A DNA stretch of 64,000 bases from positions 558,001-622,000 of the forward strand of contig AP018040.2 in the NCBI GenBank assembly GCA_002356435.2, read 5' to 3'. Numbering within the stretch: position 1 is the stretch's first letter; each line of letters begins with the position of its first letter. The translations under genes were made by a program, and so were the position numbers. The stretch comes from Petrimonas sp. IBARAKI (lineage in GTDB: Bacteria > Bacteroidota > Bacteroidia > Bacteroidales > Dysgonomonadaceae). Positions 1 through 64,000 of this stretch are shown in pieces. Under the pieces are notes generated by a model that made no database searches, was not told where the DNA came from, and saw nothing but the letters and a program-made list of their open reading frames with translations.

Positions 1-636
1 ATCTGAGGCACTATTATTTATGCGCGTCCGCGTTCTGTTCCACTGGTGGTTGAATGCCACAAGAATATTCTTTTTGTCTTTTGCCGTGTTCAGTGTTTTC
101 CACTGTTCCGGTGTCAAATAAATAGTATGCAGCGATTTTTTGTTCGTTTTATCTTTGTTTTCTTCTACTTTCGATGTGGCATAAAGTTTGTTTAAATTAG
201 GGGTGCGGGCAAGTGTCGCTCTTTTTCCGTTCACAAAAATTTGTTGAATATTCATCTTGTTTTTTTTAACGAAAGAAGATAGGTCTAATGTCCAAAAAGC
301 ACCCGAACGTTTTGTAAATTTTCCCACAGAAACGCTCCCTTTGAGAATGGGCATGTGGTCTTTGTCTCCTTCAACAAGCAGATTCTTCTGTCCAATCCAC
401 AGTGCAGAATTTATCTCAATAGATGAGTTAAGAATGTATTCTCCACCGGCCACTATTATCTTTTGATTTTCGCCTTTAAGATCTGATGCGAGAGCTATTG
501 CTTTTACCAGACTCTTAACTGGATAGTTGCCGCTGCCGTTGTAACTGTCGTTACCTTTGGTTGAAACATACACCTGACTATGAATCCATAGGCTGGTGCT
601 CAATAAAATCAATATGATAATAAGAATTTTCTTCAT
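1..636 (-). CDS. Secreted right-handed beta-helix protein, N-terminal part (3' end outside window)
   Basis: Partial gene: the start codon is at 636 and the frame stays open to the left edge, giving 212 residues. It opens with a clear signal peptide (MKKILIIILILLSTSLWIHS), so the product is exported. Next comes VYVSTKGNDSYNGSG and PVKSLVKAIALA, the usual opening of secreted parallel beta-helix (pectate-lyase-like, DUF1565-type) proteins, in which a small N-terminal cap precedes the helix. The helix itself lies outside the window, so lyase, epimerase, hydrolase or mere binding cannot be told apart. It starts 3 nt after the GT4 glycosyltransferase stop codon and is the last visible gene of the polysaccharide series. 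Inference: it acts on the locus's own glycan or on a related one outside the cell. Confidence 0.7.
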   Translation of the reverse strand, partial: MKKILIIILILLSTSLWIHSQVYVSTKGNDSYNGSGNYPVKSLVKAIALASDLKGENQKIIVAGGEYILNSSIEINSALWIGQKNLLVEGDKDHMPILKGSVSVGKFTKRSGAFWTLDLSSFVKKNKMNIQQIFVNGKRATLARTPNLNKLYATSKVEENKDKTNKKSLHTIYLTPEQWKTLNTAKDKKNILVAFNHQWNRTRTRINNSASD

Positions 637-639
637 TAT

Positions 640-1863
640 TTATTTCCAACTTTTATTTATAAGTTTTTTATATAGACGGATATACTCGTCAAACCTGTCT
701 TCTTTCTTAAAAAACAACAATGCCCTGTTTCGACAAGCTTCTTGATAAAGGTTCTTTCCGTTGTATTTTACTTTATCAATTACTTTTCGTAAAGCAGTAA
801 TATCTCCCTGTTCCACAACAAAGCCAGCCTCCAAGGAAATTGCCTCAGGGCTGCCCCCTGTTTTGTAGGTCACTACAGGCGTACCGCAAGCTAGTGCCTC
901 TAAATTGGTAGTAGGAAAATTATCTTCCCATGTAGGATTCACAAATATATCCGAACAAGAATACAATTCTGCTAATTCATTAATATCTTCAGTTCGTTTA
1001 ATTCCAATGATGTTCTTGGGTAATAATTTTATTTGCTTATCAGTTAAACCCACTAAAATGAGTGCCTCGTCTTTTTTTAACAACCCACTCAACTTTATGA
1101 AATCTTCTAATCCCTTTCTCTTATCCCATATGCTTGCTACGCCCAGTAGTATAAATTTGTCAAACAAATTGTATTTTTCTTTAATTTTATGTGTATTTGT
1201 TGGCTTAAATACACCCGAGTTTATGCCGTTATGAATTACTTGGATGGGATATTTTTGAAGGAATGATTCGTTTACTAAATCTGCTAACCAATAAGAAACC
1301 GGTACAATTGTGAGATTTTCCACAGAAGTAAATAATTTTCGTTTTTTCTCGAAATTATCACATGAATTATCTATGAAAAAACTTGTAGGATATTCTTTTT
1401 TTTGCGGACATTTATTGCAATGTGTTTTCCATTTTTCACAATTAATATATGAAAAATGGGTACAATGTCCGGTAATGGGCCAGCAGTCGTGCAATGTCCA
1501 TACAATAGGAGTTTTTACGTTCGATAAATAATTGAATAGAATCTCGATATTCAAATAATAACCATGCAGGTTATGTAAGTGAATAATATCCGGATTGGCC
1601 TTAGTTATTTGTAATATTAATTTTTCAGTAGCTTTTTTAGAAAAGAATGCATGCCTGTCAGTTAGCCGGGTTCCTATTCCGTGTAAAAATATATCCTGTT
1701 TATTTCCTATCTGAATCTTATGTGATTTACTTGGGCGTTCCGTTTTACGACCAAAGGCTATAAAACTCTCTCCCCCTTTTTCAATAATCCTCAATCCTAT
1801 TTCTTCAGCGATACGTCCAGTAGATCCACTGTTTATTACCGTATTTATTTGTAATAATCTCAT
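640..1863 (-). CDS. Glycosyltransferase family 4 (GT-B fold)
   Basis: 407 residues. The N-terminus (MRLLQINTVINSGSTGRIAEE) has the glycine-rich opening of GT4 retaining glycosyltransferases. The C-terminal half carries the donor-binding segment (NPTWEDNFPTTNLEALACG...) with the spaced acidic residues of the EX7E motif. A Cys/His-rich stretch around residues 125-155 (HDCWPITGHC ... CEKW ... CNKCP) recurs in the WcaC-like branch of GT4 and may bind a metal. Predicted job: transfer of one sugar to the lipid-linked repeat unit at the cytoplasmic face of the inner membrane. Donor and acceptor cannot be read from the sequence. It lies 2 nt from the wzy stop codon and 3 nt from the beta-helix gene start, so translation is probably coupled. 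Confidence 0.85.
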   Translation of the reverse strand: MRLLQINTVINSGSTGRIAEEIGLRIIEKGGESFIAFGRKTERPSKSHKIQIGNKQDIFLHGIGTRLTDRHAFFSKKATEKLILQITKANPDIIHLHNLHGYYLNIEILFNYLSNVKTPIVWTLHDCWPITGHCTHFSYINCEKWKTHCNKCPQKKEYPTSFFIDNSCDNFEKKRKLFTSVENLTIVPVSYWLADLVNESFLQKYPIQVIHNGINSGVFKPTNTHKIKEKYNLFDKFILLGVASIWDKRKGLEDFIKLSGLLKKDEALILVGLTDKQIKLLPKNIIGIKRTEDINELAELYSCSDIFVNPTWEDNFPTTNLEALACGTPVVTYKTGGSPEAISLEAGFVVEQGDITALRKVIDKVKYNGKNLYQEACRNRALLFFKKEDRFDEYIRLYKKLINKSWK

Positions 1864-1865
1864 TT

Positions 1866-3197
1866 TTACGCTGTAATCCTCATTATTTTATATACGAACC
1901 AAATAGATATTAAAAAACCTACGGTGTAAGCAAAAGAGCTCATCAAATCACCCCGAAGGATAAAAAACAACATCCCGATTAATACCATATAGATTACATG
2001 AAAATAATTGCTCTTATGATTATAAATGACCTGCCAATACATTTTGTCTAATCGGGCGCTAAGAAACGACAAAAGCAAAACAAATAACAAGATGCCTAGA
2101 AATCCAAAATTTATATATCCTTCAGCAAAATAGTTACAAGAAACATTCTCAAAAAAGTATCCTTCTTGTTGAGCCAAAAAAGCTCCGGATCCGACGGGTT
2201 TATCTCGCCAAATGCTTCGTGGCATCCAGAAAAGCAGAACTCCCAACAACTGGCGTCCCCATGTGATAATATTATCGGAAACTATTAGCGTAAAGTTTTG
2301 AAAACTGTCAAAATCCCCGGCTAAAAACATTTTTAGATCCAAGCCTATTCTTATTTCAGCATTTTTGGAGAAATACCTGAAGTTATTCAGGAATGGAAAA
2401 ACCAACAACAAACCACCTACGACAAATAGTGAAAAAATATTTTTCTTTCTCATAATAGGCACTGCGATTAATAACAAGGGAATATACAGAGCTGCAGCTG
2501 AAAAACGAGCCATAGCCAAAGGAAAGCAGGTAAGGACAGCCGAAATAACCAAAAAAAGATAAACAACCTTCTTATTGGAAGGTGATAAAATATAATAGAG
2601 CAGACACATCATAGCCAAAGGCTGAAACACCCTAAATATGATAAGTGAAGAAGTACCCGATTCAACGGCAGATTCTTTCAATGCTCCGCCCCTAAAAAAC
2701 ATGCTGATAAGGTTAAAATTATTTGCCCCAAAAACCATAAAAAAAGAGAAAAGGGAAATACCAATAAGCAAAATGGTCTGTACAGAATTCAGTTTTTTGG
2801 ATAATGAAAATTTCTCAAAAAAACGAATATGAGCGTTTGCAACTTTTTTCTGCAAAAAATAATAATAAAAAAACTGATAAAATAGAAATATTAAGATTAT
2901 AAGTACATTCATATAAAAATATTCCACTTCATTAAGCGACCGTGCCCCGAAAAATGAAGACTGGTTGTAGAATTGCAACAGAGGGGCTATCCCATAAAAA
3001 AAATAAAAAAACAGGGATACTATTTTATTGAGCGAATAGGGGCATTCATCTTTGTGGAAAATAAACAAAATGGCTATAAATTGAATCAATAGGGATGATA
3101 CAAAGACCTTGTTGGAAAAATTGCTTAATGGTTCTATGGAAAAAACCATTAAGCCCATAGAAATGATAGAAAACAATATGATTAATATCTTGTTCAT
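1866..3197 (-). CDS. Oligosaccharide repeat-unit polymerase (Wzy-like)
   Basis: 443 residues, almost entirely hydrophobic with about 10-12 predicted membrane helices. It contains a large extracytoplasmic loop towards the C-terminus (roughly 315-375) with the pattern typical of O-antigen/capsule polymerases: IWRDKPVGSGAF, then YFAEGYINFGFLGIL. Wzy proteins are poorly conserved, so the call rests on topology, this loop and the presence of wzx and wzz in the same locus. It would join flipped repeat units in the periplasm. The start codon overlaps the stop of the upstream polysialyltransferase-like gene by 4 nt. Base composition is strongly AT-rich, as for its neighbours. Confidence 0.8.
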   Translation of the reverse strand: MNKILIILFSIISMGLMVFSIEPLSNFSNKVFVSSLLIQFIAILFIFHKDECPYSLNKIVSLFFYFFYGIAPLLQFYNQSSFFGARSLNEVEYFYMNVLIILIFLFYQFFYYYFLQKKVANAHIRFFEKFSLSKKLNSVQTILLIGISLFSFFMVFGANNFNLISMFFRGGALKESAVESGTSSLIIFRVFQPLAMMCLLYYILSPSNKKVVYLFLVISAVLTCFPLAMARFSAAALYIPLLLIAVPIMRKKNIFSLFVVGGLLLVFPFLNNFRYFSKNAEIRIGLDLKMFLAGDFDSFQNFTLIVSDNIITWGRQLLGVLLFWMPRSIWRDKPVGSGAFLAQQEGYFFENVSCNYFAEGYINFGFLGILLFVLLLSFLSARLDKMYWQVIYNHKSNYFHVIYMVLIGMLFFILRGDLMSSFAYTVGFLISIWFVYKIMRITA

Positions 3198-4087
3198 TTC
3201 TGATTAATGACAATTGTTTTCAATTTTGGATAATCACGGAAATACATTAAGGAAGATGTTCCATGATGAGCAATTACAACCTCTTCAAATTTTATCAATA
3301 ATTCATTGATAAATATCTCTATAATGTCAGACCCTTTTAATACATAATCAAAATTATTGAATGTATTGTCAATATCTTTTTTTATGTGAGGATGAGGCTT
3401 TATAATTTTTGTGTAATCTGAATACTCGCTTAATAAATCGTCAATATGCAGGAAAATACTCCAAGAGGTTAGGTATAAGAATACTTTTTTATTTTTTATT
3501 TCACTAAGAATCTTCCGTGTCCCTTGATCTAAAAAAATGCTTTTATCTTGAAATGATTTTAAATGTTCTGAAAAGGAAACCTTAAATTCATATATTGGTT
3601 TTCGAGAATTTGGATGAGCATTTTTAAATCGGTCTTTATCATACAAATAAATTCCTTTAACGTATTTAGAACCGCCTAGATAATTTTTATTTCCAAAAAG
3701 ATTGTAAAAAAACTCTTTAAGTGTCCCGGTCCATCCTTTCTCTTTTAGTTTATTCCTATAATTTCCTATTCCTTCTTCATAAATGAATATATCGATACAG
3801 CGTATTTGACTTAATATTTTGTATTTTGTTGCACCATAATCACTATCTATAAAAAGCCTGCTAATTTTTTTTTTATTATTCAACACCCATTTATATGCAT
3901 CTTCTGTTGTTTCAAAGAAAAATACCTTGTTCCAATGTAAAGATTCTCTTTTTATTGCTTCAAAAACGCTCTGTGCATGATAAAAATTATTAACAAGTAA
4001 ACACGTCTTACTTCCAATGGTATTAATATTCGTCGCATTAAAATATTGCAACGGCTTGGAAATTATAAAAACGTTATTCTTCTTCAT
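3194..4087 (-). CDS. Polysialyltransferase-like glycosyltransferase (candidate Pse transferase)
   Basis: 297 residues, no signal peptide. Three motifs recall the bacterial polysialyl/sialyltransferase-type GT-B group: IYEEGIGNYRNKL around 130, the KPHPHIK basic motif around 233, and HHGTSSLMYF around 275 (compare the KPHP and SS motifs of GT52/PF07388-like enzymes). These motifs bind CMP-activated nonulosonic acids in characterised relatives. Because the locus makes CMP-Pse, this is the best candidate in the window for the Pse transferase. That link is inference from motif and context. Its length is short for the family, and the donor could be a different nucleotide sugar. It follows the sialidase-like lipoprotein gene by 22 nt and overlaps wzy by 4 nt. 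Confidence 0.6.
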   Translation of the reverse strand: MKKNNVFIISKPLQYFNATNINTIGSKTCLLVNNFYHAQSVFEAIKRESLHWNKVFFFETTEDAYKWVLNNKKKISRLFIDSDYGATKYKILSQIRCIDIFIYEEGIGNYRNKLKEKGWTGTLKEFFYNLFGNKNYLGGSKYVKGIYLYDKDRFKNAHPNSRKPIYEFKVSFSEHLKSFQDKSIFLDQGTRKILSEIKNKKVFLYLTSWSIFLHIDDLLSEYSDYTKIIKPHPHIKKDIDNTFNNFDYVLKGSDIIEIFINELLIKFEEVVIAHHGTSSLMYFRDYPKLKTIVINQK

Positions 4088-4109
4088 GATTCAACATACA
4101 GTATACTCT

Positions 4110-5234
4110 CTACTTAACGGGTAAGCCTTTTAAATTAACTCTTGAAAATTTAATACTAAATCCACGATCTTTAATTCCTGTATAATAGGCAAGATATAAT
4201 ATATCTTCTTCAAGAAACATTCCACAATAACCTGTTTCATTAAAGCCTCCAGGTAGACTCCCAATTTGAGTCAAAGTATTCGAGTTTAACGAGTAACTGT
4301 ATAGCTTGGGCTGTCCGTTTATTCTACCGGTTATTAATAATTTATCTTTGTATATAAGGAAGTTAGGGCCTCCCATACTAACCCAAGGAAAATCAATAAA
4401 AGTCCATTGAGTCATATCTGAAACTGAAGACTTCCCAAGGAGAGCCCCTTCTCCCTCTCTTCTTATAAGTGCATAAACAGTATCGTTGTCAAACCGCAAG
4501 GTCGTTTCGGATGCTCTTCCCTGAATATTCTCAAAACGAAATTGTTCATTAAAATCAGTTCCGTTATTACTTATAAAAAGTTTTAATGGTTCTCCACCAC
4601 GATAAGCTATTGTATATACCTTATTGTTATGTTCAGTTAACCTCCAAAACCAAGATTTTTCATTGGTGTTTTTATTTATTTTAATTGCTTTTCCCCATCT
4701 GTTATTTTCTAAATCGTATTTAGCAATGTAGTCATTTCTAGACTCCGCATATGGATTTATTGTTGCAGAATGAAAATGGATGCATAATACACTATCTTTA
4801 ATGAACAGTTTAGGATCTCGTAAATCATAATTGTTTTGCGTATAAATTTGCTCAGATTCCCACCTTTCAAGATTCTCACTCTTTGCTATGATAATGTGCC
4901 CAAAATTAGTTGCCACGTGTCCATCAGAGAATCTGAAAGCAACATACCAAGCACCATTGTATTTAATCAAATCAGTAAATGCTAAATGATGTTTTGAATT
5001 AATAATTTCACGGGTTTCAATAGAATTATCTGCACTTTTCAAGATAGTATTGGAATAGCTTATAAAAGAGTTAATAGAGTCATTTAATGCAGAATTAAAT
5101 ACCGGAGGTATAATTATTTTTTGATTATTAACAGGACTATTTGCCGGAGTAGGTATATCCACTAAGCAACTTTCAAATAATAAAGCACAAAGGGCAAACA
5201 GCGTTAGGATTATTCTGCTTTTCTTTCTATTCAT
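4110..5234 (-). CDS. Sialidase/glycosidase-like beta-propeller lipoprotein
   Basis: 374 residues. The N-terminus is a lipoprotein signal (ALLFESC, lipidated Cys near residue 22), placing the protein on the cell surface or in the periplasm. The rest reads as repeated beta-propeller blades: NFGHIIIAKSENLERWES, YDLRDPKLF, GRASETTLRF, SVSDMTQWTF and NETGYCGMFLEE. The S-x-D-x-x-x-W patterns resemble degenerate Asp boxes, and RDPKLF resembles the DP motif of five-bladed glycosidases. A sialidase-like (BNR) or GH43/GH32-like fold both fit; I cannot assign catalytic residues. A promoter-like box sits about 75 nt upstream and a 233-nt gap separates it from the previous gene, so it may head its own sub-operon (this gene to the beta-helix gene). 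Confidence 0.5.
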   Translation of the reverse strand: MNRKKSRIILTLFALCALLFESCLVDIPTPANSPVNNQKIIIPPVFNSALNDSINSFISYSNTILKSADNSIETREIINSKHHLAFTDLIKYNGAWYVAFRFSDGHVATNFGHIIIAKSENLERWESEQIYTQNNYDLRDPKLFIKDSVLCIHFHSATINPYAESRNDYIAKYDLENNRWGKAIKINKNTNEKSWFWRLTEHNNKVYTIAYRGGEPLKLFISNNGTDFNEQFRFENIQGRASETTLRFDNDTVYALIRREGEGALLGKSSVSDMTQWTFIDFPWVSMGGPNFLIYKDKLLITGRINGQPKLYSYSLNSNTLTQIGSLPGGFNETGYCGMFLEEDILYLAYYTGIKDRGFSIKFSRVNLKGLPVK

Positions 5235-5307
5235 ATATTTAAAAAATGGGTTTTTGATTATTTATTGTGTGATATTTTTATTATTGCAAATCTTTAAAAA
5301 TTAATGA

Positions 5308-5342
5308 CAAATATATAACAAAAGGCAATATGAAAAAACAAA
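5308..5342 (-). promoter_or_regulatory. Putative internal promoter (Bacteroidetes type)
   Basis: On the minus strand TATATTTG (5315 to 5308) fits the -7 element TAnnTTTG, and TTTG (5342 to 5339) fits the -33 element with a 23-nt spacer, slightly long. It lies in the widest gap of the polysaccharide series (5235-5467, very AT-rich, no gene seen) and would drive the lipoprotein, polysialyltransferase-like, wzy, GT4 and beta-helix genes. AT-rich sequence gives chance matches, so this is tentative. Confidence 0.35.
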
Positions 5343-5467
5343 TTACATGATTGAAAAACACAAATTAGTATGTTCATCAAAAACGGAAGTAGCATTGAAA
5401 ATGAGAAAACATGAAATAAAATGACACTAAATTCGTTTTTTGAGCTAATGTTATTTGGTAATAATTG

Positions 5468-6589
5468 CTACACTTCGTTGAATTGTCTTTTCCCTATAAC
5501 AAGATAGTGAGTGGAAGGAGTCGTATGAGTAGTTTTCAAAACCTCTTCCGTAAATTCACGGAAAGCCGGTCCTGCAGCAGATTGGCTTAACTCGGTTCGA
5601 GCATTCCATTCTATAAAGACCGGTTCTCCATCTGTACCAACTGCAATATCCCATCCGGCAAGGTTGAAGTATGGTAGTTGTAAGTGCATTTCCTTAACTA
5701 TTTCTACTACCTTTTCATAAGAGGGAATCTGATAGCCTTCCACTATAATTCCGGTATCTGTTTCCTCTAAAAGTCCTTCTGACGGAGGAGCTATGAGATA
5801 TTTTGCCAAACGTCCGTCATTGTTAATCTTAGTTGTTACACCTCCGCTCGACTCGTTATCAATGATTTTTCCTTTTCTTCCAATTCTAACAACAGCGTAA
5901 AGTAACTCAATAGCGTTTTCCCTTCTGTAAGTGAGCAATCTAATTGTATTTACAGAAGTGGGGTTAAGAGCAGCCATCTTCTCGTGCTGTTTTATTCTTT
6001 CCTGCACAATAAAGTGCTTGCCATAAGAGTTGAATAGTTCCTCAATACTTTTGCCATTATCCAGCACTCCATTTCTAGCGTTTAAAGCATTTACTTTGGA
6101 GCCATGAATACTTTCGAGTGCCGGTTTAATAATTGCATTATCAAGATTATTACATAACTGAATTGCTTCATTTTTGGAGATTGGAATATTTTTATGGTAA
6201 TAATAGCCGTTTGTGCATTTTATGATTGCTTTGGGGTGTTTAATTTGAGGGAAAAGACGGTCGTATTGATTTTTATCGGTATAAGCGTCTGCAACACGTA
6301 AATCATTAAGCCTTCCAACAAGATGAGCCTTATAGAAACTGCTGGGAACATATTTGGGCGAAAATATTCCATTACGGGAATAAAAAAAGCTATGATAAGT
6401 AAGATCTATCTTAAGTCCGACATTTTTACGATAGAAGTCTTGTACCTCTTTCTTTTGCTGTGGTGTTAGTTGTCGCTTACACCATTTCACGTTGTTTTTT
6501 TTGAAATTTCTTTCAGTAAATTTTTCAAATTTTTTCACATGAATGTAAAGCAGAATATCTTTTATTCTTTCGACTATTTTAGTGAGCAT
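5468..6589 (-). CDS. Sugar-transfer-associated ATP-grasp protein (copy 1)
   Basis: 373 residues, cytosolic. The C-terminal two thirds match the ATP-grasp family linked to surface sugar metabolism (PF14397 type): nucleotide/metal-binding strands NPTSVNTIRLLTY, then VRIGRKGKIIDNESSGG, then GWDIAVG ... PVFIEWNAR with the Glu and Asn that bind Mg-ATP. ATP-grasp enzymes activate a carboxylate as acyl-phosphate and pass it to an amine or thiol, so the expected reaction is amide (or peptide) bond formation on a sugar or its precursor. Substrates are unknown. Two homologues sit in the same locus (7849-9003 and 13467-14531), sharing the SxNTxR, RxGRxG/DN..GG and GWDI..E.N motifs. It follows capA after a 97-nt AT-rich gap. 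Confidence 0.8.
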   Translation of the reverse strand: MLTKIVERIKDILLYIHVKKFEKFTERNFKKNNVKWCKRQLTPQQKKEVQDFYRKNVGLKIDLTYHSFFYSRNGIFSPKYVPSSFYKAHLVGRLNDLRVADAYTDKNQYDRLFPQIKHPKAIIKCTNGYYYHKNIPISKNEAIQLCNNLDNAIIKPALESIHGSKVNALNARNGVLDNGKSIEELFNSYGKHFIVQERIKQHEKMAALNPTSVNTIRLLTYRRENAIELLYAVVRIGRKGKIIDNESSGGVTTKINNDGRLAKYLIAPPSEGLLEETDTGIIVEGYQIPSYEKVVEIVKEMHLQLPYFNLAGWDIAVGTDGEPVFIEWNARTELSQSAAGPAFREFTEEVLKTTHTTPSTHYLVIGKRQFNEV

Positions 6590-6686
6590 AACTTTATATA
6601 TTGAAGTTAATTTAAGCTATAATTATGTAATAATGCTGATTTTTCTTACGAACTTTTTTTAAAAAAATAGTAAACAAACTTAATTA

Positions 6687-7856
6687 TTAATCGTTTTCCA
6701 AAATTCTTAATAAGGCTTGTCTTCTGGTATCATTTTTTATCAGATTGTAAATTCGTTTATCGTTAATTGTTTTAGGTTGTTTGTTTATTATTTTAGGTAG
6801 ATAAGCAATTTGTTTCAGGAAAGATTTTAAAATACTTCTTAAGGGGATGTTCTTATAGTAGAATTCGTACGCAGAGTGTAAAATATTTAAGTTTTCAATT
6901 TTCACTAATTTATCTAATGCTGAATTTAAATATCTTTCATATTCTGTATAATCAATTAAATACTGAGAGATGGCCTTGTTATGTTGTTTTATATAATCAC
7001 TATTGTCAATCGTAATTTTAAGGTTATTTTCATTCTTAGTATTGTAAACATCAAAACCAATAGTGTTATTTTCAATTTTTAAAACTGTGCATAAACCTTC
7101 ATACCAGTGGGGTCTGTTCCAAGCTCTGTAATCAGGTGTTTTCTTGGAGTTAAAGAAAAAGTTTCCTAAGCTATAAAAAATAGGTTTATTCTTATAAAGC
7201 TCCCAACCCTGGGGACAATGGGGATGCGTACCAATAACGGCATCTGCTCCATAATCAATAAAATCTCTATATCTTGCAATTGTTTCTGGTAAAGGAACAT
7301 CTATGTATTCAATTCCATCGTGAGGTAAAATAAACAAATAGTCTATTTCTTTCTTAGCCTTCAAAATAATATGATTTACGCTTAAATCGTTTATGAAAGC
7401 ACAACCTAACTCTTCTTTGTTAGATACATCACTAAAAACACCACGTTTGGCGGCGTAACAAAGTGCCAAGAAGCCCAATTTTATACCTCTAATGTTTACT
7501 GTTTTCACGCGATATGCTTCATCATAATATCCTGAGCCGAACAGACTTTCTGGATTACTAAAAGCACTTAGAGTTTTCATGTAGCCGGCTTCCCCGTAGT
7601 CGAACACATGATTGCTTGCAAAAGAGAATAAGTTAAAGCCTATTTTTTCAAGAAAAGCTGGTGCATCGGCATTTTGAAAGAAAGCATCTTCTTTTTCCGG
7701 TAGATTATCAGGCTTAAGTGGAACTTCAAAGTTACAGATTCTTAAGTCACAAGAATTTATTAAATTCTTCAAGTCCTCTGAAACTTCTATTACTGAAGTC
7801 GATGGTTTCGAACAGAAATCACCACAGAAAAACAAACTCACCGCGTGATTATTCAT
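6687..7856 (-). CDS. CapA family metallophosphatase-like protein
   Basis: 389 residues. It belongs to the CapA/PgsA (PGA_cap) family, named for the poly-gamma-glutamate capsule protein and built on the calcineurin-like metallophosphatase fold. Metal-binding motifs are in order: GD (12-13), NFE (42-44), SNHVFDYG (81-88), HD (179-180) and GTHPHC (209-214). There is no signal peptide or N-terminal membrane helix, unlike Bacillus CapA, so it probably works in the cytoplasm. Its start overlaps the end of ATP-grasp copy 2 by 8 nt, which argues for coupled translation and joint function. In poly-glutamate systems CapA works with an ATP-dependent ligase. Here the partner may be the ATP-grasp protein, but that is inference. 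The exact reaction is unknown. Confidence 0.8.
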   Translation of the reverse strand: MNNHAVSLFFCGDFCSKPSTSVIEVSEDLKNLINSCDLRICNFEVPLKPDNLPEKEDAFFQNADAPAFLEKIGFNLFSFASNHVFDYGEAGYMKTLSAFSNPESLFGSGYYDEAYRVKTVNIRGIKLGFLALCYAAKRGVFSDVSNKEELGCAFINDLSVNHIILKAKKEIDYLFILPHDGIEYIDVPLPETIARYRDFIDYGADAVIGTHPHCPQGWELYKNKPIFYSLGNFFFNSKKTPDYRAWNRPHWYEGLCTVLKIENNTIGFDVYNTKNENNLKITIDNSDYIKQHNKAISQYLIDYTEYERYLNSALDKLVKIENLNILHSAYEFYYKNIPLRSILKSFLKQIAYLPKIINKQPKTINDKRIYNLIKNDTRRQALLRILEND

Positions 7857-9003
7857 ATTTTATTATCTTTTCCAATTTCTGATTATTAAGTAGGTTCTCT
7901 GCTCTTACAAATGGATATTTTATTCCGGTCTCCATCCATGCAAAATAGCAATCCCTAATCTCTCTTCTCCATCCTTTTCTGATAAAATACTGTCCTGTTC
8001 TATCCCACATATCGTTTACTTCTATAACAAGGGGACCGGCTTCCGTTATTGCAATATCCCATCCGGCAGCCTTAACCCAGGGAAATGATTTCTGAAAACA
8101 TAATACTTGCTTTTTTATGTCCTTCCAATTATCAATTACAACACCATCGATTGGGTTTCCATTGTCAGGATGATGAATGATATCTTTTATCTGTTTCCAA
8201 CCATCAAATTGAATTGTATGTTTTAATTTACCCGTTTCAATATCGATACAGGCATCTACATTACCGCCACTGCCGGCGTTATCAACACATCGTCCTTTTC
8301 TTCCAATTTTAATAAAAGTTGCAATTATCTTAGCTTCACCGTCAGGAAACAGAGTTGTCATAAAACGAACAGTATTAACTGAAGATTCATTGAAAGATGC
8401 TAATTGTTTTGTTTGATAAATTAAGCTTTCGAAGATTAAAGGGACATCCGACAGGTAATCGGATAGATTAATTTTTTCGCCGTTAAACAGATGTAATGTA
8501 CAGTCATTATTTTCATATGTAATATTGTTGATTACCAGTACGTTTTTTCCTGTTGAGCTTTCTGTGGTTTTAATAACGCATTTAAATACCTTTTTGGTTT
8601 TTAATATCTTAATAACTCCCTGAAGATTGTTGGCTATCTCGCTGCTTTGTAAAACATCACCTTCGGGATGGTAGTAACAATAGAGTTCAGATTTTCTAAC
8701 TCCGGTATCTTCCAATAATTTATGTGTCAAGTATTTATTTCTGGCAATAATATAGTATTTCTTAGGATTTAGAAAATCCAGGTAATACCTTTGTTCATTC
8801 ACTCCTAAAAAAGAATTCCTGAATTCGGTATCCCGTTTATCCAGTTCAAACTGGAAATACTCTTCTGTTGTTATTCCTTTTTGCTTGTACAGTTTCCAAA
8901 AATCAAAAAGAATAAATACCACATTTCTTGATGAATAAGTGGATATTTTTTTAATTTCCTTGAAAAACCTGAAGGTCTGTCCTATTTTTTTTCTTATTGT
9001 CAT
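7849..9003 (-). CDS. Sugar-transfer-associated ATP-grasp protein (copy 2)
   Basis: 384 residues. It has the same ATP-grasp core as copy 1: ESSVNTVRFMTTL, IKIGRKGRCVDNAGSGG, then GWDIAITEAGPLVIEVND, the last supplying the Mg-ATP Glu/Asn/Asp ligands. A Lys-rich segment before these (KCVIKTTESSTGKNV) looks like the ATP-binding loop. The N-terminal ~100 residues differ from the other two copies and may select the acceptor. It sits 4 nt after the hexapeptide acyltransferase and overlaps capA by 8 nt. Predicted chemistry is carboxylate-amine ligation; substrates are not determinable from sequence. The three copies differ clearly from each other, so this is not a recent tandem duplication. Confidence 0.8.
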   Translation of the reverse strand: MTIRKKIGQTFRFFKEIKKISTYSSRNVVFILFDFWKLYKQKGITTEEYFQFELDKRDTEFRNSFLGVNEQRYYLDFLNPKKYYIIARNKYLTHKLLEDTGVRKSELYCYYHPEGDVLQSSEIANNLQGVIKILKTKKVFKCVIKTTESSTGKNVLVINNITYENNDCTLHLFNGEKINLSDYLSDVPLIFESLIYQTKQLASFNESSVNTVRFMTTLFPDGEAKIIATFIKIGRKGRCVDNAGSGGNVDACIDIETGKLKHTIQFDGWKQIKDIIHHPDNGNPIDGVVIDNWKDIKKQVLCFQKSFPWVKAAGWDIAITEAGPLVIEVNDMWDRTGQYFIRKGWRREIRDCYFAWMETGIKYPFVRAENLLNNQKLEKIIKYE

Positions 9004-9007
9004 TTTT

Positions 9008-9754
9008 TTATAAATGAGTTCTTACATAGTTGTGTTTTTTATCTAATTCCTTCTGCTCTTTGTTATCAAAAATGCGTCTGATATTTTGCTGTTTTAATTT
9101 TGCCGGTAAACCTGCAATTAAACAATTTTCTCCGATAGAAGTAAAATCTTTATTGACCAAGCTATTGGACGCAACAATGGTATAATCAGGTAAAATTGCT
9201 CCTTTCGAAATAGTTGTTCGATTACCTATCCAGACGTTATTACCTATCACTATCGGTTTGGTTAGAGGTTTTATTTCTCCATCCAATAAATTTTCTACAT
9301 AGTGGAAACTCGTATCCATTATCTGACAATCCCAGCTAATTCGGCAAGTATTTCCAATAACTATTTTTTCAAAGCACATTATCCTAATGTTTGCCCCAAT
9401 AATAGCTTCTTTACTTCCAAAACTTAAAGTGGCGTTATTTGATACCAATATATACGACCCTTGTAAAAAATTAATCGGTCCATTAAAGTTAATCGTCCCA
9501 TTAATTGTCCAAATACATTTAGGAACAGCGGTTTCTACGTAATAATCTCTCTTCCCTATTTTTATCATTCCGGGATATACGGCAGAATTTATATTGATTT
9601 CTCCTTTTAAGCTTCTAAAAACAATTTTCCCATATATAAATATAGGCAATTTAATTGCTTGCTTGAAGGGTAGAATCTTGAAATTTAAATAAATAGTTTT
9701 TATGAGATTAGTTTTTGAAACTCCATCTACAATCTTAAGTAATTTTCTCAACAT
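9008..9754 (-). CDS. Left-handed beta-helix (hexapeptide) acyltransferase
   Basis: 248 residues. The C-terminal half is a hexapeptide-repeat LbH domain of the WcaF/maltose-acetyltransferase-like kind: IGNTCRISWDCQIMDTSFHYV, PIVIGNNVWIGNRTTISKGAILPDYTIVASNS, ending with the AGLPAKLKQ element typical of these enzymes. The His within the DTSFHY segment is the likely catalytic base. Members transfer acetyl (sometimes other acyl) groups from a thioester to a sugar hydroxyl or amine. In this locus it may O- or N-acylate a repeat-unit sugar, possibly Pse, although the N-acetylation needed to make Pse itself is provided by pseH. It lies 7 nt after wzx and 4 nt before ATP-grasp copy 2. Confidence 0.85.
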   Translation of the reverse strand: MLRKLLKIVDGVSKTNLIKTIYLNFKILPFKQAIKLPIFIYGKIVFRSLKGEININSAVYPGMIKIGKRDYYVETAVPKCIWTINGTINFNGPINFLQGSYILVSNNATLSFGSKEAIIGANIRIMCFEKIVIGNTCRISWDCQIMDTSFHYVENLLDGEIKPLTKPIVIGNNVWIGNRTTISKGAILPDYTIVASNSLVNKDFTSIGENCLIAGLPAKLKQQNIRRIFDNKEQKELDKKHNYVRTHL

Positions 9755-9761
9755 ATTGGAA

Positions 9762-11222
9762 TTATTTTTTTCTTTTCATTAAAAATTCAACGACCACTTC
9801 CTGGTACGTCATAAAGCCCTCCAACTTGAGAATGTAGGAAACAGAAAGGTATGAGAACGCATATACCGTTATTTGCAAAAGTATTTGAGCCAAGTTGCTA
9901 AGTTCAATATTAATGAATGAAAAAGCGCAATAAGTGATTACACCAGCTATTATTGCAAGCAAGTAGTATATTCCCGCATCCTTTACTTGCCTCCAGACTC
10001 CATAACCAATTAATTTACCAGAAACATATCCATTTATAAAAAAGGATATATAGTACACAGCTACTATGCTCCATAACATAGCTTCTATACCATATCTGAT
10101 ACTGAAAATTATGAGCATTATACCTAATAATCTTTTAAAAAACTGAACCACAAAATATATGTTACTTTTACCCAGGGACTTTATCACGTTAGTATTTATT
10201 GTGTTCACTGTATAAAGCATTGCACCCACGCAAAGAATCTGAAAATAGGGTATTGAAGCTTCCCATTTTTGTGTGTACAAAAAAAGGAATAATGGACGGG
10301 CTATTATTAATAGTAATACCATTAAAGGGAAATTCAAAAAAGTAATAGCTTTTATGTTTTTCCGAACTCCTATTAAAAGCAATTCTTTGTTATTTTGTAT
10401 TTTGGAGAAGACGGGGAAAGAAACTTGATTAACTATTGATGATAAGGCAGAAGTGGGTACTTCTTCTAGTCTTCGAGCTTGAGTGTAAAACCCTAATGAC
10501 TTAGCTGAAAAAGCTTTACCTATTATCAGGCCCTGTATGTTGGTATAAATTGTTTCTACGAGAGCAGACAACAACATTAGGCTTCCAAAGCCAAACAGTT
10601 TCTTTAAAGATTGAAAGCTAAATTCTAATGTCGGTCTCCATCTACTCATATTCCACAACAAAATCACATTAACCACTCCACTAATTAAAGAAGAGTAAAC
10701 CAAACTCCAAACTCCAAACTTATTGTATGCCATTACAATGGCAGCTATTGTTCCAACAAAAGATGCAATAATACTTCTTACAGATAACTCTTTAAATCGT
10801 AGTTTTTTCTGAAGCTGTGTTGTTTGTACAATAGAAAATGAGCTGATTATGAGCCCAATACTCTGTACACGCAAGATGTCTTTCAACATCGGCATTTTAT
10901 AGAAATCTGCAATGCTTTGGGCTGTGAAAAATAATAGTACAACAAAAAATACAGAAAACACCAAATTCCAATAAAATACAGTTGTATAGTCTATATGCGT
11001 TGTCTCCTTTTTTTGTATCAAAGCTGAACCTAATCCTCCACTAATAAAAACTTGTGATATGGCTAAAAAGATATATAACATTCCAATATATCCGAAATCA
11101 CTTGGCATCAATAATCTAGCCAGCACAAGATTGGAGATAAAGGTAATTCCGAGTGTGCCGAATTTCCCGATGCTGCTCCAAACCATTCCCGATATAGTTT
11201 GTTGTTTTAAAGACTTTGACAT
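9762..11222 (-). CDS. wzx: Polysaccharide flippase (Wzx, MOP superfamily)
   Basis: 486 residues with about 12-14 predicted membrane helices. It belongs to the PST/WzxC-like branch of the MOP flippases: the opening SKSLKQQTISGMVWSSIGKFG and the ARLLMPSDFGYIGM segment are typical. It would translocate the undecaprenyl-diphosphate-linked repeat unit from cytoplasm to periplasm, before Wzy polymerisation. The ATG overlaps the stop codon of the upstream saccharopine-dehydrogenase-like gene by one base (TAATG), so the two are translationally coupled. Symbol given by function, not by close orthology. Confidence 0.85.
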   Translation of the reverse strand: MSKSLKQQTISGMVWSSIGKFGTLGITFISNLVLARLLMPSDFGYIGMLYIFLAISQVFISGGLGSALIQKKETTHIDYTTVFYWNLVFSVFFVVLLFFTAQSIADFYKMPMLKDILRVQSIGLIISSFSIVQTTQLQKKLRFKELSVRSIIASFVGTIAAIVMAYNKFGVWSLVYSSLISGVVNVILLWNMSRWRPTLEFSFQSLKKLFGFGSLMLLSALVETIYTNIQGLIIGKAFSAKSLGFYTQARRLEEVPTSALSSIVNQVSFPVFSKIQNNKELLLIGVRKNIKAITFLNFPLMVLLLIIARPLFLFLYTQKWEASIPYFQILCVGAMLYTVNTINTNVIKSLGKSNIYFVVQFFKRLLGIMLIIFSIRYGIEAMLWSIVAVYYISFFINGYVSGKLIGYGVWRQVKDAGIYYLLAIIAGVITYCAFSFINIELSNLAQILLQITVYAFSYLSVSYILKLEGFMTYQEVVVEFLMKRKK

Positions 11223-12439
11223 TATTTTTCAGAGTAATCTTTTAGGTAAGAGAATTTATCAGTTAATTTACCCTGTTTTAAAATAGTCGCTTTTTTAATT
11301 ATTTTATTATTGTTGATATCTTTGCTGAGTATGCTGTTTAAAACGTGTTCTGTTAGAGCTTCTCCAAAATACTTGCTTGTATCAAGGGCGAGTGCATTTG
11401 GCAGTGTATCTACTGCCATTACTGTAATATGAGTTGGTGAAGAAAAAGCAGTTTCCTCTTTCATAGTTACAGGGTTATAGTCGTAAAAGGGAGCGTTATG
11501 CGTTGAAGCCCTTACAGTAGATTTGATGCTGCCTAAAATATCACAAGTAACGTCTCCTATCACGGAGATATTCATATCGGCTTTTTTTAGTTCCTCTTCC
11601 GTGAGATACACGGGGTCTTCATTTCTCCAAAAATGGCATGGAATAAAAACGTCTGTGACTTGAGCATACTTGTAAAAATCGCTGATATATAGCTCCGGAT
11701 ATGTTTTGAAATGAGCATGGTCAAAATCAGCTTCTCTGTTATCAATACGTTTTACTAAAGTATCAAGATAGGCAACAGTATAAACTTTCTGATTGGAAAA
11801 ATCATTTGTCAAAAAGTCAAAATTACTAACGTTGTTAAAGCCAATCTTGTCCAACAGATATTGTGCGCCTTGAGAAGAACGGCCTTTGCCTGTAATAACT
11901 ATTTTACAATTATAATTCTGATTTTTTTTTGTAACTTTCAGTAATTTATCTAAAGTAAACCTTTTATCCGGTTTAGGTAGGTTAAATAAATTATTTTTCA
12001 AGCCATAAGCCCTCAATGTATTATATGCGCCAACTACACCAGCCCACCAACCGAAAGCGCACAATCTGTGGTTATTATCATCAACCAAATACTCATAGTC
12101 GGAAAAAGTAATCTTTAACTCCATCATTTTTTTAATCAATGGCCTATTGTAAGGTTGCATTTTGGCAATATGTCCAAAGAAAAAATAATGTTTTTCGGGT
12201 AAGAGTGTGCTAATGTCGGCCTCTTTAATTCCAAAAAGTATATCGCAGTCGGAAACGTCGTCTCTTACGTCAATTCCCTTATCGGCATACTCTTGGTCGT
12301 GATAGACACGAATACCGCTACTTTGTACAACAAACTCGGCATTGCTGAATTTGGACTTAAGAGCGACTATTTGTTCGGGAGATAGAGCCACTCGGTTGTC
12401 TTCGGGAACTTTGGTCTCTTTTATAATTCCTATTTTCAT
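11222..12439 (-). CDS. Saccharopine dehydrogenase-like (Lys1/AlaDH-PNT fold) oxidoreductase
   Basis: 405 residues. The N-terminal AlaDH/PNT domain begins KIGIIKETKVPEDNRVALSP, and the overall pattern follows NAD+ L-lysine-forming saccharopine dehydrogenase (Lys1): FGHIAKMQ, YEYLVDDNNHRLCAFGWWAGVVGA, a Rossmann glycine segment (ITGKGRSSQGA) and a C-terminal VMAVDTLPNAL. Lys72 and His90 fall where yeast Lys1 has its acid-base pair Lys77/His96, so the enzyme is probably active. Lys1-type enzymes make or cleave opine-like C-N bonds between an amino acid and a 2-oxoacid. Within a polysaccharide operon it could supply an unusual amino-acid substituent for the ATP-grasp ligases (inference). The alternative is ordinary amino-acid metabolism. 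It begins 23 nt after pseI and overlaps wzx by 1 nt. Confidence 0.7.
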   Translation of the reverse strand: MKIGIIKETKVPEDNRVALSPEQIVALKSKFSNAEFVVQSSGIRVYHDQEYADKGIDVRDDVSDCDILFGIKEADISTLLPEKHYFFFGHIAKMQPYNRPLIKKMMELKITFSDYEYLVDDNNHRLCAFGWWAGVVGAYNTLRAYGLKNNLFNLPKPDKRFTLDKLLKVTKKNQNYNCKIVITGKGRSSQGAQYLLDKIGFNNVSNFDFLTNDFSNQKVYTVAYLDTLVKRIDNREADFDHAHFKTYPELYISDFYKYAQVTDVFIPCHFWRNEDPVYLTEEELKKADMNISVIGDVTCDILGSIKSTVRASTHNAPFYDYNPVTMKEETAFSSPTHITVMAVDTLPNALALDTSKYFGEALTEHVLNSILSKDINNNKIIKKATILKQGKLTDKFSYLKDYSEK

Positions 12440-12462
12440 TTTTCTAGATAATATCCTGGTTT

Positions 12463-13470
12463 TTAATTGAAATCTTCTACTGATAGTTTGTTGCCTTTAG
12501 AAATGTTTTTTATTGCCTTCTTTCCAAGTACCTCATCGTAATACTTCGGATGCAAACCATGGCCCGGCCTCACCGACCGCACGTTTTGTTCCGTAAAAAC
12601 ATCGCCGGTCTGTATGTCTTCCGCCGCGAACAGAGAACGCCGCCGCAAGCGGTTTCTTTCGGTAAGTTCATAACTGGCTACTCCCAATGCGGTATAGGCT
12701 TCCCGTACGGCTTTTGCCATTTCGGCAAATTCATCCGGCTGCATTGAAAACGACGAGTCGATGCCGCCCAAACTTCTATCCAAAATAAAATGTTTCTCGA
12801 TAACTGTCGCGCCCAACGCCACAGCGGCAACAGGGACAGTACTGCCCATGGTGTGGTCCGACAAGCCGACCCGCGCCCCAAAACGCTTTTTCATATCGGG
12901 AATGGTAAGCAGGTTTGCCTTATCGGGCGTTGCCGGATATTCCGATGTGCATTTCAGCAGCGTAACGTCGGTGTTCCCCGCTTTTTTGCAGGTGGCGAGC
13001 GCCAATTCAATATCTCCTATGTCGGCAATCCCGGTTGAAATTATCATCGGTTTTCCTTTTGACGCCGTGTATTCAATTAACGGAATATCGGTAATTTCAA
13101 ACGATGCTATTTTATAGATGGGCACATCAAGCGTTTCTAAAAAATCAACATCCTTCTTTGCAAAGGGAGATGAAAAAAATATCAATCCGTTATCAATTGC
13201 AACCTTTTGGAGTTGCTTATGCCAGGCGTAAGGCAAAGCGCCTTCAGTGTATAGATCGTATAGGGTACGCCCTTTCCACAACCCGTCTTTGCGGGGGCCG
13301 AAAAATTCGTTATCTACATTGAGCGTGAGCGAGTCTGCCGTGAAGGTCTGCACTTTTATAGCATCGGCGCCCGATTGGGCAGCAGCTTCAATTGTTTTAA
13401 TTGCCAGTTCTAAATCGTTGTTATGGTTGGCCGAAAGTTCTGCTATAATAAATAAATCACGATTTATCAT
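12463..13470 (-). CDS. pseI: Pseudaminic acid synthase
   Basis: 335 residues. NeuB-family TIM barrel (about 1-275) followed by a C-terminal SAF/antifreeze-like domain (about 278-335). It condenses 6-deoxy-AltdiNAc with phosphoenolpyruvate to give pseudaminic acid. The opening FIIAELSANHNNDLELA and the segment KVQTFTADSLTL are of the PseI type rather than NeuB or LegI, and all other Pse genes lie beside it. Active-site segments include the SSPF, KIASFE, STGIA and GLSDHTMG strands and EKHF. It overlaps ATP-grasp copy 3 by 4 nt. Oddity: the half encoding residues ~100-335 is about 50-60% GC in several 60-nt lines, against about 20-35% in neighbouring genes, suggesting a different recent origin. 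Confidence 0.92.
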   Translation of the reverse strand: MINRDLFIIAELSANHNNDLELAIKTIEAAAQSGADAIKVQTFTADSLTLNVDNEFFGPRKDGLWKGRTLYDLYTEGALPYAWHKQLQKVAIDNGLIFFSSPFAKKDVDFLETLDVPIYKIASFEITDIPLIEYTASKGKPMIISTGIADIGDIELALATCKKAGNTDVTLLKCTSEYPATPDKANLLTIPDMKKRFGARVGLSDHTMGSTVPVAAVALGATVIEKHFILDRSLGGIDSSFSMQPDEFAEMAKAVREAYTALGVASYELTERNRLRRRSLFAAEDIQTGDVFTEQNVRSVRPGHGLHPKYYDEVLGKKAIKNISKGNKLSVEDFN

Positions 13471-14531
13471 ATTATTTTCTTGGATTTAAAAAAATTATAC
13501 GCTCTTGAATCAGAGAGATAGGGCTTAAACAATTGTACTGTGTAAAGGCCGGGGTTATGATTAGCTTCAATTACCACGAAAGAATCTTCAGTTATCAATA
13601 TATCCCAGCCTATAAAATCCAAAAACGGATTATCTGACATAAATTGCAATATTTTATTTTTTACTTCTTCCCAATGCGGAATGACAATCCCTTCAATTAC
13701 TTCCTGTGTATCAGGATGTTCTCTTCCTTCTTCTATGTTGACTAATCCTGACACGACACGCTTTCTCTTCCATTTTGACACAACTCCAGTTTCATTGTCA
13801 ATTTGAGCTACAAGGCCTCCTCGGGTAAAGTTGTCTAACGGGGCGGAACCGCTCCACCCAATTCTTAGGGATGAATTGAAAATAAAAGGACTCTTCGTTT
13901 CAACATCCTTCAAGGTAATCATTCTTATCGTATTTGTAGTACCTGAAAATATCTTGTTTAGAAGAGAATGTTGTCTGTAATACCTGAAGATCCCATAAAA
14001 GTTACATCCGGATACAAAAGACACCAACTCGGATCGTATTAATGGATTATTCTTGAAATATCGAATACCATTCTCCTCTTTTATAAAGCTTATTCCTTGT
14101 CCTTCTCCTCCTTGTAAAGGTTTTAATACATATTCAAAGCCTGACTGTATGATTCTGTTTAAGTCGTTGCTTTTGTCTTCGACAGGTATTAATTGTCCCT
14201 CATAAATTATAAAATCGAGTTCTGGTGTGGGAAGTTTGTGATTTATATAGTTGTAAAAAATCAATTTGTCATGCATTATGGGCCAGTAACCGGAATTTGT
14301 ACTTAATGTAATCCGATATTTTACTCCATCCGGCAGATAAAGATGATAATTTTTCAGGTTCAAGTTATAAGAAAGAATGCTATCGGAGTCAAAACCTTTG
14401 AACCATAAAAAAACCAAAATAAAAGGATTCTTGAAAAATATGATTCTATGAAAAATATTTTTCAATATGAATTTTTTTAACGGAAAACGTGTTAATTTTA
14501 GTTCCATATCTATCTTTATATCTATTGCCAA
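13467..14531 (-). CDS. Sugar-transfer-associated ATP-grasp protein (copy 3)
   Basis: 354 residues (or 346 from Met9 at 14507). It has the same ATP-grasp family features as copies 1 and 2: a glycine-rich ATP loop KPLQGGEGQGISF, then TTNTIRMITL, a GG strand NFTRGGLVAQIDNETG, and FIGWDILITEDSFVVIEANHNPG with the metal-binding Glu and Asn. It is embedded inside the Pse pathway block, overlapping pseG upstream by 10 nt and pseI downstream by 4 nt. Of the three copies this one is thus most tightly tied to Pse synthesis. Inference: it may add an amino-acid or other carboxylate to an amino group of the Pse precursor or of Pse, giving an N-acyl variant. The donor is unknown. Confidence 0.8.
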   Translation of the reverse strand: MAIDIKIDMELKLTRFPLKKFILKNIFHRIIFFKNPFILVFLWFKGFDSDSILSYNLNLKNYHLYLPDGVKYRITLSTNSGYWPIMHDKLIFYNYINHKLPTPELDFIIYEGQLIPVEDKSNDLNRIIQSGFEYVLKPLQGGEGQGISFIKEENGIRYFKNNPLIRSELVSFVSGCNFYGIFRYYRQHSLLNKIFSGTTNTIRMITLKDVETKSPFIFNSSLRIGWSGSAPLDNFTRGGLVAQIDNETGVVSKWKRKRVVSGLVNIEEGREHPDTQEVIEGIVIPHWEEVKNKILQFMSDNPFLDFIGWDILITEDSFVVIEANHNPGLYTVQLFKPYLSDSRAYNFFKSKKII

Positions 14532-15508
14532 TTAAACTTATGAAGCAAATACCTTACTATTCTTTCGGAAGCCAAACCATCAAGTTTAACACCTAGCGTG
14601 TTGACCATATCACGTATTTGAGGCCTTTTTATCCTGAGTAGGTTTTCTGTGAATTCTTTCTCAAATGCCGGCAGGGGACCTACGGGATCACAAGCCAAAC
14701 AGGCCTTTAAACCTCTCCAAAAGGATATATTATTGAACTGATTCCCGGCTGTAGGAATCGCAATGCTTGGAACTTTTAATAAAATAGCTTCGTTCAGTGA
14801 TTGCCCCCCGTTTAAAACCGCAAAATCAACATCTTTCAACAAAGAAACATACTTTTTCGCATTTACAAAATTCAGGTACTTTACACATTCATTTTGCACT
14901 AATAATTCAACATTACGGATATTTCCTACTATGTATATTTTCAGTCCATTGAAGTTGTGCAAAAGAGCATTGATAATAATATTCAGGATTTGAACATCAG
15001 TAAATCCGCCTAAAGATATTAAAACACTGTTTACATTTTCATTTATTTTTTTTCTTAAAGGAATGTTTGAAATGAACTCTTTTCTAAAAAGCACATATTC
15101 AGGCCCTGCTAAATAATCGAAATATAGATTCTTCTTTGTTTGGAGAAGCTCAAATCCGTAGGCAGAAGGGATAATCACCAACCCTTTTTCCACATAATTT
15201 CTTTGCGAGTCCGAAATAGATATCGGATAAATTACATCCCGGGTTATTATGTTTAATTCATTTTGTTTAACCAAGTATGAGTCAAAAATCAACAATGTTT
15301 TTTCAAGATTGATTTTTTGAATAAACTCAGAAGAATTCCATTCATTTAAAGAATAATCGAAGTTCAATGTCGGAGACAAAGTGCTTCCTCTAATGATAAA
15401 TTCTACGGCAAAATTTTGTTTATAAAGCTCATCTGCCAACGCGCCGCATCTTGCTAAATGTCCAAAACCTATTGATGAGGAATATTCTGTTAAAAAAACT
15501 GCTTTCAT
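14522..15508 (-). CDS. pseG: UDP-2,4-diacetamido-2,4,6-trideoxy-beta-L-altropyranose hydrolase
   Basis: 328 residues, full length for the family. A GT-B-like hydrolase that removes UDP from UDP-6-deoxy-AltdiNAc, the fourth step of Pse synthesis, releasing the free sugar used by PseI. The N-terminal GFGHLARC holds His17, at the same position as the catalytic His17 of Campylobacter jejuni PseG. SLGGFTD and NGGQSLNEAILLKVPSIAIP form the UDP-binding C-terminal lobe. It lies 5 nt after pseH and overlaps ATP-grasp copy 3 by 10 nt. Confidence 0.93.
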   Translation of the reverse strand: MKAVFLTEYSSSIGFGHLARCGALADELYKQNFAVEFIIRGSTLSPTLNFDYSLNEWNSSEFIQKINLEKTLLIFDSYLVKQNELNIITRDVIYPISISDSQRNYVEKGLVIIPSAYGFELLQTKKNLYFDYLAGPEYVLFRKEFISNIPLRKKINENVNSVLISLGGFTDVQILNIIINALLHNFNGLKIYIVGNIRNVELLVQNECVKYLNFVNAKKYVSLLKDVDFAVLNGGQSLNEAILLKVPSIAIPTAGNQFNNISFWRGLKACLACDPVGPLPAFEKEFTENLLRIKRPQIRDMVNTLGVKLDGLASERIVRYLLHKFNWQ

Positions 15509-15513
15509 TGGGC

Positions 15514-16047
15514 CTATTTTGAAGTATTATAAGTTTCCTTGTCCAATGACAGAATAACGTATTCATCATCTTCATCATAAAAGCCAAATCCAAGACGTAG
15601 GTTTGATTCTATTACTTTCTTGTTGATTCGTTTATTTTTGACATAAATAATCGTCTCGTCCAGCACATTGAACCAATAGTCTAAAATAGAATTCTTAGCC
15701 AATAAACCTATTCCTTTACCTCTATATAACTCGTCCCCGATAAGCGCGCCATATTCAGGCATTGTTCCTAAGTTTTTGATATTAAAAACCCCTATTGGGA
15801 TATCCTCTTTTTTCAGAATCAAATCTATCCTATCTAATTTATTGTAATTGTTTAGAAAATCAATTTGATCGTTTAGCGTTAAAACTTTTTGATTATCAAA
15901 GAATTTTAAATTGTTGGGATTATTTCGCCATTTCAAGATAAAATTACTGTGCGAATTGTCTATAACTTCCCAACTAAATCCCTCTATTGAGAGTTGGGAA
16001 AGATTGTGCAAAAAAAACTCTTTCTTGGGATACATTGAAAGACTCAT
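15514..16047 (-). CDS. pseH: UDP-4-amino-4,6-dideoxy-N-acetyl-beta-L-altrosamine N-acetyltransferase
   Basis: 177 residues, GNAT fold. It acetylates the 4-amino group made by PseC using acetyl-CoA, the third step of the pathway. RNNPNNLKFF near the start and the acetyl-CoA pyrophosphate loop region GDELYRGKGIGLLAKNSIL match PseH-type GNATs. The C-terminal NLRLGFGFYDEDDEYV is the usual final strand. The start overlaps the pseF stop codon by 4 nt. GNAT specificity cannot be proven by motif alone, so the assignment leans on its place between pseF and pseG. Confidence 0.88.
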   Translation of the reverse strand: MSLSMYPKKEFFLHNLSQLSIEGFSWEVIDNSHSNFILKWRNNPNNLKFFDNQKVLTLNDQIDFLNNYNKLDRIDLILKKEDIPIGVFNIKNLGTMPEYGALIGDELYRGKGIGLLAKNSILDYWFNVLDETIIYVKNKRINKKVIESNLRLGFGFYDEDDEYVILSLDKETYNTSK

Positions 16048-16721
16048 TCATTCATAAATAACCGGTATTTTGCCTCAGCTAATGCCCAATCAACCTTTGT
16101 ATCAATGTCTTGACAGAGAGCTTCCGATATTTCAACACCATATCTTTCATCCGTTTTAAAGATTGTATCTGGTCTTACCCAATAAAACATACCCGCATCA
16201 TGATAAATAGGCTCTAAATCCTGGGATCTCTCTCTTCTAAACTCCGGGTTAGTGAAACAAATCTTACCATTTTCGGATAACCTAAGTCCACGTTGCACAG
16301 GAAATGAGAATTTTACTATCGGATGTACGTACAATGCTTTTCTTTGGAAAAGAATGTTATAAGTTTCCTTTAGTAAATCCGAAGTAACAAAAGGAGCAGT
16401 CGGCAGAATCAAACAAACAGCATCAAATTGATGATTTTCGTGCGAGTATCTATCTACTACTTCCTCAATAACGTTGGATAATGTTGCAAAATCCCCTGCT
16501 GTTTTCTTACTCCTCATAAAAGGTATGTTCGCCCCATATTGCGCCGCTACGGTGGCAATTTCTTCATCATCAGTAGAAACCATTACCTCTTCGAATAGCT
16601 TGGAATTTAAGGCGGCTTTGATGGAATAGGAAATAATGGGTTTTCCCAAAAAATCTTTTATGTTTTTTCGGGGTATGCGTTTGCTGCCTCCACGGGCGGG
16701 GATGATAGCCAGATTTTTCAT
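16044..16721 (-). CDS. pseF: Pseudaminic acid cytidylyltransferase
   Basis: 225 residues, CMP-NeuA-like nucleotidyltransferase. It activates Pse with CTP to CMP-Pse, the donor used by a transferase. The N-terminal IPARGGSKRIPRKNIKDFLGK is the CTP-binding loop; VMVSTDDEEIA and LILPTAPFV continue the fold; and CQDIDTKVDWALAEAKYR is the PseF-type C-terminus. It overlaps pseC by 4 nt and pseH by 4 nt. Confidence 0.93.
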   Translation of the reverse strand: MKNLAIIPARGGSKRIPRKNIKDFLGKPIISYSIKAALNSKLFEEVMVSTDDEEIATVAAQYGANIPFMRSKKTAGDFATLSNVIEEVVDRYSHENHQFDAVCLILPTAPFVTSDLLKETYNILFQRKALYVHPIVKFSFPVQRGLRLSENGKICFTNPEFRRERSQDLEPIYHDAGMFYWVRPDTIFKTDERYGVEISEALCQDIDTKVDWALAEAKYRLFMNE

Positions 16722-17926
16722 TTGTTATAGAAATTTTCAACCGCTTGTATTACAAGTTGCTGTTCCTCTTCAGTCAGTGTGGGAAACATAGGTAGACTGA
16801 TACAGTTTTCGTAGTAATTCTCTGCACCGGGCATATCGCCTTGTTTCCAGCCGAACTTACGGTAATAGGGCATCAAATGAGCGGGTACATAATGGATTTG
16901 AGCGTAAATTTTGTGTTTACGCAAATACTTGTACAAATTCAACCGATCTTCCGCTTCAATCACATAAAGGTGGTAGGCATGTCCGTCCACAACACCCGAT
17001 TGTCCTTTTATAAAGGCCTTCCCTTCGAATGCGTTGAAATAGTTTTTGGCAATTTCTTTTCTTCTTGCCAAACCCTTTCCGGCTCTTTTCAGTTGGCTTG
17101 TGCCTAATGCCGCTTGAAAATCAGTAATGCGGTAATTATATCCCAATTGCTGCATCTCCATATACCAACCGGGATAGTCTGTTTCGCCGGTGTATCCTCC
17201 GGTAGCCAATTCAATGGAGTTTTCATAGGGGAAAATCTTATTGTCTTTTGTAATTCCGTGTGTCCGCAGCAACAACAGCTTTTTATACAATACTTCGTCG
17301 TTGGTTGTAATCATGCCTCCCTCACCGCAAGCGATATGCTTTACCGGATGAAACGAGAAAATAGCTAAATCGGCAAAGTTGCCATTACCGCATAATTGTT
17401 TCCGTCCAGACACATCCTCAAAATATCCTCCGGGAGCATGGCAGGCATCTTCAATAATCCATAAACCATGTTCATCGGCAAGTTTTCTGAAAGCTTCCAG
17501 ATTTACAGCTCTTCCGGCAAAATCTACGGGAATGATTCCCTTGTAAGTGCCTCTGGGTGAGTTTTCTAGTAATTTTCTTACGGAATTGACATCCAATAAA
17601 TAAGTTTCGGGGTCAATATCTGCAAATACTACTTCACCGCCGCAATAACAAACACAGTTTGCAGATGCCACAAAGGTTATGGGTGTGGTTATCACTTTGT
17701 CGCCAGGCAGCACGTTCAAAGCCATTGCACATAGATGGAGCGCGGCAGTACCATTGGAAACAGCCAAGGCGTATTTACAGCCGATATATTCGGCAAAACT
17801 TTCTTCAAATTCGGCAATCCGTGGACCCTGCGTCAAATAATCTGAAAGAAGGGCTTCGTTCACTGCAGCTATATCATCATCCGTGATGTGTTGACGTCCA
17901 TAGGGTATGGGATGTAGATTTTCCAT
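16718..17926 (-). CDS. pseC: UDP-4-amino-4,6-dideoxy-N-acetyl-beta-L-altrosamine transaminase
   Basis: 402 residues, DegT/DnrJ/EryC1 PLP-dependent aminotransferase. It transfers an amino group from glutamate to the C4 ketone made by PseB. PLP attaches to Lys196 in SFHPVKHIACGEGG. Other family segments are AVSNGTAALHLCAMAL and VDFAGRAVNLEAF. PseC-type length and the short 2-nt spacing after pseB support the specific call over other sugar aminotransferases. Overlaps pseF by 4 nt. Confidence 0.94.
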   Translation of the reverse strand: MENLHPIPYGRQHITDDDIAAVNEALLSDYLTQGPRIAEFEESFAEYIGCKYALAVSNGTAALHLCAMALNVLPGDKVITTPITFVASANCVCYCGGEVVFADIDPETYLLDVNSVRKLLENSPRGTYKGIIPVDFAGRAVNLEAFRKLADEHGLWIIEDACHAPGGYFEDVSGRKQLCGNGNFADLAIFSFHPVKHIACGEGGMITTNDEVLYKKLLLLRTHGITKDNKIFPYENSIELATGGYTGETDYPGWYMEMQQLGYNYRITDFQAALGTSQLKRAGKGLARRKEIAKNYFNAFEGKAFIKGQSGVVDGHAYHLYVIEAEDRLNLYKYLRKHKIYAQIHYVPAHLMPYYRKFGWKQGDMPGAENYYENCISLPMFPTLTEEEQQLVIQAVENFYNK

Positions 17927-17928
17927 CT

Positions 17929-18945
17929 TTATACTTCGAAATTTGGATCAACGTGTTCTTTTATTTTCAAACGGATGCTTTCGATGGTTTCCCACTCGGT
18001 GTTGTCGCCGGAATTATAACTAAATCCTTCGGGAACTTTCTTCGCATTAAAATATGTGATATAGTCTTCCATTTTCCAAACAGGTTTTTGTGGTAGGATG
18101 GTGTAGTACGTTCCTAAATCAAACGTATGGAAAGCGTCGGATGGCGTAATCATCTCTTCGTGTATTTTTTCTCCGGGACGGATGCCGATAACCCGGTGCT
18201 CGCATTCAGGAGCGATGGCTTTGGCCAATTCCATAATCCGGTACGATGGAATTTTGGGAATAAATATCTCACCACCCCACGCGTATTCCAATGCGAACAA
18301 CACCATATCCACACCGCCTTGAATGGGAATGTTGAAACGGGTCATGTGTGGCTCGGTAATGGGAATAACGCCATCTTTTTTCTTTTTTATAAAAAATGGG
18401 ATAACCGAACCGTTTGAGCCCATGACGTTTCCGTAGCGAACCACCGAAAATTTAATAGGGTTGCTTCCCTTGATATTATTGGCGGCTACAAATAATTTAT
18501 CCGATGCCAATTTTGTTGCTCCGTATAAATTGATAGGAGCGCAGGCTTTATCCGTCGACAAAGCGACAACACTTTTCACATTTGTTGCCAAACATGCGTC
18601 AATTACGTTTTGCGCTCCGCCGATATTAGTTTTTACGCACTCGGAGGGATTATACTCTGCAATATGAACATGTTTCATGGCGGCTGCGTGAATCACATAC
18701 TCGATTCCGCTTAATGCACGTGTCAAGCGTTCTTTGTCACGTACATCGCCGACAAAAAAACGTATTTGCGGATACTTGGAATGGGGATATTCCTGATCCA
18801 TGATGAATTGTTTTTGTTCATCACGCGAATAAATGACCAATCGTTTTATATTGGGCCATTTTTTAAAAATGGTTTTGGTCAATGCTTTACCTAAAGAACC
18901 TGTACCTCCCGTTATAAGGATGCTTTTTCCTGTTAAGTCTAACAT
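17929..18945 (-). CDS. pseB: UDP-N-acetylglucosamine 4,6-dehydratase (inverting)
   Basis: 338 residues from ATG 18945. An in-frame upstream ATG at 18972 is rejected because it would lie upstream of or within the promoter. Extended SDR protein: glycine motif ITGGTGSLGK (11-20), then STDK (130-133), Tyr141 and Lys145. Asp132/Lys133/Tyr141 coincide with the catalytic residues of Helicobacter FlaA1/PseB. It converts UDP-GlcNAc to the 4-keto-6-deoxy-L-arabino sugar with C5 inversion, the first committed step to Pse. It is the first gene of the polysaccharide series, with a promoter-like box immediately upstream. Confidence 0.94.
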   Translation of the reverse strand: MLDLTGKSILITGGTGSLGKALTKTIFKKWPNIKRLVIYSRDEQKQFIMDQEYPHSKYPQIRFFVGDVRDKERLTRALSGIEYVIHAAAMKHVHIAEYNPSECVKTNIGGAQNVIDACLATNVKSVVALSTDKACAPINLYGATKLASDKLFVAANNIKGSNPIKFSVVRYGNVMGSNGSVIPFFIKKKKDGVIPITEPHMTRFNIPIQGGVDMVLFALEYAWGGEIFIPKIPSYRIMELAKAIAPECEHRVIGIRPGEKIHEEMITPSDAFHTFDLGTYYTILPQKPVWKMEDYITYFNAKKVPEGFSYNSGDNTEWETIESIRLKIKEHVDPNFEV

Positions 18946-18961
18946 GATAAAAATTTTCTTA

Positions 18962-18996
18962 CAAAAGTACAAAAAATCCTCCAGTCCTTAACCAAA
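18962..18996 (-). promoter_or_regulatory. Putative promoter of the Pse/polysaccharide operon
   Basis: Minus strand TACTTTTG (18969 to 18962) is a perfect TAnnTTTG -7 box and TTTG (18996 to 18993) a -33 box, spacer 23 nt. The predicted start site lies only about 10-17 nt before the pseB ATG at 18945, so the leader is very short. If real, it could drive everything down to the left edge. Confidence 0.45.
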
Positions 18997-19559
18997 TAAG
19001 CACAATCTTTTCATTCTAAGTTATGGTGATAAAAATAACTTACCGTTTTTAATATTTGCTTTTGACTTTCCTACTTCTCGTTTATAAAGATAAGGTAAAG
19101 GCAGCTTGTTAAAGGTGTGTTATAATAAGTTTCTATTAAAAAAACAGGGAATAAGATCATCTTTGCGGAGTCCATCATTAATTAGCGTTGTGTTTTTTGC
19201 CAGTTAGATAACCAGATGAAACTTTTCGAAGGCGCCGGGTGTTACGCCGAATATAAAATACCACATCATTGTGGATTTGGGCAACTGGAGAAAAATGGTT
19301 GCTGAAGAATAGAATCTTTTTGTGAATGAATAATTACCTGTGAATTTCATTACTGGTGGTGTGATTTGAAGCAATTCCATCAGTAAGTACGGTGTGCCAG
19401 TTACTGGTTATACAATAATCAGGAGATATATACGGTACTTCTATATCCTTGCTAATCGGAATTCGTAATGATTGGTGAGTTATACCTCAAACTAGAAATC
19501 AGTCAAATGTATTTTTTTGAATATTTTTCATCGCTTTTAATCAGCAATTTACCGCGACA
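18997..19559 (-). other. Long gene-free stretch between wzz and pseB
   Basis: About 560 nt with no convincing gene on either strand. The longest plus-strand reading from ATG 19216 ends after 29 codons and is not recognisable. There are small palindromes such as CCAGT-T-ACTGG (19397-19407), and CCAGTTA and ACTGG recur several times. I found no long inverted repeats of the kind that flank invertible capsule promoters, no transposase remnant and no NusG-like (UpxY) or UpxZ gene. It may hold regulatory sequence for the locus or be a decayed junction. Confidence 0.4.
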
Positions 19560-20720
19560 TCACTTTTCTTCCTTCACCTCTTTCACTATATCTTGAACAA
19601 GCGGTTCTATCAACACCCAGCCCGTACTTACAATTAACCCCAAAAACAAAAATACAGCTATAATCATACTTCTTCGGGGTGTACTTCTTTGCTGTGGCAC
19701 CACCACAGGGTCAATTATAGTGAGTACAGGGGTTGATTCTTTAACGGACAATTTGGCTTGTTCTAATTGTTTAGCTAACTCGTTATATACTGTGAACGCA
19801 ATATCGTATTCGCTACTTAATCGTCGTTCAGTAGTGCGTGCCATGGCGGACACAAGTCCGCGGTTAGCATCCTGAAAAGCTGCCAGATTTGTCTGTTTCT
19901 GTAAGAAGTCTTTTCGAGCTTCGGAATAATTTGATTCAACAAATAATAAATTATCTTGTTGCTTTTGAGCTTTGTAGTCTTTAACATATTTTTCCAATGT
20001 CTTGAATAAGTGGTCGGCAATAGCTGCAGCTGCTTCTGGCTCTGCAAAAGAATAGCCCAACTTAATATAGCCGTCTCTGGAATTACTTTCAAATAGAATA
20101 TTTTGTTGTATAAGGCTGATGGCCTTTCTTTCTTTTGATGTTAAAGATAAAACCTCTCCGCTTATAGTATCAGTGTAAGCAACCGCTGCTTCTTCATTAG
20201 AAGTATTTTTATGAATTGATGAAAGAATTACTCCTGGAAGTCCGATGGTGTATTTTTTGATTGCGTTTAAAAGATTTTTTTGCTGGTATTGTTTATAGTT
20301 ATAATATTCGTAAAGCGTGATGGGAGTTGATGATTTTTTTACCGGGATTGGCATTTGCATTATTTCACGACAAAAGGGTACGCTTTTTACAATATTAGGA
20401 TACACTGTTGGGGAGAGCGTTTCTCCGGTCATAGATGAGGCAAGGTTAACACCCATCATGGAAGCTAATCCTCCTAGATTTCCGGTATTCCGTTGACTGG
20501 ATTGGGGTACGATAGTAGAACTGGCTGAGTATGATACGGGTGAGGTAAGTGCGATAAAAATCCCCAACAAGAAAAATACTCCGGTGGTGATTAGGATAAA
20601 TCTACGTTTCATCCATAACTGCCGAATTATGTCTTTTAAATCTATTTCATCCGAAACATTCTCTCCCGTACATTGAGTCGAAAGTTCGCTAGGAACATGT
20701 ATGTTTGTTTTTTCTTGCAT
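19560..20720 (-). CDS. wzz: Polysaccharide chain-length determinant (Wzz/GNVR domain)
   Basis: 386 residues. Cytoplasmic N-terminus with DEIDLKDIIRQLWMKRR, membrane helix 1 (about 41-60), a long periplasmic region with coiled-coil character (about 240-330), a GNVR-type segment with the Pro-rich PVVVPQQRSTPRRS, and membrane helix 2 (about 362-380). This is the PCP (polysaccharide co-polymerase) layout. No Walker kinase domain follows, so it is the Wzz type without a fused BY-kinase. It sets glycan length together with Wzy and may contact the Wza-like exporter encoded 161 nt upstream. No clear promoter was seen in the 161-nt gap, so it may be co-transcribed with that gene. Confidence 0.88.
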   Translation of the reverse strand: MQEKTNIHVPSELSTQCTGENVSDEIDLKDIIRQLWMKRRFILITTGVFFLLGIFIALTSPVSYSASSTIVPQSSQRNTGNLGGLASMMGVNLASSMTGETLSPTVYPNIVKSVPFCREIMQMPIPVKKSSTPITLYEYYNYKQYQQKNLLNAIKKYTIGLPGVILSSIHKNTSNEEAAVAYTDTISGEVLSLTSKERKAISLIQQNILFESNSRDGYIKLGYSFAEPEAAAAIADHLFKTLEKYVKDYKAQKQQDNLLFVESNYSEARKDFLQKQTNLAAFQDANRGLVSAMARTTERRLSSEYDIAFTVYNELAKQLEQAKLSVKESTPVLTIIDPVVVPQQRSTPRRSMIIAVFLFLGLIVSTGWVLIEPLVQDIVKEVKEEK

Positions 20721-20881
20721 AAGTTTTGAATTCGTTTAAAATATCTTGCCTTATTTTTAATCGAAGTTGTTGCTCTTCATTTGCTATTTGATCCTTTTTC
20801 TCTTATTTATGTGGAGAGTTTAGGAGGGTTGAGGATGGGTTAAATCTTAGATATGCATCACTTCCTCCTCATTCAATTTTT

Positions 20882-23254
20882 TTAAAAAAATCTGCTTATG
20901 ATCAACGCGAGAGAGGCAAGTGTAGTTGACATTCCCAGAATGTTTTGAATTCCTACCGATTCACGTTCTGGCCTTTCCGGTACGATAATCTCGCACCCGG
21001 GCTCTATTTTGGCCCACCGGCCGCTGGCCACTTTTCCATTCATATAAATTACAAACGGTTTGTTTTTCATGGCCAGGCGGGAATACCCTCCTGCCTGACG
21101 GACGTAACTATCCAGGCTCATCCGTTTGTTGTAGGTAACGGTGTTCGGATACAGTACTCCACCAGAAATTTTCACGGTGCCTTCGTATTGAGGAATAAAA
21201 ATCTCGTCACCTTGACGCAGGATAATATCATCATCGCTTCCGGGTTTCTTCATTGCTTTCTCCAGGTCAATCCCGACATATTGTGTGCTGAAGTCCATGT
21301 TCTCAATATAGGTGGAGTCTCCTTCGGCGGTCGCCCTAGCCAGGAGGGCATCGCGAGTCCTTCTTCGTTCGGCTTCGTTTAACTGGCGGGATAATCGGGC
21401 CCCTTTGGCATACGCATATTCCGTTAACCCCCCCGCCCGCTGGATAAACGAAGATAACCGCTCGTCTTTTTTTATCTTGGCATACTGCCCGTCAAACAAC
21501 ACTTCTCCACGTAAGGTAATATTCTGTTGTATTTCGTATCCCGGAGAGCGGCGTATCACAACTTGATCGAAGGGGTGAAGTACAAATGATGTATCATTCG
21601 ATATGATTATACCGTCTCTTAATGAGAAACGGAACGCCTCTCCGGTTTGGGAAGATGAAGAGGTGCTGGCTGGATTCTTAATCCGGCGATAAACATCGAT
21701 CTGTGCTGTGGAGGCAGATTCTCTTAATCCACCGGCTCTCAAGACAACATCCTCGAGGTGCATGTTTTCCGCATAGGGATAATTACCCGGAGCGCGAACT
21801 TCCCCTCCTACATATACCGTGAGGCTGTCTTCGATGGAGAAAATAGAGGGTATATGCAGGCGATCGTTCTTTTGCAGCGGAATATCGGGTATGCGGTTGC
21901 TTAGCAATGCATCCAGGTCGAACGACTGCATGGTCTGCTTTAAGTCTTCTTGCTCGCGGTACAACAATGCGCGGTAAACATAAGCGTCGCCCGTTATTCC
22001 TTGTGCTATCGATACCAGGTCGCGCACCGTCCTGATCTGATCCCCAATAGCATATTGTCCCGGACGATACACTGCCCCGGTAATTTCCACCATGTTGGAG
22101 AACCGGTTGAGTATGGTGGATACGGTTATGAAATCGCCATCCTGTATTGTGAAGGAGGCAAAGCCGGTTTGATTTACCGTGAAGGTTTCTTTTTCGTAAT
22201 CGCCCTTCCGGTCTACCTGGATGTTGTTCTTATAGGCTTCGCCTGTGAAACCGCCGGCAAAACCTAGAACATCCTGAAGCGTTTCATCGGGGCGCATCTC
22301 GTATTTCATGGGGCGTTTTACTTCCCCGGCGATCTGGGCAAGCCCTACGTAAGGGTCAACCATCACGATATCCCCGTCCTGCAGGGAAATATCGTTCATG
22401 TTGTTGCCTTTGAGGAGGTATTCGTACAAATCGACCGTGGCTGCCACCCGGCCTCCCCGGAATACGCGGATGTTGCGCAAACTTCCGATGGGTGTTATGC
22501 CGCCGGCGGCGTACAGCGCATGGAAAGCCGATGAGAAGGACGTCAGCGTATACGTTCCGGGGGTGGTTACCTCACCCATCACATTGACTTTTATGGTACG
22601 GGTATTTCCCACGGAGAGGGCGAGAAAAGTACGGGGTTGACTCGAATTGAGGTCGGAATAGATACCCGAGAACTCATTGCGGATACGGCCGGTTGCCTGA
22701 TCAATATTCATTCCGCTGAGCTGGATACGCCCCAGCCCCGGCACGGTGATGTAGCCGTCGGGGGTAACGGTGTAACGTACGTTCAGCTCCGAGTCCCCCC
22801 ACACGTCGATAATGACCTCGTCGCCCGGCCCCAGTACATAATTCGCAGGGGTAGGCATGTTCACGTTGGGAGCGAAAGTCAGGTTTTCCCGGGAGAAAAA
22901 ATCCTGTCCGAAAATACGTTTTCCGGGAGGGATGGTGTCGTTGGGGTTTATTCTTTCCGCAGGTTGTATATCGGGTAAAGCCCTGTCCAGGTTTTGCTGT
23001 GCATCGTAATTCGATTCTAACGGGCTCGTCGGGGTGTTTTCCTGATTGTACCGTTCCCGGATCCGCTGCAGCTGGGTGGCCGTAACGCCTTTCTTGCTCA
23101 GTTCAAGGAATATCTGTTGCTGAGACATTCCCTGATTGTTGTATTTCATGACTTCCTGCATCACCTGCTGGTCGCTCATTTGCGCGAACAGTGCGGTAGA
23201 GACGAACAAAAAGAAGAGGGTTAACAGTGTAGTAAACGTATATTTCCGTTGCAT
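20882..23254 (-). CDS. Wza-like polysaccharide export protein with multiple SLBB domains
   Basis: 790 residues from ATG 23254, chosen because a typical signal peptide (QRKYTFTTLLTLFFLFVSTALFA) starts there and the -7 box lies just upstream; an earlier in-frame ATG at 23320 is unlikely. After a Gln-rich N-terminal segment (MSDQQVMQEVMKYNNQGMSQ) comes the Poly_export domain (PANYVLGPGDEVIIDVWG ...) and then at least four SLBB repeats (for example VNVMGEVTTPGTYTL, EITGAVYRPGQYAI, VYVGGEVRAPGNYPY, ISGGVLYPNTVTYN). A C-terminal hydrophobic helix ends the protein. It forms the outer-membrane or periplasmic export channel for the glycan. Longer than E. coli Wza (379 aa) because of the extra SLBB repeats, as is usual in Bacteroidetes. 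Confidence 0.9.
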   Translation of the reverse strand: MQRKYTFTTLLTLFFLFVSTALFAQMSDQQVMQEVMKYNNQGMSQQQIFLELSKKGVTATQLQRIRERYNQENTPTSPLESNYDAQQNLDRALPDIQPAERINPNDTIPPGKRIFGQDFFSRENLTFAPNVNMPTPANYVLGPGDEVIIDVWGDSELNVRYTVTPDGYITVPGLGRIQLSGMNIDQATGRIRNEFSGIYSDLNSSQPRTFLALSVGNTRTIKVNVMGEVTTPGTYTLTSFSSAFHALYAAGGITPIGSLRNIRVFRGGRVAATVDLYEYLLKGNNMNDISLQDGDIVMVDPYVGLAQIAGEVKRPMKYEMRPDETLQDVLGFAGGFTGEAYKNNIQVDRKGDYEKETFTVNQTGFASFTIQDGDFITVSTILNRFSNMVEITGAVYRPGQYAIGDQIRTVRDLVSIAQGITGDAYVYRALLYREQEDLKQTMQSFDLDALLSNRIPDIPLQKNDRLHIPSIFSIEDSLTVYVGGEVRAPGNYPYAENMHLEDVVLRAGGLRESASTAQIDVYRRIKNPASTSSSSQTGEAFRFSLRDGIIISNDTSFVLHPFDQVVIRRSPGYEIQQNITLRGEVLFDGQYAKIKKDERLSSFIQRAGGLTEYAYAKGARLSRQLNEAERRRTRDALLARATAEGDSTYIENMDFSTQYVGIDLEKAMKKPGSDDDIILRQGDEIFIPQYEGTVKISGGVLYPNTVTYNKRMSLDSYVRQAGGYSRLAMKNKPFVIYMNGKVASGRWAKIEPGCEIIVPERPERESVGIQNILGMSTTLASLALIISRFF

Positions 23255-23285
23255 AGAAGTTGCTTTTTTGAGTACATATAACGTG

Positions 23286-23293
23286 CAAAAGTA
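23286..23293 (-). promoter_or_regulatory. Putative promoter of the wza-like gene
   Basis: Minus strand TACTTTTG is a perfect TAnnTTTG -7 box about 32 nt upstream of the chosen ATG at 23254. No exact TTTG is found at the -33 position. It supports the 23254 start because an ATG at 23320 would lie upstream of the box. Confidence 0.45.
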
Positions 23294-23372
23294 ATGGTTT
23301 TCATTGAATCTGTCCAACATGCGGAAAGTTTTAGGGAAAATTTACACAATTCGCCGGCCGTTTGCTCAGAAC

Positions 23373-24437
23373 TCAGTTCCCGTACATTCTTTGGTAATAC
23401 TGTTGATAATCACCGCTGGTGACGTTGTCCAGCCATTCCTGGTTCTCGAGGTACCAGCGCACGGTTTTCTCGATCCCTTCCTCGAACTGCAGCGACGGCT
23501 CCCAGCCGAGTTCGTTTTTCAGCTTCGTGGAGTCGATGGCATAGCGCAGGTCGTGGCCGGCACGGTCGGTAACGTACGTGATCAGCCTCTCCGACTCACC
23601 TTCCTTGCGCCCCAGTAACCGGTCGACCGTCTTGATCATTACCCGGATCAGGTCGATGTTTTTCCACTCGTTGAACCCGCCGATGTTGTAGGTATCACCC
23701 GTTTTCCCCCGGTGAAAAATCAGGTCGATGGCGCGGGCATGGTCTTCCACATAAAGCCAGTCGCGCACGTTCTCGCCTTTCCCGTAAACCGGAAGGGGTT
23801 TGTTGTGGCGGATGTTGTTGATGAACAACGGTATCAGCTTCTCGGGGAACTGGTAGGGCCCGTAATTGTTGGAACAGTTGGATAGGATAACGGGCAGTCC
23901 GTAGGTGTCGTGGTAGGCCCGCACGAAGTGGTCGGAAGCCGCCTTGGAGGCGGAGTAGGGTGAATGTGGGTCGTAGCGGGTCTCTTCGGTGAAAAGGGTG
24001 TCGTCGAAAGACAGCGCACCGTACACCTCGTCAGTGGAAACGTGGTAGAAGAGGTGTGAGGTTTGGGGTTGCCACATCCGACGGGCTGCTTCCAGCAGGT
24101 TGAGGGTGCCCATGACGTTCGTTTGAGCAAACGAAAACGGATCGGTAATGGAGCGGTCGACATGGCTCTCTGCCGCCAGGTGGATAACGCTGTCGATGGC
24201 ATACGCTTCAAACACGCGTAGCACGGCATCGAAGTCGCAGATATCGGCTTTGACGAACCGGTAGTTGGGGTTGTCCCGGACATCGAGCAGGTTGGCGAGG
24301 TTGCCGGCATAGGTGAGCTTATCGAGGTTTACGATGCGGTAATGGGGATAACGGTTTGCCATTAACCTCACCACGTGCGACCCGATAAATCCGGCTCCGC
24401 CGGTGATCAGGATATTTCTTTTGAATTGGCCTTCCAT
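23373..24437 (-). CDS. rfbB: dTDP-glucose 4,6-dehydratase
   Basis: 354 residues from ATG 24437, 2 nt after the rfbC stop. A longer in-frame start at 24518 would overlap rfbC by 79 nt and lacks homology. SDR glycine motif NILITGGAGFIGSHVVRL, STDEVYG with the catalytic Thr/Asp/Glu, and the YSASKAASDHFV Tyr/Lys pair. It makes dTDP-4-keto-6-deoxyglucose. It ends a three-gene operon rfbA-rfbC-rfbB. GC content (around 55-60%) is far above that of the Pse locus, so these genes look native. Confidence 0.95.
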   Translation of the reverse strand: MEGQFKRNILITGGAGFIGSHVVRLMANRYPHYRIVNLDKLTYAGNLANLLDVRDNPNYRFVKADICDFDAVLRVFEAYAIDSVIHLAAESHVDRSITDPFSFAQTNVMGTLNLLEAARRMWQPQTSHLFYHVSTDEVYGALSFDDTLFTEETRYDPHSPYSASKAASDHFVRAYHDTYGLPVILSNCSNNYGPYQFPEKLIPLFINNIRHNKPLPVYGKGENVRDWLYVEDHARAIDLIFHRGKTGDTYNIGGFNEWKNIDLIRVMIKTVDRLLGRKEGESERLITYVTDRAGHDLRYAIDSTKLKNELGWEPSLQFEEGIEKTVRWYLENQEWLDNVTSGDYQQYYQRMYGN

Positions 24438-24439
24438 CA

Positions 24440-24985
24440 CTATAGTTTTAACTCGTTTAATAACACATTTTTTTTGTCTTTCTCCGACAAAATTACATCT
24501 TCTTCCGGTAATTTCCAATCGATCCCCAACGCAGGGTCGTTCCAGAGGATACCGCCTTCAGAATGAGGAACGTAGTATCTGTCGCATTTGTACTGAAAAA
24601 CAACCTCATCGCTCAGTACCGCGAAACCGTGGGCAAAACCCCGGGGAATAAAGAGCTGACGTTTGTTCTCACCGGATAACTCCGTGGAGACGTGATGGCC
24701 AAATGTTGGCGACCCTTTCCGGATATCCACGGCAATGTCCAGCACTTTCCCTTTTACCACACGCACCAGCTTGGCCTGCGCGTGGGGCGGTTTCTGGAAA
24801 TGCAATCCCCGCAGGACACCGTAGCGGGAGCTGGACTCGTTGTCCTGGACAAAGGTGGTCTTGCATACTTTTTCTTCGAACTCCCGCTGGGAAAACGATT
24901 CGAAGAAATAGCCCCGCTCGTCGCCGAACACTTTTGGCTCGAGAATAACAACGCCTTCAATGGCTGTGGTGGTGATCTTCATCAT
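24440..24985 (-). CDS. rfbC: dTDP-4-dehydrorhamnose 3,5-epimerase
   Basis: 181 residues, standard RmlC cupin. Motifs: [37 protein letters not shown] with the catalytic His, [19 protein letters not shown], and [17 protein letters not shown]. It epimerises dTDP-4-keto-6-deoxyglucose at C3 and C5. It overlaps rfbA by 4 nt and is followed 2 nt later by rfbB. No rfbD (the 4-keto reductase) is found in this window. Confidence 0.95.
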
Positions 24986-25860
24986 GCCTCCCCGATTAGT
25001 TTCAGCAGGTATTGGCCGTATTCGTTTTTTTTCATCGGTTCCGCCAGGTGCCGGAGCTTTTCGTCGTTGATCCAGCCGTTGCGCCAGGCAATCTCTTCGA
25101 GGCAGGATATCTTCAGCCCCTGCCGTTTCTCCAGCACTTCGATAAACGTGGACGCTTCCGACAAGGAGCCGAAGGTGCCGGTGTCGAGCCAGGCGAAGCC
25201 GCGGCCAAAGAGTTGGACCTTAAGCTGTCGGTCCTTCAGAAACTGCTGGTTCACGGCGGTTATCTCCAACTCTCCTCGTGCGGAGGGACGAATGCTTTTG
25301 GCCACTTCCACCACCTTGTTCGGGTAGAAATAGAGGCCCACAATCGCGTAATTCGATTTGGGCTGTTGGGGTTTCTCCTCGATGCTCAGCACGTTGCCCT
25401 CCAGGTCAAATTCGGCCACCCCGTACCTTTCCGGGTCGTTCACCCAGTATCCGAAGACAGTGGCGTTGTTGCCCGATTCCGCATCCTTGACGGCCTGCCT
25501 CAACAGATTGGGGAAACCCTGCCCGTAAAAAATATTGTCGCCCAGCACCAGGCAGGCGCAATCGTTGCCAATGAACTCCTCGCCGATGATGAACGCCTGG
25601 GCCAGCCCGTCGGGGCTGGGTTGCTCCGCGTAGGAAAAGGTGACGCCGTAGTCCGCCCCGTCGCCCAGCAGCCGTTCAAACCCGGGAAGGTCGTGCGGCG
25701 TGGAGATGATGAGGATATCCTTGATCCCTGCGAGCATAAGGGCGGAGATGGGATAATAGACCATGGGTTTATCGTATACAGGGATAAGTTGCTTGGAGAT
25801 TCCTTTCGTGATCGGATAGAGGCGGGTGCCGGACCCTCCGGCAAGTACGATTCCTTTCAT
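24982..25860 (-). CDS. rfbA: Glucose-1-phosphate thymidylyltransferase
   Basis: 292 residues. The N-terminal [18 protein letters not shown] signature nucleotide-binding loop, [22 protein letters not shown] and the [11 protein letters not shown] segment are diagnostic of RmlA. It makes dTDP-glucose from glucose-1-phosphate and dTTP, the first step of dTDP-rhamnose and other dTDP-deoxysugar routes. First gene of the rfbACB operon; two -7-like boxes lie about 105-120 nt upstream. Confidence 0.96.
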
Positions 25861-25963
25861 ATATCTTGTTTAAAGAATATTTGTAGCTAAATCTTCGACT
25901 GACAATGTCTCATCTCTAGCTGTATTTAAAAAATAAGAAACGAAGTATTGAACATAACAATTA

Positions 25964-25980
25964 CAAAAATAACAAAATTA
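25964..25980 (-). promoter_or_regulatory. Putative promoter boxes for rfbACB
   Basis: Two adjacent minus-strand matches to TAnnTTTG: TAATTTTG (25980 to 25973) and TATTTTTG (25971 to 25964). Neither has a well spaced TTTG. They give a leader of about 100 nt before rfbA. The region 25861-26057 is AT-rich and holds no gene. Confidence 0.25.
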
Positions 25981-26057
25981 AACGACAAATGTTGTAATTT
26001 TTTTAAATTCTACCCGTCGCATTTTTCTCTCATGGGCGGTATTTCAACAATTCTTTT

Positions 26058-26065
26058 TATCTTTG
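26058..26065 (+). promoter_or_regulatory. Putative promoter of the DUF3078 gene
   Basis: TATCTTTG is a perfect -7 box, 38 nt before the ATG at 26103. The alternative ATG at 26085 would leave only about a dozen leader bases. Confidence 0.4.
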
Positions 26066-26102
26066 CTTTTAAAACAGAAAAAGAATGTCGAATAATACAA
26101 TT

Positions 26103-27578
26103 ATGAAACAGATTGGTTTGTTTCTCATTTTTTTGATCGCACCGTTTATCCTGCCGAAAACCGTTGCCCAGGAAGCCGACAGCCTGAAGCTTTTTGAAAG
26201 CATCACCGATATAGAGAAGTTGATTCAGCAGAGGCAGGTTCAGGATAAGCTGCCGGCTGTTCCTCAACTGAGGGATACCGCTAAATTCGGCGCAGTGACA
26301 ACCGTCGCCGTACCGCTGGACTCCCTGTATCCCAGAAAAGAGAACGGGACGCTGCAATTGCCCGATAACTTGTATAACCTGGGATCCCTGAGCGGATTGA
26401 CCTTCAGGGATACCATTTTCTATAATCCGCTCTTTCTCCCGATGATTTTCACGGGAAAGATGTTGCCGCCCGATTTGTCTTTTTACCCGCCCAAAGAGGA
26501 GAGCCTGTATAAGGGACTGCTGATCCCGCAGGAGAAGACATTTGCTCCCAACCTGGTGCATGCGGCGTTTGTAAGCAAAACACGCAAGAACTTCTACCGG
26601 GAGTATCCCGACCGCGTGAAGCTCTCCGTGTTTCATCTGGACTCGCTGCCGTCATCCAGCAAGGACAACGAAGTGATCGAAACATTTAATCCTTTCAAGG
26701 AGCTAATCTCTACCGAAACGAGCTATTCCCTGAATGCTCCCCAGGTGGAAGGGGTAGCGATAAAGCGGAAATACTGGATCTACAACGGCGAACATTCCTT
26801 CCAGTTGTCCCAGAGCTATTTCTCTCCGAACTGGCACAAGGGGGGGACAAGCAACGTCAATATCGTCAATAACCATATCCTCAGGATGAACTACCGGAAG
26901 AATAAGGTGCGCTTTAACAATTCATTTGAATGGAGGCTTTCTGTTTTTACGGCTCCCGACGATACCATCCGTAAATTCCGGATCGGGGACGACCTGTTGC
27001 GTTATTACGGGGACTTTGGCGTGGATGCGTTCAACAAACACTGGTCTTATTCGACCAACCTGGATGTGAGGTCGCAGCTCTTCAACAATTACCCGACGAA
27101 TTCCAACGAGCTCCGTTCGGCATTCCTGGCTCCATTGTATGTTAACGGGGGTGTGGGGTTGAAGTACAACCTCGACAACCGGTCCGAAAAGGTAAGGCAC
27201 CGCAGGGTTCGGCTCGACCTGCATCTAGCACCCTTAAGTTTTAACTTCAGGTATATCGGAAACGAGAAGGTGAGTGTGGCCCGCTACGGGATTGAGGAAG
27301 GGCAGAAACACACCATGGACCTGGGTTCCACGGTGACGGCCAACCTGATCTATGACTTCAACCGGTACATCTCGTGGAATTCGAGGCTGAAGTATTTCAC
27401 CAGTTACGATAAGGTGGAGGCGGAGTTCGAGAATACGTTGAACATGGCTTTAACCAATGCCTTATCTACCCGGTTCTTCATGAACCTGCGGTTCGACGAT
27501 AGTGTTCCGCCCGATCCGAAGTTCAACCATTTGCAGGTCACCCAACTGCTCAGTTTCGGGCTGAACTACAAGTGGTAG
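26103..27578 (+). CDS. DUF3078 outer-membrane beta-barrel protein
   Basis: 491 residues from ATG 26103, where a clean signal peptide begins (KQIGLFLIFLIAPFILPKTVAQ); an in-frame ATG at 26085 adds six residues. The second half is made of alternating amphipathic strands ending in an aromatic C-terminus (LLSFGLNYKW), as in outer-membrane barrels. It contains the DUF3078 hallmark WHKGGTSNVNIVNN followed by FNNSFEWRLSV. The function of the family is unknown. It stands alone on the plus strand, divergent from rfbA and converging on fmt with only 13 nt between the stop codons. Confidence 0.8.
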   Translation: MKQIGLFLIFLIAPFILPKTVAQEADSLKLFESITDIEKLIQQRQVQDKLPAVPQLRDTAKFGAVTTVAVPLDSLYPRKENGTLQLPDNLYNLGSLSGLTFRDTIFYNPLFLPMIFTGKMLPPDLSFYPPKEESLYKGLLIPQEKTFAPNLVHAAFVSKTRKNFYREYPDRVKLSVFHLDSLPSSSKDNEVIETFNPFKELISTETSYSLNAPQVEGVAIKRKYWIYNGEHSFQLSQSYFSPNWHKGGTSNVNIVNNHILRMNYRKNKVRFNNSFEWRLSVFTAPDDTIRKFRIGDDLLRYYGDFGVDAFNKHWSYSTNLDVRSQLFNNYPTNSNELRSAFLAPLYVNGGVGLKYNLDNRSEKVRHRRVRLDLHLAPLSFNFRYIGNEKVSVARYGIEEGQKHTMDLGSTVTANLIYDFNRYISWNSRLKYFTSYDKVEAEFENTLNMALTNALSTRFFMNLRFDDSVPPDPKFNHLQVTQLLSFGLNYKW

Positions 27579-27591
27579 GTGGCTTACGGGT

Positions 27592-28545
27592 TTAAAACGA
27601 AAATCCGTTGAGGAAGTCACCGGTTTTCATCCGTCTCTTTCCCGATAACTGAATGTCAAGGATATCGATAAAACCATCCTGTGCGGCAACCCGCAGGGTG
27701 GTTTTGTTGTCTGTAACAATCTCTCCCGGCCGCAGTTGATGTGCCTCCGGACTGGCTTTGGTGGTGAATATCCTGAAATTCATCTTCTCGCCACCCACTT
27801 CGAATTCGGCCCAGGCGGCCGGGTAGGGCGACAGCCCGCGGACGAAGTTGTGGATCTCCTGTACGGGCCTGTCCCAGTTGATCCGGCAGGTCTCTTTGTG
27901 TATTTTGGGAGCCGGCCTTAATTCCTTTTCTTCTGTTATTAGTTCACTTTGTGGCAGGGATTGGACGGTTCCGGTTATCACGGCATCGATGGTCTTTACC
28001 ACCAGCCGGGCACCCACCATCATCAAATGATCGTGCAGGGTTCCCGCATTGTCGTCCTCCCCGATTGCCAACTTTTCCTGAAAAATTATCTCTCCGGTAT
28101 CTATCTCGTGCTTGAGGAAGAAGGTGGTGACGCCCGTCTCCTTCTCGCCGTTGATAAGGGCCCAGTTGATGGGAGCGGCTCCCCGGTACTGGGGCAGCAA
28201 CGATGCGTGCAGGTTAAACGTCCCCATGGGAGGCATGCTCCAGACAACCTCGGGCAGCATCCGGAAGGCCACAACCACCTGGATGTCCGCTTCTAGGCGC
28301 TTCAGCTCGCTCAGGAAAACTTCGTTCTTCAGGTTTTCGGGTTGCAGGACAGGTAATCCTGCCGACAGGGCATACTCTTTCACCGCCGGGGGCTGAAACT
28401 TGTACCCTCTCCCGGCAGGTTTGTCGGGTGCGGTGATGACGCCAACCACGTTGTAACCGTTTTCGACCAGTGCCCGCAATGATTCCACGGCGAAGGAGGG
28501 TGTGCCCATAAAAACGATGCGTAACTCTTTTTTATTCATTTCCAC
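27592..28545 (-). CDS. fmt: Methionyl-tRNA formyltransferase
   Basis: 317 residues, standard length. N-terminal formyltransferase domain: RIVFMGTPSFAVESL, and the catalytic HASLLPQYRGAAPINWALINGE with the conserved Asn/His/Asp set; IDTGEII follows. A C-terminal OB-like domain begins around 205. It formylates initiator Met-tRNA. Divergent from pabB across about 100 nt that holds both promoters. Confidence 0.96.
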   Translation of the reverse strand: MEMNKKELRIVFMGTPSFAVESLRALVENGYNVVGVITAPDKPAGRGYKFQPPAVKEYALSAGLPVLQPENLKNEVFLSELKRLEADIQVVVAFRMLPEVVWSMPPMGTFNLHASLLPQYRGAAPINWALINGEKETGVTTFFLKHEIDTGEIIFQEKLAIGEDDNAGTLHDHLMMVGARLVVKTIDAVITGTVQSLPQSELITEEKELRPAPKIHKETCRINWDRPVQEIHNFVRGLSPYPAAWAEFEVGGEKMNFRIFTTKASPEAHQLRPGEIVTDNKTTLRVAAQDGFIDILDIQLSGKRRMKTGDFLNGFSF

Positions 28546-28566
28546 GCGTTTTTCTTATTTTATATG

Positions 28567-28574
28567 CAAAAATA
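28567..28574 (-). promoter_or_regulatory. Putative fmt promoter
   Basis: Minus strand TATTTTTG is a perfect -7 box 22 nt upstream of the fmt ATG. It lies 23 nt from the pabB -7 box on the other strand, so the two divergent promoters overlap. Confidence 0.4.
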
Positions 28575-28596
28575 AGGGAAAAAGATCGAATTCGGT

Positions 28597-28604
28597 TAAT
28601 TTTG
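28597..28604 (+). promoter_or_regulatory. Putative pabB promoter
   Basis: TAATTTTG fits TAnnTTTG. Transcription would begin near 28611, which excludes the ATG at 28609 and supports the pabB start at 28642. Confidence 0.4.
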
Positions 28605-28641
28605 CAGGATGATTACCTCGTGCGACACTATAAAACGAAGC

Positions 28642-29580
28642 ATGAACGAAGCGGGGCGGACAAAAACGCCTTTTTTGTTTGGCCTCGATTTTGAACTGAA
28701 CGAAGGCTTTTTTATTGAAAATCCTTTGCAACAGTCGGAAATCCTTTTCGATATGGACGGGACGGGAAACGTTACGGAGACAACGGAAGGGAATCCTTTT
28801 GCTTTTGTATCCTTTCCCGAATACTACCGCCGATACGCGCGTAGGTTTTCGCACGTGATGGAGGGGCTGCGTTACGGGAATTCCTTCCTGACGAACCTGA
28901 CGATAAAAACGCCGGTTGAGACCGGATTGTCGCTGAAGGAGATATTCCTGCGCAGCCGGGCGAAATACCGGTTATACGTTCCCGGCAGGTTTGTATGCTT
29001 CTCTCCCGAACGGTTTGTGCGGATCGGAAAAGGGAAGATATTCTCCCATCCCATGAAAGGGACCATTGACGCTTCGGTGGAAAATGCGGAGGAAACGATC
29101 CTGAACGATTACAAGGAGAAAGCAGAGCATTGCACCATAGTCGACCTGATCCGCAACGACATTAGCCGGATAGCCACCCGGGTGAAGGTGAGCCGTTTCC
29201 GCTACATCGACAGGGTGGAGACCAATGAAGGTGCTATCTTACAGGTCAGCTCCGAGATTGAAGGGACACTGCCCGGCGATTATCACGAAAACCTGGGGAC
29301 GCTTTTTTTTGAACTGTTGCCTGCGGGATCGGTTTCCGGAGCGCCCAAGGAAGCAACGGTCGCCATTATCCGCGAAGCGGAACAGGAGCCGCGCGGCTTT
29401 TACACCGGAGTGGCCGGGTATTTCGACGGAACGGGCCTCGACTCGTGCGTGCTGATCCGGTATATCGAACAGACGGAGGGAGGCTTTTATTTCCGGAGCG
29501 GAGGCGGTATCACGGTCAACAGCGAATGTGAAAAAGAGTATGCGGAAGCTGTCCGGAAAATTTATTTGCCCTTTACCTAA
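28642..29580 (+). CDS. pabB: Aminodeoxychorismate synthase component I (PabB-type)
   Basis: 312 residues from ATG 28642. It is a chorismate-binding-family enzyme lacking the long N-terminal lobe, a known short form. Diagnostic segments: MKGTIDAS, ILNDYKEKAEHCTIVDLIRNDISRIA, LPAGSVSGAPKEATVAIIREAE, RGFYTGVAGYFD and FRSGGGITVNSECEKEY. With a glutamine amidotransferase partner (PabA, not seen here) it makes 4-amino-4-deoxychorismate for folate. The chorismate family also includes anthranilate and isochorismate synthases, but pairing with a class-IV aminotransferase-fold gene 13 nt downstream points to PABA synthesis. Confidence 0.88.
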   Translation: MNEAGRTKTPFLFGLDFELNEGFFIENPLQQSEILFDMDGTGNVTETTEGNPFAFVSFPEYYRRYARRFSHVMEGLRYGNSFLTNLTIKTPVETGLSLKEIFLRSRAKYRLYVPGRFVCFSPERFVRIGKGKIFSHPMKGTIDASVENAEETILNDYKEKAEHCTIVDLIRNDISRIATRVKVSRFRYIDRVETNEGAILQVSSEIEGTLPGDYHENLGTLFFELLPAGSVSGAPKEATVAIIREAEQEPRGFYTGVAGYFDGTGLDSCVLIRYIEQTEGGFYFRSGGGITVNSECEKEYAEAVRKIYLPFT

Positions 29581-29593
29581 AAAATTCAAACCG

Positions 29594-30196
29594 ATGTTTC
29601 TCGAAACCATTTTCATAAAGAACGGCACCGCTGTGAACCTGGAGGCTCACGTTGAGCGGATGCGGCAGTCAGCAAACCGTTTCGGTTTTGCCGCCCCGGT
29701 ATTGCCCTGCCTCGAATCGTTACTCCCCGAAACGCTTCGCGAAAAGAAAGTGAAATGCAGTATAGAGTACAGGGAAGCGATCCGTACGGTCCGGTTTGTG
29801 GCATACACCCCAAAACGGATCCGTTCGCTGGTGCTGGTGGAGGCGGATGAGGTGGACTACTCGTTCAAGTATTCCGACAGGACGCAGCTGGAGGTGCTGA
29901 ATAAACAGAGAGGGGAGAGGGATGAAGTGCTGATCGTGCAAAACGGCTGCATCACCGATACTACCTACAGCAACGTGGTTTTCCGGAAGAACGGGGAGTT
30001 CTTCACGCCCCATACTTATCTGTTAAACGGGACAAAACGGCAGAGGTTATTGCGGGAATCCATCATCAAAGAAGCGGCCATCACTGTTGATAACCTGCAT
30101 GAGTTCGAGCACGTTTACCTGATCAACGCCATGCTCGACATAGAAGACGGGGTGGGCTGTCCGGTGCAGAGTATTCTAAATTCTATAATTATTTAG
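29594..30196 (+). CDS. pabC: Aminotransferase class IV protein, probable 4-amino-4-deoxychorismate lyase
   Basis: 200 residues from ATG 29594 (MFLETIFIKNG), after the pabB stop; an in-frame earlier ATG would overlap pabB by 53 nt. It has the PLP fold-type IV layout: NLEAHVERMRQSANRFG at the start, an EVLNKQRGERDEVLIVQNGCITDTTYSNVVF region (split here: E-V-L-I-V-Q-N-G-C-I-T-D-T-T-Y-S-N), and LLNGTKRQRLL near the end. It would release pyruvate from aminodeoxychorismate to give p-aminobenzoate. At 200 residues it is shorter than E. coli PabC (269), as in many Bacteroidetes. Confidence 0.8.
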   Translation: MFLETIFIKNGTAVNLEAHVERMRQSANRFGFAAPVLPCLESLLPETLREKKVKCSIEYREAIRTVRFVAYTPKRIRSLVLVEADEVDYSFKYSDRTQLEVLNKQRGERDEVLIVQNGCITDTTYSNVVFRKNGEFFTPHTYLLNGTKRQRLLRESIIKEAAITVDNLHEFEHVYLINAMLDIEDGVGCPVQSILNSIII

Positions 30197-30212
30197 TCTT
30201 TCCGACAAAAAC

Positions 30213-31517
30213 TTATAAAGAGATAAGTGTCTTATCAATTGACACTTTTTTGTCTTTATCCACACCTGCCTTGTCTGCATAATAATTCCAGTTGTGTACC
30301 GTATCGTTAACCTGATCAATAATTTCCTCCGCCTTTTTATTGCGGATAGAACGTCCTATCACGATCAGATCTTCCCGTGTAATATTTTCCCGCTTCCCGT
30401 TAACACTCAACGCGTGACGGCTTACCCATTCGCTTCCGGGGCGATAAGCATGACAGAGGTCGTATGCCGGGGCCAATCTCCACCGGTCTCCCTGTTTAAG
30501 AATAAAAGAGAAGTTCTTGCTATGATCATCACAGTTGCGGGCTATCACATTAAACACCATACGGCGGAACATCTGTTCGGCTTCGGCATAAGTCAGCTTC
30601 AACTCCCGCATGGTTTGAAATAATTGTTCATAACTGTAACTGTTTACCCGGTTATAATCAAAATGTTTCATGGCGCAAAAAGTCTGTATATGATGTTTTG
30701 TATAGCTTCCTTCCCTGTCAAAGCGCCGGGTCATGAAATGGGCGCGCCCGTTCTCTTCCAATAACCGGCATGGCATCATTTCTATTCCGCAATCCAAAGC
30801 CATCAGGTAGTACGCGTATTCAACACGTCCGTATCCATGGGTCGCTCCCAATTGCACTTCACTCACCCCGTCAAGTTTAAGCAACCAGTGCTCAAACCCT
30901 TCGGGAGCACGCGTTTGCCCGGAACGGACTTCTCCCGTTTTTTCATTGTAGGCAATCACAGCTTTGGGGCGTGCGCCCCCGGCAGATGTTCCGATTTTCA
31001 GTATTTCCCGCATGGCCTTTTCTTCCTCGGATTTTAAATTGGCTACAAAAGCCTCTTTCTTCGAAAGCATCTTGCTCGCAATTTCCACCAGGCTATCTAT
31101 TTCCACCGAAAAGGTATTTATATTTTGTTTTAAAATAGCCGGCTCAATCTCCAATGCTCCCATTCCCCGTTTACCTATAAAACAAAGCATTTCTACGGGA
31201 TTCATACTGTTTTCCGGCCGTCCTTGCTGCGCCAGCCACAAATTGATCAATTCATTCCCGTAACGGTCGGGCAGCATGTCCGCAAGCAATCCGGGCAACC
31301 CTTTAAAAGTATCGAAAGAAGAACCGGTTTCTTTGCGTAATTCAGGGAAGGAGTAAATTCGTTGTTCCGTGGACAACGGCATCTTTAAGGGAGACAGTTC
31401 CCATCCAAGTCTTTTAAAAGCAGGATCGTATTCAAAAGAAGCCCATCCGGATTTTTCATCCCAGGCAACGGCTCCTGCCATTTTGCCCCATATATTCACG
31501 ATGGCGGTATTCATCAT
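30213..31517 (-). CDS. hipA: HipA-family serine/threonine kinase (toxin-like)
   Basis: 434 residues, full length. N-terminal couple_hipA domain (about 1-110), a glycine-rich loop GTSAGGARPK (176-185), an ATP-contact strand WLLKLDG (211-217), the catalytic segment NCDDHSKNFSF (328-338) and the metal-binding WRLAPAYDL (346-354). In E. coli, HipA phosphorylates glutamyl-tRNA synthetase and induces persistence; the target here is unknown. The antitoxin-like hipB lies 9 nt upstream. Catalytic residues appear intact. It converges on pabC with 16 nt between stops. Confidence 0.9.
   Translation of the reverse strand: MMNTAIVNIWGKMAGAVAWDEKSGWASFEYDPAFKRLGWELSPLKMPLSTEQRIYSFPELRKETGSSFDTFKGLPGLLADMLPDRYGNELINLWLAQQGRPENSMNPVEMLCFIGKRGMGALEIEPAILKQNINTFSVEIDSLVEIASKMLSKKEAFVANLKSEEEKAMREILKIGTSAGGARPKAVIAYNEKTGEVRSGQTRAPEGFEHWLLKLDGVSEVQLGATHGYGRVEYAYYLMALDCGIEMMPCRLLEENGRAHFMTRRFDREGSYTKHHIQTFCAMKHFDYNRVNSYSYEQLFQTMRELKLTYAEAEQMFRRMVFNVIARNCDDHSKNFSFILKQGDRWRLAPAYDLCHAYRPGSEWVSRHALSVNGKRENITREDLIVIGRSIRNKKAEEIIDQVNDTVHNWNYYADKAGVDKDKKVSIDKTLISL
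30225..30252 (+). terminator. Possible intrinsic terminator after pabBC
   Basis: Plus strand AAGTGTC (30225-30231), 9-nt loop, GACACTT (30241-30247), then a T-run. It lies inside the 3' end of hipA on the other strand. An alternative stem GATAAG-TGT-CTTATC (30222-30236) overlaps it. Confidence 0.45.
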
Positions 31518-31526
31518 TTACCAATT

Positions 31527-31889
31527 TTACCAATCAATATTCTCATTATCTGATTTATCTGTTTTCCTCCTTTTAGGAAAAGAAACCCGCTGTTTTTTTT
31601 TTCTCTCGGCTTGAGCCAGGGCTAACGGACTTTGCCGGCGGACAACCACAAAAACATCCATGATATGTAATTGATCCAATACCCGCAATACCCGAATGAG
31701 TGTTGCGACCGTTACTGTGTCACCTCTTTCCAGCAAACTGAGTGTGGAGCGGCTTATTCCTGCATCTTCAGCAAGCATCGCCTGGGTTTTATTTTGCTCC
31801 ATACGGTGATGTTTTACAAATTCTCCGATTTGACTGAGAATGTGATCATCACTCATTGCATTCCAATCGTTGCGTGATATATCATTCAT
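31527..31889 (-). CDS. hipB: HipB-like XRE-family regulator (antitoxin-like)
   Basis: 120 residues. A helix-turn-helix of the XRE/Cro type spans about 22-80: IGEFVKHHRMEQNKTQAMLA, then EDAGISRSTLSLLERGDTV and LIRVLRVLDQL. The C-terminal ~35 residues are very basic (AERKKKQRVSFPKRRKTDK), which may help DNA binding. It precedes hipA by 9 nt and would bind HipA and repress the operon. A -7 box is present about 39 nt upstream, and small palindromes nearby (GATATC at 31932-31937, CACTAGTG at 31962-31969) could be operator sites. Confidence 0.85.
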   Translation of the reverse strand: MNDISRNDWNAMSDDHILSQIGEFVKHHRMEQNKTQAMLAEDAGISRSTLSLLERGDTVTVATLIRVLRVLDQLHIMDVFVVVRRQSPLALAQAERKKKQRVSFPKRRKTDKSDNENIDW

Positions 31890-31927
31890 AACAGAAGTTT
31901 TTTATGTATAGTGAATGAAAAACAACA

Positions 31928-31935
31928 CAAAGATA
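31928..31935 (-). promoter_or_regulatory. Putative hipBA promoter
   Basis: Minus strand TATCTTTG is a perfect -7 box 39 nt before the hipB ATG. The GATATC palindrome (31932-31937) overlaps it, and CACTAGTG (31962-31969) lies just upstream near the -33 position, both plausible HipB contacts. Confidence 0.45.
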
Positions 31936-31981
31936 TCATTTTTCAATCAATAAAACTAGGACACTAGTGATTACGTATAAT

Positions 31982-32026
31982 AAAAAAAGGGGTGTATCAC
32001 AAAATGTGTGATTTCACCCTCTTTTT
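31982..32026 (-). terminator. Intrinsic terminator of the leu-ilv operon
   Basis: Stem of GGGTG (31990-31994) and ATCACA (31996-32001), loop AAATG, then TGTGAT (32007-32012) and CACCC (32015-32019), flanked by A7 on the left and CTTTTT on the right. Read on the minus strand it ends in a T-run about 115 nt after the ilvC stop. The symmetry could also let it work on the plus strand. Confidence 0.7.
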
Positions 32027-32138
32027 ATTCGGATACTTATTACTTATCTGATTTGATCTGAGAACAGATTCAAATATTCATTTCTCAAAAGGTAAATTTT
32101 TATTTTGAGACAACTTTCTTTATAAAAAAATAGAACCC

Positions 32139-33185
32139 TTAGTTGTTCTCCGGACGTAATTTTCTTACTACGGCTCCGGTCTGCCACATCTCGCTTTCGC
32201 GGAGGGCTTTGAGCTCTTTTTCCAAACCTTCACGATAGTTGGCTTTGGAGTTGGTGTCGATGGAGCGTTGCGCTTCATTCCCGCTGGCCACTTCTTTATA
32301 AAGTTTTTCGAAGACGGGCTTTGTTGCATCGTGGAATGGTGTCATCCAGTCCAACGCACCGCGCTGAGCAGTTGTTGAGCAGTTGGCATACATCCAGTCC
32401 ATCCCTTTTGCGGCAAAAAGCGGCATCAACGACTGTGTGAGCTCTTCTACCGTTTCGTTGAACGCTTCCGACGGGGTGTGTCCGTTTTCGCGGAGTACTT
32501 CGTACTGAGCCAGTAAGAGTCCCTGGATGGCACCCATTAATGTTCCGCGTTCACCGGTGAGGTCTGAGTATACTTCGCGTTTAAATGTTGTTTCGAACAG
32601 ATAACCCGATCCAACACCAATTCCCAATGCAACAACACGGTCGAAAGCGCGTCCGGTAGCGTCCTGGAAAATGGCGTAAGAAGAGTTCAACCCGCGTCCT
32701 TCCAGGAACATTGTTCTCAACGAAGTTCCCGATCCTTTTGGTGCTACAAGGATTACATCCACATCGGCGGGCGGAATAATTCCCGTGCGTTCTTTGTAAG
32801 TAATTCCAAATCCGTGTGAGAAGTACAATGCTTTACCGGGAGTAAGATGCTTTTTCACCGTTGGCCAAACTTCAATTTGTGCTGCATCTGAAAGCAAATA
32901 TTGAATAATGGTTGCTTTCTCACACGCCTCTTCAATTTCGAAAAGCGTTTCACCCGGAACCCAGCCATCAGCAACAGCTTTGTCCCAGGTTTTTCCTCCT
33001 TTGCGTTGTCCGACGATTACGTTGAAACCATTGTCACGCAGGTTTAACGATTGGCCCGGACCTTGAACACCGTAGCCGATTACTGCTATTGTTTCGTTTT
33101 TAAGAACTTCCTGTGCTTTACTTAATGGAAATTCTTCGCGGGTAACTACATTTTCTTCTACCCCGCCAAAATTCATTTTTGCCAT
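32139..33185 (-). CDS. ilvC: Ketol-acid reductoisomerase
   Basis: 348 residues from ATG 33185 (MAKMNFGGVEENV); an in-frame ATG at 33221 is less likely. N-terminal Rossmann motif IAVIGYGVQGPGQSLNLRDNG, followed by VIVGQRKGGKTW; C-terminal knotted domain with the Mg2+-binding Asp/Glu residues in DLTGERGTLMGAIQGLLLAQ and NETVEELTQSLMPLF. It converts acetolactate or acetohydroxybutyrate to the dihydroxy acid using NADPH. It is the last gene of the leu-ilv operon; ilvN lies 74 nt upstream, with an intercistronic hairpin between them. Confidence 0.95.
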   Translation of the reverse strand: MAKMNFGGVEENVVTREEFPLSKAQEVLKNETIAVIGYGVQGPGQSLNLRDNGFNVIVGQRKGGKTWDKAVADGWVPGETLFEIEEACEKATIIQYLLSDAAQIEVWPTVKKHLTPGKALYFSHGFGITYKERTGIIPPADVDVILVAPKGSGTSLRTMFLEGRGLNSSYAIFQDATGRAFDRVVALGIGVGSGYLFETTFKREVYSDLTGERGTLMGAIQGLLLAQYEVLRENGHTPSEAFNETVEELTQSLMPLFAAKGMDWMYANCSTTAQRGALDWMTPFHDATKPVFEKLYKEVASGNEAQRSIDTNSKANYREGLEKELKALRESEMWQTGAVVRKLRPENN

Positions 33186-33204
33186 ATTTTTTATTGATTT
33201 TAAA

Positions 33205-33243
33205 ACCGGGAACAAAGACACATCCGGCCCTTGCTTCCCCGGT
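33205..33243 (-). other. Intercistronic hairpin between ilvN and ilvC
   Basis: ACCGGGAACAAAG (33205-33217) can pair with CTTGCTTCCCCGGT (33230-33243) with one bulge. On the minus strand the stem is followed by TTTTAAAA. It could be a weak attenuating terminator, an mRNA processing site or a 3'-end stabiliser that sets ilvC expression apart from the upstream genes. Confidence 0.35.
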
Positions 33244-33259
33244 CTGATTATTTACATTT

Positions 33260-33808
33260 TTATTCCTGCTTCATCTCTTCCCGCTGCGCCAGCATGTCGC
33301 TCAGGCGTTCCACCTTCGACTTGGTGATGGCTATTCTTCCGGAGCGGATGAACTGCAGGACGCCGATCTTCTCGGCCAGCTCGTTGAAAAGCCCCTGCGT
33401 TTCGGCGTAATGCCCGGCCTTGAGGAACACCACGCAGTCGTTGTTGACCTCGAGCACCCGGATGTTGTATTTCCGGATGAGGTATTCGATGGACCCGTGT
33501 TCCATAATCTTATCGGTAGCCAGTTTGTACAGGGCCAGTTCCTGGTGGATCAGCTCGTTGTCCACATTGAAGTAGGCTTTGAGCACATCGATGCGTTTGT
33601 CGATCTGGCGCACCAGCTTTTTCATCGCTTCTTCTGATTCCGCGAAGACGGTGATGGTGAACTTATGGATGCCTGCCAGGGCCGAGGGCGAGACCGAGAG
33701 GGTTTCGATGTTCAGTTGCCGGCGCGTGAAGATGGTGGTGATCTGGTTGAGCACCCCTACCGTATTTTCTGAGAAAATGGTGACGGTATATAATGTTTTT
33801 CCTTCCAT
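33260..33808 (-). CDS. ilvN: Acetolactate synthase small (regulatory) subunit
   Basis: 182 residues. N-terminal ACT domain (LYTVTIFSENTVGVLNQITTIFTRRQLNIETLSV, given here in two parts: LYTVTIFSENTVGVLNQ and ITTIFTRRQLNIETLSV), followed by the ALS small-subunit C-terminal domain. It binds valine and activates the catalytic subunit IlvB. Start 12 nt after the ilvB stop. Confidence 0.93.
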   Translation of the reverse strand: MEGKTLYTVTIFSENTVGVLNQITTIFTRRQLNIETLSVSPSALAGIHKFTITVFAESEEAMKKLVRQIDKRIDVLKAYFNVDNELIHQELALYKLATDKIMEHGSIEYLIRKYNIRVLEVNNDCVVFLKAGHYAETQGLFNELAEKIGVLQFIRSGRIAITKSKVERLSDMLAQREEMKQE

Positions 33809-33820
33809 AGCTTGTTGAGT

Positions 33821-35578
33821 TTAGAGTTTGTGTCCGTTTCCAATCAGTATATCTGTCACACTTCCGCCGGCAGGCACCATGGGATAAACCATCCCTTTGG
33901 TTTCCACCACTGCTTCGAGCAGGTAGGCACCCTCGTGGGACAGCATCTCCTCGATGGCGCTGTCCAGCTCTTTCCGGTCGGTCACTTTCCTTCCCCGGAT
34001 GCCGTAGGCTTCGGCAATCTTTACGAAGTCGGGATTCTTGAGATGTGTCTCGGAGTATCGTTCATCGAAGAAGAGCTCCTGCCACTGCCGGACCATGCCC
34101 AGGTAGTTGTTGTTCAGCAGGATAATCTTGACGTCGATGTTGTACTCCAGGATGGTTCCGAGCTCCTGGATGGACATCTGCAGGCCACCGTCCCCGACGA
34201 AGATGCAGACAGTACGGTCGGGAGCCCCGTATTTCGCCCCGATTCCGGCGGGAAGCCCGAACCCCATGGTGCCCAGTCCGCCCGAAGTGACCATGCTGCG
34301 TGTCAGCGTGGATTTGAAATAGCGGGTGGCCATCATCTGGTGTTGCCCTACGTCGGTCACGCATACTGCCTTATGTCCCGTAGCTTCCGATACCTTGTTC
34401 ACCACTTCACCCATCTTCAGTTCACCTCCGTTTTCGGGATACAGTTCGGCCTTGATGACGCAATCGAACTCCGTCTTTTTATACTGTCCGAATTTCTCCA
34501 TCCACTCCGAATGTTTACGTTCCTCGATCAGGGCCGTGACGAGCGGCAGTGTGTCTTTGGCATTACCCAGCACCTTTACGGTGGTTTTCACGTTCTTGTC
34601 CATCTCTGCCAGGTCGATGTCGAAATGAATGATTTTTGCCTGACGGGCATAGGTGTTGAGGTTGCCGGTGACACGGTCGTCGAAACGCATGCCGATGGCG
34701 ATCAGCACGTCGCACTCGTTGGTATTCATGTTGGGAGCGATATTACCGTGCATCCCCAGCATCCCTGCGTTGAGCGGGTGGTCGGAGGGGATGGCGGAAA
34801 GCCCAAGGATGGTAGAGCCGAACGGAATGCCGCCTTTCTCCAGGAAAGCCAGCAGCTCCTGCTCCGCATTTCCGAGGATCACGCCTTGTCCTACTAGCGC
34901 CAGGGGTTTTTGTGCCCGGTTAATCAGCTCAGCAGCCGCTTTGATATTTTCTGTTTCCGGCTCAGGAAAAGGGATGTAGCTTCTCAGGAACGATGTCCTG
35001 CTGTAGGTATAGTCGAGTTTGTTGATCTGCGCATCCTTCGTTATGTCGAGGACCACCGGGCCGGGCCGGCCGCTTTTGGCAATGTAAAAGGCACGGGAAA
35101 CGGCCCAGGGGATCTCTTCCGCCCGCCTTACCTGATAGGCCCACTTGGTGATGGGTTGGGTGATACCGATCACATCGGCTTCCTGAAAGGCATCGGAGCC
35201 TAGCAAGCCCGATATAACCTGTCCCGAGATCACCACCAGGGGGGTGCTGTCCATCATGGCGTCGGTGATTCCGGTGACGGCGTTGGTGGCTCCGGGGCCG
35301 GAGGTGACCAAGGCAACACCGGTTTTCCTGGATACGCGTGCGTAGCCTTGTGCTGCGTGGACGGCCCCTTGTTCGTGACGGACCAGGATATGTTTTATGT
35401 CGTTCTTGTGATCGTACAGCGCGTCGAAAACGGGCATGATGGCGCCGCCGGGATAGCCGAACATGGTATCTACGCCTTCGGCCAGTAACGAGCGGATAAG
35501 GGCCTCACTTCCCGAAATGTTTACCTTGGCCTCCTCTGTGGAGGGTTGGGTGGATTGTGAATGATTACTCCTGTTCAT
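33821..35578 (-). CDS. ilvB: Acetolactate synthase large (catalytic) subunit
   Basis: 585 residues with the three-domain ThDP-enzyme layout. The catalytic Glu is in ILVRHEQGAVHAAQGYAR; the FAD-contact strand MRFDDRVTGN is in the middle domain; the ThDP/Mg motif starts GDGGLQMS and ends NNNYLGMVRQW. It condenses pyruvate with pyruvate or 2-oxobutyrate, the first common step to valine, leucine and isoleucine. It follows ilvD by 22 nt and precedes ilvN by 12 nt. Confidence 0.95.
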   Translation of the reverse strand: MNRSNHSQSTQPSTEEAKVNISGSEALIRSLLAEGVDTMFGYPGGAIMPVFDALYDHKNDIKHILVRHEQGAVHAAQGYARVSRKTGVALVTSGPGATNAVTGITDAMMDSTPLVVISGQVISGLLGSDAFQEADVIGITQPITKWAYQVRRAEEIPWAVSRAFYIAKSGRPGPVVLDITKDAQINKLDYTYSRTSFLRSYIPFPEPETENIKAAAELINRAQKPLALVGQGVILGNAEQELLAFLEKGGIPFGSTILGLSAIPSDHPLNAGMLGMHGNIAPNMNTNECDVLIAIGMRFDDRVTGNLNTYARQAKIIHFDIDLAEMDKNVKTTVKVLGNAKDTLPLVTALIEERKHSEWMEKFGQYKKTEFDCVIKAELYPENGGELKMGEVVNKVSEATGHKAVCVTDVGQHQMMATRYFKSTLTRSMVTSGGLGTMGFGLPAGIGAKYGAPDRTVCIFVGDGGLQMSIQELGTILEYNIDVKIILLNNNYLGMVRQWQELFFDERYSETHLKNPDFVKIAEAYGIRGRKVTDRKELDSAIEEMLSHEGAYLLEAVVETKGMVYPMVPAGGSVTDILIGNGHKL

Positions 35579-35600
35579 ATTTATTGTAGTTTTTAGACTG

Positions 35601-37439
35601 TTATAGTATTCTCACACCGCCTAAATCGGCTGAACTGACGAAATGGGCGTAGAGCTTCAGTGCGTTGGATACTTTCCGGTCCCTGACCGGCTTAAAGGCG
35701 GCTTTCCCTTTCGCCTCCTCCTGTTTTCTTCGTTCCGCCAGCTCGGCGTCGGAGAGTTGGACCCGGATGATCCGGTTGGGAATATCGATTTCGATAACAT
35801 CACCGTCTTTCACAAGCCCGATGTTGCCTCCGGCAGCTGCTTCGGGGGATATATGCCCGATGGACAGGCCCGAGGTGCCTCCCGAGAACCGTCCGTCGGT
35901 AATCAGGGCGCAGGCTTTTCCCAAATGTTTTGCTTTGATGTAGGAAGTGGGGTAGAGCATCTCCTGCATCCCCGGCCCTCCCTTAGGCCCTTCGTACACG
36001 ATGACGACCACGTCGCCGGCTTCAATCTCTCCGTTCAGGATCCCGGTGCACGCTTCGTCCTGGGAATGGTACACCTTGGCTTTTCCCGAGAATTTCCAGA
36101 TATTCTCATCTACCCCTGCCGTTTTCACCACGCAGCCGTTCTGTGCGATGTTCCCTTTCAGGACGGCGAGTCCGCCGTCGAGGGTATAGGCATTTGCGAT
36201 GTTCCGGATACAACCGTCTTCCCGGTCGGTATCGAGTGTTTTGTAAACGGCGTTTTGCGAGCCCATGACCAGGTTAAACCTGTTTCCCGGTGCCGAGCTG
36301 TAGATCGCTTGCGCCTCGGGATGGATATTTTCTGTTGTGATGTCGTACTTTTCTATCGCCTGTTTCAGCGTCAGTCCGTCGGAACGGTGGACCGATGTGT
36401 CGATCAGCCCCCCTTTTGCCAGTTCGCCCACGATACCCAGAATGCCTCCGGCGCGGTTCACATCCTGGACGTGGTACTTCTTGGTGTTGGGCGCTACTTT
36501 GCATACGCAAGGCACCTTACGCGAGAGGGCGTCGATATCGTCCATCGTGAAGTCCACTTCCGCCTCACGGGCAATGGCCAGCAGGTGAAGGATGGTATTG
36601 GTGGAGCCGCCCATGGCAATGTCGAGCGACATGGCGTTGAGGAACGCCGCGCGTGTGGCGATGTTCCTCGGCAGCACGCTTTCGTCGCCGTCGAAATAGT
36701 AGCGGTAGGCGTTTTCCACGATCTGCCCTGCTGCTTTGCGGAAGAGTCCGATCCGGTTGGCGTGTGTGGCCACGATCGTCCCGTTGCCGGGCAGTGCCAG
36801 GCCGATGGCTTCGTTGAGGCAGTTCATGGAGTTGGCGGTAAACATTCCCGAGCATGAGCCGCAGGTGGGGCAAGCCAGCTTCTCGAGCTGCGAGATGCGG
36901 TCGTCCGACACGGCATCGTCGGCCGATTCGATCATCGCATCGATTAGGTCGATGGATTCGTCGCCAATTTTTCCCGCCTCCATGGGCCCGCCGGAAACAA
37001 AGATGGCGGGGATGTTCAGCCGCATGGCTGCCATGAGCATGCCCGGCGTTATCTTGTCGCAGTTGCTGATGCACACCATCGCATCCACCTTGTGCGCGTT
37101 AATCATATATTCTATGGAGTCGGCAATCAGGTCGCGCGACGGTAACGAGTAGAGCATCCCGTCGTGGCCCATGGCGATGCCGTCGTCCACGGCGATGGTG
37201 TTGAATTCGGCGGCAAAGCATCCCAACTTTTCGATTTCGGCTTTCACCATCTGCCCGATATCGTGCAGGTGTGCGTGCCCGGGCACAAACTGGGTGAATG
37301 AATTCACCACGGCGATGATGGGTTTTCCCATCTGCTCGTCTTTCATTCCGTTAGCCCTCCACAGCGCGCGTGCGCCGGCCATCAGGCGGCCCTGAGTGGA
37401 GGTGTAGCTCCGGAGGTATTTATTGTCTTTACGGTTCAT
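35601..37439 (-). CDS. ilvD: Dihydroxy-acid dehydratase
   Basis: 612 residues, the long bacterial form. Fe-S ligands are in [12 protein letters not shown] and [19 protein letters not shown]; the substrate/Mg segment is [19 protein letters not shown]; near the C-terminus [15 protein letters not shown]. It dehydrates dihydroxy acids to the 2-oxo acids. It follows leuB after 121 nt that are filled by a tandem repeat. Confidence 0.96.
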
Positions 37440-37470
37440 TCCTGTATGTTCCTATTTTATTGTTTTCTTT

Positions 37471-37560
37471 TATTTCAATCTCTATTTCAATCTCTATTTC
37501 AATCTCTATTTCAATCTTAATCTCTATCCCTATTTCAATCTTATTCTCTATCTCTATTTC
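37471..37560 (-). repeat. 12-bp tandem repeat, about 7.5 degenerate copies
   Basis: Plus strand unit TATTTCAATCTC: three perfect copies from 37471, then variants (TATTTCAATCTT, AATCTCTATCCC, TATTTCAATCTT, ATTCTCTATCTC, partial TATTTC). The surrounding 105 nt (37463-37567) contain no G on the plus strand, so the leu-ilv mRNA has a C-free, A/G/U tract here, unable to form G-C pairs. It fills the leuB-ilvD junction exactly up to the leuB stop codon. Confidence 0.9.
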
Positions 37561-38646
37561 TTATAAAGTAACTAAAATGGAGCTTTTAATATACTCCGCA
37601 ATCCAGTCCCCCACCTCACTTGTCCCGTAGGCTTTTCCCCCTTCGGCAATATCTTCGGTGACGACGCCCGCTTCGAGGCTTGCGTTGACGGCCCGGCGGA
37701 TGGCTGCTCCTTCTTCCTGCAGGTTGAAAGCGTATTCAAACATCAGTGCGGCGGAGAGGATCATGGCGGCGGGATTGGCAATGTTTTTTCCGGTTGCCTG
37801 CGGGTAGGAGCCGTGGATCGGTTCGAACAGGGAGGTGTGTATGCCTATCGAAGCGGAGGGGAGCATCCCCAGCGATCCGGTGATGACCGATGCTTCGTCG
37901 GTGAGGATGTCGCCGAAGAGGTTTTCGGTTACCAGCACATCGAAGCTCTTGGGCCACTGGATGATGCGCATGGCTGCATTGTCCACGAACAGGTAATCGG
38001 TCTCGATGTCGGGGTATTGCGGGGCGATCTCCTGCGCGATCTGGCGCCACAGGCGGGAGGTGGCAATCACGTTTGCCTTGTCCACCACGGTAAGCTTCTT
38101 GCGGCGTTGCCCGGCAAACTTGTAGGCCAGGTGCAGGATCCGTTCGATCTCTTCGCGCGTGTAGACACAGGTGTCGTAAGCCGTGTCTCCGTCTTCGCTC
38201 CGTCCTTGCGGCCGTCCGAAGTACATGCCTCCCGTCAGTTCGCGGATGCAGACGAAGTCGGCTCCTTCCACCAGGTCGGCGCGAAGGGGTGATTTGTGGA
38301 TCAGCGAGGGGAACGTCATTACGGGACGGATGTTCCCGTACAGTCCCAGTTGCTTGCGCATCCGGAGCAGCCCCTGCTCGGGGCGTACCTTGGCGTTGGG
38401 GTCGTTGTCGAATTTGGGGTGTCCGATGGCGCCGAACAGCACCGCGTCTGCCTGCATGCATACTTCGTGCGTTTCCGGCGGATAGGGGTCGCCGACGGCA
38501 TCGATGGCGCAAGCGCCGACAATGGCTTCCGTGAACGTTACCTCGTGGTTAAATTTCTCGCATACGGCACGCGTCACTTTCAACGCCTGGTCCATGATCT
38601 CGGGACCGATGCCGTCGCCGGGCAATACTGCTATCTTCAATTTCAT
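37561..38646 (-). CDS. leuB: 3-isopropylmalate dehydrogenase
   Basis: 361 residues. [16 protein letters not shown] at the start; substrate Arg/Lys segments [14 protein letters not shown]; metal-binding Asp in [27 protein letters not shown]-binding [18 protein letters not shown]. It oxidises and decarboxylates 3-isopropylmalate. 22 nt after the leuA-like gene; the stop codon abuts the tandem repeat. Confidence 0.96.
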
Positions 38647-38668
38647 AGGTTTTCTTTTCTTTTTATTT

Positions 38669-40225
38669 TTACGGTAGCTCCATGTGGCGGATCACCGGTA
38701 TGTTTCCTTTTTCTATCATGTTCAGCATTTTTATCGTGGCCTTGATGGCGGCAGCCGTCTGGTCGACATCCAGTCCCCGGGTTTTGAAGACCTTCCCGTC
38801 GAACCTCCACGTGATGATGGTCTGTACGTAGGCGTTGGTTTTTCCGCCGGGGGGAATGACCACCACGTAGTCGAGCAAATCGGGCGTGGGTTTGTTGAGG
38901 CTCTTGTAGATCTTGTACATGGCCTTCGAGAAGGCGTGGTACTGCCCGTCTCCCGCGGCTGACTGCTGATACACCTCCCCCCGGATGGATATCTTTACGG
39001 TGGCTGTCGGGCGCATGCCGTCGGTGAGGTTCAGCGAGTAGTTCAGTATCTGTATCTCCTGGTTGTCGATCCCGTTCTTCAGGATGTCGGAAACGATGTA
39101 GGGCAGCTCATCGGGGCTGACCAGCTCTTTCTTGTCGCCCAGCTCGATGATGCGGGCCGTCACTTTTTTGGCGACTTCATCGTCTACTTCGATTCCCAGC
39201 GCCTCCAGATTCTTCAGGATGTTGGCCTTGCCGGAGTTCTTCCCCAGGGCGTACTCCCGCGAACGTCCGAACCGCTCGGGCACGAGGTCGTTGTGGTAGA
39301 GGTTCTTCTTCTTGTCGCCGTCGGCATGGACTCCCGCCACCTGTGTGAACACGTTGTCACCGATAACGGGTTTGTTGTTGGGGATACGTACGCCGGAGTA
39401 ACTTTCCACGATCTTGCTGACGCTGTAGAGCTTGTCCTCGGCAACGTTGGTGCTGAGCTTCAGCTGGTCGTGGATCAGGGCGACGATGCTGGTGACGGGC
39501 GCGTTACCGGCTCGTTCCCCCAGGCCGTTCACGGTGACGTGGACGCCTTTTACTCCCGCTTTCACCGCTTCGAAAACGTTGGCTACCGCCAGGTCGTAAT
39601 CGTTGTGCGCGTGGAAGTCGAAGTGCAGGCCGGGGTACCTGCCGATCATCTTCTCACAGAACATCCGGGTCTCGGAGGGGTTCAGTATGCCCAAGGTGTC
39701 GGGCAGCATGTAGCGGGTGATGGGCTGGTGTTGCAGCTCATCCATCATCTCGAACACGTACGCCTCTGAATCGCGCATCCCGTTGGACCAGTCTTCGAGG
39801 TAGACGTTCACGTCCATTCCCCGTTTTTTGGCTTCGGCGATGACCGACTTTATGTCGGCGAGGTGCTCCCGGGCCGTTTTTCTGAGTTGATGGGTGCAAT
39901 GTTTCTCCGAACCTTTGCAAAGGAGGTTGACCACCCGGCATCCCGCGGCGGTGATCCAGTCGAGCGATGCGTTTCCATCCACAAATCCCAGGATCTCTAT
40001 CTTGTTGATATGCCCGTGACTGTTTGCCCATTGTGCAATCTTCTGCACCGACTTAAATTCTCCTTCCGATACCCGCGCGGACGCGATCTCTACCCGGTCG
40101 ACATTTAACTCTTCAATGAGCAAGCGGACAATGCTTACTTTTTCTTCCGTTGCGAATGAAACGCCCGAGGTCTGTTCCCCGTCGCGCAACGTGGTGTCCA
40201 TTATTTCTATTTTCCGCTTTACCAT
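38669..40225 (-). CDS. Second 2-isopropylmalate synthase-like enzyme (LeuA2; possible citramalate synthase)
   Basis: 518 residues from ATG 40225 ([18 protein letters not shown]), 29 nt after the leuD stop; longer in-frame extensions would overlap leuD and lack homology. HMG-CoA-lyase-like TIM barrel with [12 protein letters not shown] and metal-binding [16 protein letters not shown], then [15 protein letters not shown], followed by the LeuA allosteric dimer domain (about 370-518). The operon already has a canonical leuA, so this copy probably has another substrate. Citramalate synthase (pyruvate + acetyl-CoA, giving isoleucine without threonine) is the leading idea, as LeuC/D/B can process citramalate too. 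Motifs alone do not settle it. Confidence 0.75.
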
Positions 40226-40254
40226 GTGTTGATGAACTGAAGCTTGTGATACAT

Positions 40255-40851
40255 TCAATAGACGTAAGGGCGATTCTTCTCGTACGCTTCGATCTTCTCT
40301 TTGTTCGAAAGGAGGAAATCGATGTCGTCGAGCCCTTTCAGGAGGCATTCTTTTTTATAGGGATTGATGTCGAACGGCTCCCTGTTTCCGGTCTGGTTGT
40401 TCCTGATGAACTGCTCCTCGAGGTTCACCGTAACCGTTGCCTGCGGGTCCTGGCCGACCGATGTGAACAATTCTCCGAGGAACTTCTCGCTGACCACCAC
40501 GGGCAGGATGCCGTTGTTAAGCGCATTGTTGCGGAAGATATCGGCAAAGAAGCTCGATACCACCACCTTGAAGCCGTATCCGGCAATTGCCCAGGCGGCA
40601 TGCTCGCGGCTTGACCCGCTGCCGAAGTTTTTCCCTGCCACCAGGACTTCGCCGCTGTAGGCGGGGTTGTTGAGGACGAAATCGGCTTTCGGCTCGCCCG
40701 ATTTTTCGTACCGCCAGTCGGCAAACAAGTTGTCTCCGAACCCTTCGCGGGTAGTGGCTTTCAGGAAGCGGGCGGGAATGATCTGGTCGGTGTCCACGTT
40801 CTCTATCGGAAGGGGGACGTATGTGGATGTGATTGTTTTGAATTTTTCCAT
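40255..40851 (-). CDS. leuD: 3-isopropylmalate dehydratase small subunit
   Basis: 198 residues. Swivelling domain with [17 protein letters not shown] and [15 protein letters not shown], the substrate-binding loop. It works with LeuC to isomerise 2- to 3-isopropylmalate. 37 nt after leuC. Confidence 0.96.
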
Positions 40852-40888
40852 ATTTGTTTGATGTGCTGATGTGCTGATCGAATAGTGG

Positions 40889-42274
40889 TTACGGTGCCGT
40901 TATCTTTCCCGTTACGGCAGCAGCGGCGGCTACCAGCGGGCTTGCCAGGATGGTGCGTGCGCCGGGCCCTTGTCTCCCCTCGAAGTTACGGTTGGATGTG
41001 GAGACGGCATATTTTCCGGCCGGTACTTTATCGTCGTTCATGGCCAGGCAGGCGGAGCATCCCGGCTGACGGAGCTCAAAGCCAGCTTCTTCCAGGATCT
41101 TGTCCAGCCCTTCAGCTTCAATCTGCTGGCGGACCTGCCAGCTTCCGGGTACCAGCCATGCTGTCACGTTGCCGGCTTTCTTTTTCCCTTTCACGTAGTG
41201 GGTGAACACGCGGAAGTCTTCGATGCGCCCGTTGGTACAACTGCCCAGGAAGACATAGTCGATCGGTTTCCCTTCCAGTTTTTGTCCGGGTTCGAAACCC
41301 ATGTATTTCAACGATTTCTCAAACGAGATCTTTCCGGCTTCGTCGATGGCCGAAAGCTCGGGAATGGCTCCGTCGATGGGCATGCCCATTCCGGGATTGG
41401 TTCCGTAGGTTATCATCGGTTTTATTTGGGAGGCATCGAACGTGACCTCTTTATCGAAGGCAGCGCCTTCGTCGGACTTCAACGTTTTCCAGTAGGCCAT
41501 CGCTTCGTCCCACCTTTTGCCCTTGGGAGCAAACTCGCGCCCCTGGATGTAGTTGTAGGTTGTTTCGTCGGGGGCGATCAATCCTCCGCGGGCACCCATC
41601 TCGATGCTCAGGTTGCAAAGCGTCATCCGCTGTTCCATGGTCAGGTTGCGGACCGCTTCCCCCGCATACTCCACGAAGTAGCCCGTGGCACCGCCTGTGG
41701 TGAGTTGCCAGATCATGTACAACGCCATGTCCTTTGCACTTACGCCGTCGTTGAGCTTCCCTTCGAAGTTCACGCGCATGGTTTTCGGGCGTGTTTGCAG
41801 GATACATTGCGACGATAACACCATCTCCACCTCGCTGGTCCCTATGCCGAAAGCGATTGCGCCGAACGCTCCGTGGGTGGAGGTATGGCTGTCGCCGCAG
41901 ACGATGGTCATTCCCGGCTGAGTGAAGCCGTTCTCCGGGCCGATCACGTGAACGATCCCGTTTTTGGAATGGCGAAGGCCGTAGTAGGTGAGTCCGAACT
42001 CCCGGGCATTTTTGGCCAGGGTGTCTACCTGGTACCGGGAAACCTCATCGCGAATGGGCTTGTCTTGTTCCACGGTAGGGATGTTGTGGTCGGCCGTAAG
42101 CAGGGTCTGTCCGGGACGAAAGACCTTCAGCCCCCGTTCCCGCAGCCCCGAGAAAGCTTGCGGGCTGGTTACCTCGTGGCACAAATGCCTGTCGATGTAC
42201 AGTTGCGAAGGGCCGTCTTTCACTGTGGTAACCACGTGCGCGTCCCATATCTTATCAAAAAGCGTCTTATTCAT
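40889..42274 (-). CDS. leuC: 3-isopropylmalate dehydratase large subunit
   Basis: 461 residues, bacterial aconitase-type. The 4Fe-4S ligands lie in FLGSCTNGR and [30 protein letters not shown] is the usual substrate region; the N-terminus [11 protein letters not shown] is standard. Partner of LeuD. 37 nt after leuA. Confidence 0.97.
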
Positions 42275-42311
42275 ATAATTTTGTCTGTTGTATGTTATCT
42301 GTTAGCTTTGT

Positions 42312-43799
42312 TCATTCTACAAACTTATTCACCGCATCTATAAATGCTTCCACGGATGCCGAAACGATATCGGTGTTTGCCGAGAAGCCGTAGTAGAGCA
42401 TCCCGTTGTGTTCCACCTGCATGTGGACCTTGCCCACGTCGTCGCTTCCGCGGTTGATGGCCTGGATCAGGAACTCCTGAATGACCGTTTCGCGACTGAT
42501 GATTTTCTTTACCGCCTTTATCGCCGCGTCCACCGGACCGTTTCCGGTTGCCGATGCCTCAAAATGCTCCCCGGCTATGTTCAGGCCGATGCTGGCCACG
42601 TTGCGCAGCCCCACGCCGCAGGTAACCTGCAGGTAATCGATCTGGATGCGGTTCATGCGGGACTCTTTCCCGACCAGGGCGAGTATATCGTCGTCCTTGA
42701 TGTCTTTTTTCCTGTCGGCGAGAGAAAGGAATTTCTGATAAACGTCATCCAGCTCGCCGTTGTCGAGATCCACTCCCAGTAGAGTCAACCGGTTTTTCAG
42801 TGCGGCGCGGCCGCTCCGTGCTGTCAGCACGATGGAGTTCTCGTCGATCCCCACGTCTTTCGGGTCGATGATCTCGTACGTTTCCACGTTCTTCAGCACG
42901 CCGTCCTGGTGAATGCCCGAGGAGTGTGCAAAGGCGTTTCGGCCGACGATGGCCTTGTTGGGCTGGACGGGCATGTTCATCAATGTGGAAACCAACCGGC
43001 TGGTGGAATATATCTTGGTAGTGTTGATGTTGGTGTCGAACCCGAGGTCCTTGTGGCTCTTCAGCGCCATCACCACTTCCTCGAGCGAAGTGTTCCCCGC
43101 GCGTTCCCCAATACCGTTGACGGTTACTTCAACCTGGCGGGCGCCGTTGAGGACTCCCGAGAGGGTGTTGGCTGTAGCCATTCCCAAATCCTGGTGGCAA
43201 TGCGTCGAGAGGATCGCATTTTTCAGATCTACATGATCCACCAGGTATTTTATTTTTGCACCGTAAGCGTTGGGAAAACAGTAACCGGTGGTGTCGGGGA
43301 TATTGACCACGGTGGCTCCGGCGTTTACGACTGCCTGCACCACACGTGCGAGGTATTCGTTGTCGGTGCGGCCTGCATCTTCGGCGTAGAACTCCACATC
43401 ATCCACAAACCGGCGGGCATACTTCACGGCTTTTACGGCACGCTCGATGATCTCTTCGCGGTTGGAGTTAAACTTGTGTTTGATGTGCATATCCGATGTG
43501 CCGATACCTGTATGGATCCGTTTGCGTTTGGCGTATTTCAGCGATTCGGCAGCCACTTCGATGTCTTTTTCCACCGCGCGTGTGAGCGCACATATAACGG
43601 GCCAGGTGACGGCTTTGGAGATCTCAACCACAGAGTTGAAGTCGCCGGGGCTGGATACCGGAAATCCGGCTTCGATAACATCTACCCCCAGCAATTCCAG
43701 GGCTTTGGCCACCTGGATTTTTTCGATGGTGTTTAACTGACACCCGGGAACCTGTTCCCCGTCGCGCAACGTCGTGTCAAAAACATAAATTCTTTCCAT
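42312..43799 (-). CDS. leuA: 2-isopropylmalate synthase
   Basis: 495 residues. [18 protein letters not shown] holds the metal Asp and the DTTLRDGEQ signature; [16 protein letters not shown] gives the metal-binding His pair; [15 protein letters not shown] follows; the C-terminal ~130 residues form the LeuA dimer (leucine-feedback) domain. It condenses 2-oxoisovalerate with acetyl-CoA. First structural gene of the operon; the upstream 200 nt carry a leader peptide and terminator that should attenuate transcription. Confidence 0.95.
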
Positions 43800-43829
43800 T
43801 ATAACCTGTATTATTCGTTTTTTTACAAG

Positions 43830-43868
43830 AAAAAAACCTTTCCCACACGGTGAGAAAGGTTTTCTTTA
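43830..43868 (-). terminator. Attenuator terminator of the leu-ilv operon
   Basis: Stem AACCTTTC (43835-43842) with GAAAGGTT (43854-43861), an 11-nt loop, and on the minus strand a run of seven T. It sits 30 nt before leuA and 38 nt after the leader peptide stop codon. A terminator ahead of the first gene is what attenuation needs. Confidence 0.85.
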
Positions 43869-43910
43869 TTTTATTGTTCTTTATTTCAATATCGATATAC
43901 CGGTCTCACC
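43849..43910 (-). promoter_or_regulatory. Antiterminator pairing of the leu-ilv attenuator
   Basis: GGTGAGA (read on the minus strand, 43910 to 43904) spans the leader peptide stop codon and is perfectly complementary to TCTCACC (43855 to 43849) in the 5' arm and loop of the terminator hairpin. Pairing of these 7 bases would break the terminator. A ribosome stalled upstream on Ile/Leu/Val codons leaves the first strand free, while one at the stop codon masks it. Confidence 0.7.
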
Positions 43911-43971
43911 CTCTGAAGTCCTCCAGAAGTAGAATAGAAATGACTAGAATAGCGATAGAATGAGTGTTCAT
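43906..43971 (-). CDS. leuL: leu-ilv operon leader peptide
   Basis: 21 codons from ATG (43971) to TGA (43906), too short for ordinary gene calling. The peptide begins MNTHS, continues IAILVISILLL and ends EDFRG. Nine of 21 residues are Ile, Leu or Val, packed in codons 6-16, which is what a ribosome-mediated branched-chain amino acid attenuator should encode. It starts about 27 nt after the predicted transcription start and is followed by the antiterminator segment and terminator. The symbol is by analogy with the enterobacterial leader; there is no sequence homology claim. Confidence 0.85.
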   Translation of the reverse strand: MNTHSIAILVISILLLEDFRG

Positions 43972-44006
43972 TGATAAAATGAAAAAACTTGTTCGTTAAT
44001 TGTCTG

Positions 44007-44037
44007 CAAAGAAAAAGCAAAAAAACGGAATAACAAA
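44007..44037 (-). promoter_or_regulatory. Promoter of the leu-ilv operon
   Basis: Minus strand TTTG (44037 to 44034), 19-nt spacer, TTTCTTTG (44014 to 44007): one mismatch from TAnnTTTG with ideal spacing. Predicted start near 43998-44000, giving a roughly 200-nt leader containing the attenuator. Confidence 0.6.
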
Positions 44038-44212
44038 ATATTTTCCAGTTTTTATTCAAAAAAAATTACAAATTGAAATAAAAAGAGAGTTATCGATTAC
44101 AAAATATATTCCCTGTAAAATGAAATAAACTGTGTTTCAGCCGATTAGTGTTTTTGATTCACTCGCTGGTTTTCACCGGATAAAAAGTGTCGGAACGGAA
44201 AGAAATTATCAC

Positions 44213-44220
44213 TATTTTTG
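44213..44220 (+). promoter_or_regulatory. Putative promoter of the EamA transporter gene
   Basis: TATTTTTG is a perfect -7 box. It overlaps an in-frame ATG-containing stretch at 44218, so translation must start downstream, at 44248. Confidence 0.45.
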
Positions 44221-44247
44221 CGTGCCGGATTATTCGGGTTGCTTCGA

Positions 44248-45141
44248 ATGAAAGAAAACAATAAAGCACTTTTGTTTACTGTTATTGCTGTTGCCAGCTG
44301 GTCGACAGTTGCTTCTGCTTTCAAGATCGGGCTGCGTCACTACGGCTACTTTGAGCTGATCCTGGTTTCGGCCGTCACGGCGATGCTGATCTTTGCGGGG
44401 GTTATCACGGTCCAGAAAAAATGGCCTCTGTTGCGGAGGCTGACCCTTAAGGAGACGGGGAGCTATGCTTTTACCGGCTTGTTGAATCCTGCCATTTATT
44501 ACCTGATCCTTTTCAAGTCGTACGATTTGTTGCCGGCGCAGATTGCGCAACCCATCAATTATTTCTGGCCCATCCTGTTGGCCCTGTTGTTAGCGGTGAT
44601 CGAGAAAAAGCCTGTTCCCTTGTTCAAGTTTATCGGGATGACAATCTCGTTTGGCGGCGTGGTGCTGATCTCGGTGGGAACCGAAGGGATCGCCGGAGTA
44701 GAGCTCTCAAAACCGGGAGTCTTACTGGCTTTCTTCAGTGCGTTCCTGTGGGCTTCCTTCTGGATAGTGAACCGACGGAACAAAAACGTGGACGGTATCC
44801 TGGGTTTGTTCCTGAGTTTTATGTTCGGTTCCGTCTATCTGTCGCTGGCCACACTCTTTGTCCCGGTCAGCCTGGGTTCCTTGCAGGGGTTTTTGTCGGC
44901 CGTTTACGTGGGGTTGTTTGAAATGGCGGTGCCGTTTATCTTTTTCGGGCTGGCGTTACAGAAGACCACCAATCCCGCACTTACCAATCAGTTGTGTTAC
45001 CTTTCTCCCTTCATTTCCCTTTTTCTTATCCATGCGGTTTTGGGTGAAACCATCTATTTTACCACCTATATGGGCTTGTTCCTGATCGTTTTCGGCATTC
45101 TGCTAAACGAATATTTAAGCAAGCGCAGGGTTGCCGTTTAA
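44248..45141 (+). CDS. EamA/DMT-superfamily transporter
   Basis: 297 residues from ATG 44248 (MKENNKALLF); an upstream in-frame ATG at 44218 lies on the promoter. Ten predicted membrane helices in two EamA repeats, the first with SWSTVASAFKIGLRHYG and the second with ALQKTTNPALTNQLCYLSPFISLF. Typical roles are export of amino acids or small metabolites. Its location beside the branched-chain operon is suggestive but it is on the other strand with its own promoter. Substrate unknown. Confidence 0.85.
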   Translation: MKENNKALLFTVIAVASWSTVASAFKIGLRHYGYFELILVSAVTAMLIFAGVITVQKKWPLLRRLTLKETGSYAFTGLLNPAIYYLILFKSYDLLPAQIAQPINYFWPILLALLLAVIEKKPVPLFKFIGMTISFGGVVLISVGTEGIAGVELSKPGVLLAFFSAFLWASFWIVNRRNKNVDGILGLFLSFMFGSVYLSLATLFVPVSLGSLQGFLSAVYVGLFEMAVPFIFFGLALQKTTNPALTNQLCYLSPFISLFLIHAVLGETIYFTTYMGLFLIVFGILLNEYLSKRRVAV

Positions 45142-45308
45142 GCTGAAAATATCAACCGTTGTGAGGCAAGCTCGCTTGGATCCATGCTGGACGGTGGCGA
45201 AATCTGCGAGGCGAATTCTTTAAGGCTATTAGGATTAAGAAAAAATAACATTTTCTCGTGCAAGGTTTCGGCTTTTGCCGGATTTATAGGGTAACTGTAC
45301 AAACACGA

Positions 45309-46070
45309 ATGCAAAAATTAAAAACAATGAAAACTATGAAGATTACTCCTTTTCTTTTAACAGCGGGAATGCTGTTGGGCTTTCTGCTTTTACCGTCCTG
45401 CCTGGACGACGACAATGATGTGAACCGCTTATATCCGAATGCGCTGGTGACCGTTAAGCATGCGGGGGATAAAACTGTTTTTCTGCAGTTGGACGACAAG
45501 ACGACACTACTTCCCGTGAACCTGACAACCTCACCCTTTGGGGAAAAAGAAGTGCGGGCGCTGGTAAACTACGAAGAAGTGGACAAGCCAGGCAGCGGAT
45601 ACGACCAGGCGGTACACGTGAACTGGATAGACAGTATCCGTACGAAACCGATGGCGCCTAATCTGGGGACTGAAAACGATACGAAGTACGGTATCGACCC
45701 CGTTGAGATTGTGGGCGACTGGGTGACCGTTGCCGAAGACGGCTATCTCACGCTGCGATTCAGGACGCAGTGGGGCTATCCGCGGGTTGTCCACTCCGTG
45801 AACCTTATCCCGGCCAACAATCCCGAAAACCCGTATGAGGTGGAATTCCGTCACAACTCCAACGGAGATATAGGAGAACGGTTTGGCGACGGCCTCGTGG
45901 CTTTCCGGCTCAACAGCCTGCCCGACACGGAAGGGAATACGGTAAAGCTGAAGTTGAAATGGAAATCGTTTAGCGGCGAGAAATCGGTTGAGTTCGACTA
46001 TAAAACGCGTGCCGCGACGCCCGCCAGCTCTGCCATCGCTGCTGAGCGCAGCGTGATCCCATTGCAATAA
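45309..46070 (+). CDS. NigD-like lipoprotein
   Basis: 253 residues from ATG 45309; ATGs at 45327 and 45336 are also possible starts. Lipoprotein signal with LLLPSC followed by an acidic LDDDNDV, the usual outer-membrane export signal in Bacteroidetes. The body fits the NigD-like two-domain proteins (an OB-like N-terminal domain and a beta-sandwich C-terminal domain): DDKTTLLPVNL, VNWIDSIRTK, and EIVGDWVTVAEDGYLTLRF. The family was named from bacteriocin-linked genes in Prevotella but its function is unknown. It precedes the ECF sigma gene by 149 nt on the same strand and is probably transcribed separately. Confidence 0.8.
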   Translation: MQKLKTMKTMKITPFLLTAGMLLGFLLLPSCLDDDNDVNRLYPNALVTVKHAGDKTVFLQLDDKTTLLPVNLTTSPFGEKEVRALVNYEEVDKPGSGYDQAVHVNWIDSIRTKPMAPNLGTENDTKYGIDPVEIVGDWVTVAEDGYLTLRFRTQWGYPRVVHSVNLIPANNPENPYEVEFRHNSNGDIGERFGDGLVAFRLNSLPDTEGNTVKLKLKWKSFSGEKSVEFDYKTRAATPASSAIAAERSVIPLQ

Positions 46071-46114
46071 CCGCTTGCCGGGAGCATCCGCTTCGGCAAC
46101 CGTGCCACAAAGGG

Positions 46115-46148
46115 TTGTTTCAAAAATCGACAAAAGGCTGTACCTTTG
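46115..46148 (+). promoter_or_regulatory. Putative promoter of the sigma factor operon
   Basis: TACCTTTG (46141-46148) is a perfect -7 box. A T-rich TTGTTT (46115-46120) lies 20 nt upstream at the -33 position. Leader to the sigma ATG is about 65 nt. Confidence 0.5.
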
Positions 46149-46162
46149 CGTGATAAAGGTAC
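46140..46162 (+). repeat. Perfect inverted repeat over the sigma-operon promoter
   Basis: GTACCTTT (46140-46147), 7-nt gap, AAAGGTAC (46155-46162). The left arm contains the -7 box and the right arm covers the likely transcription start. It could be an operator for a dimeric regulator or form a hairpin at the 5' end of the mRNA. Confidence 0.75.
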
Positions 46163-46219
46163 ACCTTTTTCGTAAAGGGAGAGCGTGTATTTTAGTGTTG
46201 GTTCGAACAAAATCCGTTA

Positions 46220-46789
46220 ATGATCAGAGACGAAAACAAAGAGCAGGCCCTTCTTCAGCAGATTGTACGCGGTAATACGATGGCCATGAAGAAGTTTTAC
46301 GACACCTATTCGGGGTATCTTACCGCGGTATGCTCTCGTTACATCGCTGACAAAGAGGATGTAAAAGATATCTTACAAGAAAGCTTCATCAAAATTTTCA
46401 AAGCAGTAGATAAGTTCGAATATAAAGGGGCGGGATCGTTAAAAGCGTGGTCGGCCCGCATTGTAGTCAATGAAGCGTTGAGACATATCCGGGAAAGCAA
46501 TAAGCTGAAGGTTATAAACCTCCCCGGTGAGGAGCTGCCCGACATGGCCGATGACCGTGAGCCTGATTTCAATGAGATACCCACGCAGGTTATCCTGGAA
46601 ATGATCCGGAAGTTACCTGTGGGCTACCGGACCGTATTTAACCTGTATGTTTTTGAGGAAAAAAGTCACAAGGAAATTGCTTCGATACTGAGCATTTCTG
46701 AAAGTACTTCTGCCTCGCAGTTACACAGAGCCAAAGGCTTGTTGATGCAAGAGATAGATTTGTATCGGTTTAAAAAAATGGCACTATGA
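46220..46789 (+). CDS. RNA polymerase ECF-type sigma factor
   Basis: 189 residues. Sigma-70 region 2 (about 22-90): FYDTYSGYLTAVCSRYIADKEDVKDILQ is given here as FYDTYSGYLTAVCSRYI and DKEDVKDILQESFIKIF, the core-binding and -10 recognition helices. Region 4 (about 128-180): LPVGYRTVFNLYVFEEKSHKEIA and ISESTSASQLHRAKGLL as two pieces, the helix-turn-helix for the -35. It overlaps by 4 nt the next gene, which carries an anti-sigma-like N-terminus. The pair probably forms a signal-responsive regulon switch. Confidence 0.92.
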   Translation: MIRDENKEQALLQQIVRGNTMAMKKFYDTYSGYLTAVCSRYIADKEDVKDILQESFIKIFKAVDKFEYKGAGSLKAWSARIVVNEALRHIRESNKLKVINLPGEELPDMADDREPDFNEIPTQVILEMIRKLPVGYRTVFNLYVFEEKSHKEIASILSISESTSASQLHRAKGLLMQEIDLYRFKKMAL

Positions 46790-48045
46790 ATAATCAATGG
46801 CAGGATAACCTGCGCAATCGGATGGAGCATCACGAAGAGCCTGTTCCCGAAGGTTTGTGGGAGAGCGTCGAGCAGGTGATTAGCGCCGGGAGCTCCGTGG
46901 GGACAAAGCCGGCGGGACAACGGATCCGGTTGTGGGACAAGCGTATCGGGGCAGTAGCAGCAGTGGGGATTGTTTTGTTTTTTATCGGGTTGTACACGTT
47001 GAAGGAAAATCAAAAAAACATACAGCTCGTAGAACAGAGACAGCCAGAACTGCCTGCTCCCGTTGCGCATCCCGACAAAGAACCGCTCTTGGCGCACCGT
47101 ACTGAAAATGAAAAACCGGAAACGGAAAAAAAGTTGCGTGGAGCTAAAGGAGAGGAAACAGCTAAAACAGCGGAAACAGTGAGGACAGCGGATGTTGTTG
47201 AAGCGGCTGAACGGCAAAGCGAAGAAATCCCGCGTCAGGGAGAGCCCGAAAATTCTCCTTCTCCCCGTGTTGACCGGAAATACAGTCCGGAAACTAACGA
47301 CGGGCAGGCGTTTCGCTTGCCGGCACGGCGGCGTAACGGCAGGCCCGCAAAATGGCAGACGGACCTTTATGCGTCGAACATCCCGTCGGGTTCCGCCAAA
47401 CATTACGACGGATACCGCAGCTTTACCCCTTTTGGGTTAAAATCGGAGGAAGAGGAGCATGTGCTGGCCGCAGGTTCGGGTTTGCCCGGCGATTTTATTG
47501 TGGGGAAGGAGTACCGGCACGTCTATACCGACGTCAAGCATTTTCAGCCGGTCACGCTGGGTGTTTCGCTGAAGTACAACCTCAGCGACAGCTGGAGCAT
47601 CACGAGCGGCCTCAACTATACCGTTCTCTCCTCGCAGTTAAGCACGGGAAGCTACAACCATTACTACAACAGCCGGCAGACGCTGCACTACCTGGGCCTC
47701 CCGGTAACTGTTAACTACACCGTCTGGCGCTCCGGCCAATTATCAACGTATATCTCCGGCGGTGGGATGGTGGAGAAGAACGTCGCGGGCGCACTGTCCA
47801 CCGATTATATTGTGGACAATAAAATTGAAGAGCGTAGGCAGGAAGGGTTGTCCGTTAAACCGCTGCAATGGTCTGTAAGCTCCGCCGCCGGCATGGAGTA
47901 CCGGTTGTGGAAAGGCATCGGATTGTATGCCGAACCGGGAGTGACCTACCATTTCAGGAACAGCAGCGGAGTGGAAACGATTTATCGGGAAAAGCCGTTG
48001 AACTTCAACATCAGGCTGGGACTGCGCTTTTCTTTCAATGAATAA
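46786..48045 (+). CDS. Anti-sigma-like protein fused through one membrane helix to a C-terminal beta-barrel
   Basis: 419 residues. Cytoplasmic N-terminal segment (1-52) with NNQWQDNLRNRMEHHEEPVPEGLWE, of the kind found in membrane proteins encoded after ECF sigma genes; one membrane helix (about 54-72); a low-complexity, charged Glu/Lys/Arg/Pro linker (about 75-200); then an outer-membrane-type beta-barrel (about 225-419; SWSITSGLNYTVLSSQLS ... YLGLPVTVNYTV ... GIGLYAEPGVTYHF) ending in Phe-containing FNIRLGLRFSF. There is no cleavable signal peptide. The layout suggests a protein tying outer-membrane state to sigma activity across the periplasm (inference). Overlaps the sigma stop by 4 nt. 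Confidence 0.75.
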   Translation: MNNQWQDNLRNRMEHHEEPVPEGLWESVEQVISAGSSVGTKPAGQRIRLWDKRIGAVAAVGIVLFFIGLYTLKENQKNIQLVEQRQPELPAPVAHPDKEPLLAHRTENEKPETEKKLRGAKGEETAKTAETVRTADVVEAAERQSEEIPRQGEPENSPSPRVDRKYSPETNDGQAFRLPARRRNGRPAKWQTDLYASNIPSGSAKHYDGYRSFTPFGLKSEEEEHVLAAGSGLPGDFIVGKEYRHVYTDVKHFQPVTLGVSLKYNLSDSWSITSGLNYTVLSSQLSTGSYNHYYNSRQTLHYLGLPVTVNYTVWRSGQLSTYISGGGMVEKNVAGALSTDYIVDNKIEERRQEGLSVKPLQWSVSSAAGMEYRLWKGIGLYAEPGVTYHFRNSSGVETIYREKPLNFNIRLGLRFSFNE

Positions 48046-48052
48046 AACCCAC

Positions 48053-48082
48053 AAAAAAACCATCCTGAAGGATGGTTTTTTT
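48053..48082. terminator. Bidirectional intrinsic terminator
   Basis: Perfect 13-bp stem: AAAAAAACCATCC (48053-48065), loop TGAA, GGATGGTTTTTTT (48070-48082). It lies between the convergent ends of the barrel gene and nqrF, with a T-run on both strands. Confidence 0.9.
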
Positions 48083-48086
48083 ATGT

Positions 48087-49361
48087 TTATCCGAAATCGT
48101 CGAACATGATCATTTCCGGCGGAACGCCGAGACTGTCGAGCATCCGCTGTACGGCTGCCGCCATTGGCCCGGGGCCACACATGTAGTATTCAATATCTTC
48201 AGGAGCATCGTGATCCTTCAAGTACGTGTCGTGAATCACCTGATGTACGAACCCGGCGGTGTACTTCACGCCTGCGGCATCGGCTGCCGGATCGGGACGG
48301 TCCAGCGCCAGGTGGAACGAGAAGTTGGGAAACTCGCGTTCCAGCTCGTAGAAATCTTCCAGGTAAAAAGCCTCCATCAATGCACGTGCACCGTAGAAGT
48401 AAGACATTTTGCGGTCGGTGGTCTTCAGCGTCTTCATCATGTGCATGATTTGCGCGCGTAAGGGGGCCATCCCGGCGCCACCGCCCACCCAAAGCATTTC
48501 GCGCTTGCTGTTGTAGATGGGGTGGAAATCGCCGTAGGGGCCGGACATGGTTACTTTATCGCCCGGCTTCAGGTTGAATATATAGGACGATACGATACCC
48601 GGGTTCACGTTCATCCATGTGTTTTTTGCCCGGTCGAACGGCGGAGTGGCCACACGCACGTTCAACTTGATAATATCGCCTTCGGCAGGATAGTTTGCCA
48701 TGGAGTAAGCACGAATGGTCTCTTCATCATTCTTGACGGTCAGGTCCCACATCTTAAACTTGTCCCACTCGGGTTTATACTGTTCATCGATCGCGAAATC
48801 GGTATATTTCAACTCGTATTTGGGCACTTTTATCTGGCTGTAGGAGCCGGGGATAAAATCCAAATGCTCGCCGTCGGGCAGCCGCACCACAAATTCCTTG
48901 ATGAAGGTAGCCACGTTGTTGTTGGAAACGACCTCGCATTCCCATTCCTTAACGCCAAATACCTCTTCCGGCACGACGATATTCATATCTTCTTTCACCT
49001 TTACCTGGCAGCTGAGGCGCCAATTGGCCATCTGCTCCTTGCGGCTGAAGTGTCCGGTTTCGGTCGGGAGGATTTCTCCGCCTCCGTTCAGCACCTGGCA
49101 GCGGCATTGTCCGCATGTCCCTCCGCCGCCACACGCGGACGAGAGGAATATGTTCTGTGATTGCAGCGTATTAAGCAGGGTTGACCCCATGGGAACTTCT
49201 AGATTTTTCTCTTTATTGACGGTAATCTTCACATTTCCGGAAGGCATCAGCTTTGCTTTGGCCACCAGAATGACAATTACCAAGATCAGAATTATCAACA
49301 AGAAAACCACTACACTGGTTAAGATGGTTATTCCGCCTGAACTCATTAACAACACATTCAT
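48087..49361 (-). CDS. nqrF: Na+-translocating NADH:quinone reductase subunit F
   Basis: 424 residues. N-terminal membrane helix (about 10-34), then a plant-type 2Fe-2S ferredoxin domain with Cys77, Cys83, Cys86 and Cys118 (spacing as in Vibrio NqrF), then a ferredoxin-NADP reductase-like FAD/NADH domain (RAYSMANYP for FAD, GGGAGMAPLRAQI and YYMCGPGPM for NADH). It is the electron entry subunit, taking hydride from NADH. Last gene of the nqr operon; ends at the shared terminator. Confidence 0.96.
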   Translation of the reverse strand: MNVLLMSSGGITILTSVVVFLLIILILVIVILVAKAKLMPSGNVKITVNKEKNLEVPMGSTLLNTLQSQNIFLSSACGGGGTCGQCRCQVLNGGGEILPTETGHFSRKEQMANWRLSCQVKVKEDMNIVVPEEVFGVKEWECEVVSNNNVATFIKEFVVRLPDGEHLDFIPGSYSQIKVPKYELKYTDFAIDEQYKPEWDKFKMWDLTVKNDEETIRAYSMANYPAEGDIIKLNVRVATPPFDRAKNTWMNVNPGIVSSYIFNLKPGDKVTMSGPYGDFHPIYNSKREMLWVGGGAGMAPLRAQIMHMMKTLKTTDRKMSYFYGARALMEAFYLEDFYELEREFPNFSFHLALDRPDPAADAAGVKYTAGFVHQVIHDTYLKDHDAPEDIEYYMCGPGPMAAAVQRMLDSLGVPPEMIMFDDFG

Positions 49362-49422
49362 TGTATATCCTGTTTTTTTATTTTGAAAACTTTGTTTATT
49401 TTAATTGGCGTTGAGCTTACTG

Positions 49423-50037
49423 TTAAATATTGATTCCCGAGAAACTCATGAATCCAATGGCCATCAAGGCCGTGATGATAAATGTTATGCCCAATCCTTT
49501 CAGCGGTTTGGGAACGTGGGAATATTCCAGTTTCTCCCGGATGGCTGCCATACCAACGATGGCCAGCATCCAGCCGATACCGGATCCGAACCCGTAAGCG
49601 GTGGCCATGCCCACGTTGGCAAATTCGCGTTGCTGCATGAACAGTGACCCTCCGAGGATGGCACAGTTTACGGCAATCAACGGTAGAAAAATACCCAGCG
49701 AGTTGTACAGGGCGGGGCTGAACCGTTCAACCACCATTTCAACCAGTTGCGTAAACGATGCAATAACGGCGATAAAAATGAGCAGGCTGAACACACTCAG
49801 GTCGACCGTTGCAAGTTGCGGGCCCAACCACGATAAAGCACCTGCCTTAAGTACGTAGTTTTCGAGCATATAATTGATGGGCAGGGTGAGCACGAGAACG
49901 AAAGTGACCGCAATGCCCAGCCCGAAAGCTGTCTTAACGTTTTTTGATACAGCAAGATAGGAACACATACCCAGGAAGTATGCGAATATCATATTGTCTA
50001 CAAATATCGATCTTACAATTAGACTAATAGCATCCAT
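49423..50037 (-). CDS. nqrE: Na+-translocating NADH:quinone reductase subunit E
   Basis: 204 residues, six membrane helices, RnfA/NqrE family. Key segments are [18 protein letters not shown] and [13 protein letters not shown], each with one of the conserved membrane cysteines that carry the intramembrane Fe-S centre with NqrD. Follows nqrD by 77 nt. Confidence 0.95.
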
Positions 50038-50114
50038 ATTTATTTTTTTATTTTTGTTTTACGATAATTTTTCGATAAATACTCGATAGTTATCCGGTTA
50101 ACACGCGTAGCGCA

Positions 50115-50747
50115 CTAATTGGTCCCTTCCTGTAAATCCTTGTTTTTCGACCGGTGTACCCAGATGATGACCGCGACAAGGATCAACGCCATGGGGGCCA
50201 GCATCATAAGACCGTTGTTTTCGTAACCGGCACTGTATGCTGCCTGCGGGATGACTTTGTATCCGAGTAGCGTGCCGGATCCCAGCAGTTCGCGGAAGAA
50301 GCCCACCGTTACCAGTATCCATCCGTATCCCAGTCCGTTACCGATCCCGTCGAGGAACGAAGGCCACGGCCCGTTGCCCAGGGCAAACGCTTCCAGGCGC
50401 CCCATCAGTATACAGTTCGTAACGATCAGTCCCACAAAAACCGACAGCTGCTTGTTCACGTCGTAAGCAAATGCTTTGAGTACTTCGCTCACGATGGTCA
50501 CCAATGCGGCCACCACCACCAGTTGAACGATGATACGGATACGGTTGGGGATGGTTTTTCTCAACAGCGAGATAATAACGTTTCCGAAAGCGGTGACAAT
50601 GGTTACGGCGATGGCCATTACCAATGACGGTTCCAGCTTGGACGTTACAGCCAGTGCCGAACAGATGCCGAGCACCTGTACCAGGATAGGGTTATTTTTA
50701 TTGAGAGGCCCTAACAGAGCCTGTTTTGCTTTTGCTGATAATGCCAT
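50115..50747 (-). CDS. nqrD: Na+-translocating NADH:quinone reductase subunit D
   Basis: 210 residues, six membrane helices, RnfE/NqrD family. LVQVLGICSALAVTSKLEPSL is given here as LVQVLGICSALAVTSK; with VTNCILMGRLEAFALGN it supplies the two conserved cysteines. Forms the Na+ channel core with NqrE. Follows nqrC by 29 nt. Confidence 0.95.
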   Translation of the reverse strand: MALSAKAKQALLGPLNKNNPILVQVLGICSALAVTSKLEPSLVMAIAVTIVTAFGNVIISLLRKTIPNRIRIIVQLVVVAALVTIVSEVLKAFAYDVNKQLSVFVGLIVTNCILMGRLEAFALGNGPWPSFLDGIGNGLGYGWILVTVGFFRELLGSGTLLGYKVIPQAAYSAGYENNGLMMLAPMALILVAVIIWVHRSKNKDLQEGTN

Positions 50748-50776
50748 ATTCTTATCGTTTTATAATGAATGCGGAT

Positions 50777-51472
50777 CTATTTTCCGTCATTTAATTGCAG
50801 TAAAAAATTCTTGTACTCTCCCACGCTTTCCAGCAACATCGCGTCAACTCCTTTACTGGTGATGGTGCCACCCGATATTCCGTCGACATAGTCTCTTTCG
50901 GAGTTGGTTTGCCCGGGTTTAACCACGGCTATGGATTTAAATTCGCCGTTTTTTATCAGCTCTTTCCCGTTGAATTGATTCCTGAAAGCGGGGTATACTA
51001 TTTCTGCCCCCAGCCCCGGAGTTTCACCCGCGTGTCCAAATTCGGAACCGTAAACGGTACTGCCGTTGCCTTCTACGGAGAGGTATCCCCAGATAGGCCC
51101 CCACAGGCCGGTGCCATTCATGGGGATAATGTATTTTTTGGAACCTTCCACTTCCGCTTCATAGACAGCAAGCCCTTCCCCTTCGCCCGAAAAAGCGGGA
51201 TCGGTGGGCTCAATTCCCTCCGTGCCGTCAATCTTTACTCCTTCGGGAGTAATGAGGTAGGCCGATTTAACCAGGGTTCTGTAGATGCCGTCGGCTTCGG
51301 CCGGGGAGGCATCAACGCGCAGCGACCGGAGGATCTGCTGCATCTTGTCGATATTCACGTTTGCAGTTTGTCTGTCGCTCAACACCTGGTGGGTGAAGGC
51401 CAGACCTATGGCAACGATAATCACCATTACCGATGCGTATATTATTGTATATGTGCTATTTTCTCTGTTCAT
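50777..51472 (-). CDS. nqrC: Na+-translocating NADH:quinone reductase subunit C
   Basis: 231 residues. One N-terminal membrane helix (about 8-26) and a periplasmic FMN-binding domain. The covalent FMN site is DGISGGTITSKG; ApbE normally recognises Dxx(S/T)GAT and here the Ala is Gly, with the flavin-accepting Thr kept. Follows nqrB by 40 nt. Confidence 0.94.
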   Translation of the reverse strand: MNRENSTYTIIYASVMVIIVAIGLAFTHQVLSDRQTANVNIDKMQQILRSLRVDASPAEADGIYRTLVKSAYLITPEGVKIDGTEGIEPTDPAFSGEGEGLAVYEAEVEGSKKYIIPMNGTGLWGPIWGYLSVEGNGSTVYGSEFGHAGETPGLGAEIVYPAFRNQFNGKELIKNGEFKSIAVVKPGQTNSERDYVDGISGGTITSKGVDAMLLESVGEYKNFLLQLNDGK

Positions 51473-51512
51473 AGTTCAATTGTATTCAGTAGTTATTCAG
51501 AAACGCGAATCC

Positions 51513-52718
51513 CTATTTTTTCACGGCAGTTCGTTTTAAGCGGCGTTTGATGTTGGCATCCACCACATAGAAATCGATCAGCGGAGCGAAAGCGTTCATA
51601 AACAGGATGGCAAGCATCATGCCTTCGGGATACCCCGGGTTGAAGATACGGATCAGGATGGCCACCACACCAATCAGAAAACCATATATCCATTTCCCCT
51701 TTTCCGTGCGTGCCGATGTCACCGGATCGGTTGCCATGAATACAGCCCCGAAAGCGAAACCGCCAAGCAGGAAGTGATACACCGGCGGCATTTCCATAGC
51801 GGCATTTTGTGCGAGCAAATTAAGCAGGGCAACGGTGAACAGCCCTCCCAGGAAGACGGAAGTCATCGTTTTCCAGCTTCCTACGCCCGTGATAATCAGT
51901 AGGATGGCACCCAGCAGTATAGCCAGGGTGGATACCTCACCGACCGACCCGGGAATTAATCCGATAAACATATCCCACAACGACAAAGGATTACCTGTGA
52001 TTCCCAGGAAAGAGAAGTCTCCGAAACGTGAAACGTCCGATACGGCAAGTTGTCCGAGCGGTGTTGCACCGGAAAAGCCGTCTACAACATTTCCTCCACC
52101 CAGGCCGAACGTGTCGGCAGTGCGTACCCATACCTGATCGCCCGACATTTTAGAGGGATAGGCAAAGAACAAGAATGCGCGGGCGATCAACGCCACGTTA
52201 AAAATATTGTATCCGGTTCCGCCAAAAACTTCCTTCGCAAAAATGACGGAGAACGCAGTGGCTACGGCAATCATCCAGAGCGGGGTGTCCACGGGTAAAA
52301 TCATCGGGATAAGCAATCCCGAGACCAAAAAACCTTCGGCCACTTCTTCCTTCTTCATCTGAGCCATGGCAAATTCGATGCCCAGGCCCACCACGTAGGA
52401 AACAACGATCTGTGGAAGCATGGCTAAAAGTCCGTAGAGGAAAGTTCCCACAAAGCCTGCCTGAACGTTTATGGCCAGATAATGCTGGTAACCCACATTA
52501 TACATCCCCATGAGCAATGCCGGAATAAGTGCGAGTATCACGATAACCATCGTACGTTTTGAGTCTCTGGCATCGTGGATATGTACTCCCGATTTCGATG
52601 TCTTGTTGGGTACGTACAGGAAGGTTTCAAAGGCATCGTATGTAGAATTCAACCAATGAAATTTACCTCCTTCTTCGAAATTCGGTTTTATTTTATCGAG
52701 AAATTTTCTTAACGACAT
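51513..52718 (-). CDS. nqrB: Na+-translocating NADH:quinone reductase subunit B
   Basis: 401 residues, about ten membrane helices. Covalent FMN site DGFSGATPLGQL (SGAT motif) and the C-terminal MATDPVTSARTEKGKW segment typical of RnfD/NqrB. It is the main membrane subunit for Na+ translocation and riboflavin/quinone chemistry. Follows nqrA by 68 nt. Confidence 0.96.
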   Translation of the reverse strand: MSLRKFLDKIKPNFEEGGKFHWLNSTYDAFETFLYVPNKTSKSGVHIHDARDSKRTMVIVILALIPALLMGMYNVGYQHYLAINVQAGFVGTFLYGLLAMLPQIVVSYVVGLGIEFAMAQMKKEEVAEGFLVSGLLIPMILPVDTPLWMIAVATAFSVIFAKEVFGGTGYNIFNVALIARAFLFFAYPSKMSGDQVWVRTADTFGLGGGNVVDGFSGATPLGQLAVSDVSRFGDFSFLGITGNPLSLWDMFIGLIPGSVGEVSTLAILLGAILLIITGVGSWKTMTSVFLGGLFTVALLNLLAQNAAMEMPPVYHFLLGGFAFGAVFMATDPVTSARTEKGKWIYGFLIGVVAILIRIFNPGYPEGMMLAILFMNAFAPLIDFYVVDANIKRRLKRTAVKK

Positions 52719-52786
52719 TTATTTTATCTGTTTTAATTTATTGTTATTCTATATTTGTCAATGCGTTGAGCGGAGGGCCGTACCGG

Positions 52787-54133
52787 TTATTCCATCTCTT
52801 TTCTCAGCATATCCAATCCTGTGCGTACAATACGCTGCAACTCCAGCTTGGAGGTGTCCACAAACTCGCAAAGTGCAAAATCCTCGGGCGCCACTTCGTA
52901 GATCCCGAGCTGTTCCATCTTATCGATGTTGAATGCCAGGGTGGATTTTATCAGCTGTTCGGGGAAAATATCCAGGGGGAATACCTTGTCGTATTCGTTG
53001 GAGACGATGATGGCTCTGGGGCCGCCCAGCAGGCGTGCATCCAGGCGATAGGCCTTTTTCAGTTTCAGGTAGGTGGCGCCGGCGCTGTAGCGTTTGGGCG
53101 ACAGGGATGCCCATCCGAAAGCTTCGTGAACATCGTCACCTTCCGGTATTACGGTCAGTTGCGAATGGGTGGCGCGGAGCGCGCCTTCTGCCTCTATCCG
53201 GGTTCCGGTAAGCACGTTCCCACTGATGTACCTCAGGTTGCCTTTTCCGTTGACATTGTCAGCAAAGAGCTTGCCCAGCTCCGTGCCGACAAGCATGTTG
53301 TAATAGCCGGTTTGTTTGACTTCCGATCCGGTAAGTGCTACGGTGCGGGTAAGGTCTACCACGCCTTTGTTGAAAAGCCTTCCGATGAACAACACATCCA
53401 GGGCATTTAATGTCCAGACTACTTCGCCCCTGTTCACGGGTGCCAGGTAGTTGATGTGAGTGCCGGTGTTTCCGGCGGGGTGTGGCCCTTCAAACTCAGT
53501 TATCGTTACGTTTGCGGCTTTCCTCAGCCCTTCGTTTTTCGTAGCGGGGCTTATGGAGAGGAACACCTTTCCTTTGGTGAGCCTGGCTAATGCGTTCAAC
53601 CCGGTTTGCAGGTCGGCCTCCTGGCCTTTCAGGATGAAATCGTATGAGGGGGCCAGCGGAGCCGTGTCGAATCCGGTAACGAAAATGTCGCGCGGTTCTT
53701 TTCCGGGATCGGCAACGACGTCGTAAGGGCGTTGTTTGATGACAAACCAGATGCCGGCGTCGAGCAGTCTCTTTTTGATTTCTTCGGGAGGCAACGTACC
53801 GATCTCACTTTTGCCGTACTCTACGTAAGTGTTTTCTTTGTCGGCTTTGACAGTAACGTTCAGTATACGTCTTTTTTCTCCGCGGTTGATGGCTGTGACT
53901 GTTCCGCTGACGGGAGATGCAATCATCATGTCCGGGTGCATTTTAGAGAAAAATAACGCTTGTCCGGCTTTCACGGCATCACCCACCTTAACTTTGAGTT
54001 TGGGCGTGATTCCCTGAAAATCTTCCGGGCACACCTGTACATATTCACTTGTTATACTGCCGAGAAGTGTTTCTTCGGGTTTCCCTAACAAAGGAATCTG
54101 CAAGCCTTTCTTGATTTTAATTCGATTAGCCAT
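52787..54133 (-). CDS. nqrA: Na+-translocating NADH:quinone reductase subunit A
   Basis: 448 residues from ATG 54133 (MANRIKIKKGLQIPL); an earlier in-frame ATG at 54184 adds 17 residues outside the family. N-terminal barrel-sandwich-like domain (KVKVGDAVKAGQALFFSK) and a Rossmann-like body. Quinone-side, cytoplasmic subunit of the pump. First gene of nqrABCDEF, all six subunits present and full length; the apbE flavin transferase is not in the window. Confidence 0.95.
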   Translation of the reverse strand: MANRIKIKKGLQIPLLGKPEETLLGSITSEYVQVCPEDFQGITPKLKVKVGDAVKAGQALFFSKMHPDMMIASPVSGTVTAINRGEKRRILNVTVKADKENTYVEYGKSEIGTLPPEEIKKRLLDAGIWFVIKQRPYDVVADPGKEPRDIFVTGFDTAPLAPSYDFILKGQEADLQTGLNALARLTKGKVFLSISPATKNEGLRKAANVTITEFEGPHPAGNTGTHINYLAPVNRGEVVWTLNALDVLFIGRLFNKGVVDLTRTVALTGSEVKQTGYYNMLVGTELGKLFADNVNGKGNLRYISGNVLTGTRIEAEGALRATHSQLTVIPEGDDVHEAFGWASLSPKRYSAGATYLKLKKAYRLDARLLGGPRAIIVSNEYDKVFPLDIFPEQLIKSTLAFNIDKMEQLGIYEVAPEDFALCEFVDTSKLELQRIVRTGLDMLRKEME

Positions 54134-54241
54134 ATGTAATTGATAAAAATAACTGTTGGTTTTCTCAGGATAAACAACTATCAATCAGAGTTCTATTTAA
54201 AATAAGCTGTGAGGAGGGATAGCTATTTTCCGTTTAAGGTG

Positions 54242-54249
54242 CAAAGATA
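54242..54249 (-). promoter_or_regulatory. Putative nqr operon promoter
   Basis: Minus strand TATCTTTG is a perfect -7 box 109 nt upstream of the nqrA ATG at 54133. No well spaced TTTG was found. Confidence 0.4.
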
Positions 54250-54542
54250 ACTGTTTTATATTCAAAAAAGGAAGAATAGTGAAAAAAATCTTTATTCTGA
54301 AAATAAGTTAATCCCCGGTTTCCCTGAACGGGAGCTTGTCCGCTATCTATTTGTGGGGATAAGATGATCGAGGAATAAAAGTTGGAGAATATTTCCTGTT
54401 TTCCACAAGATCGTTATCTTTGCAGCCGTCATTCTTTCGGGTATTGGTTTTATGAAACTGTGAGAAAAATTGTTGGTCGCAAGATTCAGCTGTTAACGAA
54501 AAGCATGCGAAAGCCCATTACTAATTTATAAAATACAAAGTC
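54250..54542. other. Divergent regulatory region between nqrA and the rhamnosidase gene
   Basis: AT-rich intergenic DNA holding promoter boxes for both flanking genes. I see no RNA gene, leader peptide or hairpin with a T-run in it. Confidence 0.5.
54392..54422 (+). promoter_or_regulatory. Putative promoter of the rhamnosidase gene
   Basis: TATCTTTG (54415-54422) is a perfect -7 box; TTTC (54392-54395) is one base off TTTG with a 19-nt spacer. The leader to ATG 54543 is about 110 nt. Confidence 0.5.
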
Positions 54543-56906
54543 ATGAAAAATCTGTTGATAATATGCTCCTTATTTGCGTCATTATCGGTTGCAGCCCAGT
54601 TTGGAAATTTTAACCGGAACAGTCCTTGGGATGCCAGCTGGATATGTGTTCCCGATGTAGGAGAGAATGCCCCCGGGCTTTATTTATTCAGGAAAACAAT
54701 AGATATAAAGTCGGTTCCCGGACAATTCGAGATTTACGTGTCGGCCGATAACCGCTATAAGTTGTATGTTAACGAGGTTCTGGTATCCATAGGATCTGCT
54801 CAGGGGGATTTAGGGCACTGGAATTATGAGGCGCTTGATATTGCCCCTTTTCTGAAAACCGGGGAAAATATTGTTTCCGCAAAAGTCTGGAATGAAGGCA
54901 ACCTGAGGCCTGTTTCCCAGTTTTCTTTCCGTACCGGCTTTTTATTGCAGGGCACGAACGATGAGACGAAACAACTCAACACGAATGAGACATGGAAATG
55001 CCTGGAGGATAAAAGCTATACTCCCCTCAGGCAGAGTGTTCGCGGTTATTATGCGGCAGGTGCGGGGGATAAGGTTGATATGAATCTTGCGGTGAAAGGC
55101 TGGAACTCCGTTGATTTCGATGACAGCGGCTGGGAAAAAGCCAAACCTGTTTTCGAACGTCAGGTAAGAGGTATGGGGTTCATGGCCCGGGGCGGCTGGT
55201 CCTTAACGCCTTCGATACTCCCTCCCATGGAGTTGACCTACCAGCGGCTCGCTTCTACAAGAAAGACTGAAAATGTTTCTGTTCCCTCTTCGTTTCCAGC
55301 GAAGAAAACAAAAATAACGGTTCCGGCAAACACTACGGCGACCATCCTTCTCGATCAGGCATACCTTACGAATGCTTATCCTACGTTGATTTTCAGCGGA
55401 GGAAAGAACAGTACGCTCGTCATCACCTATGCTGAAGGATTGTACAATGAAGCGGGGGCAAAAGACAACCGGAACGAGATTGAAGGGAAAACCATTTCCG
55501 GCCGACAGGATACCGTCATCTCCGACGGGTCACAAAATCAGGAGTTCACTTCGCTTAACTGGAGAACATACCGATATGTGGAGTTGAAGGCCGAGACTGA
55601 CGACCTGCCTTTGGTGATTGAAGATTTTTACGGCACATTTACCGGTTACCCGTTGGAAATGAATGCGAAGCTAGTATCGGATATCGACGAGCTGAATACC
55701 ATCATGGAGATAGGCTGGCGTACAGCCCGGTTGTGCGCCGTGGACACCTATATGGATTGTCCTTATTACGAGCGCCTGCAGTATATCGGCGATACGAGGA
55801 TCCAGATAATGATCACTTATTACAACAGCGGAGACGACCGCCTTCCTAAGAATGCCATTAATCTCTTCGATAATTCCCGACAGAAAGACGGGTATACACT
55901 GAGCCGTTATCCCGATACCCAAAACCAGGTAATACCCACCTATTCTCTCTGGCATGTAAGCACATTGTATGATTATTTGATGCACGGCAAGGACAATACG
56001 TTTCTGAAGACAAAACTGCTGGGTTCAAGACAAATCTTGAATTATTTTATCAGTTATATCGCAGAAGACGGCTCTTTAAAAAATGTTCCCGGCTGGAATT
56101 TTACGGACTGGGTTCCCGACTGGCGAATGGGAGTTGCCCCGATGGCTGAAGACGGAAGTTCTGCGTTAATGGATCTACAACTCCTGTTGGCTCTTCAGTC
56201 TGCAGTAATCCTGGAAAGGAGTGAAGGATCTGAAGAGTTTGCCGTGCTTTATGAAAAGATCGCCCGAAGCCTGGAGCAGACCATCCGGGATAAGTACTGG
56301 GATGAATCCAGAAAATTGTTTGCGGATACACCCCTCAAGGATAAGTTCTCACAACACGCCAACTCCCTGGCTATTCTTGCCGGTTTGGCCACTGAGTCAA
56401 CCGCGTTTGAAATGGGTAAGCTGATGTTGTCCGATACAACATTGGCTCCGGCATCCATATACTTTAAATATTACCTGCACCTGGCGTTGGCAAAGGCCGG
56501 CCTTGGGGATAATTACCTTAACTGGTTGGACATTTGGCGCAAGAACATCGATTTGGGGCTGACTACCTGGGGTGAGACCTCGGAAGTGGAAACGACCCGG
56601 TCCGACTGTCATGCCTGGGGTTCCAGTCCCAATGTTGAGTTTTTCCGCATTGTCCTGGGTGTGGAGAGTGATGCCCCTTATTTCAAGAAAGTTAAGATAA
56701 CTCCGAACTTGGGAAGCATCGAAAAGATAGGCGGAGAAATACCACACCCATCCGGTAAGGTTGTAGTGAATTACCGACAAACACGAAAAGGATTACAGGC
56801 TGAAATCAATTTGCCTGGGGACGTAAACGGATCTTTTGTCTGGAAAGGGAAGAGCTACGCGTTGAAGGGAGGATCCAACAAGCTGGATATCTCTACAGCT
56901 CCCTGA
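54543..56906 (+). CDS. Secreted alpha-L-rhamnosidase (GH78-type)
   Basis: 787 residues. Signal peptide (MKNLLIICSLFASLSVAAQ), then a beta-sandwich carbohydrate-binding-like domain (about 30-130: VSADNRYKLYVNEVLV ... LGHWNYEALDI), further beta domains, and an (alpha/alpha)6 catalytic barrel (about 375-700). The GH78 signature is DCPYYERLQYIGD (405-417), matching the D-C-P-x-x-E-R-x-x-x-x-G-D pattern with the catalytic Asp/Glu residues. A C-terminal beta domain closes the protein. It would release L-rhamnose (or a similar sugar) from plant or microbial glycans in the periplasm. The 3' end overlaps the convergent DUF1080 gene by 14 nt. No SusC/D pair is nearby, so it is not a classical PUL member. 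Confidence 0.85.
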   Translation: MKNLLIICSLFASLSVAAQFGNFNRNSPWDASWICVPDVGENAPGLYLFRKTIDIKSVPGQFEIYVSADNRYKLYVNEVLVSIGSAQGDLGHWNYEALDIAPFLKTGENIVSAKVWNEGNLRPVSQFSFRTGFLLQGTNDETKQLNTNETWKCLEDKSYTPLRQSVRGYYAAGAGDKVDMNLAVKGWNSVDFDDSGWEKAKPVFERQVRGMGFMARGGWSLTPSILPPMELTYQRLASTRKTENVSVPSSFPAKKTKITVPANTTATILLDQAYLTNAYPTLIFSGGKNSTLVITYAEGLYNEAGAKDNRNEIEGKTISGRQDTVISDGSQNQEFTSLNWRTYRYVELKAETDDLPLVIEDFYGTFTGYPLEMNAKLVSDIDELNTIMEIGWRTARLCAVDTYMDCPYYERLQYIGDTRIQIMITYYNSGDDRLPKNAINLFDNSRQKDGYTLSRYPDTQNQVIPTYSLWHVSTLYDYLMHGKDNTFLKTKLLGSRQILNYFISYIAEDGSLKNVPGWNFTDWVPDWRMGVAPMAEDGSSALMDLQLLLALQSAVILERSEGSEEFAVLYEKIARSLEQTIRDKYWDESRKLFADTPLKDKFSQHANSLAILAGLATESTAFEMGKLMLSDTTLAPASIYFKYYLHLALAKAGLGDNYLNWLDIWRKNIDLGLTTWGETSEVETTRSDCHAWGSSPNVEFFRIVLGVESDAPYFKKVKITPNLGSIEKIGGEIPHPSGKVVVNYRQTRKGLQAEINLPGDVNGSFVWKGKSYALKGGSNKLDISTAP

Positions 56907-57648
56907 TCCAGATATTCCGGAAACTAATGGGCTGGCTGGGGTCGCCGTGATCCTGCAGCTTGATGGGCCCGGGACCGTGTTCTTTCACTTCCGGAAATCC
57001 TACATAAGGGGTGGTACCCCGGATGATCGTATTGTTTTGCAGCAGGATACCGTTTTGTAAAAGGGTTACGGTAGGAGGGGTGCGGTATGTCCCGTCTTTT
57101 TTGAATGTGGGCGCGGTGTAAATGATGTCGTAGGTATTCCACTCGCCAGGTTTTCGCATCGCGTTTACCAGGGGCGGTGTTTGTTTATAAATACTTCCGG
57201 TCTGACCGTTCACGTACGTTTCATTCCGGTAGTTGTCGAGGATCTGAATCTCGTAGATACCTTGCAGAAAAAGACCGCTGTTGCCCCGGGCCTGGCTTTC
57301 CCCTTTAATGCCTTCGGGTATGCGCCACTCCAGGTGCAGTTGAAAGTCGCTGAATTTCTGTTTCGTCTGAATATCCCCGGTGCCTTTTTTTACGGTGAAA
57401 ACACCGTTGTTTACCGTCCATTCTGCCGGGGCACCTTTTGAATTCTCCCATTGGGAAAGATTTTTGCCGTCGAACAGGACAATGGCATCAGATGGGACGG
57501 GATCGGGGGTAACCACCTGAGGTTGGGGTTGCCAGTATTCGGTCATGGCCGGTGTCATGGGTGCGCGTTCGGGATATTTTTTTTCCTGTGCGTTTAGCGG
57601 AAGCAGGACGATTAATCCTGTCAAAATGATCAGATTTTGCCGTTTCAT
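56893..57648 (-). CDS. Secreted DUF1080 (3-keto-glycoside hydrolase/lyase-type) protein
   Basis: 251 residues. Signal peptide (KRQNLIILTGLIVLLPLNA). DUF1080 concanavalin-like sandwich: IVLFDGKNLSQWEN, WRIPEGIKGESQARGNSGLFL, YEIQILDNYRNETY, and ISFRNIWIREL at the end, all family hallmarks. Characterised DUF1080 members cleave glycosidic bonds of 3-keto-sugars. The gene directly follows (44 nt) a secreted Gfo/Idh/MocA dehydrogenase gene, the enzyme type that makes 3-keto-glycosides. The pair therefore probably degrades a glycoside by oxidation and elimination. Substrate unknown. The terminal 14 nt overlap the rhamnosidase gene on the other strand. Confidence 0.8.
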   Translation of the reverse strand: MKRQNLIILTGLIVLLPLNAQEKKYPERAPMTPAMTEYWQPQPQVVTPDPVPSDAIVLFDGKNLSQWENSKGAPAEWTVNNGVFTVKKGTGDIQTKQKFSDFQLHLEWRIPEGIKGESQARGNSGLFLQGIYEIQILDNYRNETYVNGQTGSIYKQTPPLVNAMRKPGEWNTYDIIYTAPTFKKDGTYRTPPTVTLLQNGILLQNNTIIRGTTPYVGFPEVKEHGPGPIKLQDHGDPSQPISFRNIWIREL

Positions 57649-57692
57649 GTTGTCTTTTCTTTAATGTTGTGAGTTGACCTTTTGTTTATGCG

Positions 57693-59000
57693 TTATGCTT
57701 TTGGAAATTTCCAGGGCTCGCGGTAATCGGGTTTGATTAACCTGTCGGCCTTATCGTTGTTGAATGATTTTTTATTGTCATCATACATAAGCGTCGCTCC
57801 TGTACGTGCCGAAATATTGCCCAGATGAGCATATTTAGCACACAAGCTACCGTTTTCGATGGTACAGGCTGTCTGAAAATCGCGTTTTTTCACACATTCG
57901 ATAAACCTTGCCACGTGCTTTTTGTGGTCCTGATAATCGGGTTCGCCTTTTACCGGTTCAGCTTTGTTCTTCTCCGGAATAACTTCCCATCCTTCGCGGT
58001 TGATGACCAATGTTCCGTTTGTGCCTTTAAAGGCAAGGCCGTAGTTTCTCCCGTAAGGCCCGGTCTCCGTGCCTGCAATGTTGTTCCACTGGATGGTGAA
58101 GTCATTGAATTCGTATATTACGGAAAGGGTATCGAACGTTTCAGCGTAGTTCCCGGGATAAGCGAAATTTCCTCCCGAGCCGATGACCCGGTTGGGTATC
58201 CCCGTTACGTTCATCCCCCAAAGAGCCATGTCGAGCAGGTGTACTCCCCAGTCGGTCATTAGCCCTCCGCCGTAATCCCAGAACATGCGCCATGAGCCGT
58301 GAAACCGTTTCTCATTGAATGTCCTCACGGGTGCCGGGCCCAACCAGAAATTAAAATCGACGCCCGCAGGGACAGGGCTGTCGGGGACCGGGTTGAGGAT
58401 GGCCGCGTAATTGAAGTTAGCCCATACATTTACCTGGGCGATCTTGCCCAGTTTGCCGCTGTCGATATAGCGTTTCATTTCATGCCAGTGATTGCCGCTT
58501 CGTTGTTGCTGTCCCACTTGTACTACCCGGTTGTGTCTCTTTGCCGCGGCAACCATTGCATCGCACTCGGCAATGGAATTGGCTATGGGCTTTTCCACAT
58601 AAACGTCTTTCCCGGCTGCGCAGGCGTCGGTCATCTGCAGGCAGTGCCAGTGGTCGGGCGTTCCAATGATGATCACATCGATCTCCTTTCTCTCCAGCAT
58701 TTTCCGGTAATCGCCATACAATTCAGGCTTTTTGTTCCTGAGCTTAACGAGATCTGCAGCCCTTCCGCTGAGTACATGCTGATCGACGTCACACAGGGCG
58801 ATGCAATCTATTTCGGGATGGATCAGGAAGTCGGACAGGTTGGCCCATCCCATGCTGCGGCATCCGATCAGTCCGACATTGATCTTGTCGTTTGCCCCTG
58901 TACGGTTAGCAAACAAGCTGCTGCTTTGCAAAAACGACGGGGCAAGCAGCCCGGCCAGGACTGACGAGGCAGAATTACGGATAAATTTTCTTCTTTCCAT
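57693..59000 (-). CDS. Secreted Gfo/Idh/MocA-family oxidoreductase
   Basis: 435 residues. Tat-type signal (ERRKFIRNSASSVLAGLLAPS) suggests folding with a bound NAD(P) before export. Rossmann domain NVGLIGCRSMGWANLSDFL, then VYVEKPIANS with the catalytic Lys of the EKP motif (136-138) and GVHLLDMALW with His254 and Asp257. Some members are glycoside 3-dehydrogenases. It is followed 44 nt later by the DUF1080 gene and preceded by a deacetylase (54 nt), so all probably belong to one operon with the DUF2723 gene upstream. Pairing with DUF1080 points to 3-keto-glycoside formation. Confidence 0.82.
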   Translation of the reverse strand: MERRKFIRNSASSVLAGLLAPSFLQSSSLFANRTGANDKINVGLIGCRSMGWANLSDFLIHPEIDCIALCDVDQHVLSGRAADLVKLRNKKPELYGDYRKMLERKEIDVIIIGTPDHWHCLQMTDACAAGKDVYVEKPIANSIAECDAMVAAAKRHNRVVQVGQQQRSGNHWHEMKRYIDSGKLGKIAQVNVWANFNYAAILNPVPDSPVPAGVDFNFWLGPAPVRTFNEKRFHGSWRMFWDYGGGLMTDWGVHLLDMALWGMNVTGIPNRVIGSGGNFAYPGNYAETFDTLSVIYEFNDFTIQWNNIAGTETGPYGRNYGLAFKGTNGTLVINREGWEVIPEKNKAEPVKGEPDYQDHKKHVARFIECVKKRDFQTACTIENGSLCAKYAHLGNISARTGATLMYDDNKKSFNNDKADRLIKPDYREPWKFPKA

Positions 59001-59054
59001 TGTGATAAAAGATTAAGCAGGTTTCAGGTATGTTGTCAGTAAATTTTTGCCTTT

Positions 59055-59675
59055 CTACAGAGGGACCAATTCAAATGTATAGTCCTCCTTCAACAACCAC
59101 TCAATAGCCTTGGGTAGCGCGTATCGCAGGTTTTTTTCAGCTTTTAGCGAGTCGTGAAAAACAAGGATCGATCCGTTCCGGGTATAACGCTTTACGTTTT
59201 GCAAAACCTGTCCGGGCGACATGAACCTGCTGTAATCACGTGTAACAACGTCCCACATAATGATCCGGTAGCCCGCGTCCTGCAGTTTCCGGCACTGATT
59301 CATCCCGAGGTGGCCGTGCGGAGGACGAAACAGCGATGAGTCGATCAGTTCTCTTGCCTGACCGGCGTTGTCAAGGAATTTTCCTAAGCTGTGCTTCCAC
59401 CCTTGCAAATGGTGGAAGGTGTGATTTCCCGTACGATGTCCTTTTTCAATTACTTGCCGGTATACCTCGGGGTGTTTGCGTACATTGTCTCCCACGCAGA
59501 AAAAAGTGGCCTGAACGCCATATCTGTCCAACAAGTCGAGTACCCAGGGCGTCACTTCGGGAATAGGCCCGTCGTCGAACGTGAGATAAACTGTTTTCCG
59601 TACAGGGTTTTCAATTCTCCAGACTGCATTCGGAAACAGCATCCTGTATAAATGGGGAGGTTGCTCAATCAACAT
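59055..59675 (-). CDS. Polysaccharide deacetylase (NodB/CE4 domain)
   Basis: 206 residues, essentially one CE4 domain: TFDDGP (32-37) with the catalytic base and metal Asp, GNHTFHH with metal His85 and His89, RPPHG (117-121), and a final DSLKAEKN strand. It removes N- or O-acetyl groups from a polysaccharide such as peptidoglycan or an exopolysaccharide. No signal peptide is obvious, though the N-terminus (LIEQPPHLYRMLFP) is like that of many Bacteroidetes homologues. 22 nt after the DUF2723 gene. Confidence 0.88.
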   Translation of the reverse strand: MLIEQPPHLYRMLFPNAVWRIENPVRKTVYLTFDDGPIPEVTPWVLDLLDRYGVQATFFCVGDNVRKHPEVYRQVIEKGHRTGNHTFHHLQGWKHSLGKFLDNAGQARELIDSSLFRPPHGHLGMNQCRKLQDAGYRIIMWDVVTRDYSRFMSPGQVLQNVKRYTRNGSILVFHDSLKAEKNLRYALPKAIEWLLKEDYTFELVPL

Positions 59676-59697
59676 AGAAGATGCTTCGGATAACTGT

Positions 59698-62600
59698 TTA
59701 CTGTTGTTTATTGTATTGCTCCAGTAGCCGGGGGCTGAACTGCTGCATCAGCTTTAAAGCCTGTTGCATGGTTGCCTCTTCCGAAGCCCGTTGAGCAGTA
59801 TCGTTTTCCGAACGGTAATATCCGCGAATGGAACTGTCTGTTATGTCTTTTAAAATCACATCGCCTACATATCCCGCCCCTTGCATGTAATACGTCTGGG
59901 CCCGTTGCAGTAAATCGTCCGTATAGGTTTTGTACTTCTGCTTGTCGAACTCCTGGTAAACCGATGCTATCAGCAGCAGCGAGTTGACGTTGTAGTAGAT
60001 ATCAACCATCGTATTGCTTATTTGTCTTGGGGTCAGCCGGTCATACCAACTCAGGTTCTTCTGTAGCCTTTCCTCGATTTCGTCCATCAGCCGCTGCGCT
60101 TTTTCCGTTTCGCCTAACCGGTAATAAGCCCGGGCGAACATAATGCCGTCGTTGCCATAGGCTACCGCTTTTCCCGGCATGACCGTTGTTACTTTATCCA
60201 GCGCGGCAATGGCTTTGTCGTTTTTGCCTTCTTCGGTCAGGGCTTCGATCAGTTGATTGAAGTAGAGCCTGAAAGTGGAAATCATTCGTCGGCCGGTTTC
60301 GTCGAGGTAGATGTCCGGATTTTCTTCCAGTCCGCCCCAGCGGAATTTGTTCATCAGGTTGTCGTAAGCCTTTTCAGTGTTCACGCCACCGCTTTGCGGG
60401 ATTCCCGGAACAATCTGATAGGCTAATCCCGTCAGGGAGAAATTGCTGTTTTGCAGGTTCATATACAGGTTCCGGTCGACCGTGGTGGCATAGTAGATCG
60501 GGCGTTTCCAATTATCGTCATTGATATTGGTCAGCATTTCCATAATCATCATTTCCTGTCGGTAAAGAGCCGATTTCTCACCCAGGTTGAGGAACATTTT
60601 GTCTGCCGGCCTTGAGTTGAATGCCTTCCAATCCGTTGTTGCCGAATCAACGTTTAAGTAGAGCCTGTTGGAAGGGATAATCTGAGTATCTCCCGTGCTG
60701 AACGGATTTGCCGGTTTGTATTGGCCCGTACGCAGGTTTTCCATTATTTCCTTGAGGGGAATGCTGTCCCGGTAGGCGTTTACGTCGTAATACTGTCCGT
60801 AGGAAATGCTGGGTATGTTGTTCTGTTTAAGTACGTTCTGGATTTCGTTTTTCGTAACTACGAAAGCTGCACTTGCCGCATCGCCCCAGTATTTCTCCCT
60901 GTCCCATTTGATGGGTAGCGGTGCGGATTCGTATGCTTGACGGAGCATTTGATCCACGTACCATTCGGTTTGCAGGAAGCTTAAGTTGGTGACGCGGACA
61001 TCGGTGCGGAAGCCTTCTGTCTCCTGAGCGTACCAAAGCGGGTAGGTGTCGTTGTCGCCATTGGTAAAGAGGATGGCATCCGGTTCTACGCTGCTGAGGT
61101 AGTTCATGCCGGTATCGCGGGCCAGGGTTCGCCCGGAACGGTCGTGGTCGTCCCAGTTCTGTCCCGCCATTTGAAGGGGGACGAGCAGGCAGGCCGCGCT
61201 GACCAGCGTTGCTGACAGCGTGGTATTCTTGATGTAGTTGCGGAGATATCGACTGATTCCGGCAACGCCTATACCCACCCAGATGGCGTAGGCATAGAAT
61301 GATCCGGCATAAGCGTAATCCCGTTCGCGGGGTTCGTAAGGCGTTTGGTTGAGGTACAGCACGATGGCTAATCCTGTCATAAAGAACAACAGAAAGACGA
61401 TGGAGAAACTTTGCTTCCCTTTCCGTTTCAGGTTCAGCTGGTAAATTATGCCGATAACCCCCAACAGGAAAGGCAACAGGTAGTATTTATTGTGCCCTTT
61501 GCTGTCGGCGACCTCGGGTGCAATGTTGTCCTGCGGCCCCAGGCCAAGGATAGGCCCGTCTATAAATTTGATTCCGGTGATCCAGTTCCCTTTGGTAATT
61601 CCGCCATCTCCCTGGATATCGTTTTGCCTGCCGGAGAAATTCCACATGAAATAACGCCAGTACATAAAATTAATCTGGTAGTTAAACAGGAATTTCAGGT
61701 TGTCGAACAGTGTGGGTTTTTTACTTCTATCGGTAATGCCGCCCCAAATCTCATACCCTTGAATGTGGTTGCCGTATCCCGGTTCCGACGGGTGGGTATG
61801 CATGCGCGGAAAGAGCATGGTGTTGGTGTACTTGTATGTGGGTATCTTGGATTCTACGTACCGGTCTTTCTGGTTTTCGGCCGTTTGCAATACCCTGCTG
61901 TACGATTTTTTCTCTTTTGAAATTTCAGCGCGCCCCTGATTGTCCCTGACAATTTGCGAAGCGTAGGTAGTCCCGTAAATGATGGGCGTTTGTCCGTACT
62001 GTTCTCGGTTGAGGTAACTGCCGAGGGAGAACACATCCTCCGGTGAGTTCAGGTCGAGCGGGGTGTTGGCCGATGACCGGATCGGAATGATGGCATATGC
62101 TGAAAATCCGATAAGGATAACCAGCAGGCTCGACATGGAAAGGTTCAGAAACTTGATGTTTAGCTTGTTTTTGGAGAAAACGAAATAGATGGCTGTGGCA
62201 ATAAGAACGAGCCACAACCAGATACTGCCTCCAATAAATAAAATACCGGAAAGGCCGATGCTCAACAAAAAGGCAATTCTAGCCCTTTTTATATCGCCCC
62301 TGTCGGAGATGCTCTCGAACAGGGCCCAGACGATACTTGCCACCAGCAGGATCAGGTAAACGGCAACGCCCGTGTTGTAGGACATGCCCAGTGTGTTCAC
62401 AAAGAAAAGTTCGAACCATCCACCCACTTTGGTAAATCCCGGAATAATTCCGTACATCAAAATAAGGATCAACCCGAAAGAAAGGAACAACGAAAATAAT
62501 CCGCCTTTCCAGGTGGGGTTTTCGGTCTTTTTGTAGTAGTAAACCATCACAATAGCGGGGATACACAACAGGTTAAGCAGGTGAACGCCTATAGAGAGTC

Positions 62601-63156
62601 CCATGATGTAGGCAATCAGTACGATCCATTTGTCGGAATCGGGTTTTTCCGCATTTTCTTCCCATTTCAGTATCAGCCAGAAAACCAGTGCGGTGAGCAT
62701 CGATGAAAAGGCATATACCTCACCCTCTACAGCTGAGAACCAGAACGTGTCGGAAAATGTGTAGACCAGCGCACCTACCAGGCCGCTGCCGATCACGGCG
62801 ATAGTTTGCCCAAGGCTGAACGCATCGTTTTTCTCCCCCATCACCAGTTTGCGGGTCAGGTGTGTGATGGTCCAAAACAGGAAAAGGATGGTGAAAGCGC
62901 TCAGAAGGGCCGACATGCTGTTAACCATTTTTGCCACCTGTCCGGGATCGTTGGTGAATTGTGTGAACAAGTTCCCGAGAAGCATAAAAATGGGTGCGCC
63001 GGGAGGATGCCCTACCTCCAGTTTGTAGGCCGATGAGATAAATTCGCCGCAGTCCCAGAAACTGGCCGTTGGTTCAATGGTCATCAGATAAACAACAGCG
63101 GCAATTACAAAAACAACCCAACCTGAAATTGTATTGATAAGTTTGTATTTTTTCAT
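59698..63156 (-). CDS. DUF2723 (TMEM260-like) membrane glycosyltransferase with long C-terminal region
   Basis: 1152 residues from ATG 63156; an in-frame ATG at 63213 lies upstream of the -7 box at 63196-63203. The first ~700 residues hold about 12 membrane helices in the GT-C manner. The N-terminal first loop TIEPTASFWDCGEFI has the acidic Asp/Glu expected of GT-C enzymes, followed by YKLEVGHPPGAP, a hallmark of DUF2723. A soluble C-terminal part (about 720-1152) includes helical, TPR-like stretches (NDGIMFARAYYRLGETEKAQRL, split: NDGIMFARAYYRLGE, TEKAQRLMDEIEERL). TMEM260 and relatives are protein O-mannosyltransferases; a role in protein O-glycosylation of exported proteins is likely by family, not proven here. 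Confidence 0.85.
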   Translation of the reverse strand: MKKYKLINTISGWVVFVIAAVVYLMTIEPTASFWDCGEFISSAYKLEVGHPPGAPIFMLLGNLFTQFTNDPGQVAKMVNSMSALLSAFTILFLFWTITHLTRKLVMGEKNDAFSLGQTIAVIGSGLVGALVYTFSDTFWFSAVEGEVYAFSSMLTALVFWLILKWEENAEKPDSDKWIVLIAYIMGLSIGVHLLNLLCIPAIVMVYYYKKTENPTWKGGLFSLFLSFGLILILMYGIIPGFTKVGGWFELFFVNTLGMSYNTGVAVYLILLVASIVWALFESISDRGDIKRARIAFLLSIGLSGILFIGGSIWLWLVLIATAIYFVFSKNKLNIKFLNLSMSSLLVILIGFSAYAIIPIRSSANTPLDLNSPEDVFSLGSYLNREQYGQTPIIYGTTYASQIVRDNQGRAEISKEKKSYSRVLQTAENQKDRYVESKIPTYKYTNTMLFPRMHTHPSEPGYGNHIQGYEIWGGITDRSKKPTLFDNLKFLFNYQINFMYWRYFMWNFSGRQNDIQGDGGITKGNWITGIKFIDGPILGLGPQDNIAPEVADSKGHNKYYLLPFLLGVIGIIYQLNLKRKGKQSFSIVFLLFFMTGLAIVLYLNQTPYEPRERDYAYAGSFYAYAIWVGIGVAGISRYLRNYIKNTTLSATLVSAACLLVPLQMAGQNWDDHDRSGRTLARDTGMNYLSSVEPDAILFTNGDNDTYPLWYAQETEGFRTDVRVTNLSFLQTEWYVDQMLRQAYESAPLPIKWDREKYWGDAASAAFVVTKNEIQNVLKQNNIPSISYGQYYDVNAYRDSIPLKEIMENLRTGQYKPANPFSTGDTQIIPSNRLYLNVDSATTDWKAFNSRPADKMFLNLGEKSALYRQEMMIMEMLTNINDDNWKRPIYYATTVDRNLYMNLQNSNFSLTGLAYQIVPGIPQSGGVNTEKAYDNLMNKFRWGGLEENPDIYLDETGRRMISTFRLYFNQLIEALTEEGKNDKAIAALDKVTTVMPGKAVAYGNDGIMFARAYYRLGETEKAQRLMDEIEERLQKNLSWYDRLTPRQISNTMVDIYYNVNSLLLIASVYQEFDKQKYKTYTDDLLQRAQTYYMQGAGYVGDVILKDITDSSIRGYYRSENDTAQRASEEATMQQALKLMQQFSPRLLEQYNKQQ

Positions 63157-63195
63157 TATTTCGTGATAAAAATGATACTCAACCGAAAATTTAGA

Positions 63196-63203
63196 CAAAG
63201 GTA
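63196..63203 (-). promoter_or_regulatory. Putative promoter of the DUF2723 operon
   Basis: Minus strand TACCTTTG is a perfect -7 box, 40 nt upstream of the ATG at 63156. It would drive DUF2723, deacetylase, Gfo/Idh/MocA and DUF1080 genes, which are spaced by 22-54 nt. Confidence 0.45.
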
Positions 63204-63581
63204 AGAAAAACAATTAGCAGATCTTATTAAAAAAAGAAAAAAAGCGATGCAGTGTCAATGAGTTGCTTACCAAAAAACAGTGGAGGGTGGGCGAAAAGTT
63301 ATCCTTGTCGTAAATAATCAATTGCACTCAAACGAATGTTAACTGAACTATGCAAAAGTTAAAAGCGGCGATTTATGTTTTAAAACATGTTTCATTTTAA
63401 ATAACAGATAATGAGATATTTGCGTCACTTTATTAACAAAAATTTAACTTTGTTAGGGTTTGAGTGCCAAAATTTATTGAAAGATAATTTGGTCAAAAAA
63501 AAGGAAACAATTTACTTTGGTAAGGATTAAGGAAAAAAATCGTTATTCAAAGGTCATTTTCTTTTTTTATTGTCAGATTTA
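63204..63581 (+). other. AT-rich intergenic region upstream of ndk
   Basis: No gene on either strand. It contains candidate ndk promoters on the plus strand: TTTG (63488-63491), 20-nt spacer, TTACTTTG (63512-63519), and further upstream TAACTTTG (63445-63452) with TTTG (63419-63422) at 22 nt. Confidence 0.5.
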
Positions 63582-64000
63582 ATGGAGAAAACATTAGTAA
63601 TTCTTAAGCCTTCGGCGGTACAACGGAGCATTGTAGGTGAAGTTGTTTCGCGGTTTGAAAAAAAAGGGCTTCAAATTGTGGGAATGAAGATGGTGTCTTT
63701 GTCTGACTCAATATTGGAAGAACATTATTCTCACTTAAAGGAAAAGCCATTCTTCAAACGCATCAAAGATTCAATGCAGGTAAGTCCGGTCATTGTTATG
63801 GCGTTGGAAGGTTTAGAAGCGGTTGAAGTGGTGAGGATGATGGCAGGGCCGACAAACGGAAGAAAAGCTCAGCCAGGAACCATTCGGGGAGACTACAGCG
63901 TCAGTGTGCAGGAGAATATTATTCATGCATCTGATTCTCCGGAGACGGCAGAGGCAGAATTGAAACGCTTTTTTTTGGAAAACGAGATTTTTAACTATCC
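63582..64000 (+). CDS. ndk: Nucleoside diphosphate kinase, N-terminal part (runs off the window)
   Basis: 139 complete codons from ATG 63582 to the right edge; the family is usually about 140-155 residues in Bacteroidetes, so nearly all is present. TLVILKPSAVQRSIVGEV at the start, MAGPTNGRKAQPGTIRGDYS for nucleotide binding, and NIIHASDSPETAEAE with the phosphohistidine His115. It balances NTP pools by phosphoryl transfer from ATP to NDPs. Confidence 0.95.
   Translation, partial: MEKTLVILKPSAVQRSIVGEVVSRFEKKGLQIVGMKMVSLSDSILEEHYSHLKEKPFFKRIKDSMQVSPVIVMALEGLEAVEVVRMMAGPTNGRKAQPGTIRGDYSVSVQENIIHASDSPETAEAELKRFFLENEIFNY

Follow-up and report, generated by a model that had tools for sequence, protein, structure and literature searches.

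A portable gene module with an LKR-like dehydrogenase, ATP-grasp ligases and a CapA-like protein in a polysaccharide locus of Petrimonas: a possible route to amino acid decoration of a glycan

Results

Six genes of the Petrimonas sp. IBARAKI polysaccharide locus form a portable module. In the window, which is the whole stretch of 64,000 nucleotides that was analysed, they lie on the reverse strand and encode an LKR/Lys1-like dehydrogenase (P0001, 11222..12439), predicted to be opine-forming and matching the AASS LOR domain, an adjoining Wzx-type flippase (9762..11222; PF13440, 1.4e-96), an LbH (hexapeptide) acyltransferase (9008..9754; PF00132, 1.2e-6), ATP-grasp B (P0003, 7849..9003), a CapA-like protein (P0005, 6687..7856; PF09587, 1.2e-43) and ATP-grasp A (P0002, 5468..6589). 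The same genes are found in exactly the same order, with 46-62% identity (59% for the LbH acyltransferase), in L109, a locus that belongs to another family of the order. We put the chance at about one half that the stretch is the swappable part of a capsule or exopolysaccharide locus which carries, in this module, the means for amino acid decoration of the glycan.

The rest of the locus, also on the reverse strand, fits a polysaccharide setting. On one side there are a GT4 glycosyltransferase assigned by Pfam (640-1863), a Wzy-like protein (1866-3197; a weak Pfam match, under the cutoff) and an ORF that had no Pfam match (3194-4087). On the other, a conserved flank (19560..23320) encodes a Wzz/GNVR protein and a polysaccharide export protein, 55% and 62% identical to those of G923, a genome of the same species; the interior of the locus differs between two genomes of this species. 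Rfam gave no match within 1-30000. The genes listed in the preliminary description (three PF14397 ATP-grasps, capA, the Lys1/LKR-like gene, wzx and the Pse pathway) were all present, and so were its overlaps at capA, which shares 8 nt with ATP-grasp B, and at wzx, whose first base is the last base of the LKR-like gene.

Between the module and the conserved flank lie the genes for pseudaminic acid. PseI (12463..13470) is well over the NCBIfam cutoff (TIGR03586, 472 versus 340 bits), and five precursor genes (14522..18972) were assigned by Pfam/NCBIfam matches and gene order: PseG-like at 14522, PseH-like at 15514, a cytidylyltransferase at 16044, an aminotransferase at 16718 and a dehydratase at 17929. 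PseG and PseH are under their NCBIfam cutoffs (88.9 versus 153.6 and 32.4 versus 93.1 bits), with a gene order that still fits the pathway, and the other three were named from Pfam (CTP_transf_3, DegT_DnrJ_EryC1 and Polysacc_synt_2, respectively) plus order. ATP-grasp C (P0004, 13467..14531), between pseG and pseI, is the only one of the three ATP-grasps embedded in the pse operon and stands outside the conserved module. It had been described as overlapping both neighbours; it reaches into pseG only if translation begins at a TTG codon, because a start at the next ATG (codon 9, 14507) misses pseG. ATP-grasp C is divergent, its best relative outside the window having 30% identity among 395 class genomes, and eight relatives (L158-L165) had no pse gene in the flanks examined, of about 1.5 kb or less per side. 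With no close relative found, we rejected P0004 as a conserved pse-linked ligase; it may be separate from the module, probably acylating a sugar of the Pse pathway. The proposed link between the module and pseudaminic acid was not borne out either: PseI was near only one of 37 glycan-side LKR genes, that of the window itself. The module thus shows no tie to Pse, which was discarded as its common acceptor.

All three ligases belong to PF14397 (129, 136.3 and 129.4 bits for A, B and C; curated cutoff 31.4), the sugar-transfer associated ATP-grasp family reportedly described by Iyer et al. in 2009, and they are the only matches to it (E<=0.001) in the whole 3.69 Mb genome. The common motifs ascribed to them (SxNTxR, RxGRxG and GWDI..E.N) hold loosely: P0002 has them all (SVNTIR, RIGRKG, GWDI, IEWN), P0003 carries KIGRKG in place of RxGRxG, and P0004 fails two of the three, because its TTNTIR and RIGWSG depart from the first two. 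P0003 residues K145, D241, N242, D316, E328 and N330, presumably the functional residues expected of an ATP-grasp, are invariant in a four-sequence alignment, and the expected residues are kept in all three enzymes, which we infer to be carboxylate-amine ligases. ATP-grasp B is 56-59% identical to seven relatives, all of them in LKR loci, and ATP-grasp A is 41-49% identical to 13 relatives that also sit in LKR loci. Against our overall interpretation, sequence comparison of A and B with the PDB gave matches at chance level only, and the predicted structure of B (pLDDT 37) was discarded as unusable. A viral scan with B as query returned no match. Within PF14397, which by its name implies a sugar-locus setting, the window stands apart by three divergent copies in one locus and by ligases that are repeatedly found together with CapA, LbH, wzx and a branch of LKR.

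P0001 is an enzyme of the AlaDH/PNT type. Its nearest sequence match is the AASS LKR (LOR) domain (2.9e-31), followed by yeast Lys1 (7.9e-9), and a profile search gave the same order (1.5e-52 and 6e-20). The intact Lys72/His90 pair noted earlier was confirmed and extended to five further positions aligned with Lys1 active-site residues: R16, K72, E73, H90, K93, E116 and R125, whose catalytic roles we take from the Lys1 residue functions, are identical in 36/36 glycan and 43/43 class-wide-type LKR sequences. In the tree, the 36 glycan LKRs group together (97/88), and these, five phage LKRs (L172 and L173 were left out) and L061 split from the 43 class-wide-type LKRs at 100/99. L061 had been one of 12 control loci; its wzx setting led us to count it with the glycan loci, and in the tree its LKR (the same gene as tree row L042) joins their side, on a long branch that lies apart from the 36. 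Thus, the module LKR is a branch distinct from the class-wide LKR, sharing fold family and seven catalytic positions with AASS LOR and yeast Lys1 but differing in its glycan-locus or phage setting and in eight other positions that separate the two sets of 36 and 43 sequences. At four of these (89, 314, 345 and 351, read by eye from a profile alignment) the human lysine-using LOR carries the class-wide residue, and hence the amine partner of the LKR-like enzyme may not be free lysine; the eight changes suggest another amine or a changed pocket. They would also suit, together with the conserved catalytic residues, an LKR acting after ligation, either adding 2-oxoglutarate to the free amine of a lysine or diamine that an ATP-grasp has linked to the sugar, or acting on the amino sugar directly. 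We consider this unlikely, since the placement of the changed positions in the amine pocket is conjectural and the substrates of other LKR homologues are, to our knowledge, free amino acids.

The CapA-like protein also matched MslH (8gq9) by sequence, and MslH occupied Foldseek ranks 1-4 (E 1.5e-11 to 5e-11) with a weak model (mean pLDDT 49.5). In a comparison aimed at the two His/Asp pairs and the Ca ligands of an MslH-type epimerase, its E44, N82, H83, D86 and H213 align with MslH E44, N87, H88, D91 and H295, although of the aligned stretches only the one around H295 scores strongly, that from E44 to D91 reaching 5.8 bits in one search and 17.6 bits (i-Evalue 0.013) in another; D13 was matched by motif. 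Against an MslH-like role, the H259/H261 region of MslH falls outside the alignments and H261 looks replaced by G181. A candidate residue epimerase with a calcineurin-like fold nearest to MslH is what the model points to, more weakly than for the other enzymes. Compared with the lasso-peptide epimerase and with the CapA of poly-gamma-glutamate loci, as they appear in excerpts of two papers (PMC10406935, PMC9266682), the likeness lies in the fold of the weak model, in the aligned residues (four of the five in the weak stretch) and in D13, and the difference in the apparent loss of H261 and in a partner that is an ATP-grasp and not CapB or a lasso cyclase.

The preliminary description would have been refuted by ATP-grasp and Lys1-like genes that were scattered with no link to each other, and a survey did not bear such scattering out: in a related family, PF14397 lies no more than 10 kb from 19 of 33 close LKR genes, always on the same strand and downstream in 18 of the 19, with CapA, LbH and wzx in the same set. 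Since genome-level co-occurrence of LKR and PF14397 (31/32 versus 22/72) is confounded by genus, we preferred position and a wzx control. In the latter (42 places in 68 genomes, which took in 13 of those 33 LKR genes and 40 of 98 surveyed PF14397 genes, with relatedness and contig ends uncorrected), PF14397 was near 7/9 wzx genes with LKR versus 8/33 without (p=0.005). Within genus g16, the presence/absence link was not significant (24/25 versus 12/15, p=0.14), a result against our interpretation.

Of the 37 glycan-side LKR genes, 27 were directly followed by wzx, and PF14397 or a TupA-like ATP-grasp (PF14305, which we take to be teichuronopeptide-linked) was near 28, TupA-like itself near 20, CapA near 13, UDP-glucose dehydrogenase near 8 and LbH near 8, one of them (L119) a distant relative. 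The counts are lower bounds because the downstream stretch, mostly 9-10 kb, was short in some loci (6.9 kb in L106, for one of two LKRs; 0.2-2.1 kb in L034, L110, L120 and L121), and the PF14397 count of 19 omits, through ORF picking, two genes of L057 that the survey of 33 includes. An apparent CapA/ATP-grasp fusion in L112 (738 aa) was rejected: shortly ahead of the junction the end of its CapA part no longer resembles the related proteins, so that a frameshift or sequence error is probable. Both families are still counted as present in L112. No module family was present in any of 11 class-wide-type LKR loci. Against the proposed coupling, no ATP-grasp was found near nine of the 37; four of these are the loci whose contig ends after 0.2-2.1 kb, an ATP-grasp of L126 may have been missed in ORF picking, and UDP-glucose dehydrogenase is present in five (L111, L115, L119, L120 and L121).

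On phage contigs, amidoligase, ParB-like, LKR and terminase genes occurred in 7/7, with LKR two genes from the amidoligase. The near-identical phage LKRs L169 and L170 have Arg at the catalytic Lys72, a point against our interpretation, and a search of a phage collection gave no match to phage LKR. These settings bear on the possibility that the ATP-grasps attach ordinary amino acids while the LKR serves only as a local source or sink of lysine or glutamate, or hitch-hikes beside wzx. PF14397 ligases also work without LKR, because 65/98 of their genes sit away from it, and the eight wzx places with PF14397 but no LKR agree with this. However, the frequent LKR-wzx succession, the separate branch with its changed positions and the amidoligase neighbours of phage LKRs on the same side of the tree make such an explanation improbable. 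Less likely still is a short polyamide or peptide built on the glycan, in place of a single substituent, in the manner of teichuronopeptide or poly-gamma-glutamate, to which the two to four PF14397 genes found together in many LKR loci and the TupA-like and CapA neighbours would lend themselves, but for the absence of TupA (PF14305), CapB/PgsB and CapC matches in a scan of 20 locus genes, and of the latter two in ten flanking genes as well.

Discussion

We believe, at roughly even odds, that the module makes an opine-type amino acid that is amide-linked to the glycan and possibly epimerised. The LKR-like enzyme would use NAD(P)H to couple an amino acid, through its amine, to 2-oxoglutarate, and the product would be an opine of the saccharopine type. 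ATP-grasps B and A would then convert a carboxylate into an acyl phosphate and link it by amide bonds, probably two in succession, to the repeat unit, at an amino sugar or a uronic acid. More speculatively, the CapA-like protein might invert the alpha carbon of the amide-bound residue, as MslH does; the LbH enzyme and Wzx, judging from their family names, would acylate and export the product.

A product of this kind has parallels in the O-antigens of Proteus and Providencia, which carry amino acids in amide linkage or N-(1-carboxyethyl)lysine. Their opines derive from pyruvate, whereas the LKR/Lys1 family uses 2-oxoglutarate. Teichuronopeptide systems likewise have an ATP-grasp ligase in a glycan locus, and their TupA has relatives beside many related LKR genes; the window differs in having no TupA match among the genes scanned and in the LKR as an added enzyme. 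Teichuronopeptide itself is named in PMC2824669 and PMC4431377. More tentatively, an undescribed branch of saccharopine-type reductases may supply an opine unit that ATP-dependent amidoligases couple to biopolymers. In Bacteroidota these would be surface glycans, with ATP-grasps and a CapA epimerase at work, and in phages a target served by an amidoligase-GNAT protein.

Open-licence full texts, a scope that excludes most subscription journals, yielded no paper connecting LKR, ATP-grasp and CapA genes. In excerpts of a phage-infection study, an ATP-grasp protein of Bacteroides intestinalis linked to locus PVR9 was differentially abundant (PMC12118408).

None of the gene names predicts the opine-type, amide-linked sugar decoration that this enzyme set looks suited to make. 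If our interpretation is correct, saccharopine dehydrogenase and ATP-grasp annotations in capsule loci would together point to a surface glycan with a charged amino acid of the opine type, and this residue might affect both the adsorption of phages and host recognition. The module would also offer a defined gene set for testing PF14397 ligases and the part of CapA as residue epimerase.

The glycan locus and its ATP-grasp genes

The window carries a co-directional minus-strand run of surface-glycan genes (640-18972), adjoined at 19560-25860 by Wzz and polysaccharide export genes and by what we take to be rmlB, rmlC-like and rmlA-like genes, with a putative one at 24440-24985. Three ATP-grasp genes, A (P0002, 5468-6589), B (P0003, 7849-9003) and C (P0004, 13467-14531), all on the minus strand and correctly placed by the preliminary description, matched PF14397 with 129, 136.3 and 129.4 bits, and were the only matches in the genome at E<=0.001. 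The residues that we presume to be required for ATP-grasp catalysis were found in all three, and the common motifs claimed earlier hold approximately: K replaces R in the RxGRxG of P0003, and in P0004 both the S and the second R are missing. The overlap of ATP-grasp C with pseG (14507-14531) depends on a TTG start of the former. A lipoprotein-like gene without a Pfam match (4110-5234) lies within the locus, and a HipA-family gene (30213-31517) is close to the capsule region.

Kinship and distribution of the LKR-like gene

By sequence, the dehydrogenase P0001 (11222-12439, minus strand) is nearer to the lysine-ketoglutarate reductase (LKR, or LOR) domain of AASS (2.9e-31 in sequence search and 1.5e-52 by profile) than to yeast Lys1 (7.9e-9 and 6e-20). 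Across the class, 313 of 395 genomes had homologues at E<=1e-10, mostly as a single match per genome and with 37-45% identity among the matches listed. In the window's own family, the search of 101 genomes at E<=1e-40 returned the window alone, the same-species genome G923 lacking the gene. In another family of the order, 32 of 104 genomes had close relatives (52-58%, E<=1e-90). A further one (59%) was carried by a Chryseobacterium MAG contig, from which we infer that the window belongs to Bacteroidota.

A tree was built of 86 rows (83 distinct; L061 contributes two rows for one gene). In it, 36 glycan LKRs clustered together (support 97/88) and, with five phage LKRs and L061, split from 43 class-wide-type LKRs (100/99). 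Seven catalytic positions were identical throughout the 36 glycan and 43 class-wide-type sequences, and eight others (89, 157, 228, 295, 314, 345, 349 and 351; conserved at least 90% and 85% in the two groups) distinguished them; since the former are kept and the latter differ, the sequences suggest that glycan-branch LKRs perform the same chemistry with a different partner. At 89, 314, 345 and 351 the residue of the human enzyme is that of the class-wide group, as read by eye from the P0001-AASS profile alignment.

Recurrence of the module

Custom-built profiles were used to label the neighbourhoods of 37 LKR genes from 36 loci on the glycan side, the window among them, over 10 kb of the same strand where sequence extends (usually 9-10 kb, less in some). 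The flippase gene wzx directly followed LKR in 27 of the 37, two more stopping at a contig end. PF14397 was found in 19, a TupA-like ATP-grasp in 20 and either in 28, together with CapA (13), an LbH acyltransferase (8) and UDP-glucose dehydrogenase (8); PseI was near one, that of the window. No member of this set turned up in 11 class-wide-type LKR loci. The window's order (LKR, wzx, LbH, ATP-grasp, CapA, ATP-grasp) was reproduced exactly in L109, with identities of 54, 62, 59, 56, 46 and 50%, respectively. Locus L118 lacks only LbH, and L101, L105 and L108 have all six genes with CapA further down. The TupA-like ATP-grasp (L108:7449-8345, cluster c1; PF14305 by the L108 scan) often occurs besides PF14397 near LKR. 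In L112:12021-14237, CapA and ATP-grasp A look fused, which probably reflects a frameshift close to where CapA ends.

Among 104 genomes, PF14397 lay within 10 kb of 19 of 33 LKR genes (all on the same strand, 18 downstream), and LKR was near 33 of 98 PF14397 genes. Because both are glycan-locus genes, we used 42 wzx places in 68 genomes as a control: PF14397 was within 10 kb of 7/9 with LKR within 5 kb versus 8/33 without it (Fisher p=0.005, a value that ignores relatedness and broken contigs). Presence or absence alone was not significant in genus g16 (p=0.14). In the order, PF14397 (E<=1e-10) was detected in 34 of 393 genomes, and in four of the five, window included, with an LKR of at least 50% identity; in the fifth (G678, L055) its place is taken by a TupA-like ATP-grasp.

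Comparison of the window with 40 kb of G923 (L180, L181) showed that the flanks are kept (rmlB 89%, export 62%, Wzz 55%), whereas the interior has little in common: the 1866-3197 gene (58%), a Polysacc_synt_2 relative (39%) and part of CapA (41% over 99 residues). Since, in addition, the G+C of interior genes (640-12439) is 28-37% versus 50-57% for those at 20882-25860, the capsule-locus interior fits an exchange of serotype-like cassettes.

LKR homologues in phages

Seven IMG/VR contigs (L167-L173) encode LKR homologues with 42-48% identity to P0001, in all cases in the order amidoligase, ParB-like, LKR, terminase small and terminase large, contig ends cutting the amidoligase and TerL in L172 and TerL in L170. 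In L167 and L168, which were the contigs scanned, the amidoligase gene combines PF12224 with a phage GNAT-like domain. Thus, in a second setting that is unrelated to the glycan loci, an LKR from the glycan side of the tree has a family of ATP-dependent C-N ligases nearby. Residues G89, L228, H314 and A349 of the glycan branch are common to all seven, and those of L169 and L170 have R in place of the catalytic K72. A search of 50,697 phage records yielded no such LKR.

CapA as a candidate epimerase

The CapA-like protein P0005 (6687-7856, minus strand) matched MslH, a lasso-peptide residue epimerase (6.2e-10 by sequence, 1.6e-13 by profile). Its E44, N82, H83, D86 and H213, invariant across ten cassette CapAs, pair with E44, N87, H88, D91 and H295 of MslH, although the alignment is strong in the H295 stretch only, that with the other four residues scoring 17.6 bits (profile). 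As reported in PMC10406935, mutation of these MslH residues caused activity loss. P0005 D13 corresponds by motif to MslH D11, MslH H261 is apparently glycine in P0005, and some of the matching residues are also common in metallophosphatases. MslH entries took ranks 1-4 in Foldseek with a weak P0005 model (mean pLDDT 49.5), and PMC9266682 notes MslH homologues in poly-gamma-glutamate clusters, citing peptide epimerisation there. The sequence matches, aligned residues, weak-model ranking and cluster homologues make an epimerase role for P0005 plausible.

A proposed glycan decoration

Iyer et al. (2009) probably anticipated ATP-grasps in polysaccharide loci, and no paper joining LKR-type genes to a glycan-locus setting was found among open-licence full texts. 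Linked ligases working in series, with O-antigen among their products, are mentioned in PMC4431377. We believe that mobile glycan decoration via an opine-type amino acid is the most economical account of the module: such an amino acid would be synthesised, joined through an amide bond by one or two ATP-grasps and possibly epimerised, and the decorated glycan would then be exported.
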